A program made the translations under genes and the position numbers. The notes beneath the pieces were generated by a model. It was not told the origin of the DNA. It searched no databases and saw only the letters and a list, made by a program, of their open reading frames with translations. This document shows, in pieces, positions 1 to 32,614 of a DNA stretch of 32,614 nt. The first letter of the stretch is position 1. Every line of letters begins with the position of its first letter. The stretch lies in assembly GCA_017848755.1 (NCBI GenBank), contig JAFIHI010000084.1, positions 1 through 32,614 on the forward strand, in the 5' to 3' direction. Origin of the DNA: Nakamurella sp. Lineage in GTDB: Bacteria > Actinomycetota > Actinomycetes > Mycobacteriales > Nakamurellaceae.

Positions 1-1435
1 CCGCGGTGATGGGCGCGCCTGGCCGTTTCTGCTTCCGCGGGGTGCCCCATCCGCCGCCGGTGAGCCTGTTGACGGCGAAGACGATGGTCGCGAAGAGCAG
101 CGTGACGACCGCCAGGATCACGCCCATCGACGTCGCGTAGCCGAACTGCCCCTTGGTGAAGGCGGTCATGTAGAGGTCCTGGGACATGGTGAGCGTCTTG
201 TTGTTCGGGCCGCCGAAGGGGTTGAGCGCCATCATGTACACGAACGAGTCCAGGGCGGCAATGCCCAGGTAGATGTACGCGGTCTGGATGGTGTCGCGGA
301 TCAGCGGCACCGTCACCGATGTGGCGGTGCGGAAGCGGCCGGCGCCGTCCAGCCGGGCGGCCTCGTACACCTCGGCGGAGATGCCTTTGATCGCGGCGAT
401 GAACAGCACGGCGTAGAACCCGACGAAGCTCCAGATGATGACGAACATCGACGCCGCCATGGCCGTGCGCGGATCGCCGAGCCACGCGAAGTTCTGGAAG
501 TTCTTCAGGCCCACCGCCTGCAGCCCCCAGTTGAGGATGCCGGCCGATGGGTTGTACACCTGCGCCCAGATGATGCCGATGACGATGGCGGGCACCACGT
601 ACGGGAAGAAGGACACGACCCGGTAGAAGCTCGACGCGCGGATGCCGCGGACCGGGCCGCGGGACGGGCCGCCGACGGTGACCATGCTGGCCACGGCCAG
701 CGCCAGGACGATCGTGACGAGCGGCACCACGATGCCAAGCTCGATGCAGTTGACCAAGGCCTGCCGGAACTTGTCGTCGGTCCACAGCTTGACGTAGTTG
801 TCGATGCCGATGAAGTTCATCTTCGGCGAGAAGCCCTTCCAGTCCGTCATCGAGAAGTAGATGGCGCGGACGAAGGGGGCGAGCACGAACACGACGAAGA
901 TCAGCAGCGGCAGCCCGAGGAAAACGATCATGAAACTGACCTTGTCGAAGGTCAGGCTCGGGCCGGCGAGCGCGCGCCCGGCGCCGATGAGGCCGATGAT
1001 GCCGGCGATGACGAAGGCGTACCAGCCGACGGTGCCGCTGAGCAGGTCGGTGAAGGTCCGTGGCCCGGCGACGATCCACCAGGCGGCGCACACCATCGCG
1101 GCGAGCGCGGCGATCCGACCGAGCTTGGCCGCGGATCTCGTCATACTCGGGACGGTGAGCACGGCGATACCCGCCAGCAGCAAGATGATGCCGGCCACGA
1201 TGTCGACGAGAACCGCGTAGGCGGCGACGATTTCGCCGACCCCGTGCGCCGGGGTGTTGTAGTAGAGATCCCATCCGGTGCTGCTGCCGAACCACGGCAG
1301 CACCACCTGCGCGATGGCGAGGATGCCGCCGATCACCATCAGGATGGGGGCGAGCCGGCCGGCGCGGGCGGACGGCCCGACCGAGGACCGCTGCGGGCGC
1401 GACACGGGTTGGTCGATGACGCTGGACCGGGTCAT
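1..1435 (-). CDS. NgcF-like sugar ABC transporter permease with extra N-terminal membrane domain (3' end outside window)
   Basis: This is an inner-membrane permease of the MalF/UgpA class, likely importing an amino sugar because the upstream gene is an NgcE-like binding protein. Reading the minus strand from the ATG at 1435 gives about 478 codons with no stop before the window ends. The canonical permease part begins near residue 166. Its cytoplasmic EAA loop is clear near residue 356 (EAARLDGAGRFRTATSVTVP), the site that docks on the ATPase. Before it lie about 165 extra residues with four predicted membrane helices (about 28-49, 69-95, 103-122 and 133-155), which ordinary 300-residue permeases of this class lack. 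The second permease is presumably downstream, outside the window. The gene follows the binding-protein gene across a 125-bp gap holding two stem-loops. Family call is firm; the substrate is inferred. Confidence 0.9.
   Translation of the reverse strand, partial: MTRSSVIDQPVSRPQRSSVGPSARAGRLAPILMVIGGILAIAQVVLPWFGSSTGWDLYYNTPAHGVGEIVAAYAVLVDIVAGIILLLAGIAVLTVPSMTRSAAKLGRIAALAAMVCAAWWIVAGPRTFTDLLSGTVGWYAFVIAGIIGLIGAGRALAGPSLTFDKVSFMIVFLGLPLLIFVVFVLAPFVRAIYFSMTDWKGFSPKMNFIGIDNYVKLWTDDKFRQALVNCIELGIVVPLVTIVLALAVASMVTVGGPSRGPVRGIRASSFYRVVSFFPYVVPAIVIGIIWAQVYNPSAGILNWGLQAVGLKNFQNFAWLGDPRTAMAASMFVIIWSFVGFYAVLFIAAIKGISAEVYEAARLDGAGRFRTATSVTVPLIRDTIQTAYIYLGIAALDSFVYMMALNPFGGPNNKTLTMSQDLYMTAFTKGQFGYATSMGVILAVVTLLFATIVFAVNRLTGGGWGTPRKQKRPGAPITA
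1127..1149 (-). repeat. Dispersed CGAGTATGACGA repeat inside the permease gene
   Basis: The minus strand reads CGAGTATGACGA (1138-1149) followed by GATCCGCGGCC, coding SMTRSAAK in the extra N-terminal domain of the permease. It matches the copy at the menB start in 20 of 23 positions. Confidence 0.7.
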
Positions 1436-1457
1436 GCGGGATTCCTCACCATGCAAG

Positions 1458-1500
1458 GCACGGATCGGACGACCGTGTAGCGCGGTCGTCCGACCCGTGC
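1458..1500 (-). terminator. Stem-loop between binding protein and permease genes (distal)
   Basis: Two 18-nt arms (1458-1475 and 1483-1500) pair with a single mismatch around a 7-nt loop. The structure lies just upstream of the permease start on the minus strand. No T-tract follows, so it may be an attenuator or an mRNA-stabilising hairpin rather than a full terminator. Confidence 0.55.
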
Positions 1501-1520
1501 ATCTCGTGCCAATGATGGTA

Positions 1521-1550
1521 GATCAGACGTGACGGGCGTCACGTCTGATC
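1521..1550 (-). terminator. Stem-loop directly after the binding-protein gene
   Basis: Perfect 14-bp inverted repeat (1521-1534 with 1537-1550) separated by only GG, starting 10 nt past the binding-protein stop codon on the minus strand. Hairpins at this place in sugar ABC operons commonly keep the binding protein more abundant than the permeases. No T-tract is visible. Confidence 0.6.
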
Positions 1551-1560
1551 GGCCGGGCCG

Positions 1561-3060
1561 TCAGCTGGTGACGGTGATCTTGGAGACCGAGCTGTCGTTG
1601 GCCACGGTGTCCGTGATCTTCTGCAGGCCCTTGGTGAGGCCGGCAGCGTCGGTGTCGCCGGACAGGAACGAGTTCCACACGACGAGGCTGTCCGCGTTCA
1701 TGCCGTAGAAGTCGAAGAACTGGTAGTTGAAGATGTTGTTTCCGGCCGCCTGGAGCATGTTCGACTGCGACACCAGGGCGGTGGACCCGAAGCCGTCCGG
1801 CGGAACCGTGCCGGACACGATGGTCGGGGCGAGCCGGGTCTTGGCGAAGTTGGTCGCCGCCTCCTTCGACAGCATGGCGCGCATGAGCTCCTTGCCGCCG
1901 GCCGAGTTCGCCGCGGTGGACGGCACGATGTACGGCTCGCCGGCGCCGGCGCGCAGCGACTCGTAGGGCAGCTTCGGGGAGTCCGTGAGCACGAGCTCCG
2001 GAACGCCCTTCATCTTGAAGTCGGCCTTGGTCGCCTTCTTCATCTCGTTCTCGATCCACGAGCCGGACGGGTAGAGCAGGGCCTGCTGATCGTTGGACCA
2101 CTTGGCCTGCGCGGCGGTGAACTGGGTGCCGGCGCCACCCGGGATGAAGTAGCCATTCTTGACGCAGGTCTCCATGGCCTTGAAGATGCCCTGGATCGCC
2201 GGGTGCGACCAGCAGTCCGGCTTCAGGTTCTCCAGCGCGAGGCGGACCTCGTCGCCGCCCTCCTTGATGGCGCCGTCGATGGCGAACCACTCGTAGTAGG
2301 TGGCCGCCTCTTTGCCCCAGACGAAGAGGTACTTGCCCTTGGCCTTGGCCTTGGCACCGAGGTCGATGGCCTCGGCCCACGTCTTCGGAGGGGTCCAGCC
2401 GTTCTCCTCGAACAGCGAGCTCGAATACCAGACCGCGTAGAGGGTCATCACGTAGTTGATGGCCGCGAACTTGTCGCCGAAGGTGCCCGGGCCCTTGACG
2501 CCGCCGAACAGCGTGTCGGCGATCTTGGTGCCCTCGTAGTTGTTCGCCTCGAAGACCGAGTTCAGGTCCTCGAGCTGGTCGAGGATGGTGTTGATGGCGA
2601 TCAGGTCCGCACCGGAGTTGTCGATCAGGTCTGGCGGGTTGCCGGCCACGAACAGCGGCTGCAGCTCGGTGGCGATCTTGGTGGACGGCTTGACGTCGAA
2701 TGTGACGCCGTCGTTGTGCTTCTTGGCGACGTCGGCCGCGAAGGTGACGTAGTCGTAGCCGTAGCCGCCGTTGAAGATGACGGCGTTCACCGTGGATCCG
2801 GCCTTGAGGCCGAACGGATTCTCGGCGCTACCGCCGCCGGACGATGCGCTGCTTTCGCTCGACGACCCGCTACTCGATGACGATGACGAGCCGCCGCCGG
2901 AGGATGAGGAAGAGCTGGACGAGGAGGACGAGCTCGACGTTCCGCCTGCACCGCCGCCGGCACACGCCGCGAGCGCGCCCGTCAGCGGAACCAGCGCTGC
3001 CGTCGCAGCGGCGCCGCGCAGCAGAGTCCGCCTGTCCAGGCTCTTGGGTTCACTGCTCAT
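1561..3060 (-). CDS. NgcE-like N-acetylglucosamine/chitobiose substrate-binding lipoprotein
   Basis: Extracytoplasmic solute-binding protein of 499 aa. The N-terminus carries a twin-arginine motif (DRRTLLRG, R10-R11), a hydrophobic stretch and a lipobox ending at Cys33 (ALAAC), so it is predicted to be a Tat-exported lipoprotein. Residues about 41-76 form a long Ser/Gly linker. The mature domain shows features I associate with NgcE of Streptomyces: ENPFG at its start, GGYGYDY, then VAGNPPDLIDNSGA, AVWYS and YPSGSWIENE. That family binds N-acetylglucosamine and N,N'-diacetylchitobiose. The ATG at 3060 is preceded by AAGG about 10 nt upstream. It lies 32 nt after the SIS-domain gene, within the rpiR-sis-ngcE-ngcF operon. 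Substrate assignment rests on resemblance and context (GlcNAc kinase nearby); another amino sugar is possible. Confidence 0.88.
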   Translation of the reverse strand: MSSEPKSLDRRTLLRGAAATAALVPLTGALAACAGGGAGGTSSSSSSSSSSSSSGGGSSSSSSSGSSSESSASSGGGSAENPFGLKAGSTVNAVIFNGGYGYDYVTFAADVAKKHNDGVTFDVKPSTKIATELQPLFVAGNPPDLIDNSGADLIAINTILDQLEDLNSVFEANNYEGTKIADTLFGGVKGPGTFGDKFAAINYVMTLYAVWYSSSLFEENGWTPPKTWAEAIDLGAKAKAKGKYLFVWGKEAATYYEWFAIDGAIKEGGDEVRLALENLKPDCWSHPAIQGIFKAMETCVKNGYFIPGGAGTQFTAAQAKWSNDQQALLYPSGSWIENEMKKATKADFKMKGVPELVLTDSPKLPYESLRAGAGEPYIVPSTAANSAGGKELMRAMLSKEAATNFAKTRLAPTIVSGTVPPDGFGSTALVSQSNMLQAAGNNIFNYQFFDFYGMNADSLVVWNSFLSGDTDAAGLTKGLQKITDTVANDSSVSKITVTS

Positions 3061-3092
3061 TGCTGACCAACCTTTCGTTGGGATCCGGGGGG

Positions 3093-3893
3093 CTATCCCT
3101 CGGGTTGCTTGTCCCTTGGTGTGGGGGCCCCACGCTTGATGCGATTGCCGTAGGTGGCTTCTAACGCGCTGTTGTGCTCGTCTCCTTCCGGGATGTTCGC
3201 CGAGATGTAGACCGGCGGGGTCGAGCCATCGGCGGCGAGCCGGTCTGCCACACCGATGGTGAGCAATTGGGCGATGAACGCCGCCGTGATCGACGACACG
3301 GCGCCCACCTTCGCAGCGCCCACTTTTGCAGGGGCGCCGAGTTCGAGGGTGGTATCGCCGTACGGCGCGCGGTTGTCGATGACGATGTCCGCGATCTCCG
3401 AGAGTCGTTTCCCGGACGGGTGTTTCGGCGTCACTGCCCTGGTGTGCGCGAGGCTGGTGACGGCGATGACGCGGTGCCCGGCGGATTTCGCCGCGAGCGC
3501 CAGCCCGACGATCGACCCGTTGACGCCGGAGTTCGAGGCGATCACGAACACGTCGGCGGGGTGGATCGGGTAGAGCCCGAAGAGCTCCTCGACGACCGCG
3601 GGGTTGCGCTCGAGGCCCGGGCCGGACAGGTCGCCCGTAGCCAGGCTGCCGTAGAGGGCGAGATCGACGAGCCTGATCGCATTCGCCGGGATCAGGCCGC
3701 CGGCGCGCCCGGCGATCTCCATCGCGAACGCCTGCGAATGGCCGGTACCGAATGCCTGGATCACGCCGCCGGCGCGGATGCTGTCCGCCAGCATGTCGAT
3801 CGCGCCGTCCAGCGCGCCGCGGGATGCGTCGTCGGCAATGGCCGTGATCCGGGACATGACCTCGCCGAGGTACCGGGGAACGAGATCATGCAT
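3093..3893 (-). CDS. SIS-domain protein of the UPF0309 family
   Basis: Cytoplasmic sugar-phosphate-binding protein of 266 aa. A SIS fold is visible: VIQAFGTGHSQAFAMEIAGR near the N-terminus, FVIASNSGVNGS for the phosphate loop, and the family signature SGKRLSEIADIVIDN followed by APYGD. The ATG at 3893 overlaps the rpiR stop codon by 8 nt, indicating translational coupling; a longer upstream reading in this frame is only a shadow of rpiR. Related proteins are annotated as sugar isomerase-domain proteins. From memory, a Streptomyces member has been proposed to dehydrate N-acetylglucosamine 6-phosphate. With a GlcNAc kinase and NgcE-like transporter beside it, GlcNAc-6P is the natural substrate guess. 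A MurQ-type etherase role cannot be excluded, but the length and motifs fit UPF0309 better. Confidence 0.82.
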   Translation of the reverse strand: MHDLVPRYLGEVMSRITAIADDASRGALDGAIDMLADSIRAGGVIQAFGTGHSQAFAMEIAGRAGGLIPANAIRLVDLALYGSLATGDLSGPGLERNPAVVEELFGLYPIHPADVFVIASNSGVNGSIVGLALAAKSAGHRVIAVTSLAHTRAVTPKHPSGKRLSEIADIVIDNRAPYGDTTLELGAPAKVGAAKVGAVSSITAAFIAQLLTIGVADRLAADGSTPPVYISANIPEGDEHNSALEATYGNRIKRGAPTPRDKQPEG

Positions 3894-4866
3894 GGCTGGC
3901 GCCTTTCGATGCCGAACGCAGAGGAACATGGTGGTCGCGCGGCCGAGCGTGCGGTAGGGCCATTCGGCCCGCATCGTGTCGATGGTCGGAGACGGCCATG
4001 GCGGACGCGGCGAGCATGGTGGCGGCCTTGGCGAAGTTCTGCTGCGCGACGAGCAGGTACAACAGGTCCAGCACGAAGAGTTGGGCGTGCTTGGCGGCGA
4101 GATCGTCGGGCTGTAGGTACCCGTCGGGCGCGTACGCGACGAGGTTGGTGTCCGCCAGTGCGGCCAGCGGTGAGTTCGCACTGCCGGTGATCGCGATGGT
4201 GAACGCGCCGGTTGACCGCGCGAGCGACAGCGCTTCGATCGTCTCGTCGGTGCGGCCGGTGTTCGAGATGGCCAGCGCGACGCTGCCCGGTCGGAGGATC
4301 GCCGCGCTGGCCAACGCCGCATGGATCTCCGGCCACGCGTGAACCGGAATTCCGATGCGGTACAGACGGCCGGCCATCTCCTCGGCCATCACGCCGCTGC
4401 CGCCGATCCCGTAGATGTCCAGGTGGCCGCATGTCGCGATGGCCCCGGCAATGGACGTGATCTGTCCGAGGTCGATACCGTCGGCGGTCGCCTGCAGGGA
4501 CATGGTCTGCGCCATGAGCAGCGTGCGGAGCACCTGAGCGGGTGCGTCCTCGGGCCCGAAGGCGCGGCCGACATCGGCACGCCAGGAGTCGAGCGCACTC
4601 CCGCGCCCGACGTCCGCCGCCACCGCGACCCGGAACGGTACGTAGCCGGTGTAGCCGAGCAGCCGGCAGAACCGCGTCACGGTCGCCGGCGAGGTTCCGG
4701 CCTGCTTGGCGAGGTCGGTGATGGATAGGTCGATCGGGGCGGTGGGCTGATTCAGCAGGAGCATGGCAATCTTTGTCATGGCGGCGGGCATCTGTGGCAT
4801 CCGCGAGCGGATGCGTTCGTGCATGCGCGCTGCCGACGGTGCTTGATCCTGCGCTTCGATGGCCAA
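3886..4866 (-). CDS. RpiR-family transcriptional regulator (HTH + SIS)
   Basis: DNA-binding regulator of 326 aa. It has an N-terminal RpiR helix-turn-helix (ITDLAKQAGTSPATVTRFCR, about residues 49-68) and a C-terminal SIS effector domain (IYGIGGSGVMAEEMAGRLYR, then ALAISNTGRTDETIEA) expected to bind a phosphosugar. It is the first gene of the amino-sugar operon and is divergent from the kinase. The open frame begins with TTG at 4866; an ATG at 4824 (codon 15) is the alternative, and neither has a clear Shine-Dalgarno sequence. A TTGACA-type promoter and two ATTTTCACA boxes precede it, so autoregulation is likely. The ligand is probably GlcNAc-6P or a related phosphosugar, by inference from the neighbours. 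Confidence 0.88.
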   Translation of the reverse strand: MAIEAQDQAPSAARMHERIRSRMPQMPAAMTKIAMLLLNQPTAPIDLSITDLAKQAGTSPATVTRFCRLLGYTGYVPFRVAVAADVGRGSALDSWRADVGRAFGPEDAPAQVLRTLLMAQTMSLQATADGIDLGQITSIAGAIATCGHLDIYGIGGSGVMAEEMAGRLYRIGIPVHAWPEIHAALASAAILRPGSVALAISNTGRTDETIEALSLARSTGAFTIAITGSANSPLAALADTNLVAYAPDGYLQPDDLAAKHAQLFVLDLLYLLVAQQNFAKAATMLAASAMAVSDHRHDAGRMALPHARPRDHHVPLRSASKGASHA

Positions 4867-4867
4867 C

Positions 4868-4934
4868 TGTGAAAATCCATCTCATGATTGGGTCGATTTG
4901 TGAAAATGATTATCGCGTACCTGTCCGGTGTCAA
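4868..4934 (-). promoter_or_regulatory. Divergent control region between rpiR and kinase: promoter plus paired ATTTTCACA boxes
   Basis: On the minus strand a perfect -35 TTGACA (4929-4934) is followed after 16 nt by TAATCA (4907-4912). Downstream, the 9-mer ATTTTCACA occurs twice on the minus strand (4899-4907 and 4868-4876), 31 bp apart, about three helical turns. The first box overlaps the -10 region and the second abuts the rpiR start. This is a plausible RpiR operator pair; the assignment is inference. Confidence 0.45.
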
Positions 4935-4961
4935 TGTGTGGGCGGTATCGAAGTGATAACG

Positions 4962-6080
4962 ATGCTGATCGGCGTCGATGCGGGCGGTACCTCGACCCGC
5001 GCGGTGGTGCTCGACGGCACCGGCCGATGCCTCGGCGTCGGCACCGCGGGCGGGGGGAACCCGGTCTCCCGGGGGCCGGAGAGTGCGGCCGCGGCCGTCC
5101 GCGACGCGATTCTGGGGGCGCTGCCCGGGAGCCTGGGCGGCCCGGCGAACTCGACCGGCCCCGCACACCGCTCGGACGTCATGGCCGGACCGCCGATCCG
5201 TGCCGAGGTGGTCCTCGCCATGGCCGGCGCCCGCGCCTTCTTCGACCGGGACCGCGTGGTCGCCCACCTGGCGGAGATCGGGCTGGACGCCTTAATCACC
5301 GTAGAGCCGGACCTCCTGGCCACGTTCTGCTCCGGCAGCCCGGACCCCGAGGGGTACGCGCTGGTCGCGGGAACCGGGGCGGCGGCGGTGCGGGTGCAGG
5401 ACGGCCGGGTGAGCGCCACGGCCGACGGGCTCGGCTGGCTGCTCGGGGACGGTGGCTCCGGATTCTGGATCGGCCACCGGGTGGTTCGCGCCGCGGCGGC
5501 GGCCCTGGACGGGCGCGGCCCCGAGACTCGGCTCTCGGCAATGCTTCTGGACGAGGTAGGCCTCGCCGAGCACCTCGAGCGGGATGTCGAGGGCCGGCTC
5601 GCGGCGTTGCAGCACCTGGTGGACCGTCTCTATCAGGACCGGCCCGTGGAGCTGTCGCGTTTCGCGGCACTGGCGCTGCGGGCCGCGGATGACGGCGACC
5701 CGGTCGCGGTGTCGATCCTCGCAGGGGCGCGGGAGCGACTGGCGCAGACGCTGCGCGCGGTGCACCGGCGGGACGTGTCTGGCCCGATCGTTGTCGGCGG
5801 GGGCATCGCGCGTCGACTGCCCGGCCTCGACCGCGTACTGCTGGCGGCCATCGGCGGACCGGCTGTGCCCGATGTCGCTGACGTGCCCGATGTAGCTGAC
5901 GTGGCCGATGTAGCTGACGTGGCCGATGTGCGCCATGCTCCCGGGCCGGTGGTGGCCGTGCCCGACGGCACCGTCGGGGCTGCCGTGCTGGCCCTCCGGC
6001 GCGGCGGCATCGCTGTGGACCGAGCGGTTTTCGACCGCCTGACCGCGTCCGTGGCCGAAGCGCGCAGGCACACAAACTGA
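4962..6080 (+). CDS. BadF/BadG-family N-acetylglucosamine kinase
   Basis: Predicted ATP-dependent amino-sugar kinase of 372 aa in the ASKHA fold, converting imported GlcNAc to GlcNAc-6P in the cytoplasm. The phosphate-1 motif VDAGGTSTRA is at residues 5-14. Further family marks are VEPDLLATF, LVAGTGAAAV (phosphate-2), DGLGWLLGDGGSGFWIG and VVGGGIARRLPG near the adenosine site. The ATG at 4962 puts the phosphate-1 motif at the very N-terminus, as usual; the frame is open further upstream but is not needed. It is divergent from the rpiR-sis-ngcE-ngcF operon, completing uptake plus phosphorylation without a PTS. An 18-bp tandem repeat near the C-terminus inserts a run of VADV/VPDV units between the last conserved block and the C-terminal helix. 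It could phosphorylate another hexosamine. Confidence 0.85.
   Translation: MLIGVDAGGTSTRAVVLDGTGRCLGVGTAGGGNPVSRGPESAAAAVRDAILGALPGSLGGPANSTGPAHRSDVMAGPPIRAEVVLAMAGARAFFDRDRVVAHLAEIGLDALITVEPDLLATFCSGSPDPEGYALVAGTGAAAVRVQDGRVSATADGLGWLLGDGGSGFWIGHRVVRAAAAALDGRGPETRLSAMLLDEVGLAEHLERDVEGRLAALQHLVDRLYQDRPVELSRFAALALRAADDGDPVAVSILAGARERLAQTLRAVHRRDVSGPIVVGGGIARRLPGLDRVLLAAIGGPAVPDVADVPDVADVADVADVADVRHAPGPVVAVPDGTVGAAVLALRRGGIAVDRAVFDRLTASVAEARRHTN
5865..5930 (+). repeat. 18-bp in-frame tandem repeat inside the kinase gene
   Basis: Units 5871-5888, 5889-5906 and 5907-5924 (GATGTAGCTGACGTGGCC and variants) plus partial units at each end. The second and third units are identical. They encode repeated Asp-Val-Ala-Asp-Val-Ala/Pro, so length changes would keep the reading frame. 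Confidence 0.9.
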
Positions 6081-6113
6081 GACGCCGCCGCGCCCCGCTC
6101 CGGGAATTCGAGT

Positions 6114-6159
6114 GGGAGTCCTGCAGAGATTTCGTCCCCGTGAACTCTGCACAACTCCC
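6114..6159. terminator. Imperfect inverted repeat between convergent genes
   Basis: 15-nt arms (6114-6128 and 6145-6159) pair with two mismatches around a 16-nt loop, between the kinase (plus) and the HAD phosphatase (minus). Likely transcription end for the kinase; no T-tract on the plus strand. Confidence 0.45.
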
Positions 6160-6167
6160 GGTCGGCG

Positions 6168-6185
6168 AAAAAAGGGCCGGCGCCC
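6168..6185 (-). terminator. Rho-independent-like terminator after the HAD phosphatase
   Basis: On the minus strand, directly after the TAG stop, GGGCGCCGGCCC is followed by TTTTTT. The stem is short (GGGC/GCCC) but GC-rich, and a six-T run is rare in this genome, which favours an intrinsic terminator. Confidence 0.5.
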
Positions 6186-7115
6186 CTACTGCCCGCGGCG
6201 GCGCAGCGCCAGGCCGGCGACCACGGCGCCGCCCACCGCGCCCGCGCCGAGCACGCTGGGCACGCCGATCTTCACGGCCTTGCGGCCGGTGCGGAAATCG
6301 CGGATCCGCCAACCGCGGCGCCGCGCCGTCGCGCGCAGCGCCGAATCCGGGTTGATGGCCACCGCCGTGCCGACGACGGACAGCATCGGCAGGTCGTTGA
6401 TCGAGTCGGAATAGGCGGTGCAGCGCTTGAGGTTCAGCCCCTCGCGTGCCGCGAGCCCGCGCACCGCCGCCGCCTTCGCCGGCCCGTGCAGCAGGTCGCC
6501 GACGAGTCGCCCGGTGTACACGCCGTCGCGCGTCTCGGCGACCGTGCCCAGAGCGCCGGTCAGGCCCAGCCGCCGCGCGATCAGCTGCGCGAGTTCGACC
6601 GGCGTCGCCGTGACGAGCCACACCCGCTGCCCGGCATGCAAATGATTTTCAGCCAGGTTCCGCGTGCCCGCATAGATCTTGTCGGCCATCAGCTCGTCGT
6701 AGATCTCCTCGCCGAGGGCCACGATCTCGTCCACCCGGCGGCCAGCGACGAACGACAGGGCCACCGCTCGCGCGTCCGACGCATCGTCCATGTCCTCGCT
6801 GCCGAGCACCCGGAACTTGACCTGCCGCCAGGCGAACCGGGCGATGTCTCCGGTGGTGAAGTACTTCCGGGCGGCCAGCCCGCGCGCGAAGTGGAAGAGC
6901 GACGCGCCCTGCATCATCGTGTTGTCGACGTCGAAGAATGCGGCCGCCGTGAGATCCGTTCCGGGCGGAGGTTCCACCGATTCCGCGTGCGCCGCCTGGA
7001 ACGCGGCCTCGGCCGACGCGTCGCCGGCGATCTGTGCGCGCGCCTGTTCCGCTGTGTGATGCGGGGTATGCGACAGGGGAGCGGGCGTCGCCCACGGAAC
7101 GCTGTCCACGGTCAC
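6186..7115 (-). CDS. SerB1-like HAD-IB phosphatase with C-terminal membrane segment
   Basis: HAD-superfamily subclass IB hydrolase of 309 aa, resembling M. tuberculosis Rv0505c (annotated SerB1). All four motifs are present: I, DVDNT at 62-66 (nucleophile Asp62, acid/base Asp64); II, Thr169 in WLVTATP; III, Lys214 in GPAK; IV, SDSIND at 236-241. Residues 1-55 are a low-complexity extension, and the C-terminus ends in a hydrophobic Gly/Ala helix ([20 protein letters not shown]) followed by RRR, a possible membrane anchor. The GTG start at 7115 has GGGGAG immediately upstream. True substrate is uncertain: phosphoserine or a phosphorylated lipid head group are both possible for this subclass. 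It is divergent from the AMP-ligase-like gene and converges on the kinase gene. Confidence 0.85.
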
Positions 7116-7266
7116 CTCCCCGGTCCGTCGGGCCTTTCCCGGATGAGCCTATGCGCCGCGACCCCGCACATGCGAAAGCCGACGCGCGTGCCGGGTCGGT
7201 GCGCGAGCCACGCGAGTCGATCGGCGCGTCCCTGCCGGAATCGCACATCCAGGCCATGATGAAGGT
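7116..7266. promoter_or_regulatory. Divergent intergenic region, HAD phosphatase / AMP-ligase-like gene
   Basis: 151 bp that must hold both start signals. I see no convincing TTGACA/TATAAT pair and no palindrome of note. Confidence 0.3.
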
Positions 7267-9288
7267 GTGATGAGATTCGCCGACCCCGCCGACCCTGCCG
7301 ACGGTGCCCACAGTGCCAACTGCGCCGATCTGGTGCGTGCCGCGGCGCAGCGCACCCCGGCCGGCCCCGCGCTCATCGGCGCCTGGGGCACGCGCAGCTG
7401 GGCACAACTGGACGCGGCTATCGACGCTGGCGTCCCCGTGTTCCGTGCTGGCGTCCCGGCGCCCGGTGCCGACAGTCCGGACGCGCGCCCGGCGGATCGG
7501 GTGGTCCTCGCCCTGCCGACCGGCCCCGAGCTCGCGGCGGCGCTGTTCGCCGTGTTCCGCGCGGGCCTGGTGGCCGTCCCCGTCGACCCGAGGCGGACGG
7601 ATATCGCATGGGTCGTGCGTCGGGTGGGCGCCACCCATGTCGTCACCGACGCGGTCCCGGATGCATCGGCCCAGATCACGGCCCAGATCACCACGGGCGC
7701 GCAGGTCGCCGCGTGGTGGGGAAGCGACACGCCGGCTCGGGCGCGCACACGGGCTGCCTATGACGATGTTCGCGGCGGCGCACAGTCCGGCGGGGAGGAT
7801 CTGGCCCTGCTCGCGCGCGCTGCCCGGCAGGGTCCGCCCGTCATGCTCCCGCACCGTGCGCTGATCGCTGCGGCGCGGGCGATCTCCGGTGCCGAGCCGG
7901 TCGCCATGGGGCCTGCCGATCGGGTGCTGCAGGTGCTTCCGCTGTTCCACGTGGTCGGACTCGTCACCGCTTTCCTGCCGGCGGCGCTCGCCGGCGCGGC
8001 GGTGGTGGTACCGGACCCGAACGGCTCCACGACTCCGGCCGAGGCGGCGCTCGCCGCCGTGCGCACGCACCGCGTCTCGGTGTTACCGGCCGAGCCGACG
8101 CTCTACCGGCAACTGGACCGCATCGACGGCTTCGAGCGGGCGCTGGCGACCGTGCGGCTGATGACCTCGGGATCGTCGCCGCTCGACCCGGTGGACTTCG
8201 CGACCATCAGGACGGCCACCGGACAGGCGGTCCGCGAGGGCTACGGAATCTCTGAGGCCGCGTCCGCAGTGACTTCGACGCTGATGTCGCCGTCCGCGAA
8301 GGCGGGCTCCGTCGGCCGGGCCTATCCGGGCGTCGAGGTGCGCATCCTCGGCGACAGTCCTTCGGTAGCAACGGATTCCGCGCCGAGTGCCAGTGCGGCC
8401 GCCGCCACGATCGCCGAGACGAGCACCGAAGCCGGTACCGAGTCCGGTGACGATGCCGGTGCCGGAACGGCTGCCGCCGCGCCCACGGGCGGGGATGAGA
8501 CTGGGCTGGGCGCCGTCATACCCGCCGTCGAATCTGCAGTCCCGGCCACCGGCGAGACGCGAGAGGGACGCAGCGGCGCGGTCTTCGACGAGCTCACCGA
8601 CCTTGCCGAACTGTCCGCGCCCGGCGGGGATGTCGGGCCGATCGCGATCCGCGGCGACACCCTGTTCACCGGGTACTGGCCCGACGGCCGGTCCGGTCCC
8701 GATGCGGACGGCTGGTTCGTGACCGGCGACATCGGCTACTTCGACGACGCGGGCGAACTGCATCTGGTCGACCGCGCGGAGGAGGCCGTCACCGTCGCCG
8801 GATTCACCGTCTACCCGCGTGAGGTGGAAGACGCCTTGGTCCGGCATCCGCTGGTGGCCGACGCGGCCGTGGTCGGCATGCCCGGTCGTGGGGGCGAGAC
8901 TGTGGTGGCGGCGCTCGTCGCCAAGGCCGGAACGCGGCCGACCTCGAGCGACGTCGGCGAGTTCGTGGCCTCCTTGTTGCCGCCGTTCAAGAGGCCGACC
9001 GACTACCGGCTGGTCGACGTGCTCCCGCGGACCGAGGTCGGCCGGCTCGACCGCGCCACGGTGCGCCGGGACTTCGCGGCGAGCCGCGGCATCGACCTGC
9101 TGCCCCCGGTGCGGTTGCGTCCGGCCGACGACCCGGATCGTGCGGTGGGGCCAGGCGTCGGGCCGGTGGCCGACCGTGACCAGGGGCCGGAGCGTGCGGC
9201 GGGGCTGAATCGCTTGGGGCGGCGGCTCCCCGCTGCGGACAGCGGCCGAGGGCGCAGCGCCCGCGACACCGACGAGGACCTGTTCTAG
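7267..9288 (+). CDS. Degenerate acyl-CoA synthetase-like (ANL superfamily) protein
   Basis: 673-aa member of the adenylate-forming ANL superfamily. Recognisable blocks are LPLFHVVGLVTAF, YGISEA (A5), GWFVTGDIGYFDDAGELHLVDR-type A7, and VTVAGFTVYPREVEDAL (A8). Two catalytic elements are missing. The ATP phosphate loop (normally TSGTTGxPKG) is replaced by ARAARQGPP between LALL and VMLPHRAL. The A10 lysine (PRTxxGKxxR) is Arg in PRTEVGRLDR. A roughly 90-residue Ala/Thr/Ser-rich insert (about 366-455) splits the C-terminal half of the large domain, and a low-complexity tail of about 45 residues follows A10. It may be a non-catalytic scaffold or a decaying ligase. GTG at 7267 or ATG at 7270 could start it. 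It stands alone, upstream of a repeat tract and a DUF488 gene. Confidence 0.8.
   Translation: MMRFADPADPADGAHSANCADLVRAAAQRTPAGPALIGAWGTRSWAQLDAAIDAGVPVFRAGVPAPGADSPDARPADRVVLALPTGPELAAALFAVFRAGLVAVPVDPRRTDIAWVVRRVGATHVVTDAVPDASAQITAQITTGAQVAAWWGSDTPARARTRAAYDDVRGGAQSGGEDLALLARAARQGPPVMLPHRALIAAARAISGAEPVAMGPADRVLQVLPLFHVVGLVTAFLPAALAGAAVVVPDPNGSTTPAEAALAAVRTHRVSVLPAEPTLYRQLDRIDGFERALATVRLMTSGSSPLDPVDFATIRTATGQAVREGYGISEAASAVTSTLMSPSAKAGSVGRAYPGVEVRILGDSPSVATDSAPSASAAAATIAETSTEAGTESGDDAGAGTAAAAPTGGDETGLGAVIPAVESAVPATGETREGRSGAVFDELTDLAELSAPGGDVGPIAIRGDTLFTGYWPDGRSGPDADGWFVTGDIGYFDDAGELHLVDRAEEAVTVAGFTVYPREVEDALVRHPLVADAAVVGMPGRGGETVVAALVAKAGTRPTSSDVGEFVASLLPPFKRPTDYRLVDVLPRTEVGRLDRATVRRDFAASRGIDLLPPVRLRPADDPDRAVGPGVGPVADRDQGPERAAGLNRLGRRLPAADSGRGRSARDTDEDLF
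7759..7777 (+). repeat. Dispersed short repeat, partial copy
   Basis: TATGACGATGTTCGCGGCG inside the AMP-ligase-like gene. The last 17 bases are identical to 22452-22468. It sits just before the place where the P-loop is lost. Confidence 0.6.
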
Positions 9289-9329
9289 ACGGTTTCCAGA
9301 CGGTGGAGGAGATTCGGACGCGAGGCAGC

Positions 9330-9389
9330 GCGCACACATAGAGGGCGCACATATAAAGGGCACACACGGAGAGGGCGTACACGGAATAC
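9330..9389 (+). repeat. 15-bp imperfect tandem repeat upstream of DUF488 gene
   Basis: Four 15-bp units (9330-9344, 9345-9359, 9360-9374, 9375-9389) of the form GCGCACACATAGAGG, with a degenerate fifth unit running into the ribosome binding site. It fills most of the gap between the AMP-ligase-like gene and the DUF488 gene. Confidence 0.85.
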
Positions 9390-9415
9390 CCGCATACGAA
9401 AAGAGGATGAGTGCG

Positions 9416-9766
9416 ATGGATCTGGCGGTCAAACGTGTCTACGACGAGCCCGCCGAAACGGACGGCTACCGGGTGCTGGTCGACCGGCTGTGGCCGCGAG
9501 GCCTGTCGAAAGACCGTGCGGCACTGGATGAATGGGTGAAGGAACTCGGCCCGTCGACGGAACTGCGGAAGTGGTTCGGGCACGACGTGGCGAAGTGGCA
9601 GGCCTTCCGGGAGAAGTACCGTGCGGAGCTGGCCGGTGCCGCCGAGCTGTGGCGGCCGATCGTGGCGAAGGCACGGTCGGAGAAGGTCACCCTCCTATTC
9701 GGGGCATCCGACAGCGACCACAATCAGGCGGTCGTGCTCAAGGAGTTCCTGCTCGAACAGCGCTGA
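9416..9766 (+). CDS. DUF488 family protein
   Basis: 116-aa cytoplasmic protein with the DUF488 signature at its start, VKRVYDEPAETDGYRVLVDR followed by LWPRGLSKD. Later blocks are LRKWFGHDVAKWQAFREKY and VTLLFGASDSDHNQAVVLKE. The function of the family is not established. I chose ATG 9416 because AAGAGG (9401-9406) lies 9 nt upstream; ATG 9407 directly abuts that purine tract and would leave no spacing. The gene appears monocistronic, preceded by a 15-bp repeat tract and followed by a 190-bp gap. Confidence 0.85.
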   Translation: MDLAVKRVYDEPAETDGYRVLVDRLWPRGLSKDRAALDEWVKELGPSTELRKWFGHDVAKWQAFREKYRAELAGAAELWRPIVAKARSEKVTLLFGASDSDHNQAVVLKEFLLEQR

Positions 9767-9805
9767 GGACGCGAATCTCGTCATACTCGAACCTCGTCAT
9801 AGCCG
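9765..9805 (-). repeat. Dispersed CGAGTATGACGA repeat with a second tandem copy
   Basis: The minus strand carries CGAGTATGACGA at 9778-9789, followed by GATTCGCG. On the plus strand two 16-bp units (9774-9789 and 9790-9805) repeat with few mismatches (AATCTCGTCATACTCG / AACCTCGTCATAGCCG). It starts at the DUF488 stop codon. Confidence 0.7.
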
Positions 9806-9958
9806 GACATCCGATAGTTGGACGACCGAAGATGACGCACAATGACATTTCGGCGCGGTTCCCGGCGGCCCTGATGCCCGGTAGTGGATACCAGGTAAGG
9901 GACACCAGGCGGGGACCGGCTCGGAGATGACGACCGATATCCCGCGAAGGAGACGGCT

Positions 9959-11131
9959 GTGCGGCTGACCCCGATCGACCGCGAACTGCCCACCGACGAG
10001 GCACAGGACCTGATCGACCTGACGCGACAGTTCACCGACCGCGAGTTGCTGCCGCGGGCGTCGGCGGCGGAGGCGGCGGGCGAGTTCCCGCGCGCGCTGA
10101 TGGCGACGCTCGGCGAGATGGGGCTGCTGTCGCTGCCGTACCCCGAGGAATACGGCGGGGGCGGACAGCCGACGGCGGTCTATCTCCAGGTGCTCGAGGA
10201 GCTCGCGCGCGGCTGGTTGACAGTGGCGATGGGTGTGTCGGTGCACGTGCTCGCGTGCCATGGGGTGGCCGAGTTCGGCTCCGCGGCGCAACGCGAGAAG
10301 TACCTGCCGGACATGCTGTCCGGCCGCACCCTCGGCGCCTACTGCCTGTCCGAGCCGCATGCGGGGTCGGACCCGGCGGCGATGCGCACCCGGGCCGAGC
10401 GGCTGCCCGGTGCGCGCGGCTACGTGGTGACCGGCGAGAAGGCGTGGATCACGCACGGCCCGATCGCGGACTTCTACCTGCTGCTGGCCCGGACCTCGGA
10501 CGAGGGCGCGCACGGCATCAGCGCGTTCCACGTGCCGGCGGGCGAGGCGGGCCTGTCCGCGCTACCGGTCGAACACAAGATGGGCGTGCGTGGATCGCCG
10601 ACCTCCGGCGTGCGGTTCGACGGGGTGCGGGTGTCTGCCGAGCAGCTGATCGGCCGCGAGGGCCAGGGTTTCGCCATCGCGATGTCGGCGCTCAACACCG
10701 GCCGGCTCGGGATCGCCGCCTGCGCAGTGGGTCTCGCGCAGACGGCGCTGGACGAGGCCGTCGCCTACGCCCGGCAGCGGCATGCCTTCGGGCGGCCGAT
10801 CGACGCGTTCCAAGGCGTCTCGTTCCTCCTAGCCGACGCCGCTGCCCGGATCACCGCGGCCCGCCAGCTCTACCTCTATGCCGCCCGCCGCAAGGACGCC
10901 GGGCTGCCGTTCGCCACCGAAGCCGCAATGGCCAAGCTGACGGCGACGGACACGGCGATGGCGGTGACGACGGACGTGGTGCAGGTGTTCGGAGGCGCGG
11001 GATACGTGGAGGATCATCCCGTGGAGCGATACATGCGGGAGGCGAAGGTGCTGCAGATCGTGGAGGGCACGAACCAGATCCAGCGACTGGTGGTCGCGCG
11101 GGCGCTACGCGGGGCGGAGGCTCGCAAATGA
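9959..11131 (+). CDS. Acyl-CoA dehydrogenase
   Basis: FAD-dependent acyl-CoA dehydrogenase of 390 aa, full length for the family, catalysing alpha,beta-desaturation of an acyl-CoA with electron transfer to ETF. Visible marks: YCLSEPHAGSDPAAMRTRA (FAD/substrate loop), GEKAWITHG, the arginine-containing RHAFGRPIDAFQ helix, QVFGGAGYVEDHPVERYMR, and the catalytic glutamate Glu369 in VEGTNQIQR. The GTG at 9959 is preceded by AAGGAG seven nt upstream. Its stop overlaps the next gene's start (ATGA), so it is co-transcribed with the glutaredoxin-like gene. Chain-length or branched-chain specificity cannot be told from the sequence. Confidence 0.93.
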   Translation: MRLTPIDRELPTDEAQDLIDLTRQFTDRELLPRASAAEAAGEFPRALMATLGEMGLLSLPYPEEYGGGGQPTAVYLQVLEELARGWLTVAMGVSVHVLACHGVAEFGSAAQREKYLPDMLSGRTLGAYCLSEPHAGSDPAAMRTRAERLPGARGYVVTGEKAWITHGPIADFYLLLARTSDEGAHGISAFHVPAGEAGLSALPVEHKMGVRGSPTSGVRFDGVRVSAEQLIGREGQGFAIAMSALNTGRLGIAACAVGLAQTALDEAVAYARQRHAFGRPIDAFQGVSFLLADAAARITAARQLYLYAARRKDAGLPFATEAAMAKLTATDTAMAVTTDVVQVFGGAGYVEDHPVERYMREAKVLQIVEGTNQIQRLVVARALRGAEARK

Positions 11132-11211
11132 GCCCGGAAATGAGCGCGGAAGTGGGTTCGGAGATGGGCGCGGACGTGAGCCCAGACATGGGTCCAGACT
11201 TGGGTTCAGCC
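11128..11211 (+). repeat. 12-bp tandem repeat at the 5' end of the glutaredoxin-like gene
   Basis: Seven 12-bp units of the type ATGAGCCCGGAA / ATGAGCGCGGAA / GTGGGTTCGGAG, encoding (M/V/L)(S/G)x(E/D) repeats. Several units begin with ATG or GTG, giving a chain of in-frame potential starts. Confidence 0.85.
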
Positions 11212-11502
11212 GCGACGCCCTCGTCGACACCCGAGCCGGCCCTCGGCTGGACCGGCGACCGGCCGCGTGTGATGCTGCTCACCCGCCCGGCCTGCCACCT
11301 GTGCGAGCCCGTCCGCGCGGTGGTCGTGGAGGTCTGCCGCGAAACCGGGGACTTCTGGGTCGAGGCCGACGTCGATGACGACGCGGAACTGCGCGCCGAG
11401 TACGGGGAACAGATCCCGGTCGTCCTGGTCGACGGCCGATTCCTCGCCTCGTTCACCGTCGATGCCGACGAGCTGCGGCGCGCATTGAAGCACGGATTGT
11501 AA
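11128..11502 (+). CDS. Glutaredoxin-like (DUF836 type) thiol protein
   Basis: 124-aa protein with a thioredoxin-fold domain from about residue 46: VMLLTRPACHLCEPV carries the redox pair Cys56-His-Leu-Cys59, followed by the cis-proline segment IPVVLVDG and a short C-terminal helix. It matches in position the glutaredoxin-like gene that precedes hemA in mycobacteria (Rv0508 type). The first 28 residues are a 4-residue repeat (MSPE/MSAE/VGSE type) of no known role. The start overlaps the acyl-CoA dehydrogenase stop by ATGA. A start downstream of the repeat lacks a good candidate codon with a binding site. Confidence 0.82.
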   Translation: MSPEMSAEVGSEMGADVSPDMGPDLGSAATPSSTPEPALGWTGDRPRVMLLTRPACHLCEPVRAVVVEVCRETGDFWVEADVDDDAELRAEYGEQIPVVLVDGRFLASFTVDADELRRALKHGL

Positions 11503-11519
11503 CTCAACCACCAGTGACT

Positions 11520-11548
11520 TTGTGCCCGGGTTCACAAGTGACTACAGT
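11520..11548 (+). promoter_or_regulatory. Rex operator overlapping the rex promoter
   Basis: TTGTGCCCGGGTTCACAA (11520-11537) matches the 18-bp Rex consensus TTGTGAA-N4-TTCACAA, with one perfect and one 5/7 half-site. Its first six bases act as a -35 (TTGTGC), spaced 17 nt from a -10 TACAGT (11543-11548), so bound Rex would cover the promoter. The rex GTG is 74 nt further downstream. Autorepression by Rex, relieved at high NADH/NAD+, is expected. Confidence 0.75.
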
Positions 11549-11622
11549 CATGCGTGGCGGCGGGGCGGATCACGCCGGTCGCCGCGGCCTCGTCGGGCCA
11601 ATCTCCTGTAGTCGGTCGGTAG

Positions 11623-12378
11623 GTGAGCACGATAGTCGCGGACGGTGCTACTGCGGGCGGACCCGCGCGCTTGCCCCCCATAGGTGCGGCGCCGGGGCCC
11701 GGCTTACGGCTGCGCACGATCCCGGAGGCGACGGTCGCCCGGCTCACCGCGTACTTGCGGGTACTGGACCGCTGCGCGATGGTGGGCGCGGAGCTGCGCG
11801 GTGACGGCACGATCTCGTCCGATGAGCTGGCAGGTTTGGTCGGCGTCAACCCCGCGAAACTACGGAAAGACCTGTCGTATCTCGGGTCTCACGGAACCCG
11901 CGGTGTCGGCTATGACGCCGCCGCGTTGCGCTCGACGCTGCAACAGGCGCTCGGCGCACACGAGACCTATCCGGTGGCGGTGGTCGGCGTCGGCCATCTC
12001 GGCAGCGCTTTGGCTGCCTACCCGGGCTTTCCCGCCCGTGGCTTCCCCGTCCGCGCCTTGTTCGACACGGATCCGCTGAAGATCGGCCGCCCGGTCGCCG
12101 GGATTACCGTGTCCGATATCCGCGAGGCGGCCCTGGTGTGCCGTCGTGAGGATGTCGTCATCGGCGTCATCGCGACGCCGGAGCCGGCCGCGCAGCGGGT
12201 TGCGGACGTGCTGGTCGCCGCCGGCGTCCGATCCATCCTGGGCTTCGCGCCGGGGCAGCTCACGGTCCCCGCCGATGTCGAGGTGCGGCGGGTCGACCTG
12301 GCACTGGAGCTGCAACTGCTGGCATTCCACGAGATACGCCGTGGCGACGTCGCGGCCCCGCGGCAGGCGGTGCCATGA
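11623..12378 (+). CDS. rex: Redox-sensing transcriptional repressor Rex
   Basis: 251-aa NADH/NAD+-responsive repressor. The N-terminal winged helix (about 33-95) includes TISSDELAGLVGVNPAKLRK and DLSYLGSHGTRGVGYD, typical of Rex. A Rossmann domain follows with GVGHLG at 122-127, ALFDTDPLKIGRPVAGI, and a C-terminal LALELQLLAFHE swapped helix. The GTG start at 11623 follows the operator/promoter at 11520-11548. In Streptomyces rex heads a rex-hemACD operon; here hemD follows rex directly and hemA and hemC are missing. Confidence 0.93.
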   Translation: MSTIVADGATAGGPARLPPIGAAPGPGLRLRTIPEATVARLTAYLRVLDRCAMVGAELRGDGTISSDELAGLVGVNPAKLRKDLSYLGSHGTRGVGYDAAALRSTLQQALGAHETYPVAVVGVGHLGSALAAYPGFPARGFPVRALFDTDPLKIGRPVAGITVSDIREAALVCRREDVVIGVIATPEPAAQRVADVLVAAGVRSILGFAPGQLTVPADVEVRRVDLALELQLLAFHEIRRGDVAAPRQAVP

Positions 12379-12476
12379 CCCGGACATCGTCACGGCCACA
12401 GTCACAGCCTCAGCCATCGCCCCAGTCACGGCCGCAGGCAGCGAAACCCACGACACCGAAAACCGAGGAGCTGGTG

Positions 12477-14006
12477 ATGGACAGTGCCGTTGGTGCGGCT
12501 GACATCGGGCGGATCTCCTTCGTCGGAGCAGGCCCCGGCGATCCTGGTCTGCTGACCGTCCGGGCGGCGGCGGCGCTCCGCGGGGCTGCCATGCTGGTGA
12601 CCGATCCAGACGTGTCCGAGGCGATCACGGCGCTCGCGCCGGCCGCCGAGATTACGCACGCCGTGGGCAATCCCGACCAGGTCGCGGCGGAACTGCTCCG
12701 GGCGGCGCGTGCCGGGCGGTCGGTGGTGCGACTGGTCGCGGGCGGAGTGTTCACGGCCGATCCGGTGGTCGCCGAGATCGCGGCCGTCGCCGGCTCGTCC
12801 GTGCCGTTCGATGTGGTGCCCGGGCTTCCTGCGGCCGTCGCCGCCGCCGCGTATGCCGGCATCCCCGTCGGGTCCGTGCACACGGTGGCCGACGTGCGGG
12901 CAGCATCCGACTGGACGAGGTTGGCCGCCGCGCCGGGAACACTGCTGCTGCAGGCCACCGCCGGGCACCTGTCCGACACGGCCACCGCGCTGGCGGAGGC
13001 CGGGATCGATCCGGCGACGCCAGCCAGCGTGACCGCCGGGGCGACGCTCGCGACCCAGCGCACCGCGCAGGGCACGGTCGCCACTCTCGATGCCATCGGC
13101 GGCGAATTCACCGGACCGTTGGTGATCATCGTCGGTGCCGGCGTGGCGCAGCGGGAGTCGTTGTCCTGGTGGGAGTCTCGCGCGCTCTACAGTTGGCGCG
13201 TGCTCGTCCCGCAGACGCGGGACCACGATTCGGGCATGATCGATCGCATCGTCGCGCACGGCGGCATCCCGACGCTCGTGCCGACCGTCGCGGTGGAGCC
13301 GCCGCGCAGTCCCGCGCAGATGGAGCGGTCGGTCAAGGGCCTGGTCGACGGGCGCTACCAGTGGATCGTGTTCAGCTCCACGAACTCGGTGCGGGCCATC
13401 TGGGAGAAGTTCACCGAGTTCGGGTTGGATTCGCGGGCGCTGTCCGGCGTTCGGGTGGCTTGCGTCGATGCGGCCACCGCGCAGGCCGTGCAGGACCTCG
13501 GCATCACGCCGGATCTGCTGTCCGAGCGTCCCGACTACTCGGTCGGCCTGCTCGACGTGTTCCCGGACTTCGATGACGTCTTCGATCCCGTCGACCGGGT
13601 GCTGCTGCCGCGCGCGGACATCGCCACCGAGACGTTGGCCGAGGGGCTGCGGGAACGCGGCTGGGAGGTCGACGATGTGACGGCGTACCGGACGGTGCGG
13701 GCCGCCCCGCCGTCTGCCGACATCCGCGAGGCCATCAAATCGGGCGGCTTCGAGGCGGTGTGTTTTACGTCGGCGTCGACGGTGCGGAACCTCGTCGGCA
13801 TCGCCGGGAAACCGCATGCGCGGACCATCGTCGCGTGCCTGGGGCCGAAGACCGCGGAGACGGCACGGGAGTTCGGACTGCGGGTCGACGTGCTTCCGGA
13901 GGCACCCGACGTGGCGCTGCTGGTGCAGTCGCTCGCGTCGCATGCGGCGCGATTGCGCGCGGAGGGTGCCCTGCCCCCGCCGCGCAAGGCGCCGCGCCGC
14001 AAGTAA
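12477..14006 (+). CDS. hemD: HemD fusion: SUMT-like domain + uroporphyrinogen-III synthase
   Basis: Closely resembles the mycobacterial HemD fusion (Rv0511). The first half is a SUMT/CobA-like methyltransferase fold (ISFVGAGPGDPGLLTVRAAA), but its usual GDPxxFGR loop is degraded to LVAGGVFTADP, so methylation is doubtful. The second half, from about WWESRALYSWRVLVP, is uroporphyrinogen-III synthase, which closes and inverts ring D of hydroxymethylbilane: VEPPRSPAQME, WIVFSSTNSVRA, LLPRADIATETLAEGL, VTAYRTVRA, FTSASTVRNL. I prefer ATG 12477 (509 aa), with GAGGAG 6 nt upstream. An in-frame ATG at 12375 overlaps the rex stop but would add a 34-residue Ser/Pro/Gln repeat. hemA and hemC do not precede it and hemB does not follow. 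Confidence 0.92.
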   Translation: MDSAVGAADIGRISFVGAGPGDPGLLTVRAAAALRGAAMLVTDPDVSEAITALAPAAEITHAVGNPDQVAAELLRAARAGRSVVRLVAGGVFTADPVVAEIAAVAGSSVPFDVVPGLPAAVAAAAYAGIPVGSVHTVADVRAASDWTRLAAAPGTLLLQATAGHLSDTATALAEAGIDPATPASVTAGATLATQRTAQGTVATLDAIGGEFTGPLVIIVGAGVAQRESLSWWESRALYSWRVLVPQTRDHDSGMIDRIVAHGGIPTLVPTVAVEPPRSPAQMERSVKGLVDGRYQWIVFSSTNSVRAIWEKFTEFGLDSRALSGVRVACVDAATAQAVQDLGITPDLLSERPDYSVGLLDVFPDFDDVFDPVDRVLLPRADIATETLAEGLRERGWEVDDVTAYRTVRAAPPSADIREAIKSGGFEAVCFTSASTVRNLVGIAGKPHARTIVACLGPKTAETAREFGLRVDVLPEAPDVALLVQSLASHAARLRAEGALPPPRKAPRRK

Positions 14007-14017
14007 GCCGCAAGTAA
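13996..14017 (+). repeat. 11-bp tandem duplication of the hemD stop region
   Basis: GCCGCAAGTAA occurs twice head to tail (13996-14006 and 14007-14017). The first copy contains the hemD stop codon, so the stop has been duplicated. Confidence 0.85.
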
Positions 14018-14096
14018 TCCGGGTCCGCGCACGCCGTGGCGCCCAAAGCTGCTCGGACACCTGGGTGGTGGAGCACCTATCGCTACGCTAGGCACC

Positions 14097-14969
14097 ATGA
14101 CCACACCACCGCCCCCGGCCGCGCCCGACCCCTGGTCTGATCAGCCCGGGCAATCCGGTCAGCCCGGCGATGCGCAGCAGCCCCATGGCAGTCCCGGGTA
14201 CCCCCAACCGCCCTACGGCGGCCCGGCCGACCCGCAGCCCGGATACTCGCAGCCGGGCTACTACCCGCAGCCCGGGTATCCCCAACCGGCGTACACCCCG
14301 CCGGCCTACAGCCCGCCCACCTATCCGCAAGCGGGATCGGGCGGCTATGGCACGCCCGCATATCCGGGCGTTCCGGCGTATCCGGCCTACGGCGGGCAGC
14401 AGCCCGGGTACTCCCCGGCCGCGCCCGAGCCGACCTCGCCGCCGGCCCGCCCCGGGGCGGTCTCCACCGCGTTCTGGTTGTGGATGCTCATCCTGGTCGC
14501 CGGCATCGTCTCGACGGTGATCCTGTTCTCCAGCAACTACTTCGCCGAGATCGAGGCGGCGCTGCGAGATCAGATCGCGGCCGACAGCGGCACCACCCAC
14601 GTCGCCGTGGCGATCGGTGAGAACGTCGTCCGAGCAGCCGTGATCGGGTCGGCTGCCGTGTCCCTCTTCATCTACCTCTTCTTCGGACTGAAGATGTTCA
14701 CCGGCCGGAACTGGGCGCGCATCGTGCTCACCGTGCTGGGCGGGATCTCCGTGCTCTCGGGGCTCGCCGGCGCGGCGGCCTTCACCGGCGCGAACGCGCT
14801 GGGCAACAGCGGCGTCTCGGTGCTCCAGCCCGGTTCTGTGGTGGCCGCGACGTGGATCCAGGTAGTTCTCGCCGCGATCGGGATCATCCTCATGTACCTC
14901 CCCGCCTCGAACCGCTACTTCCGGGATTCCAGGATCTACCGTGTTCAGCGCCGTCAACTGCGAGTATGA
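14097..14969 (+). CDS. Membrane protein with long Pro/Tyr/Gly-rich N-terminus
   Basis: 290-aa protein of unknown function. Residues 1-120 are low-complexity Pro/Gly/Gln/Tyr with repeated QPGY/QPAY motifs, expected to be disordered and cytoplasmic. The rest has about four membrane helices (AFWLWMLILVAGIVSTVILF; VIGSAAVSLFIYLFFGL; IVLTVLGGISVLSGLAGAAAF; WIQVVLAAIGIILMYL), ending in a basic tail. Actinobacteria carry many such proline-rich DUF-type membrane proteins. The ATG at 14097 has no clear ribosome binding site but a TACGCT -10-like box lies a few bases upstream, so a leaderless transcript is possible. It occupies the place where hemB and Rv0513-like genes usually lie. Confidence 0.75.
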   Translation: MTTPPPPAAPDPWSDQPGQSGQPGDAQQPHGSPGYPQPPYGGPADPQPGYSQPGYYPQPGYPQPAYTPPAYSPPTYPQAGSGGYGTPAYPGVPAYPAYGGQQPGYSPAAPEPTSPPARPGAVSTAFWLWMLILVAGIVSTVILFSSNYFAEIEAALRDQIAADSGTTHVAVAIGENVVRAAVIGSAAVSLFIYLFFGLKMFTGRNWARIVLTVLGGISVLSGLAGAAAFTGANALGNSGVSVLQPGSVVAATWIQVVLAAIGIILMYLPASNRYFRDSRIYRVQRRQLRV

Positions 14970-14983
14970 CGATGTTCGCCGCG
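14961..14983 (+). repeat. Dispersed CGAGTATGACGA repeat
   Basis: CGAGTATGACGA followed by TGTTCGCCGCG at the 3' end of the preceding membrane-protein gene; the copy contains its TGA stop codon. Confidence 0.7.
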
Positions 14984-15027
14984 CATGCGCGGTCGGGCAC
15001 GCGGCGGGGAACCGGTAGGTTCTAGGG

Positions 15028-15666
15028 GTGATGAGTTACCGCAACGAGCAGCCCGGGCAGCGCCGCGGATTTCTGGCCGCGCTGTCGGCGGCGCTGTCGC
15101 CGCAGCCCATCCCCGAGAACGACACGGGTCCGCTCACGGCGCCCAAGGGCGTGCTCGCGGCCACCGTGCTCTCGATCGTCGCAGGCGTCGTCTACATATT
15201 CTCCGGCGGCCTGGGCGTGTCGACGCTCAGTTCGATGCTGGCGCAGTCCCAGCACCAGTACCAGACGTGGATCACCGACTGCACGTCCAAGTTCGGCGGG
15301 ATCGGCACCTCGGCGATCACCGAGTCGAGCCCCACCGGCTCCGCGGCCACCTGCCAGGGCCTGCGCGAGATGACGACCGCGGACTGGAACTCCTTCCGCA
15401 CCGCAAGTCTCATCGTCTCGATGGTGTTCCTGCTCATGGGTATCGCCCTGGTGCTCGCCGGATGGTTCCTGCGGTTCGGCCGCCGGTGGGCGCGCCGGGT
15501 TCTGGTCGGGGTCGCCATCATCACCGTGCTCGCCGCGATGATGCTCGGCATGACGAGCCCGATCATCCTCGGTGCGACGCTGCTCATGATCATCGGTGTG
15601 CTGCTCTGCTACCTCTCGTCCGGCGCGACGTACTTCCTGCGGGTCGCAGCCAGACGCCATTCGTGA
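15028..15666 (+). CDS. Membrane protein, four predicted helices, unknown function
   Basis: About 212 aa. The cytoplasmic N-terminus is followed by a first helix (GVLAATVLSIVAGVVYIFSG), an extracytoplasmic segment of about 75 residues with two cysteines (TDCTSKF and ATCQGL) that could form a disulfide, and three further helices (LIVSMVFLLMGIALVLAGWF; RVLVGVAIITVLAAMMLG; IILGATLLMIIGVLLCYL). It resembles the neighbouring 14097 protein in its helical part, so the two may be paralogues. GTG 15028 or ATG 15031 starts it. Its stop overlaps the next gene's GTG. Confidence 0.72.
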   Translation: MMSYRNEQPGQRRGFLAALSAALSPQPIPENDTGPLTAPKGVLAATVLSIVAGVVYIFSGGLGVSTLSSMLAQSQHQYQTWITDCTSKFGGIGTSAITESSPTGSAATCQGLREMTTADWNSFRTASLIVSMVFLLMGIALVLAGWFLRFGRRWARRVLVGVAIITVLAAMMLGMTSPIILGATLLMIIGVLLCYLSSGATYFLRVAARRHS

Positions 15667-16100
15667 GCGTCGACGGTGAGACGGCGATGACGCGCGTTCC
15701 CGACGGGTCGGCGTCCTCACGCGACCCGGCCGCCTCTGTGAATGCTGTGACCTCTGTGAATGCTGTGACCTCTGCGAATGCTGCGGCCGCGAGGGTGGCG
15801 CACCGCGGGCTGCGCTCCGGGCTGGCGCTGCGGGCATCGATCGCCGCCGCCGGCGGGGCCGTGCTGATCGCCGCCGGGATCCTGCTGGCGCGCGCCGGCA
15901 TCGTCGCGCACACCTTCCCGCCGTTCGTGGCGGGCCAGACGCACACGACGATCACGTTCTACTCCGGCCCGCTGCTGACGGCGGCGATCGGGATCGGCGC
16001 GGTCGCCGGTCTGCTGCTGGTGGCCGCGGTCACCGATCTGTGGCGGCGCCGGCTGATCGGACCCGACCTGGAGCGCTGCCATCCGGGGCTGGGACAATGA
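15663..16100 (+). CDS. Small two-helix membrane protein
   Basis: 145 aa from GTG 15663, which overlaps the previous stop (GTGA); ATG 15687 is an in-frame alternative. It has two predicted membrane helices (LRASIAAAGGAVLIAAGILL; LLTAAIGIGAVAGLLLVAAV) joined by a loop, with a basic C-terminus. The first 40 residues are largely encoded by an 18-bp tandem repeat (ASVNAVT units). Position just upstream of the phosphatase and cytochrome c maturation genes suggests co-transcription; I recognise no function. Confidence 0.65.
   Translation: MSVDGETAMTRVPDGSASSRDPAASVNAVTSVNAVTSANAAAARVAHRGLRSGLALRASIAAAGGAVLIAAGILLARAGIVAHTFPPFVAGQTHTTITFYSGPLLTAAIGIGAVAGLLLVAAVTDLWRRRLIGPDLERCHPGLGQ
15735..15788 (+). 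repeat. 18-bp in-frame tandem repeat
   Basis: Three units (15735-15752, 15753-15770, 15771-15788) of TCTGTGAATGCTGTGACC. The first two are identical and the third has drifted. They encode SVNAVT repeats near the N-terminus of the small membrane protein. Confidence 0.9.
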
Positions 16101-16104
16101 CCCG

Positions 16105-16821
16105 GTGGTCGATCCGGTGAGCACGCAGCAGTCGCCCGGCCCGGCCGTCGATCGCGGCCCCGTTGTCGTCGTTCATCTGGTGCGCCACGGTCTGGTGCAC
16201 AATCCGGACGGAATCCTGTACGGCCGGCTTCCCGGCTATCACCTGTCCGAGATCGGCCGGGCCATGGCGGAACGGGTCGCGAAACACCTGGCCGATGCCG
16301 ACATTGCTTACCTCGCGTCGTCCCCGTTGGAGCGCGCCGCGGAGACGGCCGCCCCCATCGCCGAGGCCACCGGCCGTCCGGTGATCGATGACCCCCGGCT
16401 GATCGAGCCGTCGAACCTCTTCGAGGGCACGGCGTTCGCGGTCGGCGACGGTGTGCTGAAGCGTCCGGCCAACTGGCCCAAGGTGCGCGATCCCTTCACC
16501 CCGTCCTGGGGCGAGGCGTACCTGTCGATCGCACGCCGGATGCTCGGCGCCACCTATGCGGCCGTCCATGCGGCGACCGAGATCACCGACTCCGGCCCGG
16601 TCGGACACGAGGCGGTGCTGGTATCGCACCAGCTGCCCATCTGGACGGTGCGGCGGTATCTCGAGGGTCGTCGGCTGTGGCACAACCCCGCGAAGCGGCA
16701 GTGCAGCCTGGCGTCGATCACCTCGCTCACCTTCGTCGGCGGCGTGCTGAGCGCGGTCGCCTACGCGGAGCCGGCCGCGGATCTCGTGCCCCGGCGCGCG
16801 GCGGGATCGACGGGCGCATAG
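16105..16821 (+). CDS. Histidine phosphatase (phosphoglycerate mutase-like, Rv0525 type)
   Basis: 238-aa cytoplasmic phosphatase of the histidine-phosphatase superfamily. The catalytic RHG is at residues 27-29 (HLVRHGLV), followed by LSEIGRAMAERV, SSPLERAAETA and the second catalytic histidine in LVSHQLPIWTVRRYL. It corresponds by position to Rv0525, which in mycobacteria precedes the thioredoxin-like gene. The usual upstream neighbour, hemL, is absent. The GTG at 16105 lies 4 nt after the previous stop and 2 nt separate its own stop from tlpA, so it belongs to the cytochrome c maturation operon. Substrate is unknown. Confidence 0.88.
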   Translation: MVDPVSTQQSPGPAVDRGPVVVVHLVRHGLVHNPDGILYGRLPGYHLSEIGRAMAERVAKHLADADIAYLASSPLERAAETAAPIAEATGRPVIDDPRLIEPSNLFEGTAFAVGDGVLKRPANWPKVRDPFTPSWGEAYLSIARRMLGATYAAVHAATEITDSGPVGHEAVLVSHQLPIWTVRRYLEGRRLWHNPAKRQCSLASITSLTFVGGVLSAVAYAEPAADLVPRRAAGSTGA

Positions 16822-16823
16822 CC

Positions 16824-17435
16824 GTGCGGTTACCAAGGTTCAGGTTCCTGGCGCGCCCCCTGGCGGGGGCGCTGATCGCCCTTGCGGCGCTGGCGGGCTG
16901 CGCGACGGGTAGCGACCAGGCCGTACACGGAGGTTCGTTCACGTTCGTCTCCCCGGGCGGCCAGACCGAAATCTCCTACCCGCCGGACAAGCGCGGCACG
17001 ATCGGCACCCTGCAAGGCCCCGACCTGATGACGGGTGCCACGATCTCCGCCCAGCAGTTCAAGGGCAAGGTGCTCGTCATCAACTTCTGGGGCTCGTGGT
17101 GCCCGCCCTGCCGCGAGGAACAGGACAGCCTGTCGCTGCTGTCGCAACAACTTGCGCCGGACGGTGTGCAGTTCCTCGGCATCGACCTGAAGGAGCCCAG
17201 TCAGACCGCAGGCCAGGACTTCCACCGCGCGAAGGCCGTGCCCTACCCCTCGATCTACGACCAAACCATGCGCACTATCCTGTCGCTGCAGGGCTACCCG
17301 GCGACGGCGATCCCGTCGACCATCGTGCTGGACCGCGAGCAGCGGGTGGCGCAGATCTGGCTCGTATCGGCGTCCGTGCCGATGGGGCAGATGAAGGACC
17401 GTATTGCGGCGATCGCGGCGGAGCCCGCGTCATGA
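16824..17435 (+). CDS. TlpA/ResA-like thioredoxin-fold lipoprotein
   Basis: 203-aa extracytoplasmic thiol-disulfide protein. It has a lipoprotein signal peptide with lipobox LAALAGC (Cys26) and a thioredoxin domain with active site WCPPC at 92-96 (INFWGSWCPPCREEQDSL), then LGIDLKE and the cis-proline loop ATAIPSTIVLD. Proteins of this type reduce the CXXCH cysteines of apocytochrome c before heme attachment, receiving electrons from CcdA. The GTG at 16824 places a basic n-region before the hydrophobic stretch. It is followed by a 29-bp tandem duplication carrying its own stop codon, then ccdA. Confidence 0.92.
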   Translation: MRLPRFRFLARPLAGALIALAALAGCATGSDQAVHGGSFTFVSPGGQTEISYPPDKRGTIGTLQGPDLMTGATISAQQFKGKVLVINFWGSWCPPCREEQDSLSLLSQQLAPDGVQFLGIDLKEPSQTAGQDFHRAKAVPYPSIYDQTMRTILSLQGYPATAIPSTIVLDREQRVAQIWLVSASVPMGQMKDRIAAIAAEPAS

Positions 17436-17482
17436 GGGCTGTCGCGGCGGAGCCCGCGCCATGAGAGCTGTCGCGGCCGAGG
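17415..17482 (+). repeat. 29-bp tandem duplication of the tlpA 3' end
   Basis: Units 17415-17443 and 17444-17472 differ at only two positions; a third partial copy begins at 17473. Each full unit contains the codons for Ala-Glu-Pro-Ala and the TGA stop of tlpA. The unit length is not a multiple of three, so the extra copies are non-coding spacer before ccdA. Confidence 0.92.
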
Positions 17483-17495
17483 CGCCGGCGCCGAA

Positions 17496-18347
17496 GTGAA
17501 CGGCATTACCGACACGGTCATCTCGGGCCCGTTCCTGTTGGCGGGCCTGCTGGCGATGGCCGCCGGGGTCGTCTCGTTCGCGTCGCCGTGCGTGGTGCCG
17601 CTGGTGCCGGGGTATCTGTCGTACCTGGCCGGCCTGGTCGGGGCCGAGGCCGATGCCCTGCCGAAGGCTGTGCCCGACGCTGTGCCGGATGCCAGGCCCG
17701 TGGTCGTGGCGGGTTCGCGGACCGTCCGGTGGCGCGCAGTCGGGGCGACGGGCCTGTTCGTGGCCGGCTTCTCGCTGGTGTTCCTAGCCGAGAGCGCGCT
17801 GGTGCTCGGGGTCTATACGAGCCTGATCGCGAACCAGGCGTTGCTGCTGCGCATCTCGGGGGCGGTCGCCGTCGTGATGGGTGTGGTGCTGATGCTGCCC
17901 GCGCTGCAGCGCGAATGGCGCCCCGGCATGCGCTCGGCACAGGCCTCGGCACAGCGCTCAGCACAGCGGAAGCCCGGGTCGGCCGGCTCCTCCGGCCGGC
18001 TCTGGGGAGCGCCGCTCCTAGGCGCCGCGTTCGGCACCGGCTGGCTCGCGTGCACCAGCCCCACCCTGGCCGGCATCATCGCGCTCGCGACGGCGACCGA
18101 GTGGAACGGTAACGCCGCGCGCGGACTCGTGCTGGTGCTGCTGTACTGCCTAGGCCTGGGGATCCCGTTCCTGCTCCTCGCGGTAGGGTTCGGCTGGGCC
18201 GGCACGGCGCTTCGGCTGCTGCGCCGGCACGCCCGCGGGATCCAACTCGGCGGCGCGATCGTGCTCGTCGCCATCGGCGTGGCCATGCTGACGGGCCTGT
18301 GGGGGTATGTCCTCGCGCCGCTGCAAGGGACGGTGCTCTGGTTGTGA
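17496..18347 (+). CDS. ccdA: Cytochrome c biogenesis protein CcdA
   Basis: 283-aa integral membrane protein with about six helices, passing electrons from cytoplasmic thioredoxin to TlpA/ResA outside. The paired cysteine motifs are visible: SFASPCVVPLVPGYLSYLAGLVG at the first helix and GTGWLACTSPTLAGI at the fourth. The loop at about residues 50-72 (Ala/Pro/Asp repeats) and the one near 145-160 (SAQASAQRSAQRK) are expanded by short repeats compared with ordinary CcdA. GTG at 17496 starts it. It lies between tlpA and resB in the usual order. Confidence 0.92.
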   Translation: MNGITDTVISGPFLLAGLLAMAAGVVSFASPCVVPLVPGYLSYLAGLVGAEADALPKAVPDAVPDARPVVVAGSRTVRWRAVGATGLFVAGFSLVFLAESALVLGVYTSLIANQALLLRISGAVAVVMGVVLMLPALQREWRPGMRSAQASAQRSAQRKPGSAGSSGRLWGAPLLGAAFGTGWLACTSPTLAGIIALATATEWNGNAARGLVLVLLYCLGLGIPFLLLAVGFGWAGTALRLLRRHARGIQLGGAIVLVAIGVAMLTGLWGYVLAPLQGTVLWL

Positions 18348-18415
18348 CGGTGACTCGGCGATGACGGTGACATGGCAATGGCGGTGACATGGTGATGACT
18401 GCGACACGGCAATGA
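18348..18415 (+). repeat. 17-bp tandem repeat spanning the ccdA-resB junction
   Basis: Four 17-bp units (18348-18364, 18365-18381, 18382-18398, 18399-18415) of the type CGGTGACATGGCAATGG. They begin at the base after the ccdA stop and end inside the resB start codon region. Each unit carries an ATG at the same place (18361, 18378, 18395, 18412); only the last opens resB. Confidence 0.9.
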
Positions 18416-20073
18416 CGGTGGCCGCGAAGCACGTCATACGGTACGTGGTCTGGCTCGGCAGGGCATTGTGGCGGCAGCTGACCTCGATGCGCACCGCGCT
18501 CATCCTGCTGTTCCTACTGGCGATCGCATCGTTGCCCAGCGCGCTGCTGCCGCAGTGGTACCTGAACCAGACGAAGACCGCCACCTACATCAAGGACCAC
18601 CCGTGGCTCGGCCCGATCCTGGACCGGCTCGGCTTCTTCGACGTGATCGCCTCCCCGTGGTATTCGGCGATCTACCTGCTGCTCGCGATCTCGCTCGTCG
18701 GCTGCGTCACGCCGCGCACTATCGAACTGGTCAAGCAGTGGCGGGCCAAGCCGGGCCGGGCACCGCGGAACCTCTCGCGGCTGCCGCACCATGCCGTGGT
18801 CACCGCCTCGGACGACCCGGCCGAGTGTGCCGAGCGCATCCGGATCGCCCTGCGGCACAAGGGGTTCGGCGGCTGGCGCGCGGTGGTGCGGACCGAGGAC
18901 AACGGCGCAGTAACGGTCTCGGCGGAACGCGGCTATCTGCGCGAGGTGGGCAATCTCGTCTTCCACTTAAGTGTGCTCGGCCTGCTGCTGACCATGGCGA
19001 TCGGCTCGCTGTTCGGGTACACCGGCTCGATTCTGGTGACCGAGGGCGACGGGTTCTGCTCGTCGGCGCCGGTGGCCTACGACAACTTCGCCCCCGGTCG
19101 GATGGTCGACGGCACGGACATGGCGCCGTTTTGCATCCAGGTGCAGAAATTCGAAGCCGCCTATGACGCGAACGGCATGGCAAAGTTCTACCGCGTGCAG
19201 CTCGGCGTGCAGTCCGGCGCGGCGGTCCACAGCGACCGCTACACCGAGCACATGCTCAACATCAACGACCCGCTGCGCATCGCCGGGCAGCGCCTCTACC
19301 TGCTCGGCCACGGCTACGTGCCGCAGTTCACGGTGCGTTTCCCGAACGGTGACGTGCGCACCTACTCGGCGCCGTTCGACCCGCAGGACGCCATGTTCAC
19401 GTCCGAGGGCGTGGTCAAGATCACCGATCCGCCGGGGTACAGCGGCGACGCCGCGCGGAAGAACCAGCTCGCCATCGTCGGCATCTTCGCGCCGAGTGGG
19501 CTCGTCACGGACGGCATCCTGACCTCCGCGTATCCCGAAATGCTGGCGCCGGCCGTCGCCATCCAGGTCTATCGCGGGGACCTCGGGCTCGATGCGGGTC
19601 AGCCGCAGTCCATCTTCGCGATCGACACCCGCCAGGTGGACAAGGGGCTTCTGGTCTCGCAGGGCCGGAAGAACCTGAACCTCGGTGAATCGATGACGCT
19701 TCCGGACGGCACGGTGATCACGTTCACCGGCGCGAAGAACTACGTGTCGCTGCAGACCTCGTACGACCCGGTGCAGGGCTTCGCGCTGCTGTTCGGCATC
19801 CTGCTGGTCGGCGGGATCCTGACGTCGCTCACCATCAAACGCCGCCGGGTGTGGTACCGGATCACGCCCGCCGCGGAGGGCGGGCCTAGGCTATCGACAG
19901 GCTCGCGGGTGGACATCGGCGGGTTGGCGCGCACGGACGAGGCCGGTTACGGCGCGGAGTTCGGCTCGTTGGTGGCGTTGGCCGGCGCGCCTGCGATGAC
20001 GCCGGAGTCGGCAGGCGAGCCGGCACCGTTGACCGAGGAAGTGCCTCGCAGTGAGAAGGAACGAGTGACGTGA
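18412..20073 (+). CDS. resB: Cytochrome c biogenesis protein ResB
   Basis: 553-aa membrane protein of the System II heme delivery and ligation complex (ResB with CcsA). It has three N-terminal helices (around MRTALILLFLLAIASLPSAL; WYSAIYLLLAISLVGCV; LVFHLSVLGLLLTMAIGSLF), a large extracytoplasmic domain with FCSSAP and GHGYVPQFTV, and a last helix (ALLFGILLVGGILTSLTI) followed by RRRVWYR, the typical ResB ending. A low-complexity tail of about 60 residues follows. The ATG 18412 is the last of four ATGs in a 17-bp repeat; the in-frame one at 18361 runs into TGA. The stop overlaps ccsA (GTGA). Confidence 0.93.
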   Translation: MTVAAKHVIRYVVWLGRALWRQLTSMRTALILLFLLAIASLPSALLPQWYLNQTKTATYIKDHPWLGPILDRLGFFDVIASPWYSAIYLLLAISLVGCVTPRTIELVKQWRAKPGRAPRNLSRLPHHAVVTASDDPAECAERIRIALRHKGFGGWRAVVRTEDNGAVTVSAERGYLREVGNLVFHLSVLGLLLTMAIGSLFGYTGSILVTEGDGFCSSAPVAYDNFAPGRMVDGTDMAPFCIQVQKFEAAYDANGMAKFYRVQLGVQSGAAVHSDRYTEHMLNINDPLRIAGQRLYLLGHGYVPQFTVRFPNGDVRTYSAPFDPQDAMFTSEGVVKITDPPGYSGDAARKNQLAIVGIFAPSGLVTDGILTSAYPEMLAPAVAIQVYRGDLGLDAGQPQSIFAIDTRQVDKGLLVSQGRKNLNLGESMTLPDGTVITFTGAKNYVSLQTSYDPVQGFALLFGILLVGGILTSLTIKRRRVWYRITPAAEGGPRLSTGSRVDIGGLARTDEAGYGAEFGSLVALAGAPAMTPESAGEPAPLTEEVPRSEKERVT

Positions 20074-21110
20074 TCGACCCGACGTTTTCGCACCTATCGG
20101 ATCTCGCCTTCGAGGGCGCCATGGCCGGGTATCTGGTCGCGCTCGTGTGCCACGCCTTGCAGATGGCAAGCCACCACGTGCGCAGGCAGTCGCCCGCGGC
20201 CGCTGCCACGCCGGCGCTCGTCGCCGCCGGCGGCGCGTCCATGACGGCGGATACCTTGTCCGACAGGAGTTCTGCGGCCGACGGCGCCCCCGCGGGTGAG
20301 GCCGAACCGCTGGGGCGTGGCACGGAACATCGTCATACTCGGTTCGCCGAGCAGATCGGACGGGCGGCCGTCATCGTGACGGTCATCGGCTTTGCGTGCC
20401 ATGTGCTCGCGCTGGTCCTGCGTGGATTCGCCGCGCACCGGCCGCCGTGGGGCAACATGTACGAGTTCACGCTGATGATCACCGGCGCGGCCGTCGCGAC
20501 CTGGCTGGTGGTGCTGTGGCGGAACAAGTTCGCGCGCCCGATGGGCATTTACGTGATGACGCCGATCACGGTGCTGGTTTTCCTGGCCGGGACCGTGCTC
20601 TACACCCGTTCCGCCCCGGTGGTCCCGATCCTCAACACGTACTGGCTGAACGTGCACGTCGTGGCCATCTCACTCTCCTCCGGGGTGCTGATGCTCTCCG
20701 GGCTGGCCTCGGCGGCCTACCTGGGGCGGCTGCGCTACGACGCGCGTGTCGCCGCTGGCGTCGTCGACCCGGAGCGTTCGGCGACCCGCCTTCCGGCCGC
20801 CGACAAGCTGGACCGGATCGCCTATCGGGCGGCGATTGCCGGGTTCCCGTTCTACACATTCGCGATCATCGCGGGCGCGCTGTGGGCGGAGGTCGCCTGG
20901 GGCTCGTATTGGAGCTGGGACCCGAAGGAAGTGGTCGCGCTGGCGAGTTGGGTGGTCTACGCCGGCTACCTGCACGCCCGTGCGACGGCCGGGTGGCGCG
21001 GCAAGCCCGCGGCCTGGATCTCGATCGTCGGGCTCGCGACGATCATCTTCAACCTGTTCTTCGTCAACATGGTGATCTCCGGCATGCACTCCTACGCCGG
21101 GCTCAACTGA
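20070..21110 (+). CDS. ccsB: Cytochrome c biogenesis protein CcsA/CcsB (heme handling)
   Basis: 346-aa membrane protein, the partner of ResB in System II cytochrome c synthesis. The tryptophan-rich WWD heme-binding segment WGSYWSWDPKEVVALASWVV is near residues 275-294, with conserved histidines in LNVHVVAI and YLHARAT and near the C-terminus (SGMHSYAG), and RPPWGNMYEF earlier. A low-complexity loop (about residues 40-85) sits after the first helix. The GTG at 20070 overlaps the resB stop by four bases. It is the last gene of the operon and is followed by a very strong inverted repeat. Symbol usage varies (CcsA/CcsB); actinobacterial annotations usually say CcsB. Confidence 0.93.
   Translation: MIDPTFSHLSDLAFEGAMAGYLVALVCHALQMASHHVRRQSPAAAATPALVAAGGASMTADTLSDRSSAADGAPAGEAEPLGRGTEHRHTRFAEQIGRAAVIVTVIGFACHVLALVLRGFAAHRPPWGNMYEFTLMITGAAVATWLVVLWRNKFARPMGIYVMTPITVLVFLAGTVLYTRSAPVVPILNTYWLNVHVVAISLSSGVLMLSGLASAAYLGRLRYDARVAAGVVDPERSATRLPAADKLDRIAYRAAIAGFPFYTFAIIAGALWAEVAWGSYWSWDPKEVVALASWVVYAGYLHARATAGWRGKPAAWISIVGLATIIFNLFFVNMVISGMHSYAGLN
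20318..20340 (-). repeat. Dispersed CGAGTATGACGA repeat
   Basis: The minus strand reads CGAGTATGACGA (20329-20340) followed by TGTTCCG, within the low-complexity loop coding part of the ccsB gene. Confidence 0.7.
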
Positions 21111-21141
21111 CACCTCAGCCGAAACCGGTCTCGACCGACCT

Positions 21142-21197
21142 CGTACATACGAGAACGGCGTCATACCAGCGGGTATGACGCCGTTCTCGTATGTACG
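21142..21197. terminator. 26-bp perfect inverted repeat between convergent genes
   Basis: Arms 21142-21167 and 21172-21197 are perfectly complementary around the loop AGCG. It lies between the ccsB stop (21110) and the stop of the convergent small membrane-protein gene (21208). It would fold into a very stable hairpin on either strand, fitting a bidirectional terminator without a T-tract. The stem contains GTATGACG, related to the dispersed repeat. Confidence 0.85.
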
Positions 21198-21207
21198 TCG
21201 ATGGCGA

Positions 21208-21438
21208 TCAGTTGTTCTTGCCCTCGCCGCGCAGCCGTCGATCGATCTCGGACAGGAACTCCGGATCGTCGTCCGGCGCGACGAACTTCGTCGGCGCCCG
21301 CCGCGTAGGTCGCTGCAGCCGCACGGGGCGCTCGGCCATCTCGGTGCGGTCCTCCTGCGACCGCCCAGCAGCGCCGACGCCTCGCCATGCGAGCGCGATG
21401 ACCATGACCGTCACGGCAAAGGCAACGATGAGGTACAC
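21208..21438 (-). CDS. Small single-helix membrane protein
   Basis: 76 aa: a hydrophobic N-terminal helix (YLIVAFAVTVMVIALAW) followed by a charged cytoplasmic tail ending DDDPEFLSEIDRRLRGEGKNN. I chose GTG 21438 because AGGGAGGT lies about 7 nt upstream; the longer frame from GTG 21459 would bury that ribosome binding site in coding sequence. Similar short membrane proteins are common beside cytochrome c maturation genes in actinobacteria, but I know no function. It converges on ccsB across the 26-bp inverted repeat and lies downstream of bldC on the same strand. Confidence 0.68.
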   Translation of the reverse strand: MYLIVAFAVTVMVIALAWRGVGAAGRSQEDRTEMAERPVRLQRPTRRAPTKFVAPDDDPEFLSEIDRRLRGEGKNN

Positions 21439-21483
21439 CGCGACCACCTCCCTTGTCACCCTCAGCCTACGCGAGGACCGGGG

Positions 21484-21723
21484 CTATGCGTCCGTGCCTC
21501 CCGATGTCGGGCCGACGGCATGGGTGGCCTCCATGGTGAGGTTGGCCAGCAGCCGCTTGACCTCGGACTCGCGGAACCGCCGATGACCGCCGGGGGTGCG
21601 AATCGACCCGATACGACCGGCCGACGCCCACCGCGTCACCGTTTTCGGGTCAACACGGAACATCTGGGCGACTTCGCCCGGGGTCAGCAGCCGCTCTGCG
21701 ATCGGGGGGTTTTCGTCGTTCAC
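21484..21723 (-). CDS. bldC: BldC-like MerR-family DNA-binding protein
   Basis: 79-aa protein, almost entirely a MerR-type winged helix: LLTPGEVAQMFRVDPKTVTR, WASAGRIGSIRTPGGHRRFR and ESEVKRLL. This closely matches Streptomyces BldC, a developmental regulator that binds direct repeats head to tail as cooperative multimers. The start is GTG 21723, with AAGGAGG six nt upstream; the open frame is longer but has no better signal. Beyond the DNA-binding domain it has a short acidic N-terminus and a 20-residue tail. Its promoter region contains an 11-bp direct repeat. In non-sporulating relatives the target genes are largely unknown. Confidence 0.88.
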   Translation of the reverse strand: MNDENPPIAERLLTPGEVAQMFRVDPKTVTRWASAGRIGSIRTPGGHRRFRESEVKRLLANLTMEATHAVGPTSGGTDA

Positions 21724-21786
21724 GTGGCACCTCCTTGACGATCGAGCCACTCGCCCATTGTGCCCGTTTCCTACCCGACCATTCGA

Positions 21787-21819
21787 ATCCTATGGTTTCG
21801 GTAACGAATCGGTAACGAT
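21787..21819 (-). promoter_or_regulatory. Candidate bldC promoter overlapping an 11-bp direct repeat
   Basis: On the minus strand TTACCG (21810-21815) and TAGGAT (21787-21792) form a -35/-10 pair with 17-nt spacing. The -35 lies within two head-to-tail 11-bp units on the plus strand, TCGGTAACGAA (21798-21808) and TCGGTAACGAT (21809-21819), one helical turn apart. It is a plausible BldC or Lrp site. Confidence 0.45.
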
Positions 21820-21860
21820 CGGCGGTGCCGTATCGTCCAAGGAGATCGGCGCGGCGGCGG

Positions 21861-21951
21861 GGTCGGTCGGGCCGGTTGGTCGGGCAGGTTGGTCGGTCGG
21901 GCCGGTTGGTCGGTCGGGCCGGTCGGGCGGGTCGGTCGGGCGGGCAGCGAG
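21861..21951 (+). repeat. G/T-rich low-complexity tract upstream of lrp-type gene
   Basis: About 90 bp built of GGTCGG, GGGCCGG and TTGGTCGG in irregular tandem array, for example GGTCGGTCGGGCCGGTTGGT repeated. It ends just before the ribosome binding site GAGGAG of the Lrp-type gene. Confidence 0.8.
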
Positions 21952-21959
21952 GAGTCGGG

Positions 21960-22454
21960 ATGGATGCGGTCGATCGCGGTGTGGTCGATGCCCTGCGGGT
22001 CGAGGGGCGGTTGAGCTACGCCGAGCTGGCACGGAAGGTGAACCTGTCGTCCTCCACGGTCCACGAGCGGGTGGCGAAGCTCGAATCCTCCGGCGTGATC
22101 AGCGGGTACCGGGCCGTCGTCGACCCGCGCCAGATCGGCCTGGGCGTCACGGCGCTGATCGGGGTGCAGCCGGGCGAGTACGGCCGTGACGACGACATCG
22201 CTCTCGCGCTCGAGGCCATGCCCGAGGTCGAGAGTTGTTACAGCGTCGCCGGTGAGGAGGCGTTCATCGTGCTGGTGCGGGTGGCGAGCGTGGACGATCT
22301 GCACCGGTACCTGGGGCGATTGCGCGCCATCGACGGGGTGTCCCGGACGCGCACCGCGGTGGTGCTGGCCACTCGGTTCGAGGGGCGGCCCGTGGCGGCC
22401 GGCGACGGGGCGGGGAGAGGTGCGGGCGCGGCTACCCTTGGGTCTCGTGGGTGA
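21960..22454 (+). CDS. Lrp/AsnC-family transcriptional regulator
   Basis: 164-aa regulator. The N-terminal helix-turn-helix is DRGVVDALRVEGRLSYAELA followed by NLSSSTVHERVAKLESSGVI; the C-terminal RAM/AsnC effector domain follows (VTALIGVQPGE, VESCYSVAGEEAFIVLVRV, LRAIDGVSRTRTAVVLAT). The ATG at 21960 has GAGGAG 5 nt upstream. The last 25 residues are low-complexity Gly/Ala. It is divergent from bldC and its stop overlaps the GTG of the DUF4229 gene. The effector is probably an amino acid; targets cannot be read from the sequence. Confidence 0.9.
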   Translation: MDAVDRGVVDALRVEGRLSYAELARKVNLSSSTVHERVAKLESSGVISGYRAVVDPRQIGLGVTALIGVQPGEYGRDDDIALALEAMPEVESCYSVAGEEAFIVLVRVASVDDLHRYLGRLRAIDGVSRTRTAVVLATRFEGRPVAAGDGAGRGAGAATLGSRG

Positions 22455-22830
22455 CGATGTTCGCGGCGTAACGCCCGCTGAGACGCCGGTGACTCTGGGG
22501 GCGGCCGAGGCGGAGCGTGAGATGCCCGCGACTCCGACGTCGGGGCGCCGGGTGCCGTCGCTCGGCCGGGCGGTTGCCGTCTACACGCTGATCCGGGTCG
22601 GGCTGATCGTGGTGTTGACCGCGCTGCTGGAGCTGGCCGGGAAGCCGTTCGGGATGCCGCTGATCGTGGCACTGGCCTTCGCCATCGTGCTGCAACTGCC
22701 GCTCGCGGTGCTGCTGTTCCGCCGGCAGCGCACCGACCTGACGGCCGCGCTGGCGCGCGCCAAGTCGCGGCGCACCGCGGAGCGGGACCGACTGCGGAGT
22801 GAGCTCACCGGGGAAGAGCCGCAGGACTGA
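22447..22830 (+). CDS. DUF4229 family membrane protein (Rv0531 type)
   Basis: 127-aa protein with a variable N-terminus, two membrane helices (AVAVYTLIRVGLIVVLTALLEL; GMPLIVALAFAIVLQLPLAVLLF) and a charged coiled-coil-like C-terminus (RQRTDLTAALARAKSRRTAERDRL). It corresponds in family and position to the conserved gene between ccsA and menA in mycobacteria. The GTG at 22447 overlaps the lrp stop. Function is unknown. Confidence 0.8.
   Translation: MGDDVRGVTPAETPVTLGAAEAEREMPATPTSGRRVPSLGRAVAVYTLIRVGLIVVLTALLELAGKPFGMPLIVALAFAIVLQLPLAVLLFRRQRTDLTAALARAKSRRTAERDRLRSELTGEEPQD
22452..22468 (+). repeat. Dispersed short repeat, partial copy at the DUF4229 gene start
   Basis: TGACGATGTTCGCGGCG, identical over 17 bases to 7761-7777. 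It lies just inside the DUF4229 start codon and includes the lrp stop codon. Confidence 0.65.
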
Positions 22831-22839
22831 GCTTCGATT

Positions 22840-22903
22840 CGCCGAGCGGTGCGAAATGCACGGGTCTCGGCCCGATTTGTCGGTAATTTCGCACCGCTCG
22901 GCG
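22840..22903. terminator. 18-bp perfect inverted repeat between DUF4229 gene and menA
   Basis: Arms 22840-22857 and 22886-22903 are perfectly complementary around a 28-nt spacer that itself contains CGGGTCTCGGCCCG. It lies between two convergent genes (stops at 22830 and 22927), so a bidirectional terminator is the simplest reading; the long loop also allows a mobile hairpin or operator. Confidence 0.6.
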
Positions 22904-22926
22904 GGGAAGGGAGCGGCGGGGCGGGG

Positions 22927-23820
22927 CTAAAGCAGGAGCCCGATCAGCAGCAGGACCGCGTAGCAGAACTCCGTCATGCCCGTCGCGCCCAATACCGGGA
23001 TCAGGGCTGGGCCGCGGGCACCGCGAAGCACCTGACGGACCGGCCGGATCGCCGGCAGCGCCGCCGCCAGCGCGATGAGGCACCAGGGATGCCGCAGCCC
23101 CACCACGACGACCGCGAGCAACGCGGCGACCAGCATGGCGGCGTACACCCGGCGGGTCAGTCCGTCGCCGAGGATGACGGCCAGGGTGCGCTTGCCGGTG
23201 GCGCCGTCGGTCGCCACATCGCGCAGATTGTTGGCCACCAGGATGGCGCAGGCGAGCAGGCCCGTACCCACCGCGAGTACGATCGAGGTGATCGAAACCC
23301 GTTCGGCTATCACATATGTCGTGCCCAGCACGGCGACCAGGCCGAAGAACACGAAGACGAAGAGTTCCCCGAACCCGGCGTATCCGTACGGCCGCCTCCC
23401 GCCGGTGTAAAACCATGCGGCGGCGATCGACGCCGCGCCGACGAGGATCAGCCACCAGGCACTGGTGATCGCGAGCGCGAGCCCGGCGGCGGCCGCGATC
23501 GCGAAGCAGGTGATGGCGCCGGCCTTGACCGCTTGCGGCGCCGCCGCGCCGGAACCCACCAGCCGGAACGGGCCGACGCGGTGCGCGCCGTCCGTGCCGC
23601 GGATGCCGTCGGAGTAGTCGTTCGCGTAGTTCACGCCGACCTGCAGAGCCAGCGCGACGATGAGGGCGAGCGCGGCCTTGACCCACGACTCGGCGGTCCA
23701 CGACGAATGGTGAACGCCGAGGATTGCAGCGCCGGCGCCGCAACCGACCAGTACCGGCGCGATCGCCGCGGGCAGGGTGCGCGGGCGGGCGGCGGAGACC
23801 CACTGCGCTGCGGTTGCCAC
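22927..23820 (-). CDS. menA: 1,4-dihydroxy-2-naphthoate polyprenyltransferase MenA
   Basis: 297-aa integral membrane UbiA-family prenyltransferase that attaches the isoprenoid chain to 1,4-dihydroxy-2-naphthoate in menaquinone synthesis. The first aspartate-rich motif is NYANDYSDG (64-72), followed by IRGTD; the second is NNLRDVATD with GKRTLAV. About eight to nine hydrophobic helices run through the protein, ending MTEFCYAVLLLIGLLL. The GTG start is at 23820. It is last in the menB-menE-menA series on the minus strand, 11 nt after menE. Confidence 0.93.
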   Translation of the reverse strand: MATAAQWVSAARPRTLPAAIAPVLVGCGAGAAILGVHHSSWTAESWVKAALALIVALALQVGVNYANDYSDGIRGTDGAHRVGPFRLVGSGAAAPQAVKAGAITCFAIAAAAGLALAITSAWWLILVGAASIAAAWFYTGGRRPYGYAGFGELFVFVFFGLVAVLGTTYVIAERVSITSIVLAVGTGLLACAILVANNLRDVATDGATGKRTLAVILGDGLTRRVYAAMLVAALLAVVVVGLRHPWCLIALAAALPAIRPVRQVLRGARGPALIPVLGATGMTEFCYAVLLLIGLLL

Positions 23821-23831
23821 GGGAGACGAGC

Positions 23832-25169
23832 CTATCGGGGAACGAGGGCGCGCACCGCGGCCCGGTCGGGTTTGCCGGACGGCAGGTGGGGGATGGCGTC
23901 GACCGTCACGAGCCGCCGTGGGCGATGGTGCGCGGGCAGATCGGTGAGCGCGGCGCGCAATGACGCGACATCCCAGGTATGCCAGTCGGTCTCGTGTGTG
24001 CGGCCGGCCGCGACAGTCGCGTCGACTGCACCCGGTGCGCCCAACGCTGCGCGCCTATCCGGGACGATGACGGCGGTCACCACCTGGCCCCAAGTCTTGT
24101 CCGGCACACCCACGACGACCGCATCCTCGATACCGGTCAACCGCTTGATCGCCGCCTCGACGGGCCCCGGCGCGACGTTGATCCCCCCGGTGACGATGAC
24201 GTCGTCGATCCGCCCGAGGACGGCGAGCGTTCCGTCGGCGGAGATCTCGCCCATGTCGGCGGTGACGTAGCTCCCGGGCCGGGCGAATGCCGGATCCCCG
24301 GGCCGGTTGCGGTAACCGCGGGCGACCATCGGGCCGGTCAGCACGATCGCCCCGGTGCCGTCGACCGCCGTCGGGCTGTTGAGCGTCTTGTCGTTGAGTG
24401 TCTTGTCGTTGAATGTCGTGCGGTTGAATGTCGTGCGGTTGAATGTCACCGTGACGCCATCCAGCGGAACGCCGTCATAGACGCAGCCGCCGCAGGTCTC
24501 CGTCATGCCGTAGGTGGTGACGACGGGAATCCCTGCGGCCCTGGCGGTTTCGAGCAGTGCGGGCGGCGTTGCGGCCCCGCCGACCAGCACGGCGTCGAAG
24601 ATCTCGGCGGTGGCCACGGCCGCCTCGGCGTCCGCGAGGATCCGCCGTAGTTGCGTCGGCACCAGCGAAACGTACCGTCGCGGACCGGGCAGCCGTTGCG
24701 CGTGCGCGACGAAATCCATTGCCGTGAAGGGCTTCCCGCGGTCCATCACCGTCGGTTCGGTGCCGGCCCGCGCCGCGCGCAGCAGCACCTGTAGGCCGGC
24801 GATGTGCTCGGCGGGCAGGGCGAGCAGCCACGTGCCGGGCCCGCCCATCCTCGCCTCCGTGGCGGCGGCCGATGCCGCGAGTTGACCGGCCGATAACAGC
24901 ACCCCCTTCGGGGTTCCCGTGGAGCCGGAGGTCGGCATGACGAGTGCGGTCGGGTCGGCGGGGTCGTCCTCACCGGGGTGGAGGGCGGCGTTTTGTGCCG
25001 GGCCCGCGCCGAGCGCAGCGATGATGTCGCCCGCACGCGGATCGCGCTGACCGATCGGCAACAGCGCGGGTCCTTCGCCGGTCAGAGCGCGCCGCAGGTC
25101 CGAGAGCAACCCGAGGACGTCCGCACCGGCGGGAACCATGATCGGCTCTACGCGGCGCATATGCATCAT
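23832..25169 (-). CDS. menE: o-Succinylbenzoate-CoA ligase MenE with inserted pentapeptide repeat
   Basis: 445-aa ANL-superfamily enzyme that activates o-succinylbenzoate with CoA. The P-loop PTSGSTGTPKG is at 79-89, A5 YGMTETCGGCVYDG at 220-233, then GRIDDVIVTGGINVAP (A8) and LPSGKPDRAAV with the A10 lysine, so it looks catalytically intact. Residues 242-266 are a 5-residue repeat (TFNRT/TFNDK/TLNDK), encoded by a 15-bp tandem repeat, between two beta strands after A5. The first ATG is 25169; the ATG one codon later has better spacing from GGAG. It lies 75 nt downstream of menB and 11 nt upstream of menA. Confidence 0.93.
   Translation of the reverse strand: MMHMRRVEPIMVPAGADVLGLLSDLRRALTGEGPALLPIGQRDPRAGDIIAALGAGPAQNAALHPGEDDPADPTALVMPTSGSTGTPKGVLLSAGQLAASAAATEARMGGPGTWLLALPAEHIAGLQVLLRAARAGTEPTVMDRGKPFTAMDFVAHAQRLPGPRRYVSLVPTQLRRILADAEAAVATAEIFDAVLVGGAATPPALLETARAAGIPVVTTYGMTETCGGCVYDGVPLDGVTVTFNRTTFNRTTFNDKTLNDKTLNSPTAVDGTGAIVLTGPMVARGYRNRPGDPAFARPGSYVTADMGEISADGTLAVLGRIDDVIVTGGINVAPGPVEAAIKRLTGIEDAVVVGVPDKTWGQVVTAVIVPDRRAALGAPGAVDATVAAGRTHETDWHTWDVASLRAALTDLPAHHRPRRLVTVDAIPHLPSGKPDRAAVRALVPR
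24379..24453 (-). repeat. 15-bp in-frame tandem repeat inside menE
   Basis: Five 15-bp units starting at 24379, 24394, 24409, 24424 and 24439, of the type TTGAATGTCGTGCGG on the plus strand; the third and fourth are identical. They encode the TFNRT-type pentapeptides of MenE. Confidence 0.92.
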
Positions 25170-25175
25170 TTCTCC

Positions 25176-25244
25176 GGATGATCATCTTCTGTGGGGGATC
25201 CGTTGCGGTTTCCGGAACAAATCCCACTCAACAGGTGATCATCC
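25176..25244 (-). promoter_or_regulatory. 9-bp inverted repeat framing the menB-menE gap
   Basis: GGATGATCA (25176-25184) and TGATCATCC (25236-25244) are inverted copies at the two ends of the intergenic region, one touching the menB stop and the other next to the menE ribosome binding site. It could set up an mRNA structure controlling menE translation or be an operator pair. Weak evidence. Confidence 0.35.
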
Positions 25245-26198
25245 CTAAAAGGCCCACGGGAAACGGGTGAAGTCGGGGGAGCGCTTCTGCAGGAACGCGT
25301 CTCGCCCCTCGACGGCCTCGTCCGTGCCGTACGCCAGCCGCGTCGCCTCTCCAGCGAACAACTGCTGCCCTACCAGCCCGTCGTCCACCAGGTTGAACGC
25401 GTACTTCAACATCCGTTGCGCGGTGGGCGATTTCGCGTTGATCGCCGCGGCCCAGTCCAGTGCCACATTCTCCAACTCCGCATGTGGCACGACGTCATTC
25501 ACTGCGCCCATCGCGTGCATCTGTGCCGCCGTGTACTCGCGCCCGAGGAAGAAGATCTCCCGAGCGAACTTCTGGCCGACCATACGGGCGAGGTAGGCGC
25601 TACCGTAGCCCGCGTCGAAGGAGCCGACATCCGCGTCAGTCTGCTTGAACATCGCGTGCTCGCGCGAGGCTAGCGTCAGATCGCACACCACGTGCAGGGA
25701 ATGCCCGCCGCCGGCCGCCCACCCGGGCACCACGGCGATCACGATCTTCGGCATGAAGCGGATCAGCCGCTGCACTTCGAGTATGTGCAGCCGTCCCCCG
25801 CGTGCCGGGTCCACGGTCTCGCCGGTGTCGCCTGAGGCGTACCGGTAGCCGTCCCGGCCGCGGATCCGCTGATCCCCGCCGGAGCAGAACGCCCAGCCGC
25901 CGTCTCGCGGCGACGGTCCGTTCCCGGTGAGCAGCACGCAGCCCACCGACGAGGTCTGCCGCGCGTGGTCGAGCGCCGTGTAGAGCTCATCGACCGTCTG
26001 CGGGCGGAATGCGTTGCGCACCTCGGGCCGGTTGAAGGCGATGCGCATGGTGGGCAGATCGCGCACTGTTCCGCCCGCGCCACCGGACCGGTCGACGGCG
26101 CGGTGATAGGTGATATCGGAGAAGTCGAACCCCTCGACGGGCCGCCATCGCTCCGGGTCGAAGATCGCGCTCACCGGCTTCGCCGCGGACGTCGTCAT
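25245..26198 (-). CDS. menB: 1,4-Dihydroxy-2-naphthoyl-CoA synthase MenB
   Basis: 317-aa crotonase-fold enzyme that cyclises o-succinylbenzoyl-CoA to dihydroxynaphthoyl-CoA. Family marks: MRIAFNRPEVRNAFRPQTVDEL, WAFCSGGDQRIRGRDGY (oxyanion and CoA region), VIAVVPGWAAGGGHSLHVVC, MFKQTDADVGSFDAGYGSAY, and FLQKRSPDFTRFPWAF at the C-terminus. The ATG at 26198 gives MTTSAAKPVS, the start expected for actinobacterial MenB; the frame stays open upstream but nothing conserved is there. No strong Shine-Dalgarno sequence is seen; TATAGG lies about 15 nt upstream, so a very short leader is possible. The start codon is embedded in a copy of the dispersed repeat. Confidence 0.95.
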   Translation of the reverse strand: MTTSAAKPVSAIFDPERWRPVEGFDFSDITYHRAVDRSGGAGGTVRDLPTMRIAFNRPEVRNAFRPQTVDELYTALDHARQTSSVGCVLLTGNGPSPRDGGWAFCSGGDQRIRGRDGYRYASGDTGETVDPARGGRLHILEVQRLIRFMPKIVIAVVPGWAAGGGHSLHVVCDLTLASREHAMFKQTDADVGSFDAGYGSAYLARMVGQKFAREIFFLGREYTAAQMHAMGAVNDVVPHAELENVALDWAAAINAKSPTAQRMLKYAFNLVDDGLVGQQLFAGEATRLAYGTDEAVEGRDAFLQKRSPDFTRFPWAF

Positions 26199-26203
26199 AC
26201 TCG
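26181..26203 (-). repeat. Dispersed CGAGTATGACGA repeat over the menB start codon
   Basis: The minus strand reads CGAGTATGACGA (26192-26203) then CGTCCGCGGCG. The ATG inside is the menB start. It matches the copy at 1127-1149 in 20 of 23 positions. Confidence 0.7.
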
Positions 26204-26448
26204 TCAGCCTATATTTCGCGACCTGGCATGCGACCCCTGCAGTCGGCAGCTGCGGCGGCGACCTGCGGGGTGGCGCCGCAGCCGATCCCACGTGGCGCCC
26301 GGGGGAGCTGACACCACGGTGACGAGTGGGGTACTGTACTCATATCACGTAAGACGTCCTACCGACCATGTCCGCTGTTGTGGCCGGCGTGGTCCGGGTG
26401 GTCGCGCAGGCGCCGCTGCCGGCCAGCAGCAGACAGGGGAGTGCAGTC
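26199..26448. promoter_or_regulatory. Divergent region between menB and the catabolic gene cluster
   Basis: 250 bp holding the start signals for menB (minus) and the plus-strand cluster. GTACTGTAC (26331-26339) is a short palindrome beside CATATCAC, a possible regulator site. AGGGGAG (26435-26441) is the ribosome binding site of the following gene. Confidence 0.4.
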
Positions 26449-27237
26449 GTGCTCAAGTCCGTTTCCATTCAGCTCATGTGGGCCGACCTGCCGTTTCCGG
26501 AACGGGTCGCCAAGGCCGCGGCGGCGGGCTTCGATCTGGTCGATCTGTGGGATCAACGCAACAGCGACATCCACGCGGTCCACGATGCGTGCCGGGCGCA
26601 CGGCATCGGTATCAACGGCTTCTTCGCCACTCGCGATACGTCGCTGTGCGATCCGGGGAGCCGGACCGCGGTGCTGGACGAGATCAAGGCGAATCTGGAA
26701 GTGGCCGTCGCCGTCGGGGCCAGACAGATGCACTGCTTCTCGAACGCGATCCGGCCCGGTGGAATCGTGGCCGTCGCGCCGCCGCTGGCCCCGGAGGCGC
26801 TGATGGAATCGTGTGCCGAGGCGCTCAGTGCCGCAGCGGATCTCGTGGCCGGCACCGGGGTGCAACTGGTTCTCGAACATCTCAACACCGTGTTCCTGCC
26901 CGGGTACCTGTGGGATGACGTGAATGTGACGGCCGGCCTGGCTCGGCTGATCAACCGTCCGGAGATCGGCGTTGTGTTCGACACCTACCATCAGCAGCTC
27001 ACCTACGGTCGGCTCACCGACAGCCTGGTCGCCTGCCTGCCGCAGCTCGCCCGCGTCGATCTTGCGGAGGTGCCGGGCCGATTCGAACCGGGGCAGGGTG
27101 AGATCGATATGGCCTACCTGCTCCGGATTCTCGCCGAGCATGGCTGGGACAAGACCGTCACATTCGAAACCACCCCGTCCGACGGCAACCCGGAAACCGC
27201 ACTGGCCGCGATCAACAAGTTGATGCCGCTGCGGTGA
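26449..27237 (+). CDS. Hydroxypyruvate isomerase-like TIM-barrel protein
   Basis: 262-aa member of the xylose isomerase-like TIM barrel/AP endonuclease 2 family, closest in length and pattern to hydroxypyruvate isomerase (Hyi) and related sugar isomerases. Visible metal-site segments: VQLVLEHLNT (Glu), GVVFDTYHQQLTYG (Asp/His), LARVDLAEVPGRFEPGQGEIDM and a last glutamate in TVTFETTPSDG. The start is GTG 26449, 7 nt after AGGGGAG; an earlier ATG at 26368 lacks such a signal and would add non-conserved residues. It heads a plus-strand run with two SDR genes. The reaction is probably aldose-ketose isomerisation or epimerisation of a small carbonyl compound; the substrate is unknown. Confidence 0.8.
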   Translation: MLKSVSIQLMWADLPFPERVAKAAAAGFDLVDLWDQRNSDIHAVHDACRAHGIGINGFFATRDTSLCDPGSRTAVLDEIKANLEVAVAVGARQMHCFSNAIRPGGIVAVAPPLAPEALMESCAEALSAAADLVAGTGVQLVLEHLNTVFLPGYLWDDVNVTAGLARLINRPEIGVVFDTYHQQLTYGRLTDSLVACLPQLARVDLAEVPGRFEPGQGEIDMAYLLRILAEHGWDKTVTFETTPSDGNPETALAAINKLMPLR

Positions 27238-27296
27238 TGCCGCAGCACCGGACACTCGCCCGTCATCCATGCGCACCCATCAAGGAGTTCCTGCTG

Positions 27297-28046
27297 ATGA
27301 GCACAGACCTTTTCGACCTGTCCGGGAAAATCGCCCTCATCAGCGGGGCCGGATCACGGGGTGGCCAAGGCGCTGCTCAGGCGCGGCTGTTCGCCGAGCA
27401 CGGTGCACGGGTCGTGATCGGCGACCTGCCGTCCTCACAGGGGCGTGAGGTGGCCGCCGAGATCGGCGATGCGGCGATGTTCGTGGAGCTGGACGTCACT
27501 GACGAGGCGTCCTGGGCCGCCGCCGTGGCGGCGACGAAGGCCCGCTGGGGGGCGCCGAGCATCCTGTCCAACACGGCGGGCGTGTGGCTGATGAAGGGCA
27601 TCCTGGAGACCAGTGCCGCCGAGTACCAAAAGGTGATCGCGGTGAACCAGATCGGCGTCTACCTGGGCATGGCCGCCGTACTGCCGGACATGAAGGCTGC
27701 GGGATCGGGTGCGATCGTCAATATTTCATCGGTGTCCGGGATCAAGGGCGGCGGGCAGCCGTTCGCGTATGCCGCGAGCAAGTGGGCTGTTCTGGGTATG
27801 ACGCATCAGGCGGCACACGACCTGGCGAAATTCGGGATCCGGATCAACGCCATCTGCCCCGGCGTGGTGGACACCCCGATGATCGAGGGCGGCAAACCCG
27901 TGCTCGAACACCTCGAATCGATGATCCCGACCGGGCGAGCCGGACAGCCATCGGAGATCGCGTCGATCGCCCTGTTCCTGGTGAGCGAGGCGAGCAGCTA
28001 CGTCTCGGGCACCCAGATCGTCGCGGACGCGTCGTTGACCGCATAG
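27297..28046 (+). CDS. Short-chain dehydrogenase/reductase (SDR) 1
   Basis: 249-aa classical SDR. The cofactor motif is SGAGSRGGQG (16-25), with Asp in VIGDLP suggesting NAD(H). LSNTAG replaces the common NNAG. The catalytic Ser is in NISSVSG (144-145), with Tyr158 and Lys162 in YAASK, and PGVVDTPM follows. The C-terminal LFLVSEASSYVSGTQIVADAS is typical. ATG 27297 has AAGGAG 9 nt upstream. It lies 59 nt after the Hyi-like gene and 79 nt before a second SDR, so the three are probably co-transcribed. It likely oxidises a hydroxyl of the cluster's substrate. Confidence 0.88.
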   Translation: MSTDLFDLSGKIALISGAGSRGGQGAAQARLFAEHGARVVIGDLPSSQGREVAAEIGDAAMFVELDVTDEASWAAAVAATKARWGAPSILSNTAGVWLMKGILETSAAEYQKVIAVNQIGVYLGMAAVLPDMKAAGSGAIVNISSVSGIKGGGQPFAYAASKWAVLGMTHQAAHDLAKFGIRINAICPGVVDTPMIEGGKPVLEHLESMIPTGRAGQPSEIASIALFLVSEASSYVSGTQIVADASLTA

Positions 28047-28125
28047 ACCCAAGAAGTGGCGAGGCCGACGCAGTAGCCGGCCGCGCCCACCATCCATCCG
28101 CACCGACCGAGGGGAGCACGCGGAC

Positions 28126-28890
28126 ATGTGGGCAGAACTTCAGGGCGCAGTGGGCATCATCACCGGCGGCGCCGGCGCTATCGGGTCCGAGACCGCCGCT
28201 GTCTTCGCCGAGCATGGCGTCACCGTTGCGATCGCCGACATCGTCGATCCGTCACCTGTGGTGGCACGGATCAACGCGGCAGACGGCCGGGCGCTGGGCG
28301 TGCAGGCGGACATGAACGATCCGGATGCGGTCGATCGGATGGTGGCCGACGTGCTGGAGTTCTCCGGTGGGCGGATCGATTTCCTGATCAACTTCGCCGG
28401 GCTGTTCAACGATGTGCCCCGGGTTCCGTTCTGGGAGATCGACCTGGCGATGTGGGATTCGGTCGTCGAGTCCAATGTGCGCACCGCGTTCCTCGCGACC
28501 CGCGCGGTCAGCGCGCCGATGCGTGCGGCCGGCCACGGCCGGATCGTGCACGTCAGCTCGAATACCGCCGCGTTCGGTATGGGCAACTTCCTGCACTACA
28601 CCTCCGCCAAGGCTGCCCTGGTCGGTATGGCTCGTTCGATGGCCCGGGAGCTCGGCCCGTTCGGCATCGCGGTGAACGCGGTAGGGCCCGGCCTGGTGCA
28701 CACCCCCGCGGTCGTCGCAGCGCAGGAGCAGAAGTACCTCGACCAGGTCGTGAACGGCCAGTGCCTGCACCAGCCGATCGTGCAGCGCGACATTGTCGAC
28801 GCCGTCGCGTTTCTCGTCTCCCCGGCCGCGCGAATGGTGACCGGACAGACGCTGCTCGTCAACGGCGGCGCCACGATGGGTTCCTTCTGA
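28126..28890 (+). CDS. Short-chain dehydrogenase/reductase (SDR) 2
   Basis: 254-aa classical SDR with an intact cofactor motif TGGAGAIG (13-20), Asp38 in AIADIVD favouring NAD(H), INFAGLF in place of NNAG, Ser144-145 in HVSSNTA, Tyr158/Lys162 in YTSAK, and PGLVHTPAVV. The C-terminus VTGQTLLVNGGATMGSF is the standard SDR ending. ATG 28126 is preceded by GAGGGGAG about 10 nt upstream. Only about a third identical by eye to SDR 1, so they probably act on different steps. It converges on the hydrolase gene with 21 nt between stops and no strong hairpin there. Confidence 0.88.
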   Translation: MWAELQGAVGIITGGAGAIGSETAAVFAEHGVTVAIADIVDPSPVVARINAADGRALGVQADMNDPDAVDRMVADVLEFSGGRIDFLINFAGLFNDVPRVPFWEIDLAMWDSVVESNVRTAFLATRAVSAPMRAAGHGRIVHVSSNTAAFGMGNFLHYTSAKAALVGMARSMARELGPFGIAVNAVGPGLVHTPAVVAAQEQKYLDQVVNGQCLHQPIVQRDIVDAVAFLVSPAARMVTGQTLLVNGGATMGSF

Positions 28891-28911
28891 GTACACCCGA
28901 TTCGCGCAGGC

Positions 28912-30279
28912 TCAGTCCCAATAGCGCTCCGCGTCAGGAACGGTGACGCAACGTCCGCGGCCGTAGACGACCTCGGCGTCAGGCTGTGCGGCGTCATACA
29001 CCACATCACCACGCGACAAGGTGAGCACCGGCCAGCCCTTGAGCTTCCAACCCTCGTACAAGCAAGTGCCCTTGCCGGACGGGTGCTCGACCACCCGCTC
29101 CTCGTCCAGGTCGATCATGACCAGGTCCGCGTCGCCGCCCACGGACAGCGAGCCCTTCTTGGGGTGCAGGCCGAAACGCTTGGCCGGGTTGTAGGAGTTG
29201 AGTTCCGACAGCCGTTGCAGGGACATGCCGCGCTCGTGCACGCCGAAGTGCAGCATCAGCGGCAGCTCCCACGGAAAGCTCACGACTCCCGGCTTCTCGG
29301 ACCAGATGTCCCCGCCGTTCTTCTTGAACGGCACGTGATCCGTGCCCAGCGTGGAGATCTGGCCGTTGAGCATGCCCTTCCACAGGCCGTCAAGCTGGGT
29401 GCGGTCGCGGAGCGGCGGCGAGATCTTCGCCGTGGTGCCGAGATCCGCGTCGTACGCGGTGCGGGTGAGGTAGTGCGGGCACGTCTCGATCCATACGTCG
29501 ATGCCGCGCACCCGGGCCGCCGCGGCCATCGTCGGCCCCGCCGCCACCGTCGTGTGCACCACGTAGAGCGGGCAGCCGGTGATCTCGGCGAGATGGATCA
29601 TCCGCTCGATTGCCTCCTCCTCGACGAACGGCGGGCGCGATTCGCTGTACGCGGCCAGATCGCAGCGGCCGGTCGCCTTCATCTCCGGCTTGAGAAGTTC
29701 GACCAGCTCCGTGTTCTCACAGTGAACCGCGACGACACCGCGCGGCAGCTTCGCTGCTTCGCGCATCGCGGCGAACACCCACGAGTCGGGGGAGGAGTGG
29801 ATGCCGATGGAGTTTCCGACCTCGTAGCCCATGTGGCACTTGAACGTCTGCACGCCGGTCTGCTCGGCGATCTCGGCGATCTCGGAGACGTGTTCGGCCT
29901 TCTGGATTCCGAAGTGGAAGCCGAAGTCGACGACGGCGCCCTGCTCGCCGCGTTCGCGCCGATCCCAGTAGTACGGCACGTACTTCTGCTCCATGCTGCG
30001 GGCGAACAACAGGATCGTGGTGACCCCGCCGCGCGCCGCCCCGGCCGTCTCGGTACGTATGTCCTCGTCGAAGTCGTAGTTGACGCCTAGGTGGCAGTGC
30101 GGGTCGATGACGCCGGGCATGACGACCCGTCCGCCCGCGTCGATGGTGCGCTCTGCGGGGGGCATGGCGTCGTTCCCGCCGATGGCCGCGATGCGTCCGC
30201 CGCTCACGGCGATCGCGCCGCGCTGCTCGCCGCTGTGATCCACCAACCGCGCGTTCGTGATGACCAGGTCAGCCTTCAT
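28912..30279 (-). CDS. Dihydropyrimidinase/allantoinase-like cyclic amidohydrolase
   Basis: 455-aa amidohydrolase of the dihydropyrimidinase-hydantoinase-allantoinase group, which opens cyclic amide or imide rings. The binuclear metal site is complete: His61 and His63 (DPHCHLG), the carboxylated lysine Lys147 (FKCHMGYE), His186 (VHCEN), His242 (VVHTT) and Asp314 (TLGTDHVPF). ETCPHYL and SYNPAKRFGLHPKKGSL are further family blocks. The ATG at 30279 lies inside the end of the DpaA-like gene with GGAGAAGGA just upstream, so the two are translationally coupled. Ring size and substrate cannot be decided; the partners (opine-type dehydrogenase, DpaA-like protein) argue against ordinary pyrimidine breakdown. 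Confidence 0.88.
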   Translation of the reverse strand: MKADLVITNARLVDHSGEQRGAIAVSGGRIAAIGGNDAMPPAERTIDAGGRVVMPGVIDPHCHLGVNYDFDEDIRTETAGAARGGVTTILLFARSMEQKYVPYYWDRRERGEQGAVVDFGFHFGIQKAEHVSEIAEIAEQTGVQTFKCHMGYEVGNSIGIHSSPDSWVFAAMREAAKLPRGVVAVHCENTELVELLKPEMKATGRCDLAAYSESRPPFVEEEAIERMIHLAEITGCPLYVVHTTVAAGPTMAAAARVRGIDVWIETCPHYLTRTAYDADLGTTAKISPPLRDRTQLDGLWKGMLNGQISTLGTDHVPFKKNGGDIWSEKPGVVSFPWELPLMLHFGVHERGMSLQRLSELNSYNPAKRFGLHPKKGSLSVGGDADLVMIDLDEERVVEHPSGKGTCLYEGWKLKGWPVLTLSRGDVVYDAAQPDAEVVYGRGRCVTVPDAERYWD

Positions 30280-31168
30280 TCCTTCTCCTCGATTCGATCT
30301 CGGCGATGCGTCGTGCGATGCCCTGCCACTGACTAGCGCCCACCGTGATCGGCGCCCGGCGACCCAGCCCGCGCGCCCACAGGGCTCGGTGGCCGAGACG
30401 CTCGGCGGCGGCCAGGTCGATGCCGCCCGGTGGCGCGGCCAGGTCCATCACCAGCGATTTCGGTGGCAGCAACGCCAGGATCGATTCGTCGACGATCCGG
30501 TGCGGCACTGTGGACAGCACCATACAAGTGGTAGGGGCAACCTGCGCCAGATCCTCCAGCGGGTGCGGTATGCAGCCTGCGCACAGCGCATCGGCGCGCT
30601 GCACCGGGTTGCGGGCGGCGACATGCACCCGGGCGCCGAGCAATACCAGGGTGCGGGCGAGCAGCCGACCGATGGATCCGTGCCCGACGACCACCACCTC
30701 CGAGTTGTGGATCGTCACGCGGGTGTTCGCGATGATCGCGCCGATCGCGCCCTCGACGATGGCCGGGCCGCGCAGCAGCATTAGCTCGACGTCGTGCTCG
30801 TATTCGCTGATCTCGATGCCGAGCTGCATGGCAGCGGTGGACAGCGCCTCGTTGGGCCAGCCGAGAATCACCGTGGCCGGCTTGTTCATGGCGCGGAGCA
30901 GCTCCGCGTCGGGATAGATGGGCACGGGTGACTCGGGCGCGAAGAGTGCGCCATCAGCGGCCTGCCCCGGGATGGGGAACAGCGCGTAGTCGGCGCCGGA
31001 GATCGCCTCGAGGGCACTTCCGGCGTGCGTCACGCCGTCGATGCCGTCGGCAGGCCACGGGAAGCCGAAGCCACGCACGGCGGCGCCCGTCCCCGCCGCG
31101 AGGCGGGCGATCTCCTGCTCGCGCTCGTCCCCGCCGACCACGGCGATGGTGCGTCCGGCCAGGTCCAT
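30269..31168 (-). CDS. Dipicolinate synthase subunit A-like dehydrogenase (DpaA/SpoVFA-like)
   Basis: 299-aa NAD(P)-binding protein that matches the layout of Bacillus DpaA (SpoVFA). It has an N-terminal domain starting LAGRTIAVVGGDEREQEIARL and ending LFPIPGQAADG, a middle segment with PAIVEGAIGAIIANT and TIHNSEV, then a Rossmann core VVVVGHGSIGRLLARTLVLL (GHGSIG 162-167), MVLSTVPHRIVDE, VMDLAAPPGGIDL and a C-terminal ARGLGRRAPITVGASQ. In endospore formers DpaA works with flavoprotein DpaB; no DpaB is present here. ATG 31168 has AAGGAGG 4 nt upstream. It sits between an opine dehydrogenase-like gene and a cyclic amidohydrolase, so its substrate is probably an imino or cyclic amino acid. The family call is fairly firm; the reaction is unknown. 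Confidence 0.82.
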   Translation of the reverse strand: MDLAGRTIAVVGGDEREQEIARLAAGTGAAVRGFGFPWPADGIDGVTHAGSALEAISGADYALFPIPGQAADGALFAPESPVPIYPDAELLRAMNKPATVILGWPNEALSTAAMQLGIEISEYEHDVELMLLRGPAIVEGAIGAIIANTRVTIHNSEVVVVGHGSIGRLLARTLVLLGARVHVAARNPVQRADALCAGCIPHPLEDLAQVAPTTCMVLSTVPHRIVDESILALLPPKSLVMDLAAPPGGIDLAAAERLGHRALWARGLGRRAPITVGASQWQGIARRIAEIESRRRNEG

Positions 31169-31178
31169 GAACCCTCCT

Positions 31179-31217
31179 TGCTCGCGCGGCGTGCTCGCGC
31201 AGTGTGCTCGCGCAGTG
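31179..31217 (-). repeat. 13-bp tandem repeat upstream of the DpaA-like gene
   Basis: Three units (31179-31191, 31192-31204, 31205-31217) of TGCTCGCGCAGTG; the last two are identical. They occupy the gap between the opine dehydrogenase-like stop and the DpaA-like ribosome binding site. Confidence 0.9.
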
Positions 31218-31243
31218 TGGTGCGGTCGGTGCCACTGCCCCGG

Positions 31244-32317
31244 TCAATCGCGGACCATGCTGATCAGCTCGTCACGGGTCAGCCCGCTAATGCCGAGCCG
31301 CTCGGCCGTCAGACCCCGTGTCAGCAGCCCGGTGTCGGTCAGCGTGGCACCGATCTGCAACAGCGCGTCGGCGGTGGGCACCGGGACGCCCGCGATTCCG
31401 GCCAGCTCCACGAACGGCAGCACGCCGAAGCCGAAATCCTCCTGGTAGTAGCGATGCTGCAACGAGTCCGGCGCCTTGATCGTCGAGTTGGCCACGCCGC
31501 CGCGAATCGCCGCGCCCGTGTCGCCCCTCTTCGCGGCATCGATATCGACGCTTCCGAGCGCCGCCATCTCCTCCATCAGCGTGGGCAGCTGATGGCCGAA
31601 CGCGGCCGCCACGGCCAGTCTCTCGGCGTCATAGGCGTCGATGACGCGCACCACGGACGGCGTCATAGCGTCGACGTAGAACCTGAAGTCGCCGCCTGTC
31701 GCCTCCATCCAGGCCACGGACAGCACCGCGCCCGGCGGGTGGAGCACCAGGTTCACATTCGCCAGGCTTGAGGCGAGCACGTCGGGCGCCGCGACGACCC
31801 CGGGGAACAGCTCGGCCGCCCGGCGCAGCGCCGGTTGCCCGCCGGGCAGGGCGCCCGCCGTTACCCGCGCGGCCCGCCCCCCGATCGAGACGACACCGCC
31901 TTGCACCCGGCCGATGTAGGTGAGCGTGGAGAATTCCACCACGGGCGGCAGCGGCACGCCGGCCGCGGTGAATACGTGCCGCAGATGCAGGGCGCCGCCG
32001 GTGTGACCAGGATTGAGGATGATCGGGACCGTCGGTGCCAGTGCCGCCAGGTCGGCGAAGAGCTGAGGATGCACCACCGAGGGCAGGCACACGACGATCG
32101 CGTCGACGCCGGAGATCGCCTCGGCGAGGTCCGACGTCATCCCCGCGGGGCGGACCGATCCCTCACCGAACACGCCGGTGTAGTGGATGCCCGATTCGCG
32201 ATGCGCGTCCAGCCGCGCCGGGTTGCGGTTCCATAGGCGGACGTCCACTCCCGCCCGCGTCAGCTCGACCGCTGCCGCGAGCCCGCCGGCGCCGGCGCCG
32301 AGCACAGCGGTCGTCAT
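31244..32317 (-). CDS. Octopine/nopaline dehydrogenase-family NAD(P) enzyme
   Basis: 357-aa two-domain dehydrogenase. The N-terminal Rossmann domain starts TTAVLGAGAGGLAAAVELTR (GAGAGG 7-12) and continues with VDAIVVCLPSVVHP and ILNPGHTGGAL. The C-terminal Octopine_DH domain carries the catalytic histidine His193 in NVNLVLHPPGAVLS. Family members join or split an amino acid and an alpha-keto acid through a secondary amine. The ATG at 32317 overlaps the stop of the upstream enolase-superfamily gene (ATGA), so the frame's longer upstream reading is a shadow of that gene. It lies 75 nt before the DpaA-like gene. Direction (opine breakdown or formation) and substrate are unknown. Confidence 0.86.
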   Translation of the reverse strand: MTTAVLGAGAGGLAAAVELTRAGVDVRLWNRNPARLDAHRESGIHYTGVFGEGSVRPAGMTSDLAEAISGVDAIVVCLPSVVHPQLFADLAALAPTVPIILNPGHTGGALHLRHVFTAAGVPLPPVVEFSTLTYIGRVQGGVVSIGGRAARVTAGALPGGQPALRRAAELFPGVVAAPDVLASSLANVNLVLHPPGAVLSVAWMEATGGDFRFYVDAMTPSVVRVIDAYDAERLAVAAAFGHQLPTLMEEMAALGSVDIDAAKRGDTGAAIRGGVANSTIKAPDSLQHRYYQEDFGFGVLPFVELAGIAGVPVPTADALLQIGATLTDTGLLTRGLTAERLGISGLTRDELISMVRD

Positions 32318-32614
32318 GCGCGGTAGCGCTCCAATTTGGCGCGGTCGACCTCGATGCCCAGGCCCGGGCCCTCCGGGACGAAGACGCGGCCGCCCTCGAA
32401 CCTGAACGGCTCGGTGATGAGGTCGTCGAGGTAATAGACGCCGGCGATCTTGGGCCCGTCCGAGCCCTCCGGCTGCGAGACCGGGCACACGCTCGGCAGC
32501 GATGTGCTGGCCACCGCGGCCCCCAACTGCAGGTTCGCCGCGTTGCCGATGCCGGTCTCGATCGAGCCGCCGATGTCGTTGTACATGCCGAGGGCGCCGA
32601 CCAGATCACCGACC
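32314..32614 (-). CDS. Enolase-superfamily enzyme (mandelate racemase/muconate lactonizing type), C-terminal part
   Basis: Only the last 99 codons are in the window; the 5' end lies beyond 32614. The visible part has the C-terminal pattern of the muconate cycloisomerase-like branch: GGSIETGIGNAANLQLGAAV (ending the barrel, with the conserved Glu-Thr-Gly-Ile), then YYLDDLITEPFRFEGGRVFV and PEGPGLGIEVDRAKLERYR. Enzymes of this branch do racemisation, epimerisation, dehydration or cycloisomerisation of carboxylates. The stop overlaps the opine dehydrogenase-like start by ATGA, making it the upstream gene of that operon. MenC is also an enolase-superfamily enzyme and often lies near menB, but this ending fits the MR/MLE branch better. 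Confidence 0.8.
   Translation of the reverse strand, partial: VGDLVGALGMYNDIGGSIETGIGNAANLQLGAAVASTSLPSVCPVSQPEGSDGPKIAGVYYLDDLITEPFRFEGGRVFVPEGPGLGIEVDRAKLERYRA

Follow-up and report, generated by a model that had tools for sequence, protein, structure and literature searches.

Which pathway is encoded at the right end of this actinobacterial contig, where a dehydrogenase of the octopine/nopaline-dehydrogenase family (ODH) and a DpaA-like dehydrogenase lie between an enolase-superfamily gene and a gene for a hydantoinase-like amidohydrolase? The window analyzed here (32,614 nucleotides) corresponds to the whole of C232, one contig in a draft actinobacterial genome, and position 32614 is the contig end, with no standing as a biological border. 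We conclude that these genes belong to a larger unit, which is probably a horizontally spread, ~27-kb cluster for the breakdown of an imported nitrogen-containing ring compound.

Gene layout at the contig end and beyond

The right end of the window carries four minus-strand genes: the truncated enolase-superfamily gene of the MLE subgroup, of which the C-terminal 99 aa are present (32314–32614; PF13378, 9.5e-11); the ODH gene, coding for an NAD(P) enzyme of 357 aa (31244–32317; PF02317, 5.7e-36); the DpaA-like gene (299 aa; 30269–31168; PF16924, 6.3e-20); and the hydantoinase/dihydropyrimidinase-like gene (455 aa; 28912–30279). The 75-nt spacer between ODH and DpaA holds a 13-bp tandem repeat in about three copies (31179–31219, detected by TRF). 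Facing this set, on the plus strand, are genes for a Hyi-like protein with a xylose-isomerase-like TIM barrel (26449–27237; PF01261, 9.3e-29; orthologues in loci L010–L013 and L028–L030) and for two short-chain dehydrogenases, SDR1 (27297–28046; orthologues in L010–L012) and SDR2 (28126–28890; orthologues in L010, L013 and L028–L030), the latter pyridoxal 4-dehydrogenase-like and scoring below the cut-off for that function. For the Hyi-like gene, the mechanical open reading frame begins at 26368, and the GTG at 26449 matches the homologues better; for SDR1, the mechanical frame begins at 27234, and the start is probably at 27297 because the L012 homologue begins with MSTDL. Beyond the Hyi/SDR set come three menaquinone genes, menB, menE and menA.

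The tight packing described in the sequence-only reading was borne out: the MLE stop and the ODH start share positions 32314–32317 in an ATGA overlap, the DpaA stop at 30269 and the hydantoinase ATG at 30279 have 11 nt in common, and 21 nt separate the SDR2 stop (28890) from the hydantoinase stop (28912). Its family assignments were equally sound, each being recovered by a Pfam profile above the cut-off (MR_MLE_C, Octopine_DH, DpaA_N, Amidohydro_1, adh_short_C2 for both SDRs, and AP_endonuc_2 for the Hyi-like protein). That reading had also expected the rest of the operon, with a transporter and a regulator, past position 32614, and both were found on two other contigs of the same genome. The MLE gene is broken by the end of C232, and contig C183 ends in the part that codes for the N-terminal 276 aa; the orthologue in L010 is 384 aa long. 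Aligned to L010, C183 ends at base 8529 and C232 begins at base 8554, leaving a gap of ~25 bases, and the gene order on C183 is that of Actinobacteria bacterium 69-20. Contig C226 extends the far side of the cluster with M24 and further ABC transporter genes. Joined in the order C226-C183-C232, the cluster would span ~27 kb; this assembly is inferred from synteny with 69-20, as the joints are spanned by no read. The two additional contigs contribute genes for a 4-OT tautomerase, an isochorismatase-VOC fusion, AtzA-like and CodA-like amidohydrolases, an M24 hydrolase, an aldehyde dehydrogenase, the E1-alpha, E1-beta and E2 components of a 2-oxoacid dehydrogenase, a third SDR, NMT1-type ABC transporters including the NMT1-type binding proteins, and a GntR regulator, bringing the full gene set to about three times that visible in the window.

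Conserved linkage and spread of the cluster

Scanning the genome contigs with the DpaA-like protein produced four loci, in Actinobacteria bacterium 69-20 (95% identity), Arthrobacter sp. 35W (L011), a Microbacteriaceae MAG and a Gaiella MAG. The set turns up almost whole in unrelated soil bacteria and on plasmids: ODH-DpaA-hydantoinase in this order, accompanied by the enolase-superfamily, tautomerase and fusion genes, recurs in Actinomycetota and on plasmids of the alphaproteobacteria Aminobacter, Shinella and Phyllobacterium. Each of the 12 cluster loci examined (the window and C183 being taken as one locus) has the genes for MLE, ODH, the DpaA-like protein, the hydantoinase-like protein, the isochorismatase-VOC fusion and 4-OT, and in each ODH, DpaA and hydantoinase are contiguous and identically ordered. 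The CodA-like gene is likewise present in 12 of 12 loci and the AtzA-like gene in all but L011; the L011 stretch may not reach the latter gene. The ODH and DpaA genes of the Aminobacter plasmid pAA01 share 4 nt. Because the order is conserved across phyla in these 12 loci, a chance neighbourhood is ruled out. One further candidate, L027 of genome G177, was left out: its DpaA is distant (34%) and its surroundings contain none of the core enzymes.

The association is also close to exclusive in the genomes sampled. A close ODH homologue (at least 55% identity) was detected in four of the 396 genomes of the phylum, exactly the four that encode this type of DpaA; random placement would produce this overlap with a probability near 1e-9, a figure to be read with the fact that two of the four genomes share a genus. 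The other 36 ODH matches in the phylum show at most 36% identity, and none of the 26 loci checked among these 36 has a cluster gene beside the distant ODH. The notion that ODH is a generic actinobacterial enzyme was rejected, since of its homologues only the close ones lie in the cluster. Distant outliers aside, the DpaA-like protein, ODH and the fusion protein are encoded by the same 14 of 72,556 plasmids.

Thus, whether these genes travel together elsewhere, which the sequence-only reading had left to a search for co-occurrence, is answered by all 12 loci, and its view of them as one unit is upheld by their co-travel in Actinomycetota and Alphaproteobacteria. So is its inclusion of the facing genes: in L011 the Hyi/SDR set comes after the hydantoinase gene and shares its strand, and in L012 the two converge, as they do in the window. 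Actinomycetota and Alphaproteobacteria have different peripheral carbon modules. The alphaproteobacterial version is accompanied by RidA and a CobW-type GTPase, and in Aminobacter genes for malate synthase G and a D-amino acid dehydrogenase are inserted next to ODH.

The cluster is rare and patchily distributed, being found in two of the 17 genomes of the genus to which the window belongs and two of 299 in the order, in one of 245 in the family of Arthrobacter, and in two of 24 in the class of G017. Of the two copies in Aminobacter aminovorans KCTC 2477, that on the conjugative plasmid pAA03 is flanked on both sides by identical transposase/TniB/TniQ modules, and its AtzA-like gene survives only in shortened form. 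Horizontal spread is the best reading of this distribution. The Gaiella hydantoinase is 72–73% identical to the alphaproteobacterial proteins and 62% identical to that of the window, whereas the Gaiella DpaA shows 54–56% and 65% identity, respectively; that the two proteins rank the groups differently points to mixed histories of the parts. Between phyla, ODH and DpaA are only 50–58% identical, which implies an old cluster and no recent assembly.

Enzyme families and diagnostic residues

The ODH is a clear member of its family (PF02317, 124.2 bits against a cut-off of 30), with N-(1-D-carboxylethyl)-L-norvaline dehydrogenase (1bg6, 2e-47) as the closest solved structure. His193, Arg289 and Asp294 are invariant in A2; we take this histidine and the Arg/Asp pair to correspond to the catalytic residues of the latter enzyme. 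The DpaA-like protein has the DpaA_N domain (PF16924, 71.9 against 29.2 bits) but misses both DpaA equivalog cut-offs (TIGR02853, 168.1 against 319.65; NF006162, 189.7 against 261). Its AF2 model (pLDDT 84, pTM 0.63) best matches the DpaA structures 3d4o (Z 27.8, rmsd 4.3, 289 residues aligned) and 2rir (Z 26.2), followed by adenosylhomocysteinase and transhydrogenase/alanine dehydrogenase (Z 19–20), a likeness of predicted fold that is no proof of function. DpaB (TIGR02852) was above the cut-off in none of the eight cluster genomes, with one partial match of 20.9 bits in G399. Dipicolinate synthesis was rejected on these two grounds, the missed DpaA cut-offs and the failure to find DpaB in the eight genomes.

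For the remaining enzymes, too, curated functional assignments fall short. The closest solved structure to the hydantoinase-like protein is the L-hydantoinase 1gkr (1.1e-68), and the motifs HxH, FK, VHCE, VHT and GTDH of its metal site, to which we assign presumed metal-ligand roles, are conserved in the 12 loci; the protein scores below the NCBIfam cut-offs for dihydropyrimidinase (278.7 against 393.25), allantoinase (275.3 against 357.85) and ErtD (217.8 against 600). The MLE protein retains the K-x-K motif, the metal-binding acids and the second lysine, and its full-length orthologue in L010 scores 223.5 against the 334.95 required for muconate cycloisomerase (TIGR02534). The Hyi-like protein is similarly below hydroxypyruvate isomerase (TIGR03234, 111.6 against 353.45) and 2-oxo-tetronate isomerase (108.8 against 325). 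Among the members of the set, the CodA-like proteins diverge most (31–39% between groups); in that of L010 the metal and glutamate motif is intact, and the score for cytosine deaminase is 243.4 against the 403 bits set in NCBIfam. The isochorismatase domain is nearest to RutB and scores below the cut-offs for RutB (96.2 against 377.95) and biuret hydrolase, BiuH (77.6 against 370); the VOC domain to which it is fused keeps its His/His/Glu set in 12 of 12 sequences. The AtzA-like sequences compared have Ser or Thr at the position of the usual HxxE glutamate, so they may not be deaminases. M24 comes in two forms, with the metal-ligand motifs kept in L013 and L028–L030 and several of them lost in L012 and the plasmid copies, as is also the case in creatinase-like proteins. 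With the curated cut-offs missed, the plain pyrimidine, allantoin, ergothioneine and cytosine routes were rejected as candidates, and, together with the absence of DpaB, these scores indicate that none of the known pathways tested fits.

A candidate pathway and its alternatives

The combination of N-ring hydrolases, a decarbamoylase-like domain, importers and a regulator points to catabolism of an N-heterocycle, and the larger gene set (two more amidohydrolases, the RutB/BiuH-like domain, M24 and transporters) shifts the likeliest substrate to an amino- or oxo-substituted N-ring. Given the families, linkage, order, exclusivity and mobility described above, we infer the reactions, the sequence of steps and the class of substrate as follows. 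The ring compound would be imported by the NMT1-type ABC transporters under GntR control; the CodA-like, and perhaps the AtzA-like, amidohydrolase could take off an exocyclic or ring nitrogen; the hydantoinase-like enzyme would open a cyclic amide or ureide, and the isochorismatase domain would remove the carbamoyl group. The product might be isomerized by the MLE-type enzyme and the 4-OT tautomerase, and ODH and the DpaA-like protein would act late, oxidizing carboxylate-flanked C-N bonds to yield a 2-oxo acid and an amine, whereupon the Hyi-like protein, the SDRs, the aldehyde dehydrogenase and the E1/E2 complex would feed the carbon to central metabolism. Judging by the enzyme families, deamination, opening and decarbamoylation of the ring before ODH and DpaA act is the likeliest order. 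The malate synthase G and D-amino acid dehydrogenase of Aminobacter fit a glyoxylate-type product. Counting against the proposal, none of the core enzymes scores high enough on a curated model to settle its reaction, the AtzA-like protein lacks the usual glutamate, the CodA-like proteins are strongly divergent, and the peripheral carbon module varies between the two phyla.

An ordinary, unannotated cyclic-ureide pathway, acting on hydantoin, a creatinine-type ring or a pyrimidine or purine breakdown product and using ODH and DpaA as late amino-acid dehydrogenases, would account for the hydantoinase-like, RutB/BiuH-like and CodA-like proteins, which are typical parts of such routes, and for the alphaproteobacterial RidA. 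We nevertheless hold it to be somewhat improbable, given that the dihydropyrimidinase, allantoinase, ErtD, RutB, BiuH and cytosine deaminase cut-offs are all missed widely and that we know of no ureide route in which ODH, DpaA and MLE take part. The substrate favoured by the sequence-only reading, an opine-like or cyclic amino-acid derivative with ODH acting oxidatively on the opine, is retained as a rival that we judge unlikely; the part of that reading that stands is the gene set as a unit. The kinship of ODH with N-(1-D-carboxylethyl)-L-norvaline dehydrogenase and its conserved His and Arg/Asp speak for an opine, as does the known substrate class of DpaA, a dicarboxylate in which nitrogen lies between the carbons that bear the carboxylates. 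An opine, however, would require neither three further N-ring hydrolases nor a decarbamoylase-like domain, and the Octopine_DH family is broad, with distant members in the 36 other genomes of the phylum, at the 26 checked loci outside any such cluster.

Plasmid carriage, transposase bracketing, the origin of one host from a pesticide-residue site, and relatives of AtzA, AtzC/CodA and biuret hydrolase bring to mind the breakdown of a synthetic s-triazine or a comparable xenobiotic by a recent plasmid assembly. The inter-phylum divergence of ODH and DpaA implies an old cluster instead, and cyanuric acid hydrolase was not identified among the annotated and matched genes, making this a rather remote prospect. 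Synthesis of an opine-type or dipicolinate-like metabolite is the least credible possibility and would come as a considerable surprise: ODH and DpaA are biosynthetic in their best-known settings, and the alphaproteobacterial CobW-type GTPase could be accommodated, but DpaB is below the cut-off in the eight cluster genomes, hydrolases and importers abound, and neither an exporter nor a ligase is a conserved part.

Within the catabolic reading of an imported N-ring compound, a more specific version, which we put forward tentatively and with not quite even confidence, is an ancient mobile pathway for a common natural N-heterocycle, in which the ODH-family and DpaA-family enzymes would be sequential catabolic dehydrogenases acting on an iminodicarboxylate; if true, this would give both families a new role. 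Pterin or biopterin breakdown was also considered, in view of the deaminase-like enzymes and the carbon module, and is no more than a guess. In any case, at least eight enzymes with strictly linked genes are shared by two phyla and occur on plasmids, and solving this set would assign functions at once to the ODH, DpaA, MLE and isochorismatase-VOC clades and to three amidohydrolase families, and would probably name a nitrogen compound contested by soil bacteria. Culturable, sequenced hosts (Shinella sp. HZN7, Aminobacter aminovorans KCTC 2477, Aminobacter sp. MSH1 and Arthrobacter sp. 35W) allow direct tests.

A description of this gene combination was not found in the open-access literature, most subscription papers being outside the search, and the cluster appears to be a variant of ureide-type catabolic clusters that is, as far as our analysis tells, undescribed. 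With DpaAB of Bacillus it shares the DpaA_N domain and the whole fold (Z 26–28, 29% identity), but here the protein occurs without DpaB, scores far under the equivalog cut-off and lies in a catabolic-looking context. The ODH belongs to the same family as octopine and opine dehydrogenases, such as CENDH of Arthrobacter (1bg6), and keeps the catalytic-type residues, whereas in the sampled genomes its close homologues are confined to this cluster. Rut pyrimidine degradation and biuret hydrolysis have in common with the cluster the isochorismatase domain nearest to RutB/BiuH and, in the alphaproteobacterial version, RidA; in the loci studied here this domain is fused to VOC, and RutA and cyanuric acid hydrolase were not identified. 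The pathways for hydantoins, N-carbamoyl amino acids and creatinine-type compounds share hydantoinase-like ring opening, isochorismatase-family decarbamoylation and deaminase-type amidohydrolases, and MLE-subgroup racemases act on N-acyl amino acids; to this repertoire the cluster, its proteins scoring below the curated cut-offs, adds ODH, the DpaA-like dehydrogenase, 4-OT, the VOC fusion and the E1/E2 complex.

Tandem repeats in the window

The 75-nt spacer that separates the genes for the octopine-dehydrogenase-family protein (ODH) and the DpaA-like protein contains about three copies of a 13-bp tandem repeat (31179-31219), which could possibly function as a regulatory element. Repeats were also observed elsewhere in the window. 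The menE reading frame includes about five copies of a 15-bp tandem repeat (24370-24447) encoding the peptide FNRTTFNRTTFNDKTLNDKTLN; this stretch has a different sequence in the orthologue from Actinobacteria bacterium 69-20, the carrier of a close copy of the cluster. G-rich tandem repeats with periods of 13, 17 and 30 bp (21860-21947) are located at the start of the reading frame of an AsnC/Lrp-type regulator (21825-22454).

Plasmid and alphaproteobacterial copies of the cluster

On pAA03, a conjugative plasmid of Aminobacter aminovorans KCTC 2477, the cluster copy is flanked on both sides by identical transposase/TniB/TniQ modules (8137-29799 in locus L077), and its AtzA-like gene, at the left border, is shortened. 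On plasmid pAM01 of Aminobacter sp. MSH1, the cluster is preceded, at a distance of a few genes, by folE, which encodes GTP cyclohydrolase I (5698-6360 in locus L079) and is probably unrelated to it. Every alphaproteobacterial copy read encodes, between the hydantoinase and 4-OT genes, a protein labelled “resolvase” or hypothetical (227 aa; 20231-20914 in locus L022), for which no Pfam match was found.

Distant ODH homologs and the M24 hydrolase

The search for ODH homologs among 396 genomes of the phylum additionally yielded a distant ODH (~28-33% identity) in many small genomes belonging to a single family (f13), where it is encoded outside this cluster. Within the cluster, the M24 hydrolase of the window's genome, encoded on another contig (C226), is an uninterrupted protein of 380 aa, whereas the 69-20 gene is split in the assembly into two pieces (13032-13163 and 13180-13959 in locus L075) separated by undetermined codons.

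Follow-up and report, generated by a model that had tools for sequence, protein, structure and literature searches.

A DpaA-like subfamily in a mobile, putatively catabolic gene cluster of actinobacteria and rhizobial plasmids

Main

The DpaA-like protein described here represents a new subfamily of a known fold, and its gene belongs to an undescribed, mobile and putatively catabolic cluster. The gene lies near one end of the window, as we call the whole 32,614-nucleotide stretch of DNA analysed. We assign a probability of about 0.5 to the reading that this subfamily forms part of a horizontally spread catabolic cluster, in which it serves as an NADP(H) oxidoreductase that likely acts just before ring opening. 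A first-pass annotation of the same DNA had drawn attention to the protein itself; the conserved multi-gene cluster around it, common to actinobacteria and alphaproteobacterial plasmids, is the more informative finding and had been missed. Relatives of the protein are annotated as 'DpsA' or 'dipicolinate synthase subunit DpsA' in public records, names that imply spore chemistry in bacteria without it. The conserved cluster, plasmid-borne and with cultured Aminobacter, Shinella, Phyllobacterium and Arthrobacter hosts, offers a handle both on a new degradation pathway and on a second chemistry of the DpaA fold.

A DpaA-like gene among enzymes of a wider cluster

On the minus strand, the end of an MR/MLE enolase-superfamily gene is followed by genes for an opine dehydrogenase-like protein, the DpaA-like protein and a hydantoinase-like amidohydrolase, and three genes of a wider cluster lie on the plus strand. 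The features are as follows, L032 being the closely related locus of Actinobacteria bacterium 69-20.

26368-27237, plus strand: hydroxypyruvate-isomerase-like TIM barrel of the wider cluster (PF01261, 9.3e-29), with a 289-aa homologue in L032 and in relatives
27234-28046, plus strand: SDR oxidoreductase of the wider cluster (PF13561, 7.2e-58), present in relatives
28126-28890, plus strand: second SDR oxidoreductase of the wider cluster (PF13561, 1.8e-50), in L032 and several relatives
28912-30279, minus strand: hydantoinase/allantoinase-like cyclic amidohydrolase, amidohyd2 (PF01979, 1.9e-17; L-hydantoinase 1gkr, 1.1e-68)
30269-31168, minus strand: DpaA-like NAD(P)-dependent oxidoreductase, 299 aa (PF16924, 6.3e-20; 2rir, 1.3e-30; AlphaFold model with pLDDT 84.7 and Z 27.9 to 3d4o)
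31244-32317, minus strand: opine dehydrogenase-like (Octopine_DH) protein (PF02317, 8e-36; 1bg6, 1.7e-43)
32314-32614, minus strand: C-terminal end of an MR/MLE enolase-superfamily enzyme (48% identical to the MR/MLE protein of the Aminobacter cluster)

The start of the opine dehydrogenase-like frame was set by L032, which is 95% identical; the L032 form of the first SDR is 249 aa long and starts inside the window frame. The amidohydrolase start codon overlaps the stop of the DpaA-like gene. At the other end, the MR/MLE gene is truncated by the contig end at 32614 and continues on contig C183 of the same genome (G000). The DNA of L032, 94% identical, places the missing upstream genes on C183: the MR/MLE end in the window matches L032 6554-6854, and L032 1-6529 matches C183. 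The genes there encode an isochorismatase, a tautomerase, an aldehyde dehydrogenase, a TRZ/ATZ-type amidohydrolase, an E2 protein and a VOC protein. As the first-pass annotation had pointed out, DpaB is not adjacent. The neighbours are the hydantoinase-like amidohydrolase, the Octopine_DH protein and the MR/MLE end.

Two further stretches are recorded as side observations. On C183 (L063), positions 6724-8028, inside the extended cluster of this genome, hold a split TPP-enzyme pair resembling sulfopyruvate decarboxylase alpha/beta. Window positions 22927-26291 hold an AMP-binding enzyme, an enoyl-CoA hydratase-type protein (Pfam domains for both) and a prenyltransferase-like frame, which resemble the menaquinone genes menE, menB and menA.

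The fold of DpaA

The segments in which a whole DpaA domain layout had first been recognized (VVGGDEREQEI, PAIVEG, TIHNSEV, GHGSIG and LAAPPGG) are all present in the minus-strand frame, and the layout is real, because Pfam, NCBIfam, solved-chain and model matches all point to DpaA. DpaA_N (PF16924) matches at 71.9 bits (E 6.3e-20 in Pfam; cut-off 29.2), which places the protein in the fold family. Whole-chain alignments are also obtained with NF006162 (189.7 bits, E 7e-56) and TIGR02853 (168.1 bits), both short of the respective equivalog cut-offs of 261 and 319.65; the DpaA models are by far the top matches, and no other dehydrogenase family is preferred. The closest solved chains are those of DpaA (2rir, 1.3e-30; 3d4o, 1.1e-25), at about 29% identity. 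An AlphaFold model built from five sequences (mean pLDDT 84.7, pTM 0.65) matches solved DpaA over the whole chain in structural comparison, with Z 27.9 to 3d4o and 26.1 to 2rir; loops 126-130 and 269-271 of the model, in which many of the family-specific residues sit, have pLDDT below 50. After DpaA, the nearest structures are transhydrogenase domain I, AdoHcy hydrolase and alanine dehydrogenase, at Z of about 20. D-2-hydroxyacid dehydrogenase is absent among the best 50 VIA-align matches to the model, which excludes nothing. Chance similarity was considered and rejected, weak matches elsewhere being mostly to other NAD-binding domains (residues ~127-290).

The gene is under purifying selection, with dN/dS of 0.19 between the window and L032 copies (95% identical proteins) and of 0.06 between two rhizobial copies from Aminobacter; on these values, it is maintained.

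A clade apart from dipicolinate synthase

Judged from its sequence, the protein is a DpaA-fold member of a separate subfamily and not a dipicolinate synthase. In a tree of 19 proteins (14 cluster proteins, four Firmicutes DpaA and the L053 protein of genome G177), where some branches are long and just four DpaA were available, the cluster proteins and the Firmicutes DpaA form separate clades on opposite sides of branches with 100/99 support; L053 falls on the side of the cluster proteins, at the end of a long branch. At 26 positions, including G13, D14, R16, E139, G162, G164, G167, R186, D242, P273 and T275, all 14 cluster proteins and all four DpaA have the same residue. Another 34 positions are invariant in the 14 cluster proteins, with residues absent from all four DpaA compared, among them E122, E124, D126, R133, R271, Q280 and W281. 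The missed equivalog cut-offs are a weak argument taken alone, because the DpaA of Pusillibacter (L044), encoded beside dpaB, likewise falls below both.

Gene content points the same way. A dpaB gene follows the DpaA gene in four of four Firmicutes loci, and tblastn with two DpaB queries found all four, the best E value among 18 other sequences being 0.42. Anywhere in G000, neither DpaB (TIGR02852 profile; B. subtilis control positive) nor Spo0A (Spo0A_C; control positive only in B. subtilis) was found, an absence that is strong but not absolute, because the assembly is 96.5% complete and in 259 contigs. A search of G000 with the DpaA-like protein returned the protein itself and one weak partial match, and no second dpaA beside a dpaB, which the first-pass annotation had named as evidence against its reading, came to light. 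Its description of a DpaA relative without DpaB, in a lineage that does not form endospores, is thus borne out genome-wide.

It could still be argued that the protein is a genuine dipicolinate synthase subunit A, with the DpaB role taken by another flavoprotein, a part that EtfA plays in some clostridia, and that the host makes dipicolinate. The fold and the 26 shared invariant residues would agree with this, and an EtfA-type replacement of DpaB is reported in Clostridium perfringens (PMC9024752). We nonetheless give the idea hardly any weight, since every locus seen has a catabolic neighbourhood, G000 has neither Spo0A nor DpaB, and the cluster proteins form their own clade with other residues at 34 invariant positions. 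Dipicolinate synthesis by this protein was rejected on the combined grounds of no DpaB, no Spo0A and a different clade.

The separate clade, the invariant residues of its own and the non-sporulation context support one half of the earlier proposal, namely that a DpaA relative was recruited to what is most likely another reaction; the other half, an imino-acid substrate, is suggested by the fold and the neighbouring opine dehydrogenase.

A conserved cluster in actinobacterial genomes and on plasmids

The order MR/MLE, opine dehydrogenase, DpaA-like, amidohyd2 is found in nine of nine actinobacterial genomes (G000, L032, L033, L034, L035, G111, G200, G017 and G869; G794 and L035, whose contigs are both 3,282,754 bases long, were counted as one record). 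Upstream, all nine have genes for a 4-OT tautomerase and an isochorismatase-VOC fusion (on C183 in G000). Among plasmids, 18 of 72,556 records match the DpaA-like protein. Four of these are Firmicutes DpaA, and the other 14, from Aminobacter (10), Shinella (3) and Phyllobacterium (1), match at 56-58%. By coordinates, the opine dehydrogenase gene lies directly upstream of the DpaA-like gene in all 14, which also carry the isochorismatase fusion; MR/MLE is present in 13, plasmid pAA03 being without it and pAA01 of the same strain with it. Annotated neighbourhoods were viewed for 6 of the 14. A lone recruited gene was rejected as a description, the context of the DpaA-like gene being conserved.

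Across the phylum, DpaA_N occurs in 5 of 396 genomes, four times in the cluster and once (G177) in another context; weak matches occur in 78 of the 396, and five of those 78 hold a strong one (E 3e-44 or better). Among 394 genomes of the class, an 11-row profile (A1) matched just the one that holds the window; in the class of G111, it matched 3 of 199 genomes. The rare and patchy occurrence of the DpaA-like cluster fits an accessory trait.

Strict pairing with the opine dehydrogenase gene, seen in 14 of 14 plasmids and 9 of 9 actinobacterial loci, might suggest that the DpaA-like protein serves that enzyme as a partner subunit, regulatory or without catalysis of its own. This is very unlikely, given the strong selection on the protein and its many invariant residues, the nucleotide-binding glycines among them, and given that the DpaA-like gene of G177 has no recognized opine dehydrogenase nearby.

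On pAA03 (L041, NZ_CP015008.1), the cluster lies between identical 2489-base direct copies (54-2542 and 18361-20849) that carry TniQ/TniB/Mu-type transposase genes, an arrangement suggestive of a composite catabolic transposon; pAA01 of the same strain carries the cluster a second time. The G177 locus (L053, 2334-10206) shows the DpaA fold in a second setting unrelated to spores, in which a more distant DpaA-like protein (35%) has an ABC transporter, DUF3830 proteins, an amidohydrolase and a luciferase-like monooxygenase as neighbours. On plasmids of Cytobacillus, Paracoccus and Agrobacterium, remote Octopine_DH relatives are accompanied, by annotation, by no other core cluster gene. A literature search of listings and abstracts returned no paper on the cluster, and none of five terms looked for occurs in the text of the Aminobacter genus paper PMC8235418.

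Partner enzymes

The opine dehydrogenase-like neighbour is closest to the opine dehydrogenase of Arthrobacter sp. 1C (1bg6, 1.7e-43), and its Octopine_DH domain together with an aligned His-Asp pair places it among the opine dehydrogenases. The His and Asp that align with 1bg6, presumably those of the opine dehydrogenase dyad, are kept in 14 of 14 cluster opine dehydrogenases. A His-Asp dyad is conserved among opine dehydrogenases according to PMC10787698.

The amidohydrolase has L-hydantoinase 1gkr as its closest solved relative (1.1e-68). Its top NCBIfam match, NF004839, reaches 282.5 bits, far under the cut-off of 631, so the protein falls short of a hydantoinase/allantoinase equivalog and only a superfamily-level name is justified. 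The neighbour enzymes tested lie below NCBIfam equivalog cut-offs, the exceptions being CodA in Aminobacter (585 bits versus 403) and the 4-OT model NF002571 (62.3 versus 55); the E1 beta subunit exceeds a subfamily-model cut-off (347.8 versus 321).

The isochorismatase domain, fused to a VOC domain, is nearest to a cysteine hydrolase, RutB and biuret hydrolases, and the TRZ/ATZ-type protein resembles heterocycle deaminases. Clusters of relatives also hold heterocycle deaminase-type amidohydrolases, an M24 hydrolase, an ABC transporter and a 2-oxoacid dehydrogenase, in whose place rhizobia have malate synthase; actinobacterial loci add pyruvate-dehydrogenase-like E1/E2 proteins, SDRs and the hydroxypyruvate-isomerase-like barrel, and several of them an NMT1-type ABC transporter. 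Of six rhizobial loci viewed, four also have genes for D-amino acid dehydrogenase, malate synthase G and GlcG. The Shinella HZN7 stretch has none of these, and in the Phyllobacterium stretch, where similar but interrupted sequence occurs, they are unannotated.

The isochorismatase-VOC/glyoxalase fusion (L036 13114-14103, with homologues in nine actinobacterial genomes) was noted in its own right: within the plasmid collection, all 14 records with a full-length copy also carry this cluster. At L036 12231-12914, a 227-aa protein annotated as 'resolvase' or hypothetical is conserved in rhizobial clusters; the Aminobacter protein has no Pfam or NCBIfam match.

A possible route

These enzyme classes lead us to infer that the cluster serves to break down a cyclic compound rich in nitrogen. 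Such a compound would be taken up by the cluster transporter and deaminated, its ring would be opened by the hydantoinase-type amidohydrolase, and a carbamoyl-type group would be removed by the isochorismatase domain. The opine dehydrogenase might then split the secondary-amine acid so formed, yielding an amino acid together with a 2-oxo acid that passes into central metabolism. The entry may differ between hosts, because deaminases, the M24 hydrolase and the transporter vary between loci.

Within this route, an intermediate with a cyclic imine or a double bond in its ring would be oxidized or reduced by the DpaA-like protein, with NADP(H) as cofactor. NADP(H) is suggested by a conserved Arg in AARN, where the second Rossmann strand ends; this cofactor reading is drawn from one residue that is present in DpaA too. 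We place the step just before ring opening, where it would make the substrate of the hydantoinase, because the two genes overlap and are translationally coupled, and by likeness to reductive pyrimidine breakdown, in which ring reduction precedes dihydropyrimidinase. Gene adjacency as such does not fix the order of reactions. Creatinine-like cyclic guanidines, methylglyoxal hydroimidazolones, the thiamine pyrimidine, orotate-like pyrimidines and purine breakdown products were considered as substrates, none being favoured.

An alternative order, possible but rather doubtful, has the DpaA-like enzyme act after the opine dehydrogenase. It would then oxidize or reduce a cyclic or linear imino acid derived from the secondary amine, much as alanine dehydrogenase or N-carboxyalkyl amino acid dehydrogenases do, and the two enzymes would form one step pair. 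Their genes stand side by side in every case and overlap in rhizobial loci, and L-alanine dehydrogenase 2vhx is among the next structural neighbours after DpaA (Z 19.1). The fold does not discriminate here, however, because scores are equal for AdoHcy hydrolases and transhydrogenase domain I, and the DpaA-like gene is coupled no less tightly to the gene for the hydantoinase. With the DpaA-like step kept ahead of ring opening, we tentatively suggest an undescribed pathway for a cyclic guanidine or ureide, or a related N-heterocycle, which has spread between Actinomycetota and rhizobial megaplasmids and in which the DpaA-type enzyme readies the ring and the opine dehydrogenase works in the direction of breakdown. 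If so, a DpaA-type enzyme would have been turned from making an aromatic pyridine ring to preparing a ring for opening by a hydantoinase.

Comparison with known systems

With DpaA/SpoVFA (2RIR, 3D4O), the cluster protein shares the two-domain fold and the GGDxR, VEG, GxGxxG, D-x-x-x-PG and APxT motifs. It differs in being only about 29% identical, lacking DpaB and belonging to a separate clade with a catabolic gene context, and in residues E122, E124, D126, R133, R271, Q280 and W281, for which all four DpaA have others. The opine dehydrogenase of Arthrobacter sp. 1C (1BG6) aligns with the 31244-32317 protein over nearly its whole length, but is the counterpart of this partner gene and not of the DpaA-like protein.

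Creatinine breakdown (PMC4417704) runs via N-methylhydantoin and N-carbamoylsarcosine to sarcosine. The proposed chain of deamination, ring opening, N-carbamoyl hydrolysis and amine cleavage resembles it by analogy. The cluster has the same deaminase, hydantoinase and isochorismatase-type N-carbamoyl hydrolase classes; by contrast, no sarcosine enzyme was identified in it, and its opine dehydrogenase, DpaA-like protein, MR/MLE enzyme and tautomerase are extra.

In reductive pyrimidine catabolism, dihydropyrimidine dehydrogenase, a flavin/iron-sulfur enzyme, is followed by dihydropyrimidinase. The cluster appears to resemble this system in coupling an oxidoreductase gene to that of a putative hydantoinase/dihydropyrimidinase-type enzyme, and to differ from it in that the predicted oxidoreductase is DpaA-like rather than a flavin/iron-sulfur enzyme.
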